Source: Telmatactis stephensoni (Eukaryota > Cnidaria > Anthozoa > Actiniaria > Isophelliidae). Taken from it: a DNA stretch of 64,000 nucleotides. The translations under genes and the position numbers were made by a program. Below, one piece after another: positions 1 to 64,000 of this stretch (position 1 is the first letter of the stretch; each line of letters starts with the position of its first letter). The notes below the pieces were generated by a model. The model was not told where the DNA came from. It saw only the letters and a program-made list of their open reading frames with translations, and searched no databases. The stretch lies in contig JALIZF010001621.1 in NCBI GenBank assembly GCA_029948255.1, positions 419,793 to 483,792 on the forward strand, written 5' to 3'.

Positions 1-2
1 GA

Positions 3-2663
3 GACAAAGTAAGTGAACAGTCTGCTTTGCACAATCTGGGTACAGGTTATTTGAAGATGAAGAACTACGAAATGGCAATGGAGTACTTTGCCGAAAAGAG
101 CCTTGAAATAGCTAGACAGCAACGCAACAAAAGGTGGCAAATGGAAGCATATGAAAGCATGGGAGCGGTAAGTCTTTATGGATTGGAAAAATATCAGGAT
201 GCAATTGAATATGGTCAAAAATGTTTGTCCATTGCTACTGAAATAGATGACAAGGATTTCGAACAAAGTGCATACCAAATCTTAGCAGATGCATATCAAG
301 AAACGAAAAAATACACAGAATCCATCAATTATTCCAAAAAGCATTTGGAAATCGCCATAGAATCAGGCGATAGAGAAGGTGAATATAAAGATTATTCTCG
401 TTTAGACCAACTGTGTCGAGAAATGTGTATGTACCACGACGCTGTTAGCTATAATACTAAACGCTTAAACTTGTCTATTGTAATGGGCAACAAAAAAGAA
501 GAAGCAAATGCTTGTTGGACACTAGGATTATGTTATGAATCATTACACAAATACAAAAAAGCCATTCGCTATTATGAAAAGGCTTTAAAACTCAACAGAG
601 AAATTCAAGATGAGCAACAAAACGCATCATTAATTGGCAATTTAGCTGACACCTATTTTGCGATGGGGCTTTATCAGGAGTCAATGGAATTTGCACAAAA
701 GAGTTTGCAACTGGCAAAAAAATCAGGAGACAGGTTAAACGAATGTTTCGCTCTTGGACTACTAGGACAAGTCTGTACTCGCTTACGCCAATACCAGACA
801 GCTATGGAATATCTTGAGCAAAGCCTTCAAATCAGCAAAGACCTGGGTCTATACAACGTACAGGGGAGAACTTACTCAGACTTAGGGGAGGTGTATTGTT
901 TACTACAGGAAAACGAGAAAGCTATTGAGTGCCACGAGAAACACTTGAGCATAGCTGTAGAGATCGATGATAGGGAAGGACAAATCATCGCTTATTACCG
1001 TTTAGGTACTGTCTATTATTTTTTGGGGAAGTATCACCAGTCCATCAGTTTGGTACAAAAATGCCTTGATTTAGCTGAAGAGCTAGATGACAAAAAACGT
1101 CAGTCTGGAGCTTGTTGGTTACTTGCATCCTGCTATTATGTACAAAGTTGTAAGCAACAAGATGCGTCTAATGAGAAGGATCGCCTTGCTTTGTTAATAA
1201 AGTCTGAGAAATACCTCAAAGAGAGTATAACATGCCATGAATGGATATTTGATAATCTAGAGGATCAACATCACTTCAAGATCTCTCTTGCCGATACGCA
1301 TTGCTATACATACGGCTTGCTGTCAAGAGTTTACATCGAAATACAACAAAACGAACAAGCACTTCTAGTCTGCGAGAGAGGACGAGCACGAGCCTTGAGT
1401 GATCTTTTGATCACTAAGTACAACATGGAATTGAGCGCTTCAAAGCAAAAGGCACTGGAATACTGTGATATTGAGGACATCATCCAATCAACACTAACCC
1501 ACTCATCATTATTGTTTTTTGGCATTATTACAAAGCCTCCTAAGAGCATCGAGAATTGCTGCCAGTATAGAGGCTCTGTAGCAACTTGGATTATGACCAA
1601 AGACAAGCCATTGATTACCACATATAACGACGAAATACTAGCCGCGTCTTCGTCGCTACAACCAGCTCCCGACGTAGCCGAAAAGCAAGAAATCGAGTCC
1701 TCGTCACTACACGAACCAGTTCCTGACGTCAACATGCTTATTTACAAAGCATTCGAGGAACTAAAAGTTCGACAAGCTGTAGATTGTGAGGATAGATCAA
1801 TGGACACATCGGACACAACTGTTAATGTAAGATGTGCTGAAATTGTAGACTACGACGATAATTCTTTGGAAACACTGTTTGAACTGCTTGTATCACCAGT
1901 ACAAGACTATCTTACACAGGATGAGGTTATAATCGTTCCTGATCGATCTCTATTCATGATACCATACGCTGCTCTACGAGACCCAAAAACCAAGAAGTAT
2001 TTATCAGAGAGTAAAAGAATCAGGCTCGCACCATCGTTGGCAACTTTGAAAGTCTTAATGGGATCTCCACTAGACAGTCACAGTACCACAGGGGCGCTCA
2101 TTGTTGGAAATCCTACAGTTGGAAAAGTAATGTTTCAAGGTAATGAGAAAGAGTTCCAAGACTTGCAAGGAGCAGAGGCTGAAGCTGAAAAGATTGGTAA
2201 AATGCTGGGTGTAACTCCAATAACAAGACAACAAGCAACCAAGCAAGCCATCATGCAACAACTACAAAAAGGCGTGGCTCTTATCCACTTTGCAGCACAT
2301 GGTAGCACCGAGGGTGAGATTGCGTTGACGCCAAATCCAACAACCCGTGACAGAACCATCCCACAAGAAGACGACTACTTGTTGACAATGAAAGACGTCC
2401 AAGAGACTGGAATTACAGCACAGTTAGTTGTGCTGAGTTGCTGTCATAGTGGTCGTGGTGAGATCAAATCAGAGGGCGTGGTCGGCATGAGTCGTGCTTT
2501 CCTTGCTGCAGGAGCGCGTGCAGTGGTGGGTTCCCTGTGGGCTATAGCTGACAGGGCTACTATGGACTTCATGGAATGCTTTTATACTCATTTAAAGCAA
2601 GGTGAAAGTGCAAGTGTAAGTTTGCATAAAACTATTCAAGACATGAGAAATCAATACAGCTAG
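3..2663 (+). CDS. TPR-CHAT protein, 5' end outside window, early stop
   Basis: The frame is open from the first bases of the window, so the N-terminus lies upstream; I use base 3 as the partial start. About the first half consists of tandem tetratricopeptide repeats of the long 40-residue type (recurring A-x2-Y-x2-ALG / YYEKAL-like helices). A linker follows, and then from about base 1,880 a CHAT domain (caspase-like fold, clan CD). The catalytic His lies in HFAAHG (codon 2,298-2,300) and the catalytic Cys in [11 protein letters not shown] (second Cys, codon 2,442-2,444). CHAT proteases use such a His-Cys dyad and the TPRs usually act as a sensing or docking scaffold; anthozoans have many such genes. 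The substrate cannot be told from sequence. No intron is visible over 2.66 kb, as is common for this family. The stop at 2,661 precedes the family's conserved C-terminal strand, so the gene may be a very young pseudogene or use readthrough. Confidence 0.85.
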
Positions 2664-2720
2664 CCAATGTTTTGGGCTCCTTTCTTTCTAATTGGCGAAG
2701 ATGTTACGATAAATTTGTAA
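2661..2720 (+). other. In-frame TAG followed by conserved CHAT C-terminal tail
   Basis: After MRNQYS and the TAG, the same frame continues for 18 codons as PMFWAPFFLIGEDVTINL and then stops at TAA (2,718-2,720). WAPF-x-LIG is the usual last strand of CHAT domains, so the tail belongs to the ancestral protein. The TAG is therefore a point nonsense mutation, a programmed readthrough stop or a sequencing error. The next base is C, a context in which readthrough is known, but I see no further readthrough signal. Confidence 0.8.
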
Positions 2721-2954
2721 ATAATTTGTAATGACTTTAGCAGCAAAAAAGTTTTGTATAGTAGAAAATTAGTTTTGCATTAGCCGAGGTTTAATATATG
2801 ACGTACAATGTCAAGTGTTTCATTTGGGTAATGTATTAGTTATTGTAGCTTTTTTAATTGCATTTTGTATACTTTTATTGTAATCTACATTCACAATAAG
2901 TTCGATTTGATATATGCTGGATTCGGACGTGAACTACAACAAGTACTGATCTAA

Positions 2955-4790
2955 GTGAAGATCATTCAACGGGTTTTTAGCCCTTCAAAGAATACCTGTC
3001 CTCAAATATATGACAATAGATTTGTTCACATAATAACACTTAGTACACCAGTGAAAACACAATTCAAATTAAATACTCGCTCTATTGTGAAGGCTTTTGC
3101 TCGTGAAGAGCTACAGAGTGAATTGTCGAGTAACTCTATTGATTTATGCTTCTTGTCAGAGACATGGCTTCGAAGGGACATTGGGAGTTCGCTTGTGACT
3201 CCTGTCGGATATTCAATTCTTCGTAAAGATAGACAGGACAAAAGAGGTGGTGGAGTAGCAGTACTCTGTCGAAGTGATTGGAAAATTGAAGAACTACACT
3301 TGGATGGAAACCAGTATGAGTGTTTATGGGCTAAGTTAGCAACTTCGAATCAAGAATACTACTTGGCCTCTGTGTATCATCCACCTACTGTTGAATATTA
3401 AATATTCTGAATTAAACTGATTTTATTGACTTTTTGTCGAACTCTTGTGAACTTAATTATATTAACAACTACCCCAAATGCACGAATTATTATCGCTGGA
3501 GATGTGAACCAGTTGGACTTGAAATCTCTAATGCAGCAAAGTGGTTTATTGCAACTTGTGAAGAGTCCTACAAGGAAAGAGAAAATCCTAGATGTGTTCT
3601 TAACGAATGTTCCTGATCTTTTTGGTAAGGTATGTTGTACAAAGAGCCTAGTGAAGTCTGACCATTTTAGTGTCCTTGTACATCCCAAAGAACGAACTCC
3701 GCCCGTCAGGACGAATGTGGAGTTCATTGATGCACGTGACCATCATAAAAGATTAATGCTTGAAAGACTGAAGTCAGTAGACTGGTCTCCAGTTTTTGAT
3801 GAAAGTGATGTTGATTTAGCAACTGACTGTTTCTATGAAATCTTATTGAAAGAGTTTATGGAAATCTTCCCTGTTAAAAAAGTTAAGATGTCCTCCAAAG
3901 ATCCTCCATTTATGTCACCATTGCTTAAGAATTTGCTTGTCGAGAGGAGTAAATACCTGAGAAAGGGTTTGGTGTACGAAGCTGAATCTTTACAACCTAA
4001 GATATCCAAGCTCATCAAAGAAAACCAGCTGAATATGGTACAGGTTAACAAAAGAAAGCATGACAAGGGAAGTAAGGGCTGGTGGGAAATGGTTGATAAA
4101 TTGTCTGGTCGGGTCAAAGCAACTAAACATCTATCCAGTATCTTTGACGTAAATGATATAAATTCACACTTCCAAGCAATTAACACTGAGCAGACCCTAA
4201 CTACGTAGCAACAACTGAGTTTGAATTACCGACTGGGCATAATGCACCCAGCTTTGACGAAACATCTGTCTTCATGGCCCTATCCCATATCAAAAGAACA
4301 GCTTCTGGACCAGACTGAATATCCCTTTTTGGATATGGAAGGAGTACGCTTTGGAACTTGCACCCGTAATAACCTATATCTTCAACACTTCCCTGGCAAC
4401 ACAGAAAATTCCCATGAGATGGAAGATAGCGAACATTGGACCAATTCCTAAGGAAACTAACACTACTAGTTTAGATCAACTTAGACCTATATCAGTTACT
4501 GATATAATAATTAATGAGAATTTTTGAAAGATTGGTGATTAGTAAGGAATTAAGGAAATATGTCCACACATATATTCATTCTGATCAGTATGCCTATATA
4601 AGATCACTGTAGTACTGAGATGGCTTTATTGTATAACCAACACACTTGGATGAAATGGCTAGATGATTCTGCAAATTTTGTAAGAGTGTTATCCTTTGAC
4701 TTTTCAAAGGCTCGTTTTGATTCAGTTTCACATTACATTGTGGCAGACTCTTGTTAAACCTTTCTGTATTAATCTTAGGCAGAATAAAAT
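2955..4790 (+). mobile_element. Decayed CR1/L2-like LINE (endonuclease and RT parts)
   Basis: Three overlapping frames give one non-LTR retrotransposon protein with breaks. Bases 2,955-3,398 encode an APE-type endonuclease N-terminal part (LNTRSI, FLSETWL, GGGVAVL, YLASVYHPP). After a stop and a frame change, 3,426-4,208 carries the rest of the endonuclease (IIAGDVNQLD, LDVFLTN, KSDHFSVL with the catalytic Asp and His) and the linker to the RT. From about 4,210 the reverse transcriptase fragment follows in pieces (HIKRTASGPD, IPMRWKIANIGPIPK, LRPISVTD, then a degenerate FDFSKARFDSVSH). Several stops and indels show it is dead. The 3' end is not recognisable. It is a solitary relic with no clear target duplication and lies 235 bases after the TPR-CHAT tail. 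Confidence 0.8.
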
Positions 4791-5201
4791 CATGACATCT
4801 CTTTCTTAAGCTACGATTTCTCTTTGGTGGTAAAAGGCTGAATAATGGATGTTTGGGGTCATCAATCAGGTACCATATTGCTGATTTTGACGGCCCCTAA
4901 AAGGTATGACAAGCATCCCTAGTTGCTTGGTCACATGTAGGACAAGGCTTTTAGTGCATGCTAAAAAGCTACGAAACATGTGGGTTTTCATCCACTGCTC
5001 CATATCTTGTCCCTGATGAATAGTATGGATAAAAATATATAACAGTTGCAAATTAGGTGTACACAAAACCTGTACTTACCTACTGGTCCATAAAGGTTTG
5101 CAATCAGTCCATTTGGTGTTACAACCGACTGGAATTTGATGGCGTGAATCCTTTTGTGGCCATTATATAATAAACGCTGATTTTCACCTGGTCTGCACAA
5201 T
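4791..5201. other. No recognisable gene
   Basis: Unique AT-rich sequence between the LINE relic and the inverted-repeat element. A short minus-strand open frame (4,866-5,066) has no family features. Confidence 0.5.
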
Positions 5202-6672
5202 GGGGCGACCCTATATCGCGGAATGGCGGAATGACGGAATGGCGGAAAACACCTCCAAATCCTAAAAGGCGGAACGACGGAAAATACCCCCAAATGCTAA
5301 AACGCGGAATCAACAAACTCACAAAACTAATTCAAACAAATAAAAAATGGCAATAAAATGAAGAAATTTGAACTGTTGCAAAACAATAGTAAACAAAAAA
5401 TATAAAGTAAAATATAAAATATAAAAAGTGAATAATTTGATTTTCTATAAGCATTAAAAGCTCTTTTGTCAATGGGTGAATGCGTTGTTTTTGCACAAAA
5501 ATTACAAAAACATATTTCAGTACCAAGCATTGTTTGTTCTACTCAAGACCAGTTTCGGCAGGCGGCAGTTCGTACTCAAACTGTGATTTCGTTTGCTTTC
5601 TATTTCAACATTTACTCTCGTGTTGATAGAGTACAAACACTAAATGCTTGGATGACTCGTTGATGTTGGACTTGCGACGATTTTTGTTGCTTGACGACAG
5701 AAACAATGTCCATTCAGAAAGGTTTTTACGTCCGAGTGTCAAACAGCTCAAAGGAGATGCGATGAAATTTATTCCAAGCTGCATGAGGGAGCTGAGAGTA
5801 GTTCAATACAAAATGTGGCAAGGAATGAGAAATTATCTGTTAGCATTTTCGCCTAACATCCGACACGTACAATCTTCGCGGAGTGTTGACCTGTGTAGAG
5901 CACGAGGTAAGTAGAGGGCCATATCAAAAACTTGTATTACCGAGCAATTTTTACCGAGCTGAGATCATGTGCCTAAAAATTTTTGCTTGTACACAAATCT
6001 ACAACAGTTACATTACGTTCAAAGCTTCTCGAGTACTATACTGTAGGAACAAATCGCCGAAAATTATTGTAACGGAACTTAGCACCGTAAAGGAAGTAAA
6101 GCTAGTTTGACAGACCAGAAGTTTACAGGAAAGTGAGTGAGTGACATAATTTGCATAATCGTGAATTAATGAATTTATCACTTGATAAATAAACGGAAGG
6201 ATGGATGAATTTAAATGAATTAATGAATGAGGAGAGGAAGAAAGAAAAGAAGGAATAAAATACATAATTGTCAATGTTGAGGATTTGTGATAAATGATCA
6301 TTTATTGCTAGAGTATATTTCTTATTTTTTATCATAATGAGCAGTTAGGTTCTCATGTTTCTAAACAATCAATATCTTTCAGTAAAAAAACCCGGTGGAA
6401 GTCTAAATATAACATCAGTGGTGTGAATCGAATGAACTAAACGCCAAGTGTAACTGATGATACTATAATCAAACTGAACTGAACTATGCGTAGATATGCT
6501 TATATTAGTTTAGGTTTTATTTTAATTTTTTTTTTAATTTTTATGATTTTGTTGATTCCGCGTTTTAGTATTTGGGGGGTATTTTCCGTCGTTCCGCCTT
6601 TTAGGATTTGGAGGTGTTTTCCGCCATTCCGCCATTCCGTCATTCCGCCATTCTGCGATATAGGGTCGCCCC
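5202..6672. mobile_element. 1.47-kb element with ~120-bp terminal inverted repeats
   Basis: The left end (5,202-5,318) starts GGGGCGACCCTATATCGCGG and is repeated in reverse at 6,549-6,672, which ends CGCCCC. Each arm contains short tandem subrepeats (CGGAATGG / CGGAATGA). An AT dinucleotide borders both ends and may be the target duplication or part of the arms. Inside I see no transposase; a short plus-strand frame (5,648-5,905) ends in a good splice donor (CGAG-GTAAGT) but is not recognisable. Most likely this is a non-autonomous DNA transposon of unknown superfamily. Confidence 0.75.
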
Positions 6673-7423
6673 ATCTTGTTGTCGCACATGTTGTTTCCAC
6701 TCGTTGGAAACTATAAACTATAAACTATGTATGTATGTATGTAACAGATCGAAAGTCAACAGAGTTCAGAATAAAAAAACCGTGAAACAATAAATACCTT
6801 TGTTATCTAATAGCGGGCATTGAACAATAGAAAATAAAGACTTTAAGCGGAATAGCACTAAATAAATTAGTTTATTATAATTGTCAATCACTGGATATGA
6901 GCAAGCGCTCGCTCTGGTTGGCTCTCTACTACTGGGTTATTTAACAATTAGACCTCTCGGCCTCATGGACTACGATTTGATAGTCCATGAGGCAATCGTT
7001 GTCCATAAGGCCGAGAGCTATAGGTCTAATTGTTTTAGTATCCACCAAAATGTAGGGCAAATTTGAAATAATAAATTTGAAACCTGGAAACTCATTTGCA
7101 TACCGTGGATAAACCCGTGAAATACCGTTTAACAATTATTCCACTCAATCTCGTCGTACATGAGCTGATAGCCGACGAGGCTTGGTTTATGAAAACCACT
7201 CTAATATACTATCGGTTGCTTTTGTAACCCTGAACATGTAATTGGTAATTCCATGGAGTTGCTTTATTCATTACTACGAAACTAAAACGAAAATGGTCAT
7301 TCCTTAGGTATTATACATTTTTTAAATCTCAGAATAGTTGTTATTATAATTTTGCCGGTTTTTTATCCAAACAAGCAAGTAGTTTGAAAAGAAAGTTTTC
7401 AATTTATGTAACTCGATTCCTTT
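6673..7423. other. No gene; holds a compound hairpin
   Basis: Unique sequence, apart from a short ATGT run near 6,727 and the hairpin listed separately. Confidence 0.5.
6946..7031. repeat. Nested palindrome
   Basis: An outer arm (AATTAGACCT, CTCGGCC) pairs with GGCCGAGAG and AGGTCTAATT. An inner perfect arm CTCATGGACTA pairs with TAGTCCATGAG across 8 bases. It is probably a tiny foldback MITE. Confidence 0.55.
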
Positions 7424-7440
7424 ATGTTTGTCATCGAGCT

Positions 7441-8262
7441 CGAGAGAGGGGAGTGTGGGAGTCTATGGGAGGATGTGGGAGTCGTATGGGAGTACACGAA
7501 AGTCTATGAGAGCACAAGGGAGTCCATGGGAGTACAAGGGAAACAATGGAAGTACATGGGAGTCTATGGGAGTACATGGGAGTACGTGGGAGTCTATGGA
7601 AGTACGTGGGAGTCTACGGGAGTACGCGGGAGTCTATGGGAGTACATGGGAGTCTATGGGAGTACATGGGAGTCTATGGGAGTACATTGGAGTCTATGGG
7701 AGTACGTGGGAGTCTATGGGAGTACAAGGGAGTGTATGGGAGCACAAGGGAGTCTATGGGAGTACGTGGGAGTCTATGGGAGTACGTGGGAGTCTATGGG
7801 AGTACACGGGAGTCTATGGGAGTACGTGGGAGTCTATGGGAGTACGTGGGAATCTATGAGAGCACAAGGGAGTCCATGGGAGTACAAGGGAAACAATGGA
7901 AACAATGGAAGTACATGGGAGTCTATGGGAGTACATGGGAGTACGTGGGAGTCTATGGAAGTACGTGGGAGTCTACGGGAGTACGCGGGAGTCTATGGGA
8001 GTACATGGGAGTGTATGGGAGCACAAGGGAGTCTATGGGAGTACATTGGAGTCTATGGGAGTACGTGGGAGTCTATGGGAGTACATGGGAGTCTATCGGA
8101 GTACGTGGGAGTCTATGAGAGTACACGGGAGTCTATGGGAGTACGTGGGAATCTATGGGAGTACGTGGGAATCTATGGGAGTACGTGGGAGTACGTGGGA
8201 GTCTATGGGAGTACGTGGGAGTCTATGGGAGTCCAAGGAAGTCTATGAGAGTACATGAGAAT
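7441..8262 (+). repeat. 10-bp-unit minisatellite (AGTCTATGGG / AGTACATGGG)
   Basis: About 80 decamers of the form AGTNNATGGG follow each other, often as 20-bp pairs. Because 10 leaves remainder 1 on division by 3, all three plus frames encode the same 10-residue repeat (GVYGSTWESM-like) and none meets a stop, so the long open frames here are a property of the repeat. A higher-order copy is visible: the stretch beginning CTATGAGAGCACAAGGG recurs 350 bases later (7,504 and 7,854), the second copy having a 9-bp expansion. Such arrays change length readily. Confidence 0.95.
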
Positions 8263-8281
8263 ATAGGAGAATCAATCTCAG

Positions 8282-8470
8282 GAGCTTTCAAGTACCATAA
8301 GTGAAGTAACTCCGGTAAGTTTAAGTCCGCTGATCAAGTGTATCGCTGTGACTGATCTTACGCCATGCCGCTCAAATGAAAAGGATTACAAAAACCAACT
8401 GGGGCTTGACAACTTTTCAAACAGTAACAGCGACGCCACCCTGGACAACGAGTCTTCAGAGGCAGAGTAA
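8282..8470 (+). CDS. Putative terminal exon of an unidentified gene
   Basis: After a plausible splice acceptor (ATCAATCTCAG, ending 8,281) a frame of 62 codons runs to TAA at 8,468-8,470. Its composition is protein-like: STISEVTPVS, CIAVTDLTPC, then an acidic, Asn/Ser-rich end (NSDATLDNESSEAE). That is typical of a disordered cytoplasmic tail. A possible internal donor (CCG-GTAAGT at 8,315) leaves open that the exon is shorter and the remainder a retained stretch. AATAAA at 8,800 could serve as polyadenylation signal. I do not recognise the family, and no upstream exon could be joined to it with confidence; the minisatellite would lie in its last intron. Confidence 0.4.
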   Translation, partial: ELSSTISEVTPVSLSPLIKCIAVTDLTPCRSNEKDYKNQLGLDNFSNSNSDATLDNESSEAE

Positions 8471-8495
8471 TCGTTTATACACTGTATTATATCTT

Positions 8496-8775
8496 ACTGT
8501 GGTTTTCGGTATTCTGCGAATCTGACTTTCAAACGCCAACCGCTAATTTGCGTTTTTGCTTCTGTTAATCAAAAGTAAATATCACTAATACCAAGAACTT
8601 TTAATACCAAAATGATAATATAGCTAAAATATACTTTCTAAAGATCAAATTTGGTCATTTGGTAGGATTTTAGGAACTTTTAGTATTAATTTTTCAATGT
8701 TTTGTTGCTGAGGTGGGCGGAAGCGAATAACCAAATTCCAACGGACTGTTCGCAGAATATCGAAAACCGCAGTAA
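8496..8775. mobile_element. 280-bp MITE
   Basis: ACTGTGGTTTTCGGTATTCT at the left end matches the reverse of the right end (CGAAAACCGCAGT) with two or three mismatches over 25 bases. It has no coding capacity and lies 25 bases after the putative terminal exon. Confidence 0.75.
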
Positions 8776-10690
8776 TATTCTCTATCATTTTATCAATATA
8801 ATAAAAACATATCCTCACTACAATTTTGTTTGATTTATTCTTTGATTATTTATTTATTTATTATACAATGCTTCAAACTAATATATCCTATACGTGAGTC
8901 GAGAAGGAATCAATAAGTCTTTAATTGCTTGTAGAGGACGCAAACAGATTTAGATCATATCCTCATATCGGGCGCATAAATTACAACAAACTGACTGCAT
9001 TGATCAACATCATATTTCTATTACCTTGCTTTTGAATAGTCCTTGCATGGGTTAACGTGTAGAAATTGCTCAAAAAGTATAAAATAATAAGAGGATTATG
9101 CCTCTTATGATTATGATCCTGTTACTCTGGATCTATTCCACCGACCATCCACCTAGAACCTCATACCCATCCAAACTGATATACATATATCCCCAATCCT
9201 CATAAAAATCCTCCCAAACCTCACCCCAAACTCAAAAGAAAAATAGACATTAGTGCAGCCCCTTGCTAATGATTTGAAATGACAAAGCTCCCATCAAATC
9301 ATCAAAGCTAGGTACCATAAAGTGAACTCGTGGATATCAACTGATGACAGAGGTGTGGTGATCACACGCCTCATAACGGTCGAGTGAAATCCACGTTGTG
9401 ATCATATGTCAAATTCGTTATTCACAAAGGTGTGATTGGATACTAGGCACGCATTATAGAAAACAACGAAAACATCAACAGGATTACCATTGGTTAGACT
9501 TCTTCGATTCTTCTTCTCTTCTTCGCACTAACGACTGATCATGAGTCTACTACACGTGAGTGTGCTTGTTGATCTGAACAAAGGTTCAAGTAGCTTTTCG
9601 TCCTTTCCACTAACAGCATCTGGTTTCGAGTTACAAGATAAGTGGCTTTATAGCCATGATGGTTTCAATCACTAGGAGTACTTGTCTATCAGTTGACATG
9701 GGAGTGACTAAGTTTTACTATGCGTGTCACTCTCAGTCAATCAAGTTTTATGGATTTATCAGCCCCTTCATTTGAGTGCCTGGATTCTATGTGAATTAAG
9801 TTTGTTTGATGTGTTGTTATCTACCATGCCACGACGGTTTTTTCCCTCCGGATTCTCTGGTTTTCCTCCCTCAGCAAAAATCAACATGTGCATCGCCAGA
9901 AATCAGCTCCGTGTTGCTCGCACCAGTCCCTTTCAACTTGCTCGCTGTCACTCAAATCGTATAAGAAAATGTATGCCAGCTTTTACTCAAGCTCGATTTA
10001 TGCATTTCGAATATAGTATGCCAAAAAGTTGAACCTCAAAAATTGAAATTAAACATGTAATCTAAGGTAAAATAGAAAAATCCCTTACCAAAGTGTAAAA
10101 TTCGCATTGCATCTTTCGATGCAAAGTCTCGTCCAATACTCCATAAGAGCCAGTATCATGAAACTGGAATCCTCCAGGTAGCAACTAACATTATGGGATT
10201 ATAATACCATAATAAAGGTACTATAGTAAAAGTTGAACCTCTTGTGATGAATTTCGGTTGACCAACTGAACATTCAAAGTCTCTCTACTTCTTTGAGGAG
10301 TAAATTGAAATAGCATTTTTTGATTCAAAAAAGCACTTCTTCGACGTGTTGTTGTCAACCTGCGAAATCACACTCCATATTCCAATAACTTCTGGGGCAA
10401 TAGTTTGAGTAATATTGGGCGAAAACTCGCGATCAATACACCAAATTGAAGTCAAACTCCTTGAACCTCTAAGTAGTTAGGACAGTGGACGTAAAAATTT
10501 TGTGAAAATCAAAATGTGAGTTCCCGGCAACTTATTTGAATATGTCAGACGTACTGAATATTTATGAAATCTTAAAGTTAAGTCAACCATAACATTTTCA
10601 TCAGAGGGATGCTTTTCCTATATATATATATTTTTTATCATAATAAATATTGATTAGATTATGCAAAGAAGAATAAGCTAATTAAGAAAT
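8776..10690. other. No recognisable gene
   Basis: Unique AT-rich DNA. A 102-codon plus frame at 9,724-10,032 lacks any family signature. A short palindrome GAGGTGTGGTGATCACACG lies near 9,350. Confidence 0.5.
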
Positions 10691-10696
10691 AGCTGG

Positions 10697-10776
10697 CTTC
10701 GAGGTGTCGAACCTCTGGATTTTGAAATTTCAGAGCTTTAGGGTATAACTGCTGACCGCTCACGGCAGGCGCCACG
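10697..10776 (-). repeat. tRNA-like SINE head candidate
   Basis: On the minus strand GGTTCGACACC fits the pol III B box consensus (GGTTCGANNCC). A weak A-box-like region lies about 44 bases upstream (CGGTCAGCAG). No CCA-compatible acceptor stem closes, so it is not a functional tRNA; a tRNA-derived SINE relic is the best guess. Confidence 0.35.
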
Positions 10777-13700
10777 GTTATCATTTCTGGCGATGAATCG
10801 AGTGATTATTTGCAAAATACTAATGTAGATGTAGTGTGTGCGGTACAGTGTCCCCCAATTAGTGCGCAAGCGCTAGAAGACTTGGACACTTAAATATACA
10901 GTTATTTCTTTTAACACATATTCAAAAGAATTGTTTAGCGCTCCCAAAGTTCGATTGCACAGCATAGCTGGTCTAACCCCCTTTTCTCCAATTCCTCATT
11001 CCTCAGTCCTCATTCCTTATTCCACTCAACGCATTTGTTGGATCCCAGTTCATATGCACACGTACGTTGCTAATAAGAGTTTTTTTTAATATCCTACTAT
11101 GTCATATAGCATTCATTCCAGCATTTTGCGACCTCACCATCTCAAATTGGTTGCATGGAATCGCAACTTTCCATAGACGTGCTGAGTACGAAGAGCCAAA
11201 CGAAATACACACGTGGCAACGAGGTTGATGAAAGCTGAATCAACTTGCCTGACTTGTTGCATAACTTGGCGCATATGAGGATATGCCGACGATTCAATTT
11301 TGAAGGATCCAACAAGGTACACCTTGCAGACGGGATGGAGTGCAAGTCCTTCTCAGACTTAGAAATGAACCCGAAACTCACCCATAATTTTGGAGTGGTT
11401 CAACTTGGACTTTATCCTCTTGAAGTATTCCGAGTGCAAATTCGGCTATTCCGCAGGCTATGCCCGAATCGAGGGGATACTTGAACCGAATTTACAATAA
11501 CGTGAGCCCTTTGGAATCTCATCTCCAAAACCTTCCAATCTATTGTTTATCAGATTTCAAGAGTAGTATCACCCTATTTACTCCGTATTCCACTAACGAA
11601 AAGTGACCCGCAGCATGACCTTTTCTTACCTTGTTTTCAAAAATTCCGTTTAGTCCATAAGTCTAAGTAGACCAGCTTAAAAGCTTACAGTTATCCACTA
11701 GTGAGCGAGTGAGCGAGTGAGTGAGTGAGTGAGCGAGAGAGTAAAAGTGTGTGTGTGTGCACAATATGTTAGTGGCTTAATCCATAGCAGCTGCAATTTG
11801 TTCCTTCGCTTCGTGGATCGCCTAAACTAAACGCTTCGGCAAACGTTAACAGCGACACCGAGTGCCGATTACATGACTTGAGATCGCTCCTCAAACCGTC
11901 AGTCAGTTGAAAAACGTACTGGGAAGAATCACTTCCACCATTCCTACTACTCACTTAGTATTTGTTTATAGGATACAATAGTGTTTTATATATGTGACTT
12001 CATATGGGTGACCTCATAAAGAGTACACGAACATGGCCTGCATTGCTCACAAACTGCCCTACCATGATTATGGTGGTAAGAAAACACACCGTTTGGAGAC
12101 TCATTCGTGTAACAGAACTGAGCTTAATCTGTGCAAACTCTCATCAATTCTTCTCACTAGGCGAACGCGAGTAGGACTGGCCCAGTTCATGACAGAGACA
12201 GTGAACGTGAGCTATTGTGTTTCACTTTAATAAGATAAAAGTTCGATCCGAGTAAGATCCATAGCAAAGAATAGTCAAGCTGGCAGAACGCTGCTATCAA
12301 ATATTGCATGCGCATTTCTGAGATGCAAGCCACGTCGCTTCTTTGTGACAAGACCAGAACTCCTCAACCTCATTATTTAGGCAAAAGGTTCCAAGTAGCG
12401 AAAATAAATTTAGCACCGACATTAACGTACCGGCCAGCGAGTCAATTTCCCTTGATTTCATAGTACAAGCTTGACATTCGCCAAAGGCTCTTTTTGCGAT
12501 TTCCCACCGAAAAAGGGCAGGAATTATCATGAGCCTCCAAAAAGCAGCAGCGCCGCTTGCCCCTTCATGCCTTTCGTTTGATTTTCTCTAAACGTCTTTA
12601 ATGGGTCGAATCGGCTATCACCTCTCCGCTGAACATGACGGAGTTTCCCGTCCAGTCTATCCACGTGTACAAGTGCATGCAATGTTAACATCTCACAAAG
12701 CAAAATGGGAACCAAGGAGTATCTAGTTTTCCTAGAACTAGAAATGGCTGGAACAACAGCGTATAGCGTTGCCAAGGAAACCCCGACAAGTCAGCAGAGA
12801 GATGACCGCCTTGACCCAGCATGGCCGGGAGGGTTGATTTAGGTACCCTTTTTTCAAAGCAATCAAAACACCGCGACTTGAAAACAAGGAGCAATGGAGC
12901 AAAGCTACTACTTGGACAAGCAGGACCTCTGTTGTCTCGACCACTAAACATCATGTGGAACAAAGCAGGAAACTAAAAATTGTAAGGGCTGGCTGAATAA
13001 CCATGAATACTGTCTGCTCCATAGAAGCGAGTCTTTTCGAGGATGTCTCTCAATACCGAGGAGTTGCAACTTAAAAATACGAAGTCAAAGTCTCCTAATT
13101 AATTAATAACCATGAAAGTGGAACTAGGTCATATGCCATGGGTGCGTGCGTACATTATTCTACCCGCACTGGGATGAAACTACAGCTCAAATTCTGCAGA
13201 TAAACATTAAACTCGACCGCGAATCAAACAGTAATCATTCTATTACTTTGCGCTCCAATGGAATTTATGTACCAAAACAGCAAACAAAGAGAACAATCGT
13301 GTAGTATCACACAATCTCGTGAATAAACAGCAATTATGTGTCCATTGTGAAGCATGTTGACTCTTCTTGAATTCCTACTAGATTCATTGAAATAGATCCA
13401 CAAGTCAATAGAATCAATCTGCTACAGAATAACATACCAAACGCAAGTCCCACTTTCGCATGAAGAGTAAAAGAATTGTGAAAACACAATTTGGGCAAAA
13501 TATTACTTTGGCACATAGCTTTGTATGAAAAACCTCTAATAAAAGACATCTATCTGAAAAATATCTCGCAAATGTAGAACACATCCAACAGAGACCAAAG
13601 TCAAAACATACTGCTTTGAAAAACAACATTCCAGACAAAACTAGAACATTAAACAAGAAAATACTCAATTAAAATTAGATTGTAATACTACAATTACTTT

Positions 13701-13780
13701 CAAGCTCTTAACGCAATCAACACCCACTTACTTTGCAATAACTTGCACAACATTTGACTTTTACTGACTCTTATATTGAC
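10777..13780. other. No recognisable gene
   Basis: Only short unsupported frames on both strands and one microsatellite (listed). Codon use in these frames gives no coding impression. Confidence 0.45.
11701..11760 (+). repeat. (GAGT/GAGC)n then (GT)n microsatellite
   Basis: GTGAGCGAGTGAGTGAGTGA-type tetramers pass into a GT run. Confidence 0.9.
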
Positions 13781-13789
13781 TCATGCTCT

Positions 13790-14405
13790 GGTGCCGGGAA
13801 ACTTCCCACCCACTGTCACCAGTGAAAAATAACTATTGCTGACTCTTACACTGATTAGCTATCTTGGTATGAATCCTCGGCTATGACAAGAAATTAGTAC
13901 AGAACAAACTTACTGTTGCTGGCTTTAATGTAACTCTTGATAATATCATATAATTCTTTAGTGAAGAACCATCCCTCGAATGGTACTCCAGAGAAACCTT
14001 GGTCACCACACAAATTGCTGACCGTGAAAACCTCAGTCTTACTGACGTAAACTCCCCCGCGAAAACCTCACCCAGCACCAAATGGCGCTCGCTTGGTCAC
14101 TTGCAAGAAAAACTCCGACGCAAGAACGCTTGGTCATTATTATCTGCTACGTGAAAAATCTCGCCCAGTGCCAGTGCACGCTTGGCTACCATTCTCTCTC
14201 CAGCGAAAAAACTTGCCCAACACAGTGCACTCCGGTGAACGCTTTGTCACCATTGTCTTTCCGGCGAAAAACCTCGCCCAGTGCCATTGCACTCCGGTGA
14301 ACCCCTGGTCACCATGCATTGTATTTCCGGCGAAAATCTCGCCCAGTGCCATTGCACTCCGGTGAACGCTTGGTCACCATTCTCTCTCCGGCGAAAACCT
14401 CGCCC
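13790..14405. repeat. Diverged ~60-66-bp minisatellite
   Basis: Units contain CTCGCCCAGTGCCATTGCAC, then CCGGTGAACGCTTGGTCACC and TCTCTCCGGCGAAAAC. The last four units (14,170-14,405) are alike; toward the left they become progressively more diverged. Open frames on both strands come from the repeat. Its translation does not match a zinc finger or other known repeat protein. Confidence 0.7.
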
Positions 14406-15070
14406 CGCGCAACACAGGCGCTCAGTTAACTCTGTAATTGCATCCAACGAACCGACCCGCCGAAGGAATCATTTTACAGAGATTTATTACATGCCGTGGT
14501 GGAATATAGTAAAGTAAAAACTCACTGTCATCACTCTTGTTAACTCTCCAGCGTAAAATTCGCCTGTTGTTTACAAAAGCACAGAACAACAAAAACTAAA
14601 ATACACATTTATGGCAAACAACTTCAATTTTCTGGCTCTTGTCGGGTATATACGTACTAAACTGGCTTTTAAAAACGTTACAAGGAACGAGAATTGTGCA
14701 ATTGTGCAAGCAACGTTGTGCCATCCGACGAAAACTTTACCTTTGTTCGGCGAAATTCATTATTCAAGAATCTTGACAGCTTTATGTGATGCTTGAAAGG
14801 AACTTCAGCATTCGGTCTGGACAGTAGAGGTTGAAGAAACCATCGCCAGTTCGAAATTCGCGTGCGTCGTCCAAGATAAAAAGAAAAGAGTTCCACTGTT
14901 TGCTGTTCCGCTGGAACTGAGCAAGAACCGAGTGATTCGTTTGGATTTGGCATTTTATAGCCATAGCCCCAAGGGAGGCACGTGCCTATTTGTATCTAGC
15001 TGCACGGGGAATGTTATTTCATGTTATTTCATCTTTGCATCTCATTACGAGTGTTATGAATAGCCGTGAA
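14406..15070. other. No recognisable gene
   Basis: Unique sequence up to the left border of the tandem array; nothing to report. Confidence 0.5.
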
Positions 15071-15862
15071 CGATGATTCAAGCTGGTCGACCGGGATTCC
15101 TGCGTTACAATTAACGACGTTTCTTCAATGCGTTTGAACTTTTCCTTACAAATTGTAAATGCTTTACTTGGAAACCCTAAAAATACATTTCGCTCTTTGC
15201 ACTCATCCTTTGTTATTTTAATAAGGTATTTAAATTGGTGTTTCAAATTTTCATACTCTAAGATACTCGGAATGTTTACAAAAAATGCAATCAAGAGTGG
15301 CATATCGGAATTTACAAGTTCTCAAAAATAACTGGACATGGAGATGCTTGACGTCCAAAACAACATCACCCTGAAGTAAGCGGCCTTAAAAGTTACGTTT
15401 TTACGATTTATTTTGGATAGCTTACAATGCTTCAATGACCATGAAATGTGTAGGATTAAGAAAAAACTAGTAGATGAAAACACTTCTACTGAAGTAAAAA
15501 AAATATTATCGAGGGAATCTGAAGTTTTCTAGCTTCGTGTAAAAATAAGTGAAATGATAAACAAAAATTGAAAAGGTGCAGCTCATCAACTTGGCGTAAA
15601 TTCGTACTTCTCAACACGAACAATTAAAGAGTGCGGTAAGATGTTTGGCCAAGTGAACTAAATGCTTGGAATTATTAATTCTTTTGGTGCGTAAAAGTTC
15701 AGGCGCGTTTCATTCGGAAACGCTTCCATGGACATCTTTAAACATAGTAATAGCGGAGAACTTCATCTGGATTCTATATGAACCAATAAACGCGGTTTTG
15801 TACAAAACTTCATTTTGTCTAAAAATAATTCATGTTTATGAAAATAGCAATGTCGTTACTAT
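15071..15862. repeat. Tail of array unit 0
   Basis: From GATTCAAGCTGGTCGACCGG on, this stretch matches the ends of units 1 and 2 (22,443-22,932 plus 43,253-43,640; 47,866-48,500) with more differences than those show to each other. It is the left edge of the tandem array. On the minus strand (15,019-15,303) a frame is open that is broken by TGA in the other units. Confidence 0.85.
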
Positions 15863-16796
15863 TCTCACTGCATAATTAATTAGCTCAGAATATAAATAAG
15901 CCTGCTCGATCTAGGAGTGGTCACTTCAAGATACGCCGGCACAGCGTGAACTTTCGCGACCCCACCCACCTCCCCTGGTGGCGGTTGACCAGCCTATGCA
16001 CTAGTTTTGAGTTGTGTTTTGCTAAGTGTTGGCCTTAAGCCTCAAGCTCTAGATTCCTAATCACGCTAGCGTGGCATGGATCAGAACCATTGAATTTGTT
16101 TTGTTATGTGTGCACCCTTTGTCTTCCCCCAGTGTTCCCTAAATCATTGAAGGGATTGTCTCTATAAAGACAATAGCGTTTTTCGTTCTCCTCCTTGATG
16201 AATGGAAATTTTCAACCAACCATTGCAGACACAGACAATATAGCTACCAATTTGCTATGTATCCTACATAGAATTGCCATGCATTGCTTTTGAACCCCAA
16301 AGTTATCCCAAAGAGGGAATAAGTCTAGTCATTGATTCCGACGAAGACATTGTGCTCCTTGAAAGCAATAGCAGTTTTGTCATATTTTAACCAGAAACGT
16401 TTTCGTTCAGTCTATACCTTCTTTGCAGCATAATTTAGGGAAGCGTTTTCTTTACAATCTATAATCAACCCGCAGTCCGAGCCTCCAACGATCGAGGGAG
16501 ATTGTTAGGCAATATAGTGGTTGGTGGTGTAGATTGATAGGTTTTCCAACTGCACGTTTTTTCCAATTCGGAACTCATGGGCATCCTTTTTCGGCCGTTT
16601 CAATTAAAAAAAAAAAAAATGTCCCACATGCAGGAGAATACGGCGGCTCATTACAAAAACCCGGAATTTCGCCAAGCAAAACAAACTCAAACCTGAGTTG
16701 CCAATATCCGCATTACATGCTTATTACCTCATCAGTCGCGGACTCCTCCCATAACTTAATTATACGATGAGTTAATGAGTATGCAGTGAGGATATA
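15863..16796. mobile_element. 934-bp insertion between array units 0 and 1
   Basis: TTACTAT stands on both sides (15,856-15,862 and 16,797-16,803), while the later unit junction reads straight from CGTCACTAT into AAATTATTGG. CTCACTGCATA near the left end is inverted near the right end (TATGCAGTGAG). No coding content. A non-autonomous element with a 7-bp target duplication is likely; the exact ends are uncertain by a few bases. Confidence 0.65.
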
Positions 16797-17320
16797 TTAC
16801 TATAAATTATTGGTAGCTCCGATCATAAATAATAATAATAAATTTAATATTTATAACGCGTATATATTCATTTACATATGCTCATATGCAGAAAATAATT
16901 AATAGTCTTAAGCCATAAATAAATTGTGTGGGTTTTGCAGACAAAACAGGATCTCATTAGTCAAAACCTAGACAGCTCATTCAAGTGTTGAGCCAGTTCA
17001 CTTCATATAATCAGGCCCCTAAAGTCCCAGATCTAAAATATCAATCCAATATCCTGAAAGAACTTTAATCCTCGGTTCTTTAAGAACTAGGATAATGAAG
17101 CTATCTTTCGTGCAGTTTTCACACACAGCCGCATATGAGCATATGTAAATGAGCATATGATCATAATGATTTAAGGTCAAAAGAAACTTGAAACTATCTC
17201 TTGACTTACTATGAAAATTGTTTTGAAATTAACTCACCAATTCAATCATTCTAGATCGTTATAAAATAGAATCCCATAGCTCACACGAAACTCGCGCGCT
17301 GATTGGCTATCAAGTCCATC

Positions 17321-17545
17321 GAGGAGTGAGAATTCAGTGTGGAATTGCATATTTACACAGGCAGCCCGCAACCGTTTTGATTCCTTCTCCTTTTCATAAT
17401 CGGTGTTTGAAAAATAATAACAATAAAAAAGATTCAACAGATTTCAAGACAAAGGAAAATATTTTTCCAAAGATATTGGCGGTAAAACATGGAGTGAGAA
17501 TTCAGTGTGGAATTGCATACTTACACAGGTAGCCCGCGATTGCTG
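17321..17545 (+). repeat. Two-copy direct repeat (~168-bp spacing)
   Basis: GGAGTGAGAATTCAGTGTGG followed by AATTGCATA and TTACACAGG-x-AGCCCGC occurs at about 17,322 and 17,490. The block is specific to unit 1. Confidence 0.8.
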
Positions 17546-17889
17546 TGTTTCTTCTTTTTGTCAGTTTTAGCGAAACTTTAAAATTTAAAATAGTTCGAAA
17601 ACAAACTTCAATAGCTGCCAAAAATTATCATGAGAAAACAAGCAATGAAAAAGACGCAATAACTAATAGGAAAAGGACATTTTTACGCCTAGTACATAAT
17701 ATGAAAGCGAGCGTTTGAAGTCCGTCGATCGTGGTCTGGTGTTTTTCGACAACTTCGACATTCTACATTACTTTTATCCCTTCAACTATTGCTAGCGATT
17801 TAAATTTAATTAGGTTGTAGTAAATTCATGAGATCTAATTTCGTGAACGATTTATAGATTCAGCCTTGTAAGAATTGCTTTACCACTAA

Positions 17890-18455
17890 TAGACAAGGCG
17901 CAAAACTGAAAAAGTCGATCGCAAAAAGTGCAGAAGGCATTTTGGGGTAGAGGCTGGTAACATAACTATTCTAAACTAATTTTTCATGCTGAATCCGAAT
18001 ATGACTGTTACCAAGACGTATTCTGCAATCGTATAGTGTATCAGTTGAAAACTCAAGGAGATACGAATTTTCAAAAAACGAAATTTTGTATGAAAACACT
18101 TACAGTTATCCAAGAGATACAAACAAATTTCGATTTTTGAAAATTCGTATCTCCTTGAGTTTTCAACTGATATCCTTCAAACTTCACAGTTTTACTGATT
18201 TTGATATGCTCTTTCCAGCTATGGTCATTGTTTTTAAGTTTGGGAACTTTTGGAATTACATGGAAAAGCCGTTAGTATGAAATGACTGTAGCAATTCACA
18301 AAAATACGTCATTTACACTATACGTTTGCAGAATACGTCTTGGTAACAGTCATATTCGGATTCAGCATGAAAAATTAGTTTAGAATAGTTATGTTACCAG
18401 CCTCTACCCCAAAATGCCTCCAGGTATCTGATTTTTCGAAAATGCGCCTTGTCTA
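17890..18455. mobile_element. 566-bp foldback MITE, TAA target duplication
   Basis: The ends TAGACAAGGCGC / GCGCCTTGTCTA are flanked by TAA on both sides, and the empty site CCACTAAAGCAAG is seen in units 2 and 3 (46,105; 50,958). The arms are long: an outer arm with TAGAGGCTGGTAACATAACT and an inner perfect 38-bp arm (18,043 and 18,135). The 3-bp TAA duplication suits PIF/Harbinger. Confidence 0.85.
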
Positions 18456-18587
18456 TAAAGCAAGTTTTGATATGTGGTAGACACCTCTTTTCTATAATAA
18501 TTATACTAAGAATCGATAGAAATGCAGATCTTCAAGGACCAAAGTTATGAATAAAACTACTTTTCTCAAAATGTATTTTTTTCCGGT

Positions 18588-18767
18588 AGAGTACAAACAC
18601 TAAATGCGTGCAACACTTTGCATTATTTAACACTATATAGTGCTAATTTAACAAAAGAAAACAATAGAATTAGTAAAGCTTGGCACTATTTAGTACTATT
18701 TATGTTGCACGCTTTTAGAGTGATTTTCATCGGACTGTGAAACAATTACTAATAGTCAGTGTTTAAT
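18588..18767. mobile_element. MITE pair, left piece (interrupted)
   Basis: A MITE starting GAGTACAAACACTAAATGCG has in its right arm a second MITE starting GAGTGATTTTCATCGGACTG. The second is cut here by the 1.66-kb insertion and continues at 20,426-20,533. Units 2 and 3 carry the uninterrupted version. The core ACAAAAGAAAACAATAG lies at about 18,651. Confidence 0.75.
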
Positions 18768-20425
18768 AGCGGAGCTCCCGCTGCTTAAAAATCTAGCCAA
18801 AGTTGGAAATAAATCAAGAATCGTCTGCATTGAGCGTGAAACAAGGACCAGTATGCTTCGAAAAGACAACAAGGAAAGCACTTCAAGGTAAAGACCCTGG
18901 CCAGAAAATGATATCAAAAAGTCTCTTGTACCTATATTTGATCTTTTATCTTTGATTTGGGATTGATGACTTAAAAAAAACCTTTTATGCACGTTGAACT
19001 GTGGCCAAGTTTTATAGAAACACTCGATCAAGCCTTACATGAAATGTACAACGACATTTTGTTTTACGGTGAACTTTTTGCACTAGTTCTAATAATAATA
19101 AAATTAGTAAAAAAAATTGATTTTGAACTTATTTCAACCCCACTAATGTGTAAATACAGCTCAAGTTTTGGTCTGGAATTTAATGAAACAATTGACAGGA
19201 AAAAAAGAAGGAATTTTGCCATGCAAACTAGAATTGTTTTACTTTATTCATCTGGATGAAGTTGCTCAGTGAGCCCTGTGAAGCCTTAAATACAGACTGA
19301 AAATGCTTAATTCCTTGTTTTCTTGTTATTTCAATTAGCTGTTTTTATAATCACTATAAATTGTATTATCAGTGTAATCTGGAAGAGAAAAGTGGGAGAC
19401 AAGTATTCACCTAGCTAGTGTGTCATTCTATTCTACATTAAATAACAAAACAAAATAACAACAACCACCACAAAAAACAAGATGTCACAAATATAGTGAA
19501 GACAGACAAATCAATATATGTTGTTCTGTAATATTCAGGATGTCGAAAAGGTTTAATTACTTGTATCAATTTAAAAAAATGTTTTGGAGATTTTGCTTTC
19601 TATTTCTGAAAATTATGAACCCTTACAAAGTCAGTTATGAAATCTGACAGTGAATCTGAATATTAAAATTTACTGTAACAAAGGTCACTGAGCATACAAG
19701 CCCATACAATATACAAACCAAAACCAAAACTTATTTTAAAAATGCATTTTAAATAATCTTCATTTCAACTTTTTCAATTACCACAGGAAGCCCAATTCAT
19801 TTGAATCAAGAACATAAAAAAATTAAAATTGAAATTGGAGCTTTGCTTTTAGGTAGTAGTTGTTTTGAGTTGTTTTACAATTTCATCTAAAGTCATGATT
19901 AGTGTAACCTGGAAGAGAGAATTCTTGTTTCGTGTAAAGACAACTATTTATCAGTGTCATTCTACTCTACATAATACAAAAAAAAACAAGATGCCACAAT
20001 ACTGTCAAGACAGAAAAATCTAAATATAATTTTCTGCAATGTCTAATTGTTTAATTGAAGGGTGTTGAATTAGGTTCAGTATTTATGTGAATGAAATCAG
20101 TTTGAGGGATTTTTGCATCCTATTTCTGAGAATTATGAAGCACTACTACTAGTTAATTATAAAATCTGACACAAATATCTGAATAAATATCACTATGGTC
20201 ACTGAGTTGAAAGCCTTATAATTCTCAGGAGACTGAAGGGCAAGAAATAAAGCTTGATCTATAGTCTTTATTTCAACTTTTACAACAAAATGCAATCTTT
20301 GTTTGCCTATTACCACAGGAAGCCCAATTCATTTGAATCAAAAACGTCAAAATAAAACAAAGTATTTAAAATTATTATTATATTTAAATGGGAGCCCCGC
20401 TATTAGGTAGTACCTAATTTTTATA
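18768..20425. mobile_element. ~1.66-kb insertion inside a MITE of unit 1
   Basis: Units 2 and 3 read GTTTAATAGTGTCTAATAG where unit 1 has this block. It begins AGCGGAGCTCCCG, and GGGAGCCCCGCT occurs near its right end, an imperfect inverted pair; the right border may extend past a GGTAGTACC palindrome. Inside, about 530 bp are tandemly duplicated (TGTAATCTGGAAGAGA near 19,374 and TGTAACCTGGAAGAGA near 19,903; CACAGGAAGCCCAATTCATT at about 19,784 and 20,317). No credible protein. Confidence 0.65.
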
Positions 20426-21789
20426 TTAGTGTCTAATAGTTGTATTGCAACAAAAGAAAACAATGGGTGCAGAGTCTATTAGTGTCTATTAGCTTAGTAA
20501 CTATTTTACAGTCCGGTGAAAATCACTCTAGTGTACATTAAGGTATTCTTACAACACTGTCTTTCAACTTTAAATTATAAGTAATATATCAAACACGGGA
20601 AACAATGTTTTATCCCATATCCAAACACCGAGAAGTGGGGTGAAAAAACAGGCGCAGTAGAGGTCTTTTAAACCAACTTTGAGATCTTTGGATATCGAAT
20701 GAAACACTCTTTTAAGTGTTTGAAATCAAAGCGAAAGTTGGCCAAATTTAATGCTAATTAGGATCACATATCTAAACCACCGTCACGGTAGTGATTATTT
20801 GTTTTCTCTCATTAATTATTCTTATTAATGTTTGAGAAAAAAATTGAAGAATTCATGTCACGAATTTCACGAAAAACTGTTAAACCACTTGCGCTAGTTT
20901 TGGAGCAAAGTTTAGCAAAGACTGTTTTGCGTGTAACTGAGTGTAATCGAGTCAATTAAAGGCACTAGTGTATTTTCTTACGTTACAAGAATCCAACTCT
21001 GATAAAACCTTCAGTTCCAAAGGCTGATCACGTCGGCGTCTTTTCATAACAAATGCATTTTTCAAGTGTTTTTTAAAATACATAAATAATTCAAGAATTA
21101 AGGTGTCACGAATTTCACTAGAAGCCAAATTCCTTTAAACAATTTGCACTGGTTTTGGAGAAAGACTGTCTTGCCTTTAACGGACTGAAATTGAGTCGTT
21201 TTGAGACAAAAGTGCATTTTGTCACGTTGCGAGAATCCAATTCTGATAAAAGCTTTAGTTCCACAGGCTGATCAAATGGGCGTTGTTTCTTTATACTGCA
21301 AGCTTTTCAAGTGTTAGCTTTATTAAAATAGGTTGTTTTTTTGCGCCGCAAAGAGCAGAAACAAAATACAGCGAAAAATCTCTTTGGTGTAATATTTAAG
21401 TTCACAAACTTCTTGAAAATATGCATTTTAGCGAATGGAAAACACGAACTGTAGCATATATTATTATACCCACGAATGCTGTGTGCCGAAGTGATTATCT
21501 TTTATAATTACTGGTCAACTTCATAACCACCCAAATCACCCAAATTGTTTAAATTGAGGTATTTATTTATTTTTAAAAGTTGAAGTATTGTTTGAGCATG
21601 CGTAGTTCTGCTGATTTTGTATCCCACACGTTTTGATACCCGTGTTTGTCATAACAAAGAAAGGCTACGGCACTTAAATTCTGAATGGGGAGCTGGATTT
21701 TGAAAAGGCTCTGAAAAGTACTGTGACTGCTAGCTTAGCAGTTACATTACTTTATCATCCTGCAAATCTGGTTCCCCTGTAAGCAAAAC

Positions 21790-21897
21790 ACGCTGCATTA
21801 TTATTAATAATGCTGTGGGAACACAGAATCAAACAGCATTATTAAAAATAATGCCGTCTGCTAGATTAGACAGACGGCATTATTTGCAATAATGCAG
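21790..21897. repeat. Cluster of GCATTATT/AATAATGC hairpins
   Basis: TGCATTATTATTAATAATGC is itself a palindrome. AATGCCGTCTG pairs with CAGACGGCATT a few bases on, and further GCATTATT copies surround them. Specific to unit 1. Confidence 0.6.
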
Positions 21898-22449
21898 CTG
21901 CTCTATGCTTTTTCTCTCTGCAGTCGTTGCTATAATGCAGAGTGAAAACAATGAGTTTTGGTAAAAACAGTAATTATATGAAGTGAACTGGCTCAACACT
22001 AGAATGAGCTGTCTTGGTTCTAATTGATGAGATAATGTCTTGTCTGCAAAACTGACACACAACTTATTTATGGCAATTAAGATTGTTATTTTTTTTTCTG
22101 CATGGTATTTATATATTATTCTATTGCTTAAAAGCCTTGCACGCACATTTGCAAAATTACTAAAACTAGCCTTATATTTCGTGTACACCACACAGATGAT
22201 ATGCATCAATAGTATTAAGGTCTCTTGGTATTACCAAGTTGCATGCTTTCAAATATGTAGAGGATGGCAAACAAAGGTTTTTTTCCCTGTATTTATTGAG
22301 TGTTCAAAAACCCTATCTTGTTTTGATAATTCTCGTACTGACAGAAAAGGAACTAGACTGATTCCACAAGTCCTAGTTTTCGCTCTTCTATTCTGGTTGG
22401 CCAACTGAGAAGCGAACAAACCCGACTTATGGAATGAGTCTACTAACAA

Positions 22450-22745
22450 TGATTCAAGCTGGTCGACCGGGATTCCTGTGTTACAATTAACGACGTTTCT
22501 TCAATGCGTTTGAACTTTTCCTTTCAAATTGTAAATGCTTTACTTGGAAACCCTAAAAATACATTTCTCTCGTTGCACTCATCCTTTGTTATTTTAATAA
22601 GGCATTTCAATTGGTGTTTCAAATTTTCATACTCTGAGATACTCGGAAGGTTTACAAAAAATGCAATCAAGAGTGGCATATCGGAATTTACAAGTTCCGA
22701 AAAATAACTGGACATGAAATTGCTTGACGACCAAAACGACATCAC
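22450..22745 (-). pseudogene. Recurrent minus-strand frame in array units
   Basis: This frame (MPLLIAFFVN, YENLKHQLKCLIKITKDECN, NVFLGFPSKAFTI) is repeated in units 0 (15,019-15,303), 1 and 2 (47,938-48,159). In unit 0 the codon after FTI is TGT and the frame runs on; in units 1 and 2 it is TGA. The residues look protein-like but match no family I know. It could be the remains of a transposon gene that founded the array, or chance. Confidence 0.25.
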
Positions 22746-22932
22746 CCTGAAGTAAGCGGCCTTAAAATTTACCTTTTTTACAATGTATTTTGGATAGCTT
22801 ACAATGCTTCAATGGCCATGAAATGTGTTGGATTAAGAAAAAACTAGGTGAAAACGCTGCTACTGAAGTAAAAAAGAATTATCGAGGTAATCTGAAGTTT
22901 TCTAGCTTTGTGTAAACATAACTGAAATGATA

Positions 22933-23004
22933 CACCCTTTCCGAGAAACTTTGTCACCCGTGAAGCGAAAAGCGCATAAACTAGTGGCGCGGGGGATCAT
23001 GGGA
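22933..23004 (+). repeat. Left TIR of the Tc1-like element
   Basis: It is 72 bp ending GGGGGATCATGGGA, matching the right arm except for a stretch around GCGAAAAGCGCA. Confidence 0.88.
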
Positions 23005-23083
23005 ATATGTATATTCAATTAACTTAACCATGCATGACGCGTAGCACGCTTGTCTGAGGAGACGCGGGATTTTTAAAAGAGCC

Positions 23084-24025
23084 ATGGCCGACACAGTATG
23101 CATTAATGTAATGCTAAAAGTTTATAAGCATGAGAACAAAAATCAATTTTCCATGTTTTGTTTGAGAGAAGTACCAGTATTCAGAAATGTCCAAGAGTTG
23201 AAAAGCTATTTAGTGAAGAAACATGCTGAAGAGATAAGCCCAGCAAAGGACGCCAGCAGTTTTGATATTGGCTATTTTGGCACGAGAGGGAGAAAACTAA
23301 CGATTTGTACAGATGAACACCTAAGAGAGGCCTATTTAACTGAGAGCCAAAACTATGTCACATTTTGGTTGAAGCCACATACACTGAGTTTGCCAAAGAA
23401 ACGAGTGACTGTGGAGGACAACAAGTACGGTGACGACGAAGTCATGTGCCTTGATTTCAAGGCGTCAAACAACAAGAAGAAAAGTAGGTATACTGAGTAC
23501 TTAAGCTTGACACAATTCAAAGAGGAGAATAACCGTTATCCTAGCTGTCTGTTTATAATTTTTCTCTTTTGTTGAGCTTGATAAATCGGACTGTTTACTG
23601 AATAATTCTGTTTTAATAATAAGGTTTTAGATTTTAGAATCATTCATGCATGGCGCACGTGAAAATTTAAAGGGAACGAATACATACGATCAATAATACG
23701 ATCAAAAACGAATACATTATAAAATGCTACTTCTTTCCTTCCGAGTTCATAATGTTGTGACCTATATTATGGGTTTAAAAATGCTCCATTGCTATATTTA
23801 CAGTTTAGAATATTTTGACACATGGTATTGTTAAAAATTGAAAGAGCCAGGTTTTTTTTTTTTTTTTTTTTTTGCTTTTCGTAGATCAAAGCTCGAGGGA
23901 TGATTCTTGAACAGCTTGTTGAGTTGAAGAACCTTAAAGATACCAATGTACTTAGCAATGATGAGTTTGAGGAACAGAAGAAGAAGATGTTAGAAGGATC
24001 TCAAGAAACTTTAATTATCATGTAG
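23084..24025 (+). CDS. Transposon-borne PB1-like / SHOCT-like protein
   Basis: ATG at 23,084 (MADTVCINVM) opens a first exon. It has a basic and acidic pattern like a PB1-type ubiquitin fold (LKVYKHENKNQFSMFCLREV, FRNVQELKSYLVKKHAEEIS, then an acidic TICTDEHLREAY segment). It reads to a donor at 23,484 (AAAA-GTAGGT); without splicing the frame ends at 23,575. After a long T-tract acceptor (TTTTCGTAG at 23,884) a second exon encodes GMILEQLVELKNLKDTNVLS, NDEFEEQKKKMLEG and stops at 24,025. This is the helix pair of a SHOCT domain, often C-terminal in oligomerising proteins. The phase across these two sites does not fit exactly; an acceptor eight bases on (GATCAAAG) or a missed small exon would restore it. 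As it lies between the TIRs, it is probably an accessory protein of the element. Family assignment is by pattern only. Confidence 0.55.
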
Positions 24026-24080
24026 ACAATTATGTACACTGTTGCTGTTTTGTTTGTTATTGAGTATCATTCACATGCCT

Positions 24081-24310
24081 ATAAGGGACGGACCATTAGA
24101 AAAGTGGTGTGGGGGGGGGGGGGGGGTGGGCTACAAAATCAAATATATATATATTTCCAGTAAAGAAAATTCAGAAAAAAAATTGCTGCCATGCAAGGCG
24201 AAAAATTACGGTTATCCCCCAAAAATTTATGCCGTTTTCAACTCTCCCCCCCCCCCCTCCGCCCCCCCCCCCCCCCTCCGCCCCCCCCCCCCCCCCCAAA
24301 TAATAAGAGT
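24081..24310. repeat. G- and C-homopolymer bearing insertion
   Basis: It starts AAGGGACGGACCATTAGAAA, then a G run, and ends in three C runs. The start resembles the TIR of the 34,241-35,462 element (AGGGACCGGTCATTTATTAG). Probably a related MITE with a lost or rearranged right end, lying between the two convergent transposon genes. Confidence 0.5.
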
Positions 24311-24321
24311 ATGGGAGGACT

Positions 24322-24903
24322 TTACAAGTAATTAGTAAATCGTAAATAGTTTCTAATGTCTGCATCAGAGATTTGCATGAAGGCTTCAAACACCATTTCC
24401 TCTGGATTATCGCGGCATACTTGCCACACGACATCATTTGCTCTAATCCAACTTTTTGCTTGAGCAAAAACGTTCTCACATGGATTGACGTCTGGGCTAT
24501 AAGATGGCAAGAATACCACAAGCGCGCCGCTAGTATTTATAGCTTGAACTACACGACGACAGCGATGAATTGTAGCATTATCTGTAAAAAAAACGCAATG
24601 AAAATGTCGTCGTAAAGATTTATGCATTGCAATAAAACAAAATTTCTGATGAAAACGGCTTGAGTGCTTATAATTACCCATTATAACCACAGAACGAGGA
24701 TTAATCCCATCAAACGGCTGTAGATTAGGAATAAGTTTTTCATTCACAAATTCAAGAAATTTCTCTTCATTAGTATTCCCGCGGCGGATACTCAAGTCTA
24801 TTATTCCTTCCGTGCAGATGACACTAGTGAGATAGCAGTAATCCTGGGACCCCAATTGTCATACCATCTTTGTGTTTGAGCTCGATAGCCTCGAAAACTG
24901 TAT
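24322..24903 (-). pseudogene. Tc1/IS630-like transposase, C-terminal half
   Basis: Reading from 24,903 down: FGYSFRGYRAQTQRWYDNWG, PRITAISLVS, then a frameshift near 24,820, then EGIIDLSIRRGNTNEEKFLE. The catalytic core follows: VFFTDNATIHR (second Asp) and LPSYSPDVNPCENVFAQAKS (Glu in the NP-x-E motif), ending FTNYL at the stop 24,322. This is the DDE_3 endonuclease fold of the IS630-Tc1-mariner superfamily. The N-terminal half lies 17.4 kb away because a transposon landed in codon RRF-GYS; joining the flanks with one copy of the 8-bp duplication restores the frame there. Confidence 0.88.
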
Positions 24904-24911
24904 CCAAATCG
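24904..24911 (+). repeat. 8-bp target duplication CCAAATCG, left copy
   Basis: Identical to 42,344-42,351 on the other side of the 17.4-kb element. Confidence 0.85.
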
Positions 24912-25219
24912 GGATCTCTCAATCATACTGGTCAATAATCGAGTCGATGGATATGCACCACCCGATCGACTCGAACGCCACTCGATCGAGGATCGGGGGA
25001 TCGGCGATCGGCGATTGGGGATCGGAGTCGAGGATCGGCGATCGGCGATCGGCGATCGGCGATCGGCGATCGGCGATCGGCGATCGGAGAAGGACAGACA
25101 TTGGATCACATCGGATCTACCATCGGGATCGGGAATCGTAGCATTAATTAGGAATCGCAGCATTAATCTATCCTCATGTATTTCCCATTTTTATTTTATT
25201 TTTACTTATGGTAAGTATA

Positions 25220-25507
25220 GAGTGCTTACAATATATCCGTGAAAAAGTTAGCGAACTAAAAAAATTGTACTAAATAGCGCGAAATCCTTTGTTTTCTATT
25301 GATTAATTAGTGCAAATTAGTGCAATTCTTTACAAAGTTTTTCACGGATAGAGTGAGCGCACTTAACCCGTGAAATAAAAATTAAATGTTAGTGTGTAAT
25401 AGTTCAATAGACACAAAAGAAAACAATGGAAATAGGATCTACTAGTAACTAGTAGTCTAATAACTATTTCACGGGTTAAGTGCGCTCACTCTATATTGTA
25501 AGCACTC
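25220..25507. mobile_element. MITE inside the left TIR (outer of a nested pair)
   Basis: The ends are GAGTGCTTACAATATATCCG and its reverse, flanked by TA. The right TIR of the large element shows the empty site GTAAGTATAATGACT (reverse of about 42,050), so it arrived after the large element. Its own right arm is split by the next MITE. Confidence 0.88.
25351..25491. mobile_element. 141-bp MITE inside the MITE
   Basis: GAGTGAGCGCACTTAACCCG and its reverse with TA on both sides, inserted in the outer MITE's right arm (CACGGA-TA-TATTG restored on removal). It contains the core ACAAAAGAAAACAATGG. Confidence 0.9.
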
Positions 25508-25652
25508 TAATGACTAGTTTGTGATCCTTTTACAACGCATCAGACTCCTTTTATGTATAGGAATACTCAAGTCGATTTTTCTCACTAAAACCACATTGAC
25601 ACATGAACATACACATTTATTTCATCAAGTATTTTTATTGTTCAAAATAACA

Positions 25653-26633
25653 CTAAAGATTTATTAGAGTACAAACACTAAAAGTGTTCATACTTTGTAC
25701 GATTTAGCACTAAATACAGCTTGAGTAGCTTTGACCTGATCTTGATCGACTCAAATCCGTTCAAGAATCCTATATATTATGCAGAAGGAATCTTAAATAA
25801 ACTCATCAACCTAACTACACTTCTTATTTTTGCTTTTAAATAGGTTTCTCAACGAAAATCAGACAACATAAGTCAGAGTTTGAACTGATACGGTCGCCGA
25901 CTCGGATTGCTTGAGAAACTATTCCAAAACAAAAATAATAACTTTAGAAATATAAATGAGTTTATCTAGTATGTAAAAAAGACTAAAACTAACTGAATAG
26001 ATGTGATTTTTCGCATCGGGCGAGTTTACTACATGAGTCCGGGCGAAGCGACGATTTTCCCGGCGACTTAGTACCGGGCGAATTAACCTTTGGGCTAGTT
26101 AACTGTAAACCGCTGGAGTGATGAGACATTTCTTGCTTTCCCTTTTTTTTAATTTTTCAATTAGATCTTTCATGCTAACAACCGCTTTGTGTTTTATTGT
26201 ACTGTGGTGTTTTTCTTCTTTCCTTTCTCTTTCATACTTAAATTTCAGGCCTCAAAAATTATAGGAAATAAAATAAAATAAAGTTCCCCTCTTCTCGGTC
26301 CTTTTTTCACAATCATCAATCCTTTTCCCCTTACACCCCCTTCCCTTCTTGTCTGTTGTTTTTCATTATATTCCTTTTTCTCTTTCCCTTCTCTTTTCAT
26401 CTATTCTTCTCTACATCTCTTTCCCTCCTTTCCTTTCCTTTCTCTTCTCAGTCCTTTTGTTCTCTTTTGTTCTCTTCTTTCCTCTTATGTTCCTTTGGTT
26501 TTTTTTTTTCAATTTCATCTCTTTTCTATCAAAACAATATAAACCTTGCACTGAAAACACCATGTTTGAAATGCTTTATGTTGGAGTTGTAGGATAAATA
26601 AAGATCTGATCTGTCTCAATGTGTAGAAAATAC
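25653..26633. other. No gene; solo MITE end and T/C-rich tract
   Basis: A single MITE end, GAGTACAAACACTAAAAGTG, stands near 25,674 without a partner. From 26,280 to 26,520 the plus strand is almost all T and C, which produces open frames rich in Phe, Leu and Ser. Confidence 0.6.
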
Positions 26634-26854
26634 AAATAGACCATTTCACAGATACCGTAGCTCAACCTCAGCCTCGTCACAGTGTAATTATTCTTTAGAA
26701 TATTATGTACATTCCACGGTAATGTAAGGAATTTACACATCAACGGACAATGAAAGCACATCCAAATTCCACGGGCTGTACTATATTTCAAAAGAATATA
26801 TTGCACTGTGACGAGGCTGAGGTTGAGCTACGGTATCCGTGAAATGGTCTATTT
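26634..26854. mobile_element. 221-bp MITE with ~53-bp near-perfect arms
   Basis: AAATAGACCATTTCACAGAT at the left end is reversed at the right (GTGAAATGGTCTATTT), the arms continuing through CGTAGCTCAACCTCAGCCTC. Arm identity is very high, so it is young. Confidence 0.92.
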
Positions 26855-27484
26855 ATGTGACTGGATATTTTGTTCGTTTAGTGAGAAGCAAACCATATTT
26901 CCCATATATGTATTTTATCATCTTAATATATAAATATGATTCATGTGTAGTAAGATCTTTGTAATAATCTTCCTTTTTCTCTTCCTTATTTTTCTTTCTT
27001 CCAGTTATCTCTTATCTTCTTTGAACAAGTTCTGCTCTCTTCCATTTTGGTCATCCTTACAAGACAAAAAGAAAAAGAATTTTAATAGTAACCCTCGTGA
27101 TCATAAAAGCTGTTATAAAATCAATTAATTAATAAATAGTTAACTGCAGATATTTGGGATTGATTCAAACAGTTTTATGAAAACTTACTGAATTCATCAA
27201 TAGTAATTAGACTAAAAAAATTATTTGTTCAAACAATATTACATACAAGTAATTAATATAATGAGGCAACTAACCACTATCAACAACCATGGAGTCATCC
27301 CACCTTGATAATTATTTTCATCCATTTCAAAAACAACCTGGAAATAAAAATTAATGTGCCAGTAAGCATAAAAGACCCTAAAATACACAACTCAGGGTCT
27401 TTTATGCCTACTGGCCTGGCATAATGTAAAGCAATTATAATCGTACATAATATGAGCATTAACACCTTCCCTTTCAAACACAAA
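26855..27484. other. No gene; one short hairpin
   Basis: T/C-rich then AT-rich sequence; only the hairpin at 27,358-27,415 stands out. Confidence 0.5.
27358..27415. other. 58-nt hairpin with 22-bp stem
   Basis: GCCAGTAAGCATAAAAGACC pairs with GGTCTTTTATGCCTACTGGC with one mismatch (the stem extends by CT/AG), over a loop of about 14 bases. The size is like a microRNA precursor, but a minimal foldback element is equally possible. Confidence 0.6.
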
Positions 27485-28449
27485 GTATATCAATTATTAA
27501 AAAACCTACACAAACAGCTTCCCTATCAGACATGAAGTACCACCGCACCGCATGCCCTCAAGTCCAGATGTATATTTCAATTATTAAAAAACCTACACAA
27601 ACAGCTTCCCTATCAGACATGAAGTACTACCGCACCGCATGCCCTCAAGTCCAGATGTATATATCAATTATTAAAAAACCTACACAAACAGCTTCCCTAT
27701 CAGACATGAAGTACCACCGCACCGCATGCCCTCAAGTCCAGATGTATATATCAATTATTAAAAAACCTACACAAACAGCTTCCCTATCAGACATGAAGTA
27801 CCACCGCACCGCATGCCCTCAAGTCCAGATGTATATTTCAATTATTAAAAAACCTACACAAACAGCTTCCCTATCAGACATGAAGTACCACCGCACCGCA
27901 TGCCCTCAAGTCCAGATGTATATTTCAATTATTAAAAAACCTACACAAACAGCTTCCCTATCAGACATGAAGTACCACCGCACCGCATGCCCTCAAGTCC
28001 AGATGTATATTTCAATTATTAAAAAACCTACACAAACAGCTTCCCTATCAGACATGAAGTACCACCGCACCGCATGCCCTCAAGTCCAGATGTATATTTC
28101 AATTATTAAAAAACCTACACAAACAGCTTCCCTATCAGACATGAAGTACCACCGCACCGCATGCCCTCAAGTCCAGATGTATATTTCAATTATTAAAAAA
28201 CCTACACAAACAGCTTCCCTATCAGACATGAAGTACCACTGCACCGCATGCCCTCAAGTCCAGATGTATATATCAATTATTATAAAACCTACACAAACAG
28301 CTTCCCTATCAGACATGAAGTACCACTGCACCGCATGCCCTCAAGTCCAGATGTATATATCAATTATTAAAAAACCTACACAAACAGCTTCCCTATCAGA
28401 CATGAAGTACCACCGCACCGCATGCCCTCAAGTCCAGATGTATAATAAT
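27485..28449 (+). repeat. 87-bp tandem repeat, ~11 copies, open in one frame
   Basis: Each unit is 29 codons (MKYHRTACPQVQMY then ISIIKKPTQTASLSD). Copies are nearly identical; variants such as CGC/TGC and AAA/ATA change residues, so no sign of selection for the peptide is visible. An ATG in every unit opens a frame of 308 codons (27,532-28,458). Period 3n keeps any frame open, so coding is not implied. No spacers, hence not CRISPR. It lies inside the 17.4-kb element. Confidence 0.92.
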
Positions 28450-29640
28450 ATTGCCTGAGCTTTGTAAGTGTGATTCACTTACCTCACTTCATTTTCATCA
28501 CCAACAGTTGTTAGCCTGGGGAATCAATAGCAACGGTTATTTTGTTATTTTAAAAACATGCAATATATTCAATACATATTCCAATATATTCTCTTTAGAA
28601 CAAGGTCGATCTGCTTAAATTGACATAATTTTAACAAGTGTATGAATAACTTGCTCTTCAATATTGTGAGTTGTCCTATTTCATTATGACTTTGTGGCTT
28701 GTTTATGAGGGGACAGAATGGTTTAGAACATAAATTTGTTTATCCTATTGGCTACACTAAGGTTAAGTCTTAACTCAAAGGGCATAGTCATATGAGTCAT
28801 TTGTCAGTACATTTTAATCAAACAAAGTTTAAATTAATGCTCAAAATACTCAGTGGACAAATAAATTCTTAAATTCTTAACAAGTTTTTCAGCTCAAATA
28901 TGCCATTTGGGTACAACATCTTGAAATATTGAATGATAATAAGCTTTGTTGTATTAATGTCTAATTGTTTTTGTTGTATTAATCTCTAGAAGTTTGATAA
29001 ACTTTGTCGTTTTTGAAAAAAGGTTTTGTCCACCGTAGTATATGTTTTTGTGTGTATATTGTAGAAGATGTGCTTCAAAGGGATAAAATCTCACAGACAG
29101 ACACAAGGTTTTGTTTTATTAATTTACACAGCCCACGCTCACTTTAGTTCAGTTAAATCCGTAGATATATGTGAATTTAAACATCTTAAATATCATACAT
29201 TTTATGAACGTGAACCAAAACAATATTTGTCAAATTCTCTTTAATAAATATGTAAATAACACTCAGCAAGTGAATTTCGTGACTTTGCTAACAATGAATG
29301 AGAAATTTTAAATACTATCAATGAGAAAATTTGGAGTTCATTGTTAGTTATTAATGAGTGAAGGTAAATCCCGATTATTCACAATCAAAGAGTGTGTCAA
29401 CCTTTTTATTATTTAATTTGAATACAGTACTGCAGAAGCATCGGCTAACACTGTCAATACGAAATCTTATCTTTATTCTTGACCCACCCCTGAAAGTGTT
29501 TCAGTTATGTTTTGACCCACCCCCTAAATGGTTTACGACCCCCCCCCCCCCCCCCCCTCCAATACACACACACACACAGGTGTACAGATACAATGTACTT
29601 TTCATTCTTCAAAACCAAGACTGTGGACTGTTATAAATTT

Positions 29641-29748
29641 GTTGGAAACACCATTGAAAGACTTAATTGAAATGATATAAAAATTAATGTCAACAGTCAA
29701 GAAAGTCAAAAATATCAATTCATTAAGTCTTTCAGTGGTATTTCCAAC
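29641..29748. mobile_element. 108-bp foldback MITE
   Basis: GTTGGAAACACCATTGAAAG pairs with CTTTCAGTGGTATTTCCAAC; the arms extend through ACTTAATGA. Confidence 0.65.
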
Positions 29749-30885
29749 CCATTCATATTAGACTGTCAAGGAGTCGAGATCAACCAAACAACCTTGGTTT
29801 TGTGGAACAGCAATTACGTATTTCTGCTGTGCTGTTCTTGTTTGGTTGTTATAAAGGAGATAGATCCAAAGTATTATATCAATTGACATCCTTGAAAAGT
29901 CCTAGCTTATTTTTTTGTAGTCAAATTGTTGCACGAATCTATTTGTGCCTTATTATATAGATGTACATGTATATTGTGATGCTTATAAAAAAAACTTACA
30001 CAAATATTATTCTGTTCGCCGTCTTTATTGAAGGAAGGAAAACCCAAAAAATCTATTGTAAGAGATTCAAAACTACTAGTTGTCTGCCTTATTAAAAAGA
30101 ACTGAACCCACCCCCTCTCATTTTATATTTCCATAATGACCCACCCCCTGTTGTCTAAAAAAATACAACTATACTGAACCCCCTATGATTTCTCCCCTCT
30201 TTCATAAATAGTTACTGGTCCCTAAGATCACTAGAAATAACTCAAGTCACTCAATTCAAAATTAGTTGAAGAGCATTTCATGGTAATTTTAACAATAGGA
30301 AATAAAATAAGTTGTATTTGAAAGTTCTTCAATGAGGTAAAATCTCACAGACAGCCACATCATATCGCTAAAATTTCTGGTGAATCTAAACTTTGCTTTA
30401 TTTACACAGACTACTCTCACTAGTTCAGGTAAATCGACAGATGTTTAATGTGCTCATCCACAACCAAAACAACAAGTACATGTATTCTTTGTCAGATTCT
30501 CTGTAATACAAAAGTATTCTTTATCCTCCACAGGGTGCGATTCATATTTTTATAAACAAACTTTCATCAGATAGTTTTATAATGAATGCTATTAAAAAAG
30601 ACTGTTTGAAAAGGCAATAAATTTGAATAAAACGTATTTATACATTTCTTAAAACTTGTTTTGTTGTATCATGCACTAGTCAACCTGTTTGAAAACATTT
30701 TGAATAATACAGTATATAAATACTTAGACTGCTCACAGCACTTCACTTTCTGTTAGTAACGGCTAGTTTTAAATATGCTTGCTAATCTTCTCTTTTTCGA
30801 AAAATCCTTAAATTTATCACCAGGAAAATTTTTGTCATTCTCACTGTGCTTTACTGCCATTCAATGTTAGTTTTAAATGCACGAG

Positions 30886-30936
30886 TATTATTACGTCGTG
30901 ACGTGTTGACGTCATAACACGCGTCACGTGGTACAA
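30886..30936. promoter_or_regulatory. Cluster of CRE/AP-1-like sites
   Basis: TTACGTCGTGACGTGTTGAC and TGACGTCATAACACG, followed by CGTCACGTGG, give a full CRE (TGACGTCA), two CGTCA half sites and an E-box CACGTG within 50 bases. No start site or gene can be tied to it. Confidence 0.3.
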
Positions 30937-32458
30937 ACTGACCAATCAGGAAATCGGAATTTGTACAGTGTATGAAAATTGAATAATAAAATGTAAGATT
31001 TATCAAATATTCTTTAGCCTACACAGGTTGCGATTCACGTTTTCTCCAATCAAATAGTTTTATGACCATGCTAATACAGACTGTACGTGAATGTTTCAAA
31101 AAGTTTTAAAAAATTATTCAAATGTATTACTTTTTCTCTAATACAGCACTTAAACAGCTTGCAGTTCACTTTGTTTAATAGTAATGGCTAGCATATAAAA
31201 CCATAATTGCATTTTTTGTAGATTACCCTATAAAACTTCAGTTTTGCCGCAATGCGTTCCGCACAGAGAACTTGTTGACTGATAAGAAATCCGACCCACG
31301 TGCTCGCTGCATTTGATTCTGACCGTGTACGATAAAGCGTTTACTATTTCGAATTCCTCGTCATATATAAAGCACTGTCGATACCCCTTTATCTTTTCCT
31401 TGAAAGAAAGTTCCCTGCTAGCAGAGTCTCCCTTTACCTTCTCTGTGAAAGGAAGACTCTGTCGCATGTTAGAAAATACAACCTCACCAGTTGATCACGG
31501 GTCTTTGCCGAAGGTCTTTCTCTTGAGGGCATTCCTAACTCTCTTCTGGGGACACTTGGTTTACTTGTCACATAAACAGACATTGATAAACATTATCACT
31601 CTACCGACGGCACCTTCTTTATAGTGTTTAGATGAAATTGCCTTGGAATAATCCTGGACACAATGTACGTTCATAACTGTTGGCGTCAATGTTGAAATCG
31701 AAGTCTTCTACGCAGCCGCAGTTTATGTCGTAACGCAAGGCTTCCAATTGCGTGACGACAGAAGCTGTGCACATGTAAATACCTAACATACCAACATACC
31801 TCATTGTTACACAGGAGGTTCGGGTTTTGAAACTTTTTCGGTATGTACAAACTCTTTTCAGTAGACTATAACGTATAATTATTCTGTCACGTCGATGCGA
31901 ATTTTATCTCAAACCATTACTACCAAAATCATGAATATGATCTCATTTTTTGTTCAAATAACCCAAGTGAACCGCTTGCTCATCTTTTCGTGTTACTGCA
32001 TTGTTGGTGAGCCACGTCTGAAAACGCTTCTATTATCTGAAGACGTGTATTTTTAAAACTCCGAATATGGCAGATCCTTGGACTTTCGGTGACCTGACGG
32101 TAGTGGAGAAACTTCCCTCTGCACTATGTCAAAATCACTGGAAATAGGATACGCTTGCTTTGTTTCTGATCTATTTTAGCCACTATTGTTATGACTGCCG
32201 GATTGTATATAGTGAAAACCCATGTACATGGGATTGGTATATCTCGAGATATGTCAGTTTTGTAATAATTACGCCCAATTTCAAAATTACGGGACCCAGT
32301 GGCGATGGCTTGTCTGGATTTTAAGCTTCTGTCAATCAAATCAAGTAACGACTAGAATCTGTAAAATTTTGGCTTTCTAAATTCAGGAACAAAACAAACT
32401 TGAATTTATTGACAGAACATTTTCTATTTTCCGACTTTTGATGTAAAATTTAAGCTTA

Positions 32459-32820
32459 TGTTATGTTATGTTATGTTATGTTATGTTATGTTATGTTATG
32501 TTATGTTATGTTATGTTATGTTATGTTATGTGATGTGATGTGATGTGATGTGATGTGATGTGATGTGATGTTATGTTATGTTATGTTATGTTATGTTATG
32601 TTATGTTATGTTATGTTATGTTATGTTATGTTATGTTATGTTATGTTATGTTATGTTATGTTATGTTATGTTATGTTATGTTATGTTATGTTATGTTATG
32701 TTATGTTATGTTATGTTATGTTATGTTATGTTATGTTATGTTATGTTATGTTATGTTATGTTATGTTATGTTATGTTATGTTATCTTATCTTATCTTATC
32801 TTATGTTATCTTATGTTATC
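32459..32820 (+). repeat. TTATG pentamer satellite with TGATG block
   Basis: About 70 TTATG units run without a break except for eight TGATG units near 32,530-32,570 and a few TTATC at the right end. All three plus frames stay open and encode Leu-Cys-Tyr-Val-Met repeats, which is not a gene. Confidence 0.97.
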
Positions 32821-34240
32821 TTCTTTTTGTTTCCTTGTTTTTCCTTCCTTCAGAGACTCCATGATAACCCTGAAGGAAGTCGTGTTGAAGCGTGGCGAGA
32901 TGACAGGCACCACGTTTCATGATCTTGTGGAAAAAAATCGTGCCTCTGTTACAACATTGGAATATGAGAGTTGTTAGTTTTTGTTCGAATGTATATTTAA
33001 CAATTACTCCGCAAACAGTCCACGATTAGACGCGTGGACCTGGAGATGAACTTGTAACAAGAAACCATAATACTGCTAGAGAGCGAAACTCGGTACTGAT
33101 GTTTTGAAGTAGCGATGTTCAATTTTTTAAGGCTATTTTTAAAAACTTCGCTATTATATACAGAATTTGATTTTTTGATAGATGTGCGCGCGGAAGTTTA
33201 CTTTCGGCATTTAAATTTATTGTTTAAGAGCCTTGCGCGCACAATGGATGGCGATGGATCTAAAAATAGCCTTAGCTGCCACGAACATCTCATAGACATC
33301 AATACTGAGTTTCATTCTCTCAATATTATGGTCTCTTGCTTGTAATAAATGTAATCTCAAATGTTAAAGATACAACCGGTTATTTTGGTATATTGAATGC
33401 CATAAAAGTGAATGTAATAGGCCATATGCACTAACAGGTCACGTGACCCTATCTCCCCTAAAATTGAAGATTAGGTATTTTCTTAAGATTCGTTCGTAAA
33501 AGCGCAGCTTGCCATCCAACGCGTTTTTCCAAACAAATCTTAAGAAAATATCACTGTCATTTCCCCTGCATCTTACTAGCTGAAACTTTGCACTTTTACC
33601 AATATCGAGGTGCTCTTTCTGTTTCTGGTGTTTATTTTGACCGTACCGCTTGATTTAGGGGAGATAGGGTCACGTGACCTGATATGACTTATTGTCATGA
33701 ATTGACAAAAGTTTTATAACAAACTTTAGTCTTCAAGATTAGTGTTAAGGTTTAAATATTCAATTACGTTTTACTGTAAAATGTACAATAAAATCTTTTA
33801 TTGTGAAGTAATTTTGTTTACTTCTGTGCTCAAGGTATATTTAGTAAATGGACCCCTTCTGGCGCTGTTATATTGAAGCGCAGAAACGAGTCGATTTTTC
33901 ATGGACACACAGGGAACTGTGCGTCAGTACGTGGTCCGTGTACATCGTGTTGGCGCCAAAGTGACGCGCGCTGACACTGAAAACTAAAAATCTAATGGTT
34001 TCCTTGCAGCTTTAAATTGTAAAGCTTAAAAGTATTAATTTGGATACCTCGTTAAAATTCAGCGATTTTGGTGATCATTAATCTGTGCCAATCTTGACGG
34101 GTTAAAGCGAAAAAAAAAACCCCGTACGTTTGAATTTTTTTCCGGCCCGGTGTCGTTTCAAAAACTGCTCGAATGACGAAGGACACAGAGAATATTTTCA
34201 AAGTTGGACGACTTTTTAGTTGGATTCGTAGCTTCAAAAA
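32821..34240. other. No gene; old copy of an array segment and a MITE
   Basis: At 33,215-33,345 TTGTTTAAGAGCCTTGCGCG and GGTCTCTTG resemble the array unit around 22,120-22,230 (ATTGCTTAAAAGCCTTGCAC), with many differences. Otherwise only the MITE listed next. Confidence 0.5.
33436..33680. mobile_element. 245-bp MITE with CACGTG in the arms
   Basis: AGGTCACGTGACCCTATCTC and its reverse form perfect 27-bp arms; a looser match continues outward for about 15 bases. A second small hairpin (ATTTTCTTAAGATT) lies inside. Confidence 0.85.
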
Positions 34241-35462
34241 AGGGACCGGTCATTTATTAGAGGGGGGGGGGGGGGGGGATGGGCTGGTGCAAATGGGGTG
34301 GGGGTCATGCCTTTTTGTGCAACCTAAATTGAGGGGCTTCATGAAATTATGTGAAGAATTCTAAGGGGTCATGTGTTTAGTTCATCCCATTCAAAGGTTG
34401 TTTTAGTGTCACTATGAAATAGTCAACTATCAAGACAGAGTAAATTAAGTATTTTGAAAACATAGTAACTATTCTTGATGTTTCATACAACAAGATATTG
34501 AGTGTACTTTTCCTTTTTTTCATAGCAGTATTTTCAATGAATGTGAACACTACAATGTATAACAGAAAAATCAAATCTTTATCAATAACATCAACAAATT
34601 TAACATTTAAATGTTGACATTAAACAAAACAGGTCATAATATTATAAAGGTGTATAGTTAGGGTTCTGATTGCATATCCAGATGCATAAACAGTCAACGA
34701 ATTAATTGTTTTACATGCAATGTTGTTATAATAAGGTTATTAATCACTCTCAACAACAACGCTATGGGAATCCTCTGAATCACTGGTGGAGCTCTCACTG
34801 CTGCTTTCGCATATTGATGGCAAGTAATCTCTGAATACCATACATGCTCTATCGAAAATAACTTTTTTTCCATCATTATTTTTTTACAGCTGTTTTATTT
34901 TACAGCTGTACAGCTGCTTTCCTTCTAGTGACACAAGTGCATCCACATTAACTTCCTGGATAGTAGTTTTACCATCAGACAACCGTTTGGCGATTAAATG
35001 AAAATTTTCTACTTCTCTATCTGCTTTTCTTTTCTGAGCCTTTTTTTTTCTTGTCCATTTTTGATTTTTTCTTCGACTTGAATTTCATAAGGTGCCCACG
35101 AAACATGTCTTTGCATTTGCTCTCTATGTTATGTAAAAACTGAAGCTTTTCAAGCACTGTTTTTCTTAGCAATGCCAGCACTGTAATCTTTTCTTCATTA
35201 AAGTCGTGCCGGACTGACATCCCATCCTTAAGCTTTTCAGTCTTGGTATACAATGTGCTAAGGTTTGTGATTACATGTGCCTTAAAATTGGGGATACTGA
35301 GTTTTGGATGGGTCATGTAAATTTATGCTCTCATTCTCAATTGGTCATGCCATTTTGTGCATTTGAAATCTCAGGATCAAACAAAAATATGTCATGAAAA
35401 ATAAAAATGCACCAGCCCATCCCCCCCCCCCCCCCCCCCCTTCTAATAAATGACCAGTCCCT
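34241..35462. mobile_element. 1.22-kb TIR element, GGGACC type
   Basis: AGGGACCGGTCATTTATTAG, a G run, then GATGGGCTGGTGCA at the left; the reverse at 35,405-35,462. A minus-strand frame (35,017-35,316; MTHPKLSIPNF with a Lys-rich end) fits a small basic protein but matches no transposase. Probably a deletion derivative of a larger transposon. Confidence 0.82.
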
Positions 35463-36052
35463 AAAGTGGGAAATCGTCTCCATTGCATTGAGAGTAACTA
35501 AAAACTAGGACTGTGCTTCGAAAAACAACACAAGGAAAAGGATTTGAGTGTTAATCCAGAACGAAAATTTGGATTAAAACTCGCACGAAGGTCTAGTTTT
35601 TGGCGCTTTTTGCCATGATTGCCGTCATTGAAAAAAAAATCTCCTCTTAATGAGCTTAGGATCGACCCAGGCAAGTATTTCAGGCAAGTCTAAATTAAAT
35701 CAAATATTGCATATAGAGGAAAACTAAGTCAGACTAAAAGTTATACAAATAGGTGACAAAAATAAAGGGTTACCAACTAGTGTAGGAGAATCTAAAAGGT
35801 AAATCCAGATAAGAAGGAAATAATCAATAAAAGTTAAGTAGCTAGGGCGGAGCCAGGTAAATATACAAAAGTAGGTGGGAGGCTATACGTGATATCAGTT
35901 AAAGTTATTTTAATAGCCCACGTAGATCCACACTTAGCTTTATGATTACATTAGAATTTATGCTTCTTACTTTCAGTGTTAAAAATTTAATTTTTATTCA
36001 CTCATAGAACATGCATAAAGTGTTGTATTAAGAAAAATGTAGTTATCTCCTA

Positions 36053-36185
36053 GAGTGATTTTCATTTGACCGTGAAAGGAAAATGATTATTTAGTTAACT
36101 TTGTAGTAGTTGATAAAAAAAAGAAAACAATGGCTCTAGAGTCTACTACCAACTATTAGTTTGTCCATTCCTTCATGGTCAAACT
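36053..36185. mobile_element. Diverged GAGTG-type MITE
   Basis: It starts TA-GAGTGATTTTCATTTGACC; the right arm (CATGGTCAAAC) is weak. The core AAAAAGAAAACAATGG at about 36,117 is the one found in the other MITEs of this group. Confidence 0.6.
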
Positions 36186-37616
36186 TGATGGTCTTTTTTC
36201 ATTAGCTGAGTTTGACAAATCTCTACGGTGCACTGTTCAAAGATGACATGTTTTTAATCGATTGGAGCAAGAAATTACATGTGGTACAGTCGTTCATCTG
36301 CGCGCCATCGTTTTTTGCCTATTCATATAGTCGGCAATCGAGCGAGGAAGAAAGCGTTTTGAAGCTTCAGTCTTCACTGGGTTTAGAAACTTACGGAATC
36401 ATGCCACCCCAAACCATAGTTAATAGAGGGGACCCCTCTATTAACTATGCCCAAACATAGAACTCTTTTCAGGGATGAACAGGTCATGAGACACTGGAAA
36501 ACAAGCCTCACACTAAGCCATGAAAATGGCGAGATCAAATCTGATGAAATAAATATCAATTATGGCATCTTCTGTCTTCTTATGGCATAATCAACTCTTT
36601 TATTCTGTATTACTCTAGTGTAAATAAGCCAGCTAAAAAAGAGCGGCTGCATAAATGAGATCTAATCAAAAGGGTACACACTTTGTTCTTTATGCACGAT
36701 CTGAAAATTCACAGCCGCAACAACACTCAACTTGAAAGACTTCATAATGTGCCTCTATTTATGAAAGGTAAACTGATTGACGCTGGAAATGATGAATTAG
36801 ACAGCGAGACAACGATAAAAAATAAACGAAGGAAAGAATGAACCAATGAATGAATGAAACCTTTATTTGACCAGCGTAACCCCTATACAGCAACTGCTAT
36901 CAGTAGGGGCCCTGAATGATATAAAATTTACAATAGAATATCAAGTCTAAAACCAAATGCTATATGAACTATGATTGACAAGTGGAAATGATTGTTAATT
37001 CATCTATTAACTAGATGATGGCAATTTAATAAACTATCAACGACGTACTGTTAAACTATCTTTAATGGGCACATGGGCTAGCCGAACATGACAACCCATA
37101 GGTCAGACTTTCCGTCTGTAATTTGACATTGGTTAATCTTTCTTATCAAACTACTATTATTGGGATATATAACTTTAATTAATAGCTACAAGTAGTCAAA
37201 ATGCTTCAAATTTAATAGTATTTCTTTTTGTAATAAAAATATCACCAAACAAAAAAGTTGAAAAAGCGGTTCCAGTTACATTTTTACTCTGAAACGTACA
37301 GAATAATGCTCGACGTGTGTTGAATTGTAATGAAATCCTCTTTCCTCGTAAATACCATCCTCGACAAGAACTTTAGATTTGACTACGACGACTACGACGA
37401 CGTTTTCATTGTTATTGTTAGTACGCATGCGTCAGACCGTGACAGTCGCTCGCTTGAAAAACTCGTCATCGCTTCGACTACGAGTTTTATAGTGAAACTA
37501 GTACTCATTACGACGAGGTTTTAAGTATAATTTATCGAAATATCTTGGTCATTTATGTCATGATCAAAACTATTCAATGTAATCTTTAATGATCAGCCCT
37601 CTAGCTTGTGGAAACG

Positions 37617-37871
37617 GATATAGACGACTTTCAAAAATGGCGGCCTAGTAAATGAGAGCGAGGCCACAAAAGCCTTGTTACCAGAAAATAATTGTGGCGA
37701 CACTTCTATTGCTATCAAAGACGATGTATTCCTCTTCCTTTTCAAATACCTATTTTCTGTGCATTTTACAGAATATACTTAGACTCATTATATGCCATGA
37801 TAATTTTGGAGGCCTATCTGGCCTCGTTATCGTGAACAATGAGCGCGCCATTTTTGAAAGTCGTCTATATC
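37617..37871. mobile_element. 255-bp MITE
   Basis: GATATAGACGACTTTCAAAA (arm 26 bp, ending ATGGCG) is exactly reversed at 37,846-37,871. Confidence 0.85.
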
Positions 37872-38063
37872 GGAAGTTACTTTTTCGATAAGAAAATGCG
37901 GAAGAATGGAATGCTGAGATAGTTCGTATTGATGTTTTTGAATCCAAAGTTCACGTGAGCACGACTACGCAACAAGGTAACGCGCGCAACAAGAATACTC
38001 GTACTGGCGGGACGTCTTACTCGCAGCCAAATCTGAAGTTATACAATAAGTAATTGAATTACG

Positions 38064-38593
38064 TCATACAGGGACATTCGTATAGATTAAACTAATTGAT
38101 GTGAATAGATTTGACATAATATCTTCCCGTTGACCACCTTTCCACTCCCTCCACATACTCTCGTTTAAAAAAGACTGCACATCGTCGTTGTACATTCCTC
38201 TTCGTTCTTTAACTTTCTGTTTCAGTTGGTTCCACTTGGATTCGATACCTTGAGTGTGAACCCCCGTCAATGGATCTACGAAATGCAGAGAGTGGTTCAC
38301 TACTCTATGTCGCGCAACTTTCTGTGGTAGATGTAAGGTCATATCTCTATATGCGCCCCAGTCATCTGTGTGTACTTCGCTTTGGGGTTTCAAGCACTTG
38401 TCTAAAATCGGTAGCAGTGTCCGTCTGTTACGTTTTTCGACAACTGTGTAATAGCCTCTTGCCGGGCTGTATTCGGTGGTGATGACACCAAAAACCCACA
38501 AGTCTTCACTTGCTCGTCCTCGGTGATTCTGTATGGATATATTCGAGAATTAGTCAAAAATGGGCCTTAAAGTATACAAAAGTTTAAACTCCT

Positions 38594-38648
<55 letters not shown>

Positions 38649-39863
38649 ATTAAGCGGTTTGAGTTGTCCGATTGATTGAAAATTCAACAATATGTTGAAT
38701 ACACTTACAATTAAGGCCGGAGAAATAACATTTTAAAGAAAAATATAATTGCCCCGAAAACACTAATTAACAAATCCAAAAGACATTAAAGGAAAAATTT
38801 TAATGGCAAAACAATACTTTTCTCCCGTTAACATGCAGACAGATATGTTTTCGGCGTGTCGCCAATTAGTTTTTTTGGGTTAAGTTAAATAGAAGCAATT
38901 TATGCAAAACAAAAGATTGTACCTACATTTCTCACTCAAAATTCTCACCTAGTCAGCTTGCAGTCAATATATAGAACATGAGCATTTATCGGCGAATGAG
39001 AAGGCACTGAAAAACGACTTGTAAACTTTCGCTTCAACTGCTTCAACAACGATGGATTTCCGCCAAAGCGGCAAACTTCAGCATTCGGTAGTGACAGGGA
39101 AGCTTCGCTTCTCGGCCAAATGTTCATTTTTCGGACCATCTCTAATCCTCGGACATTATCCGTCGATATACCAGCAGCCCGAAGGGGTTTATTTACTAAA
39201 TAACAGTTAAAAGTGCAAAAAACCTAGCTTCTCTTGTCGGTTTAGTTATTCCAAATTTTCGCTTTGGATTTTTTCAAATCGATTTTCGGATCGAAGATAA
39301 AAGTTTCAAAGTTCTACCCCTTTCAGTGTTACCATGACAACAGAATGAAATACGTCTGTAGCTAAATGTTTTCTTTTTTAGTTAAGAATTAAATGATGAC
39401 GGTTATTTTGAGCCGACAATGGGAGATTTTATGGAATCTTTTATTTTCATCACACAATCGCGAAATCTCATAAATCCAAATGATTATATGGCTTGCCTGT
39501 GATCAAAACAGTTTACAACTCTTCAAAGCAAATTTGACACATTCTGCCATTCTACCTAGCCTTACCTTGGATTTGTGGTTGAATTTCGATTCATCACATT
39601 GTACTAGACACTGGAAATTTGGACCACCGAACGGAATAAATGGATATCTCTCGATATCTGCCGTGCATACATCTTCCAAATGTCGAAAAAATTTCGAGAC
39701 AAGGTTCTCGCTCACACCAACATGATCAGCGGTTTTTGTTCTCGATTCTTCGTGGCACCAAAAGTACATCAGCAACAGGAAATCACCAAGATGAACCTTT
39801 GGATGCTTGGCAAAGATGCTATTGCATCTCAACGACCTTTTTTTCCCACATTCTCTGCATCTC
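38064..39863 (-). CDS. Merlin-type DDE transposase, at least two exons, N-terminus missing
   Basis: Exon A (39,863-39,566) reads RCRECGKKRSLRCNSIFAKH (zinc-ribbon end), a helical segment, and VQCDESKFNHKSK with the first catalytic Asp. A clean intron (donor AAG-GTAAGG at 39,565, acceptor ACAG at 38,529) joins in phase 0 to exon B (38,528-38,064): NHRGRASEDLWVFGV, HTDDWGAY (second Asp) and HTQGIESKWNQLK (Glu), ending SLIYTNVPV. This is the IS1595/ISXO2 (Merlin) domain, complete with DDE and free of stops. The 1.04-kb intron holds a CAA repeat. A first exon with the CP-x-CG half of the zinc ribbon must lie upstream beyond the purine tract; I could not find it. The acceptor of exon A (TACTGTTCAAG) follows a pyrimidine tract on this strand. 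Merlin enzymes give 8-9-bp duplications, as seen around the large element. Confidence 0.85.
38595..38648 (+). repeat. (CAA)n microsatellite in Merlin intron
   Basis: About 18 units, uninterrupted. Confidence 0.95.
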
Positions 39864-39889
39864 CTTGAACAGTACGAGAAAATATAGTC

Positions 39890-41354
39890 AGTTGTATGAA
39901 GTCAAGTTGTATGAAGATAGAAAACGGAAAGAGAGAGAGAAAAGAGAGGAGAAGGAAAGGGAACAGAAAGAAAGAGAGCGACAAGAAAGAGAGGAAAGAC
40001 AAAAGAAGGAAAGGGAAATTAAAGAAAGAGAGAGACAAGAAAAAGAGGAAAGAGAACGGAAAGAGAGAGAGAAAAGAGAGGAGAAGGAAAGGGAAAAGAA
40101 AGAAAAAGAGCGACAAGAAAAAGAGAAAAGAGAACAGAAGGAAGGGGAACTTAAAGAAAGAGAAGAAAAAGAAAAAGGAGAAAAGGAACGAAAAGAAAAA
40201 GAAGAAAAAAAAAAAAAGAAAGAGAGATAAGACAAAAGAAGGAAAGGGAAATTAAAGAAAGAGAGAGACAAGAAAAAGAGGAAAGAGAACGGAAAGAGAG
40301 AGAGAAAAGAGAGGAGAAGGAAAGGGAAAAGAAAGAAAAAGAGCGACAAGAAAAAGAGAAAAGAGAACAGAAGGAAAGGGAACTTAAAGAAAGAGAAGAA
40401 AAAGAAAAAGGAGAAAAGGAACGAAAAGAAAAAGAAGAAAAGGAACGAAAAGAAAGAGAGATAAGACAAAAGAAGGAAAGGGAAATTAAAGAAAGAGAAG
40501 AAAAAGAAAAAGAGGAAAGAGAACGGAAAGAGAGAGAGAAAAGAGCGGAGAAAGAAAGAGAGAGACAAGAAAAAGAGCGACAAGAAAAAGAGAAAAGAGA
40601 AGAGAAGGAAAGGGAACTTAAAGAAAGAGAAGAAAAAGAAAAAGAAAGAAAAGAAAGAAAAGAAAAAGAAGAAAAGGAACGAAAAGAAAGAGAGATAAGA
40701 CAAAAGAAAGAAAGGGAAATTAAAGAAAGAGAAAAAAAAGAAAAAGAGGAAAGAGAACGGAAAGAGAGAAAGAAAAGAGAGGAGGAGGAAAGGGAACAGA
40801 AAGAAAGAGAGAGACAAGAAAAAGTGGAAAGAGAACTGAAAGAGAGAGAGGAAAGAGAACATCAGAAGAGAGAAGATAGAGAAAGTGAAGAAAGGGAACA
40901 GAAAGAAAGAGAGGAAAAGGAAGGGAATGAAAAGGAGGAAAAAGAAAATAAGGAAAGGGAACTGAAAGAAAGAGAAAGAAACGAAAGGGAAGAAAAAGAA
41001 AAAGATGAAAGACAACGGAAAGAGCGAGAAGATAGAGAAAGGAAAGAACTGGAACGAAAAGAAATAGAGGAAAGTGAAGAACAAGAAAAAGAGGAAAGAG
41101 AAACGAAAGCGCGAGAAGATAGAGAAAGGAAAGAAAGAGAAAGAAAAGAAAAAGAGGAGAGGGAACGGAAAGAGAGAGATGAAAGAGAACAGAAGGAAGA
41201 AGTAGAAAGTGAAGAGGAGGAAAGGGAGGAAAGAGAAGGGAATGAAAGAGAGCCTAAGGAAAGAGAAGAAAGTGAGCAGAAGCAAAAGAAGAATACAAAA
41301 CGAAGGCAACGGAGAGAAAGGGGGAAAGAAAAGAGGCAAAAGGTCATGAATTAA
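39890..41354 (+). repeat. 1.46-kb near-homopurine tract
   Basis: The plus strand is almost only A and G, with rare C and T. Loose units such as AAAGAGAGAGAAAAGAGAGG, AGAAGGAAAGGGAA and GCGACAAGAAAAAGAG recur, and a block of about 320 bp is repeated (near 39,990 and 40,240). Plus frames (39,640-40,230; 40,824-41,354) encode Lys/Glu/Arg repeats like a single alpha helix, and the minus strand is open for 511 codons of Phe/Ser/Leu. The frames break between units, so I read it as a repeat, not a gene. It lies directly upstream of the first visible Merlin exon. Confidence 0.85.
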
Positions 41355-41909
41355 GATAACTTTCAGATTAAGAAGAATTTTTAATATGTGGTGAATTTGC
41401 ACGAGCACAAACACTAAAATCATGAAACCGTTATTTAAAAAATACTAAATTTAAACAGTTTCATGGTTTAAGGGTTATAAGGGTTTGCGCTGTAATTCCA
41501 ATTTTTATAATTTCAAATAGGCACTATATATAGCTAATATATATATATATATAGCTAATTCAATTAACGTCGGTGAAACAAGCCTAAAGCCGCGGAATCA
41601 TGAAATTTTTTTTATCTCCATGACATCATTGCAATATAAAACGTACTCACTGTATGCTTGCAAATTCTCCTACAGAGAAGTTTGTTAGTACACAAAAGAT
41701 AGTTGAAAGGCTTTAGCTTTTTTCAGCGAAATAGCATATATCTCAATTGAAGTTAATGATACTTGAAATGAAACCACAAAGAATTATTAGATAGAAGCTA
41801 GAAATGAACAATGTCAACTATTTAGAACATGATCAATCTTTGAAGTTAATTATACTTGAAATGAAACCACAAATGCACGAAAAAATTATATATGAAAGAA
41901 CAATGTCAA
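41355..41909. other. No gene
   Basis: AT-rich DNA with a TA run at 41,530-41,560. A short foldback near 41,420-41,470 (AATCATGAAACCGTT with AACAGTTTCATGG). AAGTTAATTATACTTGAAAT-type direct repeats at 41,750 and 41,835. Confidence 0.5.
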
Positions 41910-42343
41910 TGTTATTTTGAATAATAAAAATACTTGATGAAATAAATGTGTATGTTCATGTGTCAATGTGATTTTAGTGAGAAAAATCAACTAATTGAGT
42001 ATTCCTATACATAAAAGGAGTCTGATGCGTTGTAAAAGGATCACAAACTAGTCATTATACTTACCATAAGTAAAAATAAACTAAAAATGGGAAATACATG
42101 AGGATAGATAGATTAATGCTGCGATCCCAAATAAGTGCCACGATGTTAGATCCGATCGCCGATCGCCGATCGCCGATCGCCGATTACCGATCGCCGTTCT
42201 CATCCCCGATACGATCGCCGATCCTCGATCCTCTTCCCTGATCCCCGATCGCCGATCGCCGATCCCCGATCGAGTGGCGTTCGAGTCGATCGAGTGGTGC
42301 ATATCCATCGACTCGATTATTGACCAGTATGATTGAGAGATCC
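41910..42343 (-). repeat. Right TIR of the large element
   Basis: It is 434 bp, reverse of the left TIR, without the nested MITEs. GATCGCC 7-mers lie at 42,150-42,280. A 60-bp stretch of the GATC-rich part differs from the left arm by rearranged repeat units. Confidence 0.88.
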
Positions 42344-42351
42344 CCAAATCG
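42344..42351 (+). repeat. 8-bp target duplication CCAAATCG, right copy
   Basis: Directly outside the right TIR; see the left copy at 24,904-24,911. Confidence 0.85.
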
Positions 42352-42480
42352 TCTCGAAATGCGTTTATCCTGGAATTCGGAAACATTTGTTATAATCTCT
42401 GTCAGTGTGACAAACCAGTGAGATCAGTTAAATGAAAAATTGTAACAATTTAATTTGTTATTTTTAGTTCATTGAATTTT

Positions 42481-42720
42481 AGACTGCCTTTACACGGTAC
42501 CGGTTGAAATTTTAACCGGTCGAAAATAAAACCGGTACATGCTGTTTACATGGAACCGTCTCTTTTTTGGACAACACTATCTTCCGTTTACACGAAAATT
42601 TGCACGGCTAGCCGTTTGATTTTTTGTACGGTTAGTCTGGCTCCGTGTAAACAGAACACTTACACGTACAAATTTTCAACCGATTAAAATTTCAACCGGT
42701 ACCGTGTAAACGTAGCCTTA
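42481..42720. mobile_element. 240-bp MITE (TTTACACGGTACCGG type)
   Basis: GACTGCCTTTACACGGTACC and GGTTGAAATTTTAACCGG at the left; ACCGGTACCGTGTAAACGTA with GCCTTA at the right. It sits in the presumed intron of the split transposase. Confidence 0.8.
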
Positions 42721-42774
42721 GAATACAGTATGTATGATCACAGAAACACGCATTTAACACTTAATTCAGCTTAC

Positions 42775-43195
42775 CATTTTACGTGTGATGCCATTTCTTT
42801 TGAAATAGTCGTACAAAGTAGACACAGCAACCCTGGCACCACATACTCCTTCAATGTGTACAGAGCTCGGATAGAGTTCTTTCTGGGTGTTCTAACAATT
42901 CTTGCATCAAAACGGCTTGTTCTTGTTGCGAAAGTGAATACGAACCAGCTGGTCTTCCTGGTTCTGCTGGTTTGTCAGCACAAACACTTCCTTTCTCGTA
43001 ATATCGTCAGGAGAATCGTAACACAGACTTTGAAGACATTCCAAGGCGAACTGCAATGTCACTTTTGCTATGGTTTAAGCCATACAGAAGTACGCTTCTC
43101 ATCCGTAAATCGTCACTTAATGCTCGCTGCATGATTGCTATGACCCGTTTATCAAAGTGCACGTGGCCAAATGTAAACAGTCCCATGATCCCCCG
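42775..43195 (-). pseudogene. Tc1/IS630-like transposase, N-terminal half
   Basis: An ATG at the inner edge of the right TIR starts MGLFTFGHVHFDKRVIAIMQ, then the helix-turn-helix region LSDDLRMRSVLLYGLNHSKS, DIAVRLGMSSKSVLRFS. A TGA at 43,007 follows in frame, probably from CGA, and the frame continues RYYEKGSVCADKPAEPGRPA (GRP linker). A frameshift lies near 42,860, then EGVCGARVAVSTLYDYFKRN and GITRKM up to a splice donor (ATG-GTAAGC at 42,774). It matches HTH_38/Tc3-like domains. The next exon ends at the large insertion (DKRISRRFG, 42,352-42,379). At least one stop and one frameshift make it dead. Confidence 0.85.
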
Positions 43196-43252
43196 CGCCA
43201 CTAGTTCATACGCTTGACCCTTCACGGGTGACAAAGTTTCTCGGAAAGGGTG
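43181..43252 (-). repeat. Right TIR of the Tc1-like element
   Basis: Reverse of 22,933-23,004; it contains the transposase ATG. Confidence 0.88.
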
Positions 43253-43640
43253 TAAACAAAATTGAAAAGGCGCAGCTCTATCAACTTGGCGTAAATTCGT
43301 ATTTCTCAAAATTGCGCAAAGCAATTTTGTTCTATTTCTCCAAACGAACAATTTTAATTGTTAAAAAAAGAGTATGGCAACAAAATGAGCTTAAAAGAAG
43401 GTGTTTCTGAGTGCTGTAAGATGTTTGACCAAGTGAACTTAATGCTTGGAATTATTAACTCTTTTGGTGCGTAAAAGTCAAGGCGCGTTTTATTCGAAAA
43501 CGCTTCCATAGACATCTTTTAAACATAGTAACAGCGGAGAACTTCATCTGGATTCTATATGAACTAACAAAAGCGGTTTTGAACAAAACTTCATTTTATC
43601 TAAAGATAATTCATCTTTGTAAAAATAGCAATGTCGTCAC
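43253..43640. repeat. Array unit 1, right end
   Basis: It continues unit 1 after the TA duplication. About 215 bp of it (43,409-43,635) are missing at the junction between units 2 and 3, where GGTGTTT runs directly into GTCGTCACTATAAATT. Confidence 0.88.
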
Positions 43641-44077
43641 TATAAATTATTGGTAGCTCCGATCATAAATAATAATAATAATAAATTTAATATTTATAAC
43701 GCGCATATATTCATTAACATATGCTCATATGAAGAAAAGAATTAACAGTCTTCAGCCATAAATAAGTTATGTGTTTTTTGCAGACAAAACCAATTTAGCT
43801 CATTCAAGTGTTGAGCCAGTTCACTTCATATAATCAGCCCCTAAAGTTCGAGATCTAAAATTTCAATCCAATATCCTGAAAGAACTTTAATCCTCAGTTC
43901 TTCAAGAACTAGGATAATGAAGCCATCTTTCGTGCATTTTTTCACACACAGCCGCATATGAGCATATGTAAATGAGCATATGATCATAATGATTTAAGGT
44001 CAAAAGAAACTTGAAACTATCTCTTGACTTACTCTGAAAATTGTTTTGAAATTAACTCACCGATTCAATTATTCTAG

Positions 44078-45004
44078 ATCGTTATAAAATAGAACTGGTG
44101 CACAACATACACTTAGCTAGCAACTATCGAGTTTTTGGTGCGCCCGTTTTTAACACTAAAACTATTTTCATTTCAAGATTTTGGTTTTATTTTTGTGTGT
44201 ATTCTTAAGATTACTAAAACTCACTGTTCCACAGTAGCGAAACGCACGAAGTGCCGAAAAAGCTCATAAACGAAAAGAAAAGATCTCTGAGTTGCGGCGA
44301 GAGTTTGGAGCGCAATCCACCGCAGTCACAAACTTTTTTATTTCCGAACTTTGTATTTTGACATACTTTTTATATATATATAAAATTGTTTGACAAATTT
44401 TCGAGAAAATCTTTTTTTTTAATGTCTCATTTAGGAAGCGTTTGGATGCCTTCAGTCAAAATTTAGTTGCAAAGTGAATTTGAAGTTACGGAGCTCAACT
44501 TTGGACAGCAGTGTCTTAGTAGGCAACACCGACCTGTCAATAGTATTGAAATCGCTGAACCGTTGCCACTCCTTGATGCTGTGTTTGCACGAAAACATTT
44601 TTGTTATTTTTTGGACCGACGTTGTTACTTAATATTGCCTCGAACAATTTTTTCTTTGCTTCGTCAAAACCTTGTTAGGGACATAAAAATGCCCGTAAAC
44701 GCAATTTCAAAGGAATTGCATTTAGGAATAAGATTTGGCAGAGGAATTTAAAATAATGTTGTTTGAATATCGACTGGCAGCGGCAAATGCAGCTATTAAA
44801 TAAAACTTCGGAAAAAAACCCCATCAAAATCTAAAATAATTGAATTAGTTTTAGTGTTCAGGACGATAACACTGGCGCATTGTTGACGCGGAGCGAGCGA
44901 GTTAAACTCGCATTATGCCGGAACCACCCTAACAATTTTCCGAGCGCACCCAAAACTCGATAGTTGCAAGCTAAGTGTGTGTACCAGTCTATTTTATAAC
45001 GATT
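44078..45004. mobile_element. ~927-bp inverted-repeat block in unit 2
   Basis: The left ATCGTTATAAAATAGAACTG continues with ACACTTAGCTAGCAACTATC; the reverse lies at 44,945-45,004 (arms about 60 bp, imperfect). Unit 1 lacks it. Between the arms a plus frame (44,467-44,751, no ATG; FARKHFCYFLDRRCYLILPR) is repeated unchanged in unit 3. It is unrecognised. Confidence 0.7.
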
Positions 45005-46373
45005 GCAACACAATTTTCTCTTATTGTAAACTGTTCATTTTTAGCCGGTATATATTCTGTTTTGGTCTGCTTTCTGTGTTTTCAATCTTTAGCTTAGCAT
45101 TTCGGTGATTCTATAGAATATTTTGTCTCATTCAAGTCATTCAGTTCTATGAATATTTACGTTTATTGTTATTGTTCGACCACGAGGCTTAGTTTGTAAA
45201 TTTAAACGATAACTGGAATGATGGAAAGTATTTTCTAGTTTATTTCTAAGTTTGGGTCTCCTAACTAAAGGGAAATTTGTAAATAGACTTTTTGGTATAA
45301 TCATTCGTCAGAAAACCATGTCTTTACCGGTGAAATAGAGCATAGATTTTGGTGGTCTCTCAGCCAATCAGAACGTGTGTTATAATTGAGCTATATTATA
45401 AAACTTAACGGTACATTGATTACATGCTCCTTATGCAGCTGAAGAGGAAAGGTGTGGTTGCATCTGTAGTAGCTCGTTCTTTACACAATAATAAAACCAA
45501 TAATTCTATTTTATTTTTGACACAGGCCTGGCGACGCTTTAGGCAGAACTTTAACAAAGCTCAGAATTACGGAATTTGAAGACATTTTGGCATAAGCCAC
45601 ACTTTAAGGTTAGTATTCCATAATCATAACAAACAGCGTTCATTTTATATTTAATTTCAACTTAATTTTACAAGCCAATGGTCAATTGTTATTGTTCTTT
45701 TATAAATCTAATGCAAACAACCTGAGGTATACTGAAGGCATTTCATTCCTTTAACTCGTGAAAGAAAGTTAACTAACTACAGAGTACTAGTAGATAATGA
45801 ACAATATAGAAAATAATGGGTTTAGAGTCTACTATACTAAATATCATTATTTGGAACGGAAGCTTTTAAGTATCAGGATTCGAATCATGCAACTTTATAC
45901 TCTTGCCTCAAATGTACTCGAAAAGAAAAAAATCATTCTCTAGTGAACAGACTCTTCACTGTTAATGTACATTAAATATTAATCTATAATCTTTCTCTGG
46001 CAAAAAAAAACTATTGCTAGCGATTTAAATTTAATTAGGTTGTAGTAAATTCATGAGATCTAATTTCGTGAACGATTTATAGATTCAGCCTTGTAAGAAT
46101 TGCTTTACCACTAAAGCAAGTTTTGATATGTGGTAGACACCTCTTTTCTATAATAATTATACTAAGAATCGATAGAAATGCAGATCTTCAAGGACCAAAG
46201 TTATGAATAAAACTACTTTTCTCAAAATGTATTTTTTTCCGGTAGAGTACAAACACTAAATGCGTGCAACACTTTGCATTATTTAACACTATATAGTGCT
46301 AATTTAACAAAAGAAAACAATAGAATTAGTAAAGCTTAGCACTATTTAGTACTATTTATGTTGCACGCTTTTA

Positions 46374-46524
46374 GAGTGATTTTCATCGGACTGTGAAACA
46401 ATTACTAATAGTCAGTGTTTAATAGTGTCTAATAGTTGTATTGCAACAAAAGAAAACAATGGGTGCAGAGTCTATTAGTGTCTATTAGCTTAGTAACTAT
46501 TTCACAGTCCGGTGAAAATCACTC
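46374..46524. mobile_element. 151-bp GAGTG-type MITE nested in an older MITE (unit 2)
   Basis: GAGTGATTTTCATCGGACTG and its reverse between TA pairs. Its removal joins GCACGCTTT-TA-GTGTACTT, the right arm of the older MITE that begins GAGTACAAACACTAAATGCG (46,246). Core ACAAAAGAAAACAATGG at about 46,446. Confidence 0.85.
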
Positions 46525-48930
46525 TAGTGTACTTTAAGGTATTCTTACAACACTGTCTTTCAACTTTAAATTATAAGTAATATATCAAACACGAGTACCA
46601 ATGTATGATCAGCGTATCAAAACACCGAGAAGTGGGTTAAAAAACGATGTGCTGATGAAACACGAGGACGAGTGTTTGATCTAGCTTCTCAAATTCATGG
46701 ATAATTATTGGATAAATTCAAAGCAAAAGTTAGTTAATTTATGCAAGTGTTTGATCAGTGTATCAAGACACTATCACGGTAGTGATTTTCATTTACTCAT
46801 TAATTATTCTTATAAATGTTTGAGAAAAAAATTAAAGAATTCATATGTCACGAATTTCACGAAAAACTGTTAAACCACTTGCGCTAGTTTTGGAGCAAAG
46901 TTTAGCAAAGACTGTTTTGCGTGTAACTGAGTGTAATCGAGTCAATTAAAGGCACTAGTGTATTTTCTTACGTTACAAGAATCCAACTCTGATAAAACCT
47001 TCAGTTCCAAAGGCTGATCACGTCGGCGTCTTTTCATAACAAATGCATTTTTCAAGTGTTTTTTTAAAATACATAAATAATTCAAGAATTAAGATGTCAC
47101 GAATTTCACTAGAAGCCAAATTCCTTTAAACAATTTGCACTGGTTTTGGAGAAAGACTGTCTTGCCTTTAACTGACTGAAATTGAGTCGTTTTGAGACAA
47201 AAGTGCATTTTGTCACGTTACGAGAATCCAATTCTGATAAAAGCTTTAGTTCCAAAGGCTGATCAAATGGGCGTTGTTGCTTTATACTGCAAGCTTTTCA
47301 AGTGTTAGCTTTATTAAAATAGGTTGTTTTTTTGCGCCTCAAAGAGCAGAAACAAAATACAGCGAAAAATCTCTTTGGTAAGAACAGTAATTATTTAATA
47401 GATAATCACTGAGGCACGCAGCATTCGTGCGTATATTGCAGGCAGCTGAGGGCGCAGCCTGAAACTGGCACACACAACTTATTTATGGCTATTAAGATTG
47501 TTATTTTTTTTTCTGCATGGTATTTATATATTATTCTATTGCTTAAAAGCCTTGCACGCACATTTGCAAAATTACTAAAACTAGCCTTATATTTCGTGTA
47601 CACCACACAGATGATATGCATCAATAGTATTAAGGTCTCTTGGTATTACCAAGTTGCATGCTTTCAAATATGTAGAGGATGGCAAACAAAGGTTTTTTTC
47701 CCTGTATTTATTGAGTGTTCAAAAACCATATCTTGTTTTGATAATTCTCGTACTGACAGAAAAGGAACTAGACTGATTCCACATGTCCTAGTTTTCGCTC
47801 TTCTATTCTGGTTGGCCAACTGAGGAGCGAACAAACCCACTTATGGAATGAGTCTACTAACAATGATTCAAGCTGGTCGACCGGGATTCCTGTGTTACAA
47901 TTAACGACGTTTCTTCAATGCGTTTGAACTTTTCCTTTCAAATTGTAAATGTTTTACTTGGAAACCCTAAAAATACATTTCTCTCGTTGCACTCATCCTT
48001 TGTTATTTTAATAAGGCATTTCAATTGGTGTTTCAAATTTTCATACTCTGAGATACTCGAAAGGTTTACAAAAAATGCAATCAAGAGTGGCATATCGGAA
48101 TTTACAAGTTCCGAAAAATAACTGGACATGAAATTGCTTGACGACCAAAACGACATCACCCTGAAGTAAGCGGCCTTAAAATTTACCTTTTTTACAATGT
48201 ATTTTGGATAGCTTACAATGCTTCAATGGCCATGAAATGTGTAGGATTAAGAAAAAACTAGGTGAAAACGGTGCTACTGAAGTAAAAAAGAATTATCGAG
48301 GTAATCTGAAGTTTTCTAGCTTTGTGTAAACATAACTGAAATGATAAACAAAATTGAAAAGGCGCAGCTCTATCAACTTGGCGTAAATTCATATTTCTCA
48401 AAATTGTGCAAAGCAATTTTGTTCTATTTCTCCAAACGAACAATTTTAATTGTTAAAAAAAGAGTATGGCAACAAAATGAGCTTAAAAGAAGGTGTTTGT
48501 CGTCACTATAAATTATTGGTAGTTCCGATCATAAATAATAATAATAATGACTTTAATATTTATAACGCGCATATATTCATTAACATATGCTCATATGAAG
48601 AAAAGAATTAACAGTCTTCAGCCATAAATAAGTTATGTGTTTTTTGCAGACAAAACCAATTTAGCTCATTCAAGTGTTGAGCCAGTTCACTTCATATAAT
48701 CACATAATCTAAAATTTCAACCAATATCCTGAAAGAACTTTAATCCTCGGTTCTTTAAGAACTAGGATAATGAAGCCATCTTTCGTGCATTTTTTCACAC
48801 ACAGCCGCATATGAGCATATGTAAATGAGCATATGATCATAATGATTTAAGGTCAAAAGAAACTTGAAACTATCTCTTGACTTACTCTGAAAATTGTTTT
48901 GAAATTAACTCACCGATTCAATTATTCTAG

Positions 48931-49858
48931 ATCGTTATAAAATAGAACTGGTGCACAACATACACTTAGCTAGCAACTATCGAGTTTTTGGTGCGCCCGT
49001 TTTTAACACTAAAACTATTTTCATTTCAAGATTTTGGTTTTATTTTTGTGTGTATTCTTAAGATTACTAAAACTCACTGTTCCACAGTAGCGAAACGCAC
49101 GAAGTGCCGAAAAAGCTCATAAACGAAAAGAAAAGATCCCTGAGTTGCGGCGAGAGTTTGGAGCGCAATCCACCGCAGTCACAAACTTTTTTATTTCCGA
49201 ACTTTGTATTTTGACATACTTTTTATATATATATAAAATTGTTTGACGAATTTTCGAGAAAATCTTTTTTTTTAATGCCTCATTTAGGAAGCGTTTGGAT
49301 GCCTTCAGTCAAAATTTAGTTGCAAAGTGAATTTGAAGTTACGGAGCTCAACTTTGGACAGCAGTGTCTTAGTAGGCAACACCGACCTGTCAATAGTATT
49401 GAAATCGCTGAACCGTTGCCACTCCTTGATGCTGTGTTTGCACGAAAACATTTTTGTTATTTTTTGGACCGACGTTGTTACTTAATATTGCCTCGAACAA
49501 TTTTTTCTTTGCTTCGTCAAAACCTTGTTAGGGACATAAAAATGCCCGTAAACGCAATTTCAAAGGAATTGCATTTAGGAATAAGATTTGGCAGAGGAAT
49601 TTAAAATAATGTTGTTTGAATATCGACTGGCAGCGGCAAATGCAGCTATTAAATAAAACTTCGGAAAAAAACCCCATCAAAATCTAAAATAATTGAATTA
49701 GTTTTAGTGTTCAGGACGATAACACTGGCGCATTGTTGACGCGGAGCGAGCGAGTTAAACTCGCATTATGCCGGAACCACCCTAACAATTTTCCGAGCGC
49801 ACCCAAAACTCGATAGGTGCAAGCTAAGTGTGTGTACCAGTCTATTTTATAACGATTG
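48931..49858. mobile_element. Inverted-repeat block in unit 3
   Basis: Second copy of the block at 44,078-45,004, including the 94-codon frame at 49,320-49,604. Confidence 0.7.
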
Positions 49859-51220
49859 CAACACAATTTTCTCTTATTGTAAACTGTTCATTTTTAGCCG
49901 GTATATATTCTGTTTTGGTCTGCTTTCTGTGTTTTCAATCTTTAGCTTAGCATTTCGGTGATTCTATAGAATATTTTGTCTCATTCAAGTCATTCAGTTC
50001 TATGAATATTTACGTTTATTGTTATTGTCCGACCACGAGGCTTAGTTTGTAAATTTAAACGATAACTGGAATGATGGAAAGTATTTTCTAGTTTATTTCT
50101 AAGTTTGGGTCTCCTAACTAAAGGGAAATTTGTAAATAGACTTTTTGGTATAATCATTCGTCAGAAAACCATGTCTTTACCGGTGAAATAGAGCATAGAT
50201 TTTGGTGGTCTCTCAGCCAATCAGAACGTGTGTTATAATTGAGCTATATTATAAAACTTAACGGTACATTGATTACATGCTCCTTATGCAGCTGAAGAGG
50301 AAAGGTGTGGTTGCATCTGTAGTAGCTCGTTCTTTACACAATAATAAAACCAATAATTCTATTTTATTTTTGACACAGGCCTGGCGACGCTTTAGGCAGA
50401 ACTTTAACAAAGCTCAGAATTACGGAATTTGAAGACATTTTGGCATAACTTTAAGGTTAGTATTCCATAATCATAACAAACAGCGTTCATTTTATATTTA
50501 ATTTCAACTTAATTTTACAAGCCAATGGTCAATTGTTCTTGTTCTTTTATAAATCTAATGCAAACAACCTGAGGTATACTGAAGGCATTTCATTCCTTTA
50601 ACTCGTGAAAGAAAGTTAACTAACTACAGAGTACTAGTAGATAATGAACAGTATAGAAAATAATGGGTTTAGAGTCTACTATACTAAATATCATTATTTG
50701 GAACGGAAGCTTTTAAGTATCAGGATTCGAATCATGCAACTTTATACTCTTGCCTCAAATGTACTCGAAAAGAAAAAAATCATTCTCTAGTGAACAGACT
50801 CTTCACTGTTAATGTACATTAAATATTAATCTATAATCTTTCTCTGGCAAAAAAAAACTATTGCTAGCGATTTAAATTTAATTAGGTTGTAGTAAATTCA
50901 TGAGATCTAATTTCGTGAACGATTTATAGATTCAGCCTTGTAAGAATTGCTTTACCACTAAAGCAAGTTTTGATATGTGGTAGACACCTCTTTTCTATAA
51001 TAATTATACTAAGAATCGATAGAAATGCAGATCTTCAAGGACCAAAGTTATGAATAAAACTACTTTTCTCAAAATGTATTTTTTTCCGGTAGAGTACAAA
51101 CACTAAATGCGTGCAACACTTTGCATTATTTAACACTATATAGTGCTAATTTAACAAAAGAAAACAATAGAATTAGTAAAGCTTAGCACTATTTAGTACT
51201 ATTTATGTTGCACGCTTTTA

Positions 51221-51371
51221 GAGTGATTTTCATCGGACTGTGAAACAATTACTAATAGTCAGTGTTTAATAGTGTCTAATAGTTGTATTGCAACAAAAGA
51301 AAACAATGGGTGCAGAGTCTATTAGTGTCTATTAGCTTAGTAACTATTTCACAGTCCGGTGAAAATCACTC
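51221..51371. mobile_element. 151-bp GAGTG-type MITE (unit 3)
   Basis: Same copy and nesting as in unit 2, so it was present before the units duplicated. Confidence 0.85.
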
Positions 51372-52300
51372 TAGTGTACTTTAAGGTATTCTTACAACAC
51401 TGTCTTTCAACTTTAAATTATAAGTAATATATCAAACACGAGTACCAATGTATGATCAGCGTATCAAAACACCGAGAAGTGGGTTAAAAACGATGCGCTA
51501 ATGAAACACGAGGACGAGTGTTTGATCTAGCTTCTCAAATTCATGGATAATTATTGGATAAATTCAAAGCAAAAGTTAGTTAATTTATGCAAGTGTTTGA
51601 TCAGTGTATCAAGACACTATCACGGTAGTGATTTTCATTTACTCATTAATTATTCTTATTAATGTTTGAGAAAAAAATTGAAGAATTCATATGTCACGAA
51701 TTTCACGAAAAACTGTTAAACCACTTGCGCTAGTTTTGGAGCAAAGTTTAGCAAAGACTGTTTTGCGTGTAACTGAGTGTAATCGAGTCAATTAAAGGCA
51801 CTAGTGCAATTTCTTACGTTACAAGAATCTAATTTTTTATAAAACCTTCAGTTCCAAAGGCTGATCACGTCGGCGTCTTTTCATAACAAATGCATTTTTC
51901 AAGTGTTTTTTAAAATACATAAATAATTCAAGAATTAAGATGTCACGAATTTCACTAGAAGCCAAATTCCTTTAAACAATTTGCACTGGTTTTGGAGAAA
52001 GACTGTCTTGCCTTTACTGACTGAAATTGAGTCGTTTTGAGACAAAAGTGCATTTTGTCACGTTGCGAGAATCCAATTCTGATAAAAGCTTTAGTTCCAA
52101 AGGCTGATCAAATGGGCGTTGTTTCTTTATACTGCAAGCTTTTCAAGTGTTAGCTTTATTAAAATAGGTTGTTTTTTTGCGCCTCAAAGAGCAGAAACAA
52201 AATACAGCGAAAAATCTCTTTAGTGTCATATTTATGTTCACAAACTTCTTGAAAATATGCATTTTAGCGAATGGAAAACACGAACTGTAGCATGTATTAG

Positions 52301-54190
52301 GAGAAAACCGGATCACAATGACGGCGGCAAGAATTTTTTGCTTATAGTTCTGAAAAAAGAAAAGTCACTTTTAAAGCTTCTTGTTTTGATTGGCAAACAG
52401 AGGTTACTTTTCAAAGCAAAGTTTCTCTCTCGATAGCGCATGTACCAGAACATATTGCATATTATATAATAGTCGGGGCTTTTCTTAAAAAATAGGCCCT
52501 CAATAAGCGCAAGTGGCTACTGCAAAATCAAATCATATATTGAAATAAGATATTTGAGAAATGTATTGAGCGAGTAGCAATTAATTTTTCTCTCTTTATA
52601 AACGGCGGAATGGACAGCATTGTGATGATGGGCTTGTACAATGTGATGATTAAGAGATGCAATTTGATCTATTTAAAAGACTCTTGCATTAAAAATCAAA
52701 ATTATCCATTATTATTGAAAAGACAAAAGGATCAATGTAGAGGTAATACGTTTAGATTTGAAATATTCGATGTACACGGGTGAACTTTGGCTGTGTGGAA
52801 AACTGATGGCTTCAGTATCCTAGTTCTTAAAGAACTGAGGATTAAAATTCTTTCGGGATATTGGATTGAAATTTTAGATCTCGAACTTTAGGGGCTGATT
52901 ATATGAAGTGAACTGGCTCAACACTTGAATGAGCTAAATTGGTTTTGTCTGCAAAAAACACATAACTTATTTATGGCTGAAGACTGTTAATTCTTTTCTT
53001 CATATGAGCATATGTTAATTAAAGTCAATTAAGGCACTAGTGCATTTTCTTACGTTACAAGAATCTTATTCTGGTAAAACCTTCAGTTCCAAAGGCTGAT
53101 CACGCCAGGGTCTTTTCATAACAAATGCATTTTTCAAGTGTTTTTTAAAATACATAAATAATTCAAGAATTAAGATCTCACGAATTTCACTAGAAGCCAA
53201 ATTCCTTTTTTAAAGACAATTCACACTTGTTTTTGAGAAAGACTGTCTTGCCTTGAACTGACTGAAATTGAGTCGTTTTGAGACAATAGTGCGTTTTGTT
53301 ACTTTACGAGAATCCAATTCTGATAAAAGCTTTAGTTCCAAAGGCTGATCAAATGGGCGTTGTTTCTTTCTACTGCAAGCTTTTCAAGTGTTAGCTTTAT
53401 TAAAATAGGTTGTGTTTTTTTGCGCTGCAAAGAGCAGAAACAAAATACAGCGAAAAATCTCTTTGGTGTCAATATTTAAGTTTACAAACTTCTTGAAAAT
53501 ATTCATTTTAGCGAATGGAAAACACGAACTGTAGCATATATTAGGAAAAAACCTGATCGCAATGACGACGGCAAGAATGTTTTTCTTATAGTTCTGAAAA
53601 AAAGAAAACTCACTTTTAAAGCTTCTTGCTTTAAAAGAAGTGCACCGAGTGCGCCCAAAAACTCGATAGGTGCACGCTAAGTGTGTACCAGTCGAGTAAT
53701 AACATGGATAGCTGAACGCAAAAAAGGACAAATTTTTACTTCGGTTTGCATTAAGGTGGCTCAACTGGCTTTTGTGTGAGGCACACCATCACTGTTTGAT
53801 CGCAAAATGCGTCGCGTCCAAAAACGTAATTACAAAACAATTTCCATAGTAAGTCAAGGGATAGTTTTAAGTTTCTTTTGACGCTTAAATCACTATGATT
53901 GGAGCTACCAGTAATTTATAGTGACGACATTGCTATTTTCACAAACATGAATTTTTTAGACAAAATAAAGTTTTGTACAAAACCGCGTTTATTGGTTCTA
54001 GAATCCAGATCAAGTTCTCCGTTGTCACTCGAATAAAACGCGCTTCAAATTTTACGCACAAAAAGAGTTAATAATTCCAGGCATTTAGTTCACTTGGCCA
54101 AATATCTTCTTTAAAGGACTCAGAAACAGCTTCTTTTGAGCTCATTGTGTTGACATACTCTTTAATTTTTCGTTTGGAGCAGGACGGAGG
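52301..54190. repeat. Rearranged right edge of the array
   Basis: Unique DNA (52,300-52,790) is followed by the unit start in reverse (TCCTAGTTCTTAAAGAACTG to 53,020). A second direct copy of the block seen at 51,790-52,280 comes next (53,030-53,640), then a piece of the block end GCGCCCAAAAACTCGATAGG (53,652). The unit end follows in reverse (53,880-54,180; GGAGCTACCAGTAATTTATA). It looks like foldback and duplication at the array border. Confidence 0.75.
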
Positions 54191-55524
54191 GAGCGTCTCT
54201 AAGGAAAACCGTGGTACAGTGATGTCTGCGATGTGACGTCACGGTGGCGTGGCATAGCTTCAACATGCATGGCGGCAAAAGAAGGAGATTCCAATTCACA
54301 GGTTTCCTTGCAGTTTTTACACCCAAAACTACCAATTATATTTCTGAAGACCTCATAAAATGTGTACATTTTCACGGACACTCTGTATGCACCTCAACGG
54401 TTTTGAGTGAAGAAATCGTACGTTTGAATCACGTTTAGGTATAGAATATTTTCAATAAAGGAACTGACAGCAAAAAGGTGTTACTTGCATGTAAAGTAAA
54501 GTTGCTATTCAGAAATCTGATTTTCAATCTAAATTTGAACCTGGAAATGCTATATTCCTTGTGCTCTTTCTATTTCGTATGCTAAATAACTGATTTTTTA
54601 TATCTGTCTTCAACCAAGACAATACTACTTGCAAATAGCATGAGGAGTATTCAATACTGCCCACTGTATTCAACATGAAAACATTCAAAACCATAATATA
54701 ATTATGAAGACTAAACAATCAAAATGTGATGTTCTGCAATATCGCCTATTCTGGGACGGCGCTAATTCGAGGGCGGCGTTTATTAAGAAATCATAAGGCT
54801 TATAAATGATTTGATAAGTGAAGCAAATGTTAACAACACCATAAATGTGCTTCAAATGTACAAAAACTCTATTTTTTACACGCTAGCTTTCAACGTTGTG
54901 TTATATCGTACTTGGTTTTATTTATAAATATGATAGTCTGGTTGTCTTTTGAATAATAATAATAATAATGTATTTGCTTGGTACGCAAATTCCTATAAGC
55001 GCCGCACTGTGTGAATAAATGCGGCGCTTATTCGAAAGCGGCGCTAAAACGAGTAAATACGGTACGTTAATGTACCAACAGGAACAAACAAAGATAAGCT
55101 CTGCTCGAAAGCGGAGCTAAAACTATTAGAGACTAACTTATATCATAGAAACATCGACTCTGATGCATCGGTCACCATGGTGACCGACATGAAAAAGACA
55201 AAGTTTGTTAAGTGGTTTACACTACGTACGACATGCACCCTCTGAAAATATGAGCGTGGGCGCAAAAACAGAAAATGAAATACCTGTAATTTTGTGGTAG
55301 CAAGAATGTCACAAGCATCACACCACCCTACCTCTTGTTAAAATAACGTACGTTTCAAAGGCGGAAAACATGTTGAACCTGATTGGGCAGCCTCTAAGCT
55401 TTAATTTGATACTAAGGAAACTTTGTCCCAAGGGGGTCCTACGAAAATGCATAAACCTAAAAATACCTACTGATAAGAATTACTGATATCATAGTCCCCT
55501 ATTATTATCTTTATAGATATTCCT
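54191..55524. other. No convincing gene
   Basis: An ATG at 54,271 (MAAKEGDSNSQ) has a good start context but runs only 29 codons. AAT trinucleotide repeats at 54,955. GCGGCGCTTATTCGAAAGCG and a related GGCGCTAATTCGAGGGCGGC (54,762) point to an old repeat. Confidence 0.5.
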
Positions 55525-58500
55525 ATGGCTCGTTTAGAGGTGTTCTTGATGATGTTTGTCTTCGGCACGGTTATCGTTATTCAAGGTAATGGTGACTCGA
55601 GCGATCTTAATAATGGCCTATCGGGTAAATTACAAAGAGTTCAGAATAGGGCTTCCCGAATTATCGCAGGTGACACCTATGGAATCAGATCCAGTGATGT
55701 ACTTAACTCTTTGGACTGATAACCGCTCCATAACCGCAAAGGCTTGACGGTGGAAACTCTCATATTTAAATGTAACAACAAATTATCAGAAACCACCACA
55801 CAATATTCTAAGAGGTGCTTCAACTAAACTCTTTATGCCAAGATATAATACTGAATACGGCAAAAGAAGTATTAGTTATAGGGAAGCAAAATTATGGAAC
55901 AGTCTCCTGAAGATCTTAGGTCTAAAAAGACCCGCAATGCATTTAAGAACTCTTTCAAACATAAGAGCTAAAGCTTTGCCTGTTTGTTTGGTGAAATTCA
56001 TGTAGTAACATTTACGTGAACTTTGTTATATTTTTATAACATTTTCAAAATAGTCCCTGTAAATCTACAGTATTCTCATCTCTTTTCCATTTACGTGAAC
56101 GTTCCAATTTATACGACTGTCATGTAAATCAGAAAATGGTACTTTCTATTGGTAAATAAACTGAAGACATTATCATCATCAGTCAACACAGAAAGTTCAA
56201 CAGAAGGAAAGAAAGAAAGATAGGAAGAAGGCAAGAAGGAAAAAGAGAAAAGAAAGAAAAGTTAGAAACAAAGAAAGAAAGGAAGAACGAATGAAGAAAG
56301 GAGAAATATAGATTAATTGATTAACTTTTGAGGAAGGTCAAACATTTAAACTTTATACAATTATTACAGCAAAAGCAAAACCGTGTGTGCAGAAGACTAC
56401 GACTGGCAAGTGTTGTGTTTTCCCATTCACTTACAGAGGCGTCACATACACGAAGTGCACAAAAGCAAACCATAACAGACTGTGGTGCTCACTTGATTCC
56501 AAGTACAAGGGAAAGTGGGGAAATTGTCGAGGTAAGTTGATTTAGCCCAATTCTAAGGAAGGAAGGAAGGAAGGAAGGAAGGAAGGAAGGAAGGAAGGAA
56601 GGAAGGAAGGAAGGAAGGAAGGAAGGAAGGAAGGAAGGAAGGAAGGAAGGAAGGAAGGAAGGAAGGAAGGAAGGAAGGAAGGAAGGAAGGAAGGAGCGAT
56701 CTTAATAATGGCCTATCGGGTAAATTACTAAGAGTTCAGAATAGGGCTTCCCGAATTATCACAGGTGACACCTATGGAATCAGATCCCGTGTACTTAACA
56801 CCGCTCTATAACCGCAAACGCTTGACGGTGGCAATTCTCATATTTAAGTGTGACAACAATCTGGCCCCTACATATATTACAGAAATGTTTATTAAATTAT
56901 CAGAAACCACCACACATATTCTAAGAGGTGCTTCAACTAAACTCTTTATGCCAAGATATAATACTGAATACGGCAAAAGAAGTATTAGTTATAGGGAAGC
57001 AAAATTATGGAACAGTCTCCTGAAGATCTTAGGTCTAAAAAGACTGGCAATGCATTTAAGAACTCTTTCAAACATAAGAGCTAAAGCTTTGCCTGTTTGT
57101 TTTGGTGAAATTCATGTAGTAACATTTACGTGAACTTTGTTATATTTTTATAACATTTTCAAAATAGTCCCTGTAAATCTACAGTATTCTCATCTCTTTT
57201 CCATTTACGTGAACGTTCCAATTTATACGACTGTCATGTAAATCAGAAAATGGTACTTTCTATTGGTAAATAAACTGAAGACATTATCATCATCAGTCAA
57301 CACAGAAAGTTCAACAGAAGGAAAGAAAGAAAGATAGGAAGAAGGCAAGAAGGAAAAAGAGAAAAGAAAGAAAAGTTAGAAACAAAGAAAGAAAGGAAGA
57401 ACGAATGAAGAAAGGAGAAATATAGATTAATTGATTAACTTTTGAGGAAGGTCAAACATTTAAACTTTATACAATTATTACAGCAAAAACAAAACCGTGT
57501 GTGCAGAAGACTACGACTGGCAAGTGTTGTGTTTTCCCATTCACTTACAGAGGCGTCACATACACGAAGTGCACAAAAGCAAACCATAACAGACTGTGGT
57601 GCTCACTTGATTCCAAGTACAAGGGAAAGTGGGGAAATTGTCGAGGTAAGTTGATTTAGCCCAATTCTAAGGAAGGAAGGAAGGAAGGAAGGAAGGAAGG
57701 AAGGAAGGAAGGAAGGAAGGAAGGAAGGAAGGAAGGAAGGAAGGAAGGAAGGAGCGATCTTAATAATGGCCTATCGGGTAAATTACTAAGAGTTCAGAAT
57801 AGGGCTTCCCGAATTATCACAGGTGACACCTATGGAATCAGATCCCGTGTACTTAACACCGCTCTATAACCGCAAACGCTTGACGGTGGCAATTCTCATA
57901 TTTAAGTGTGACAACAATCTGGCCCCTACATATATTACAGAAATGTTTATTAAATTATCAGAAACCACCACACATATTCTAAGAGGTGCTTCAACTAAAC
58001 TCTTTATGCCAAGATATAATACTGAATACGGCAAAAGAAGTATTAGTTATAGGGAAGCAAAATTATGGAACAGTCTCCTGAAGATCTTAGGTCTAAAAAG
58101 ACTGGCAATGCATTTAAGAACTCTTTCAAACATAAGAGCTAAAGCTTTGCCTGTTTGTTTTGGTGAAATTCATGTAGTAACATTTACGTGAACTTTGTTA
58201 TATTTTTATAACATTTTCAAAATAGTCCCTGTAAATCTACAGTATTCTCATCTCTTTTCCATTTACGTGAACGTTCCAATTTATACGACTGTCATGTAAA
58301 TCAGAAAATGGTACTTTCTATTGGTAAATAAACTGAAGACATTATCATCATCAGTCAACACAGAAAGTTCAACAGAAGGAAAGAAAGAAAAATAGGAAGT
58401 TATAGAAACAAAGAAAGAAAGGAAGAACGAATGAAGAAAGGAGAAATATAGATTAATTGATTAACTTTTGAGGAAGGTCAAACATTTAAACTTTATACAA

Positions 58501-60218
58501 TTATTACAGCAAAAACAAAACCGTGTGTGCAGAAGACTACGACTGGCAAGTGTTGTGTTTTCCCATTCACTTACAGAGGCGTCACATACAAGAAGTGCAC
58601 AAAAGTGGGACATAACAGACCATGGTGCTCACTTGATTCCAAGTACAAGGGAAAGTGGGGAAATTGTCGAGGTGAGTTAGACGTAGTGTCGATGACGGCA
58701 ATAAATGCAGGTACCGCTGGTCCACAATTTATGCCGATGTTTGCTTCTTTGACGATTCTAGCTTGTAAAACGAAGACCACGACTGGCAAGTGTTGTGTGT
58801 TCCCATTCACTTACAAAGGCGTCACATACAAGAAGTGCACAAAAGCAAGACATAACAGACCATGGTGCTCACTTGATTCTAAGTACAAGGGAAAGTGGGG
58901 AAATTGTCGAGGTGAGTTGGACGTAGTGTCGATGAACAGTTTCGTCGCTATGGCAACCTCGATATAAACAAAACGCATACCACTAAAACCTTCAGCCTTA
59001 TGAAGTAAATGAACGAAAGTTCATATTATTGGGTGCTTTCATGTAAGAACTACAGCCGTTTCAAGATGATCGATCGATCCCTAGAGAAATTGTAGGAAGC
59101 CTCCTTAATGCTGATGTTTACTTTCCTTGACGATTCTAGTTTGTAAAACAAAGACTACGACTGGCAAGTGTTGTGTGTTCCCATTCACTTACAGAGGCGT
59201 CACATACAAGAAGTGCACAAAAGTAGGACACAGCAGACCATGGTGCTCACTTGATTCCAAGTACAAGGGCAAGTGGGGAAATTGTCGAGGTGAGTTGATT
59301 TAGCCTAATTCTTTCTTGTGAATTTTCGTCGGCAAAGCTAAGAAATTTGTACTTCGTTTTATTAGTAAGTCCAACATGCCATGACTAAGAAACAATTGCA
59401 GATTTGCTGAGGTAAGCAAAAACCCTTTGCTATATTTTTGACGGTTTTCCCAAATGACATAAAAGGGATTAGCTTCAGACTTATTTAAGACATACGCGGT
59501 TTTTAGTGTGACCATAGTTAACAGTTCTAACAGTCGTGTTCACTGCCGTCCTAGTAGTCTCTCGTCACTACCCGCTGCTCCTATTCAGTGGTTATCCGCC
59601 TTCCTCTCCTACTCTCCCCCACCCCCCGTTCACCTCGTTAATCGTCGTATGATGTACAATTGAATGCCACAGCGTGCTCCTATGCACACTCATCCTTTAT
59701 GTGTGCAAGAAAGATTGCTGGAAATAGATCTAGATTGCTATTCAGAATACAATTTTATTTTGATCCTACCTACCTATCTCAGACGAAAACGCTCAAAATT
59801 ATAACTGTAGATTTTGCATGTGATTGTGAAAACGTCACCGCACGGTCACGGCCGGGTTGCGGCACGAACTTCGAATGTTTTTATAGACACCACGGCACTG
59901 ACACGCGCGGCCACGATACAGCGCGGTCCGTTTCACAGTCATTCGAAATCTGCTCTACTGTCTGTCAACTTATGTAAAAGTGAGTAACCAGTAACCATGC
60001 ATCAGTGGTACCCCTTTTGGATTAATGGTGTTCATTTTTAAGTCCTGTCGATCGCTAGTTTAAAAAGACGAACTTATGCTACTTCGACCGATTGTTGTTT
60101 TGGCGTGAATTGAGGTGTTACGTTTTATAGATAAAGCAGCAATATAATTTTATGCTTTTTTTACGTTACAGCGAAGAATAACAAGGATGGCAACGCACCG
60201 AATTTAAACTTCAAATAA
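55525..60218 (+). CDS. Secreted protein with five fibronectin type II modules
   Basis: Seven exons join without a frame break into 297 residues: 55,525-55,585; 56,370-56,531; 57,484-57,645; 58,510-58,671; 58,762-58,911; 59,140-59,289; 60,172-60,218. Exon 1 encodes a signal peptide (MARLEVFLMMFVFGTVIVIQ). Each of the next five is a phase 1-1 exon with one FN2 module: TTTGKCCVFPFTYRGVTY, KCTK, RPWCSLD, KGKWGNCRG. Donors are GTAAGT or GTGAGT. The last exon, after a T-rich acceptor, gives AKNNKDGNAPNLNFK and TAA. FN2 modules bind collagen or gelatin in vertebrate proteins; here an extracellular binding role is inferred. Each module has six cysteines instead of the usual four. Modules 1 and 2 differ from 3-5 in the stretch before WC (NHNRLWC for GHNRPWC). 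Exon joins are by eye. Confidence 0.75.
55599..56182 (+). mobile_element. LINE 3' fragment in intron 1
   Basis: It encodes the C-terminal part of a CR1/L2-like RT protein (LQRVQNRASRIIAGDTYGIR, then FMPRYNTEYGKRSISYREAK) with frame breaks and a 36-bp deletion relative to the next copies. It ends in TTATCATCATCAG. It begins 14 bases after the exon 1 donor. Confidence 0.8.
56557..56693 (+). repeat. (GGAA)n, about 34 units
   Basis: Perfect tetramer run just after FN2 exon 1, ending at the next LINE copy. Confidence 0.97.
56694..57297 (+). mobile_element. LINE 3' fragment, second copy
   Basis: Same 5' truncation point (GAGCGATCTTAATAATGG) as the first copy. The frame at 56,765-57,133 is open (YNRKRLTVAILIFKCDNNLA). 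It belongs to the duplicated block, not to a new insertion. Confidence 0.85.
57671..57751 (+). repeat. (GGAA)n, about 20 units
   Basis: Second, shorter tetramer run after FN2 exon 2; the length difference explains the unequal spacing of the blocks. Confidence 0.97.
57752..58355 (+). mobile_element. LINE 3' fragment, third copy
   Basis: Practically identical to the second copy. The purine-rich stretch behind it is shorter by about 30 bases than in the other blocks. Confidence 0.85.
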
Positions 60219-61264
60219 CTGAATCCCCAGTTAGGCACATGTAAATGTTAAATGCACAGGCCACTTGAGCAGCATATTCATTTTTATTCGAATAATTGTC
60301 CTTTGTCCAATAAGCGTCCCCTCTCTTCCCTTTCGTCAAATGAGGCTACTGCGCTACTCCTATCTGTGTGATAAATCAGATTCCCAAAGGGCTTTCTTAC
60401 GACTATGGAAAAGTCCATGCCATACATGCTGTGTTGTGTCATAGCGTCTTTTGTCGTTTTTATTGACTAAGACATCAACGTTCATTGAGAAAAACGCTGA
60501 GGGGCATGCTTCGACACGGACGTTTAATTGTATTGTCTTACGAAATCTGCATCTGGACTACCAGCGACCTACGTAACTGTTGATGATCTGGTTCACGTTT
60601 CAGAAAGCGTAACTTACGATTAGTCGTACATCGTGTTCGGTTTTTCCAAGAGCTTAAAAATACTCACTCAACCTCTTGATATGTAATTTTACACATTCCC
60701 TTTAGTTTACAATATAGATGAGATGTAAATCACAAACGCTCTGTGAAATAGGGGCGAGTACCTGTGACTACGTCCTTGTTCACGGTTATAAAGCTCAAAT
60801 TTTAAACTGGTCGGGGCACTTAATTGAATGATTACGGACACATAAACCAATTAAAGAGGTATCAATTAAGCCTGGTTTTCACTAGCGACGCAAGACGACG
60901 CAAGACAAACATAACTTTCCGTTCTTTTGCGCTTTCGTTTGTGCTTGCGTCGTTACTTTTTCTAGGTGAGAACACGAGCTTTGCGTCGTCTTGCGTGCCT
61001 AGTGAGAACCAGACTTTATAAAGTAAATTGATAAATATGCTAACGAACTTTGTAGTAAAACCATGTACACAATTTACAAGTGCACGATTAAAATCACTTA
61101 AAACTTTATCGACTGCATGTCCTTTCAATAATTTATTATAGCACTAAGTAGCCATGTATTACTGTGTAAGTTGACCAATCGAAGTCGACCATTTAATTTG
61201 AAAGGTGATGCAAAGAGCGGGGTTTACGGTAGCCCACAGGGGCAGAACACAATGCAAAATTCCT
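60219..61264. other. No gene; one MITE
   Basis: 3' flank of the FN2 gene without a canonical AATAAA nearby; the MITE is listed next. Confidence 0.5.
60870..61014. mobile_element. 145-bp MITE, GACGCAAGACGACG type
   Basis: GCCTGGTTTTCACTAGCGAC and GCAAGACGACGCAA at the left; TTGCGTCGTCTTGCG and CTAGTGAGAACCAGAC at the right, imperfectly inverted. Confidence 0.8.
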
Positions 61265-61497
61265 TTGAAAACACAACAAAGTTTTATGGAACACAACAAT
61301 CTTTCACAGAACACAACAAAGTTTCGTGGAACACAACAATCTTTCACTGAACACAACAAAGTTTCGTGGAACACAACAATCTTTCACAGAACACAACAAA
61401 GTTTCGTGGAACACAACAATCTTTCACAGAACACAACAAAGTTTCGTGGAACACAACAAGCTTTCACTGAACACAACAAAGTTTCACAGTACACAAG
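61265..61497 (+). repeat. 20-bp-unit tandem repeat
   Basis: GAACACAACAAAGTTTCGTG alternates with GAACACAACAATCTTTCACA, about 11 units. Open frames in two phases are a by-product. Confidence 0.95.
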
Positions 61498-61860
61498 CCT
61501 TTCATAAGCAACTAAAATCTTTCATGGGGCAACACTCTTTCACAAGCACAGCTGCCACAGGCTTCCTAGTCTGATTATCTGTGGATTATGTCTAGTAACG
61601 GTCATTTTCAGGTTGAAAGCCAAATATACCCTGTTAAAAATGCTCTCAAAATGACTGATTTTTTCAAACATCATGGCAAATATTGAGTTCAAAAATAGAG
61701 ATTAATGCTTATTTAAGTCTCGGAACACAGGGATAGCTTGTTACCTCTTTCCCTCATCCCTCTCCTCCCCTCACCCCTATTTGCGTGTTCAAATGGAACG
61801 TTCTGGTGTACGTCGATCAGGTGGCACATACAGCACAATCGGAGAACAGTGAAAACGATA
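61498..61860. other. No gene
   Basis: Unique sequence between two repeats; nothing recognised. Confidence 0.5.
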
Positions 61861-62204
61861 GCCTGGTTTTCACTATCGAAGCAAGACAACGCCAAGCTCG
61901 TGTTTTCACTTGTAACAATAGCGACGGAAGCATAAACGCTAGCGCAAAAGAACGGAAGGTTCTATTTTTCTTGCGCGGGCTTCCGTCGTCTTGCGTCGTC
62001 TTTCGTTGTCTTTCGTCTTCTTGCGTTGTCTTGCTTCGTCATGTACCGTCTTTCGCTGTCTTGCGTTGTCTTGCGTCGTCTTGCGTTGTCTTGCGTCGTC
62101 TTGCTTCGTCCTGCGTTGTCTTGCGTCGTCTTGCGTTGTGTTGAGTCATCGTGCGTGGTCTTGCGTTGTTTTCCGTTGTCTTGCGTCGTTAGCGTGAACC
62201 AGGC
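61861..62204. mobile_element. MITE of the same family with internal 10-bp expansion
   Basis: GCCTGGTTTTCACTATCG at the left and TTAGCGTGAACCAGGC at the right. From about 61,982 to 62,190 the right arm is expanded into some 20 units of TTGCGTCGTC and variants. The copy at 60,870 has only two, so the expansion happened within the element. Confidence 0.85.
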
Positions 62205-62819
62205 AATATATCGTGTTTTATCCAACACCATAGGAAATACAGACAATCCGAAAGCAGGAAAAACCGTTGTATATTCGCGGCGGTATTAATATTCAACTGT
62301 CTCTTCCCATGACACATTGCCATTATTTGCTGTATTTTCTATGGTGTAGTGCAGGATAAAGTAATTGTATGTATTTGCTACCTAACACATAAAATCAAAT
62401 CAAAGCGATTTGAATTCATTCTACGGGGACAAATTCTAATGTAAGTCAGGAATTTTGTAAGAAATGGTTTCCAATTTTATTATTCAAATAGGTATTTAAA
62501 AGTAAAAATATTATCACTTGCGAGCAAAAAAGTCCTGATATTCCAAAAAAGAAAAAACTAGGAAAATACGTCCAGACATTCGAAAAAAGAAAAGAAAAAA
62601 AGGAAAACAAGAAAGAAATTTGTAATGTCTAGGAAATGCACCCCACAGAAACAATGCAGTGAGATATATGAAAATTATAATTAAAAATAAAAAATGAAAA
62701 TGAAATTGATCAGAAAAAATATTAAAAACATTTAAAAACAAGTTCAGAAAGATGTAATTTTAACTTAAAGCTTGAGAACGAAACGGAAAAAATGAAGAAA
62801 AAAAGAAGTCAGAAAAGAA

Positions 62820-63132
62820 CCCGGCGTCGACGAGGATCGAACCTGTAACCCCTTAAAGAGCAACCCCCCGGAAATAAAATAACAGACTGAATGAATAGCT
62901 GTAAAAAGAAAAAAAGAAAATGAAATTTTGGGGCGATTCTCCCGAGACATTCTGAGAAGCTGAGACATCGAATCGACTTACGTTACGGATGAAGATTTCG
63001 GCCCCATCCAAGCTATCCCGGTGCTACATATTACAGTTATCTTAGCCCGAAGGCCAGGGAAAGAGACGATATCCGGACCCTAATCCATACCTTTAGATAT
63101 CACCTTAGACCGCTGCGCTACCTAGACACTTA
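62820..63132 (-). mobile_element. tRNA-derived SINE candidate
   Basis: On the minus strand GTCTAGGTAGCGCAGCGGTC contains a perfect A box (TAGCGCAGCGG). A B-box-like GGTCCGGATAT starts 41 bases on, a tRNA-like distance. Further down, GGTTCGATCCTCGTCG at about 62,830-62,845 is a second, better B box, perhaps from a second tRNA-like part. No clean cloverleaf can be drawn. Confidence 0.4.
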
Positions 63133-63405
63133 ATAATTTTAATGACTAATCGGGGTAGTCTATTCGGCGAAGTTTCATTGTAATGCTAATACTCCCCAGG
63201 GAAAGAAATGAACCAATCAGAGTCCAGCTTTCAAAAAATAGCTGTTTTGTAAATAAATAGAAAGAGAAAATAAAAGAATAAGTTTTCAGGAACATCAAGC
63301 TTGTCTGCATTGTTTTACTCCATCGATTAATTTGTCCCAATTCCCCAGGGAGATAGAAGAACCAATCAAAAATCTAGTCGATTGAAGAGGGATCAATAGA
63401 TTTCC

Positions 63406-63579
63406 ATGATTATTTTAAGTACAGCAAGCTTCAAGCCGTTACGTACGCTATTACTTATGGATGTTTATTTCCGTTCCATGCAAATTGAAATGATCGACCT
63501 CACTGAAGATGTTCAGTTGGAATCCACGTTTCTTATTTCAGGAATATCCCTAGAGCGTAATCAGATTAAGACATCAGCG
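63406..63579 (+). CDS. Possible exon with splice donor
   Basis: A frame with LMDVYFRSMQIEMIDLTEDV and SLERNQIKTSAK ends at a strong donor (GCGAAG-GTAAGT, GT at 63,580). A shorter exon after TCTTATTTCAG (63,541) is also possible. Not recognised; the host gene would continue beyond the window. Confidence 0.25.
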
Positions 63580-64000
63580 AAGGTAAGTTATTTTATAAGT
63601 TAAGGTGATTTAAAATTTGGATTGATACTATTAGCTCATCGTTTTAAAACAAAGCTCGTAGTTGTTTACATGTACGCGTTTGTTCTTCAATATTAACACC
63701 AAATTTGTTAGTTACATGGTCGATTTGAGTTTAATTGTGTAAGTAGACGAGAAATTAATTATAACTGATCTCATGCCAAACTCGCGCAAGTTTATATATT
63801 TCATTTTCAAAATATTGGGAAATGTCATTTCTGCGTAGAAACACAAAAAAGTAAACCTTTTAAATCTTTCATAGTGCTTTCATTACATGATCGATGGAAT
63901 CTTTCAAGTGATTCACTGCTCTGCCTGACGAATTATCCTATACATAGTCAAGATAACTAATTGATTGTAAAAAACAGAGTAAGAAGACACGCACGTCACG

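Follow-up and report, generated by a model that had tools for sequence, protein, structure and literature searches.

A probable deletion derivative of a giant Merlin transposon in Telmatactis stephensoni

A 64,000-nucleotide stretch of the Telmatactis stephensoni genome (the window) contains a 17.4-kb block with long inverted ends and a gene for a Merlin-type transposase, which raises the question of whether the whole block moved as one Merlin unit. Merlin elements, the eukaryotic relatives of IS1016 and IS1595, have GG ends, terminal inverted repeats (TIRs) of 24–462 bp and target duplications of 8–9 bp, according to an excerpt of PMC8101967. A sequence-only reading had proposed that the block is such a unit carrying passive DNA. 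We conclude, with a probability of roughly 0.88, that the block derives by internal deletion from a giant cut-and-paste transposon of the Merlin superfamily, which at full length measures about 53 kb and has 430–450-bp TIRs starting with GG and one recognisable gene.

The transposon occupies positions 24912–42343 of the window, exactly where the sequence-only reading had placed it, and its inverted ends are 434–453 bp long and start with GGATC. The left TIR (24912–25652, plus strand; starting GGATCTCTC) measures 453 bp without a nested, TA-flanked, MITE-like insertion of 288 bp (25220–25507) that is also present in the left ends of contigs C109, C351 and C371. The right TIR (41910–42343, minus strand) is 434 bp. 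Alignment of the two arms gave 16 mismatches in 404 bases, plus indels within a CGATCGG satellite: the ends, which had been called exact, are near-exact. By itself, the window permits either an 8-bp target duplication, CCAAATCG, with GGATC ends or a 6-bp duplication, CAAATC, with GGGATC ends. The choice is settled by the other copies, which show 8 bp and GGATC ends, and the 6-bp duplication was rejected. The two copies of CCAAATCG are thus located at 24904–24911 and 42344–42351, in agreement with the 8-bp duplication first proposed.

The earlier observation that the reading frame of a host transposase gene (RRF-GYS) is rejoined once the block and one duplication copy are taken out was confirmed, and P0091 runs across the insertion site with both flanks matched. 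The left flank gave 29 match rows in the genome, and three other places were fetched, all of which were uninterrupted and had CCAAATCG once at the junction. Through this junction, C1175 and C906 matched the joined flanks at 99.8% over about 1.42 kb and C296 at 97% over 1.40 kb.

The Merlin gene is on the minus strand. Exon A (39566–39866) encodes the first catalytic D, in CDESKF, and is separated by intron 2 (38529–39565; GTAAGG...CAG) from exon B (38064–38528), which encodes the DDE_Tnp_IS1595 domain (PF12762), including the second D and the E, and ends with the stop codon. When aligned with 13 relatives (first block missing in two), the DDE triad was complete (CDESKF, DDWGAY and IESKW). The complete catalytic residues and the two stop-free exons previously described therefore stand, but the N-terminal exon, of about 55 aa, is missing from this copy; the best profile score for it in the window was 5.8 bits. 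An intact three-exon gene of 308 aa is present in both C1348 and C351, the two being identical, and each of these contigs contains one end of the element. The domain was matched with E = 2.2e-12 for window exon B and 1e-12 for the 308-aa protein. The 308-aa protein had 10 Pfam matches at E up to 1; Zn_Tnp_IS1595, a domain reported absent from Merlin, was not one of them, while a different zinc-ribbon model, Zn_ribbon_recom, matched at 1.7e-4, below its cutoff. A match at window positions 2568–2657 belongs to a different protein and not to Merlin.

Exon B was found with 100% amino-acid identity in five places, all five of them belonging to elements that carry one or both of the block's ends. 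Copies with such ends and the Merlin gene thus exist elsewhere in the genome, and the 308-aa transposase is associated (5/5) with these TIRs, on which it may act. (A TIR fragment in C461 was not counted, as it lies outside the Merlin gene of that contig and in the wrong orientation for it.) Copy maps were made from matches of at least 80 or 150 bp, excluding array self-matches. In these maps, every part of the block's 17.4 kb, with its nested elements, has a match in a copy located at another site. The left part of the block (24912–35539, plus strand) is common to C351 and C371, and up to 35433 to C109 as well; the right part (35536–42343, plus strand) is 99.2% identical to C269:396998–403768. 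The C269 element, with a shortened left TIR, is 12,059 bp long and has both ends and an 8-bp duplication, TAAATTAG, within a single contig. Two further 8-bp duplications were found as pairs across contigs: GGCAAACT, between the left end in C371 and the right end in C1348, and CGTTCGTC, between the left end in C351 and the right end in C371; the latter falls within a 16-bp array and could have arisen by chance, at roughly 1 in 16. The flanks are crossed in C371, which combines the left one from one of these sites with the right one from the other; either a contig is chimeric or copies have recombined. The right ends in C331 and C1189 have one flank in common and were counted as one site. The right end of the C109 copy was not found in the DNA searched.

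Two contigs hold considerably longer stretches of the element than the window. C351:1–49797 is element throughout, giving 49.8 kb in one contig with about 3.2 kb missing at the right, and C1348 contains a 31.9-kb stretch of element that lacks the left part. They agree at 99.66–99.83% over about 28 kb, including DNA missing from the derivatives. The outer duplications of C351 and C1348 differ, so a single insertion split into two halves does not account for them. As a composite of these two contigs, the parent element is predicted to be about 53 kb, with the window copy as a deletion derivative, and its extra DNA includes tandem arrays of 188 and 477 bp. No copy of about 53 kb was found with both ends in one contig. 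The window, C371 and C269/C109 retain different subsets of the parent DNA in the same order. The sequence-only reading had considered the size unusual for Merlin, which it is, although the size in question would be the parent's, of about 53 kb, rather than 17 kb.

The window copy has two deletion junctions. At j1 (35536–35539), a 4-bp overlap, AAAA, marks the loss of 14.6 kb corresponding to C351:23430–38035; the 40-bp junction sequence was present in no other fetched copy. At j2 (39912–39923), a filler repeating GTTGTATGAAG replaces about 20 kb that include the N-terminal exon, and the exact 40-mer occurs in the window, C269 and C109. One internal deletion is common to three copies at different sites, so the transposase that moved them was apparently provided in trans. 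From the sequence, the activity also looks recent, because only 1–2 substitutions have accumulated in about 4 kb of the gene-bearing stretch (35540–39912, ungapped: 1/4361 between the window and C269, and 2/3591 between the window and C109). Other stretches of the window copy are 96.1–99.8% identical to the sister copies, gaps counted. The rightmost 2.4 kb of the window copy shares only about 86% identity with C1348, and for this reason j2 may have arisen when two subfamilies recombined and not by simple deletion.

Several other features lie inside the block. An 87-bp tandem array of 11 copies (27486–28444) is also present in other copies, and a nested 1.2-kb element with AGGGAC ends (34241–35463) lies within DNA common to other copies. 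There is also a 5-bp (TTATG) array at 32456–32819. A lysine-, glutamate- and arginine-rich open frame of 399 aa (40155–41354, plus strand), of unsure coding status, extends to 495 aa in C1348 and is broken up in C331 and C1189, where the frames are shorter. An Rfam search of the window gave nothing. Pfam matches to three models inside the 87-bp array were dropped, since no single stretch was significant, although two were above the whole-protein cutoff; other matches in the block and the extra DNA were below cutoff and were dropped as well.

We considered several other explanations for the block. A smaller Merlin element with its own ends inside the block was rejected, as no internal GG-ended TIR pair was found around the gene in the window or C1348. 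The only inverted pairs that surround the window's Merlin gene and have a duplication of at least 6 bp were the outer ends and pairs within the TIR satellite. Around the complete gene in C1348, there was no GG-ended pair with an exact 8–9-bp duplication; one AT-rich, non-GG inverted pair spanning 14 kb was found there, compared to 0–2 in eight shuffles. Alternatively, the TIRs might be those of a different superfamily that has long ends and makes 8-bp duplications (Mutator-like, hAT or P), the Merlin gene being merely captured. Mutator-like elements typically have long TIRs and cargo, the Merlin coding sequence is only about 1 kb within a very large unit, and the end-bearing loci C371 and C331/C1189 had no Merlin match in the DNA fetched. 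However, a six-frame Pfam search found no transposase other than Merlin in the block or in the searched pieces of extra DNA. These pieces covered the extra DNA but for the 188- and 477-bp arrays and a few hundred bases at their ends, and lay outside C331, C1189 and the sequence private to C109 or C269. There was no MULE transposase, and neither a hAT dimerisation domain nor a hAT transposase, although the duplication length would fit hAT. The ends start with GG like those of Merlin, and the five perfect matches and the lack of internal ends argue in the same direction, making capture distinctly improbable. The proposed movement of the entire block as one Merlin unit was thus supported on both points that could have spoken against it, internal ends and the same ends on a different transposase, the latter not being found in the DNA searched.

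The size itself could have other origins. A small Merlin might have inserted and then grown to 17 kb on site through nested insertions and array expansion, in keeping with the MITE-like elements, 1.2-kb element and arrays in the block. The window would then have to be the source of all copies, yet C351 and C1348 hold more element than it does. Growth in place at this site is very unlikely because all 17.4 kb recurs in copies elsewhere; growth of the ancestor can still be described in this way. Alternatively, the full-length size might be an assembly artefact, with Merlin units of at most 20 kb misjoined to unrelated repeats in the 49.8- and 31.9-kb stretches. The crosswise flanks at C371, C351 and C1348, the contig breaks inside the element and its tandem arrays are compatible with misjoining, which we nevertheless consider unlikely in view of the C351/C1348 agreement, their different outer duplications, and the common order of the subsets in the window, C371 and C269/C109. 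A degenerate Polinton/Maverick was suggested by the 17-kb size and 430-bp TIRs, which fit the 15–25 kb given for Polintons in a portion of PMC6431247, and by the possible 6-bp duplication. This was already refuted by the 8-bp duplication in other copies and the gene content, Pfam having matched neither DNA polymerase B nor integrase, protease or capsid in the block and searched extra DNA.

The giant element shares with the Merlin superfamily the DDE_Tnp_IS1595 domain, the GG start of its TIRs, a TIR length (434–453 bp) within the described range, and 8-bp duplications, seen within single contigs in the window and C269 and in the two pairs across contigs. Internal tandem repeats have also been reported for some Merlin families. 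It differs in size, with a parent of about 53 kb and derivatives of 12–20 kb compared to 2.57 kb in the excerpt of PMC8101967, and a literature search did not find a Merlin of this size. Anthozoan Merlin genes from Actinostola (P0001), Oculina (P0002), Montipora (P0004, P0006 and P0039) and Acropora (P0007 and P0016) have 41–62% amino-acid identity in the alignment, and six of these seven have a counterpart of the N-terminal exon, P0002 having only its end. The next-best gene in the same genome (C1025; 67%) lies within inverted repeats of about 200 bp spanning 4.9 kb, for which neither a GG end nor a duplication was found. Merlin matches occurred at 11 loci of 62 stretches in prokaryote genomes; of these, L002 and L003 resemble animal DNA that has been placed in bacterial bins, and the L002 match likewise starts at residue 56, after a splice acceptor, confirming the intron positions. 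In viral contigs, the TIR 30-mer was absent and Merlin aligned at one locus (22% identity) of 40 stretches. PDB sequences gave no match.

Internal-deletion derivatives of P, Ac/Ds and hobo keep their ends, lose a transposase exon and have overlap or filler junctions. The derivatives described here are alike in these respects and in their apparent movement in trans, but are still 12–20 kb long. In size class, the parent resembles Teratorn, another giant eukaryotic transposon, as well as Polinton/Maverick and Terminons. The latter two carry several or many genes, according to the portion of PMC6431247, in contrast to the single recognised gene here.

We somewhat favor a scheme in which a recently active, single-gene DDE cut-and-paste unit of about 53 kb moves intact with its 308-aa transposase and sheds deleted copies of 12–20 kb that are moved in trans. 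The transposase would bind the long TIRs, excise the whole unit and insert it with an 8-bp stagger. Internal deletions would form at DNA repair, the overlap at j1 and the copied filler at j2 being as expected from interrupted gap repair, and deleted copies without exon 1 would be moved by transposase from full-length copies. The extra DNA would be mostly passive, and with most of the parent's 53 kb having no recognised gene, the question arises of why it is kept.

At about 53 kb, the element does not fit the usual idea of Merlin as compact and suggests that a very small enzyme is able to move a very large piece of DNA, and that IS1595-type transposition need not be constrained by how far apart the ends lie. 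Closely related elements of 53, 20, 17 and 12 kb in one genome provide a natural size series for testing the relationship of size to mobility and the origin of the deletions. If this reading is true, the parent would surpass every known Merlin in size and rank with the largest DNA transposons moved by a lone small transposase.

The sequence-only reading of the block at 24912–42343 had claimed two inverted ends, a target duplication and an interrupted host gene, and all of these proved to be real, as judged from the pairing of the arms, the reading frame across the site and uninterrupted copies of the target. The left arm (24912–25652), which contains a 288-bp TA-flanked insertion, pairs with the right arm (41910–42343) over ≈434–453 bp; of the 404 bases that align, 16 are mismatched. 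Taken by itself, the window allows either an 8-bp duplication with GGATC ends or a 6-bp duplication with GGGATC ends. The interrupted gene is of the DDE_3 transposase type, with a relative in the sea anemone Actinia tenebrosa (66%). P0091, one of three relative proteins found, shows no break at the insertion site, with residues 28–53 matching the right flank and residues 51–82 the left. The left flank had 29 matches in the same genome, and three other places among these, on contigs C1175, C906 and C296, were taken for comparison. Identity to the joined flanks was 99.8% over ≈1.42 kb in C1175 and C906 and 97% in C296, and CCAAATCG is present singly at the junction in all three, which may be further copies of the target transposase family, or alleles. 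Long direct repeats (20424–22718 and 46420–48132; 96–100% in pieces) lie ≈26 kb apart on either side of the insertion region. Elsewhere in the window are a duplication ≈1.06 kb apart (56202–58191), in which both an AAGG array and a 133-aa frame occur again, and one open frame with two fibronectin type II domains (58461–58967).

The genome (483.5 Mb, 1782 contigs) was searched with both terminal inverted repeats (TIRs), giving at least 12 matches for the left and at least 17 for the right. These resolved to five left ends (C338, which is the window copy, C109, C351, C371 and C269) and six right ends (C338, C371, C1348, C269, C331 and C1189); the genome also holds one TIR fragment, on C461. The duplication is CCAAATCG in the window and TAAATTAG in C269, where both ends are found on a single contig, 12,059 bp apart, and the left TIR is shortened to 119 bp, after which 54 bp are repeated. 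C371 (C371:21687–41656) measures 19,970 bp end to end; its left flank comes from one site and its right flank from another: the left end shares GGCAAACT with the right end at C1348:759, and the right end shares CGTTCGTC with the left end at C351:49797. The latter pair is weaker evidence, because it is located within a 16-bp tandem array. The crossed flanks reflect either a chimeric contig or assembly, or recombination between giant copies. No right end was found for C109 in the DNA searched. The right ends at C331:467333 and C1189:19929 are more diverged (86% to the window TIR, last base altered) and have an identical flank, so that they represent a single site or a duplicated segment. No Merlin match was found in the fetched DNA of C371, C331 or C1189.

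The sole transposase in the block by six-frame Pfam search was DDE_Tnp_IS1595, in exons at 38064–38528 and 39566–39866 on the minus strand; its best relative belongs to the sea anemone Actinostola (61%). With the Actinia tenebrosa relative of the interrupted gene, this makes a sea-anemone host probable. The gene had been described as DDE-complete, which is correct, but it is not a complete transposase, since the window does not contain the N-terminal part known from anthozoan relatives (top profile score 5.8 bits). When the genome was searched with exon B, 57 matches resulted, exactly five of them at 100% and the next at 67%; each of the five perfect matches belongs to an element that has one or both of these ends. 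Around the Merlin gene of C1348, no inverted pair was found that has GG ends and an exact 8–9-bp duplication; one AT-rich, non-GG pair encloses it, compared to 0–2 in eight shuffles. The closest genomic relative (locus L049, C1025:39500–49499) is 67% identical in the catalytic exon and has inverted repeats spanning 4.9 kb, in which neither a GG end nor a duplication was found. Two other loci (L002 and L003) hold Merlin genes with intron-like breaks on contigs in bacterial bins (Lentisphaeria, Cytophagales), and are probably animal contamination.

The missing Merlin exon is present in C351 and C1348, at a distance of 69 bp from exon A. The introns are of the GT-AG type, and the three exons, which do not differ between the two contigs, encode 308 aa. 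Two stretches of these copies are missing from the window: 14.6 kb at 35536–35539 (4-bp overlap) and ≈20 kb at 39912–39923, where filler repeats GTTGTATGAAG. C351:1–49797 is element on a single contig, with the left end only, and is continued by C1348:759–3936, with the right end only. The composite, which is not one assembled copy, is ≈52,975 bp long; the two contigs are 99.66–99.83% identical over ≈28 kb. Pfam searches of pieces of the extra parental DNA, leaving out arrays, gave no domain above the cutoff. A lysine/glutamate/arginine-rich frame beside the right TIR (40155–41354, plus strand, 399 aa; C1348:2201–3688, minus strand, 495 aa) is possibly the putative last exon of a second gene; in C331 and C1189 it is broken up, leaving shorter frames.

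The interior of the block is shared with other copies: 24912–35433 is present in C109 and nearly all of 24912–35539 in C351 and C371 (all mostly 96–99%), and 35536–42343 in C269 (99.2%); combined, these matches leave no part of the block uncovered. The left ends of C109, C351 and C371 all have the insertion in the left TIR. The content of the block thus goes back to the ancestor from which these copies descend, and the block is very unlikely to have grown where it now lies. Growth at the window site would be tenable only if that site were the source of all other copies, yet a larger part of the element is found in C351 and C1348 than in the window. The C109 copy contains an insertion of ≈7 kb (C109:95704–102713; 4-bp overlap at window 36314–36317). 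At 34241–35463 is a nested element of 1.2 kb that ends in AGGGAC and contains long C/G runs, with related arms at 24084–24132 and 24253–24303.

An exact 40-bp sequence across the 39912–39923 junction is shared by the window, C269 and C109, which occupy different sites, so that a copy lacking exon 1 moved at least twice; the simplest explanation is transposase supplied from intact copies. Some copies may no longer be mobile, considering the shortened left TIR of C269 and C109, for which the searched DNA contains no right end. Judging from the superfamily and the junctions, movement would involve TIR binding and excision, and the internal deletions would be born of repair. Over 35540–39912, the copies are very close, with substitutions relative to the window, ignoring gaps, of 1/4361 in C269, 2/3591 in C109 (part of the stretch), 13/4323 in C1348 and 11/4323 in C351. 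Similarity is lower elsewhere: with gaps counted, the window is 98.4% identical to C269 at the right end and, in the left half, 98.6–99.8% to C109 and 96.1–99.3% to C351 and C371.

Merlin elements are usually 1–3 kb in size. The passages of PMC8101967 consulted describe TIRs of 24–462 bp, GG ends, 8–9-bp duplications, internal tandem repeats in some families and one element of 2.57 kb. The limit for giant transposons is placed at 20 kb in the part of PMC6431247 consulted, in whose main text Merlin does not occur. No report of large or captured Merlin elements was found in the literature covered, which included passages of PMC2884549, PMC4455052 and PMC4495683 and excluded most subscription papers. 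Every defining feature that could be tested places the block in the Merlin superfamily, as the sequence-only reading had proposed. It is a deletion derivative, and the elements of the family from which it comes far exceed in size the Merlin elements described in the literature covered.
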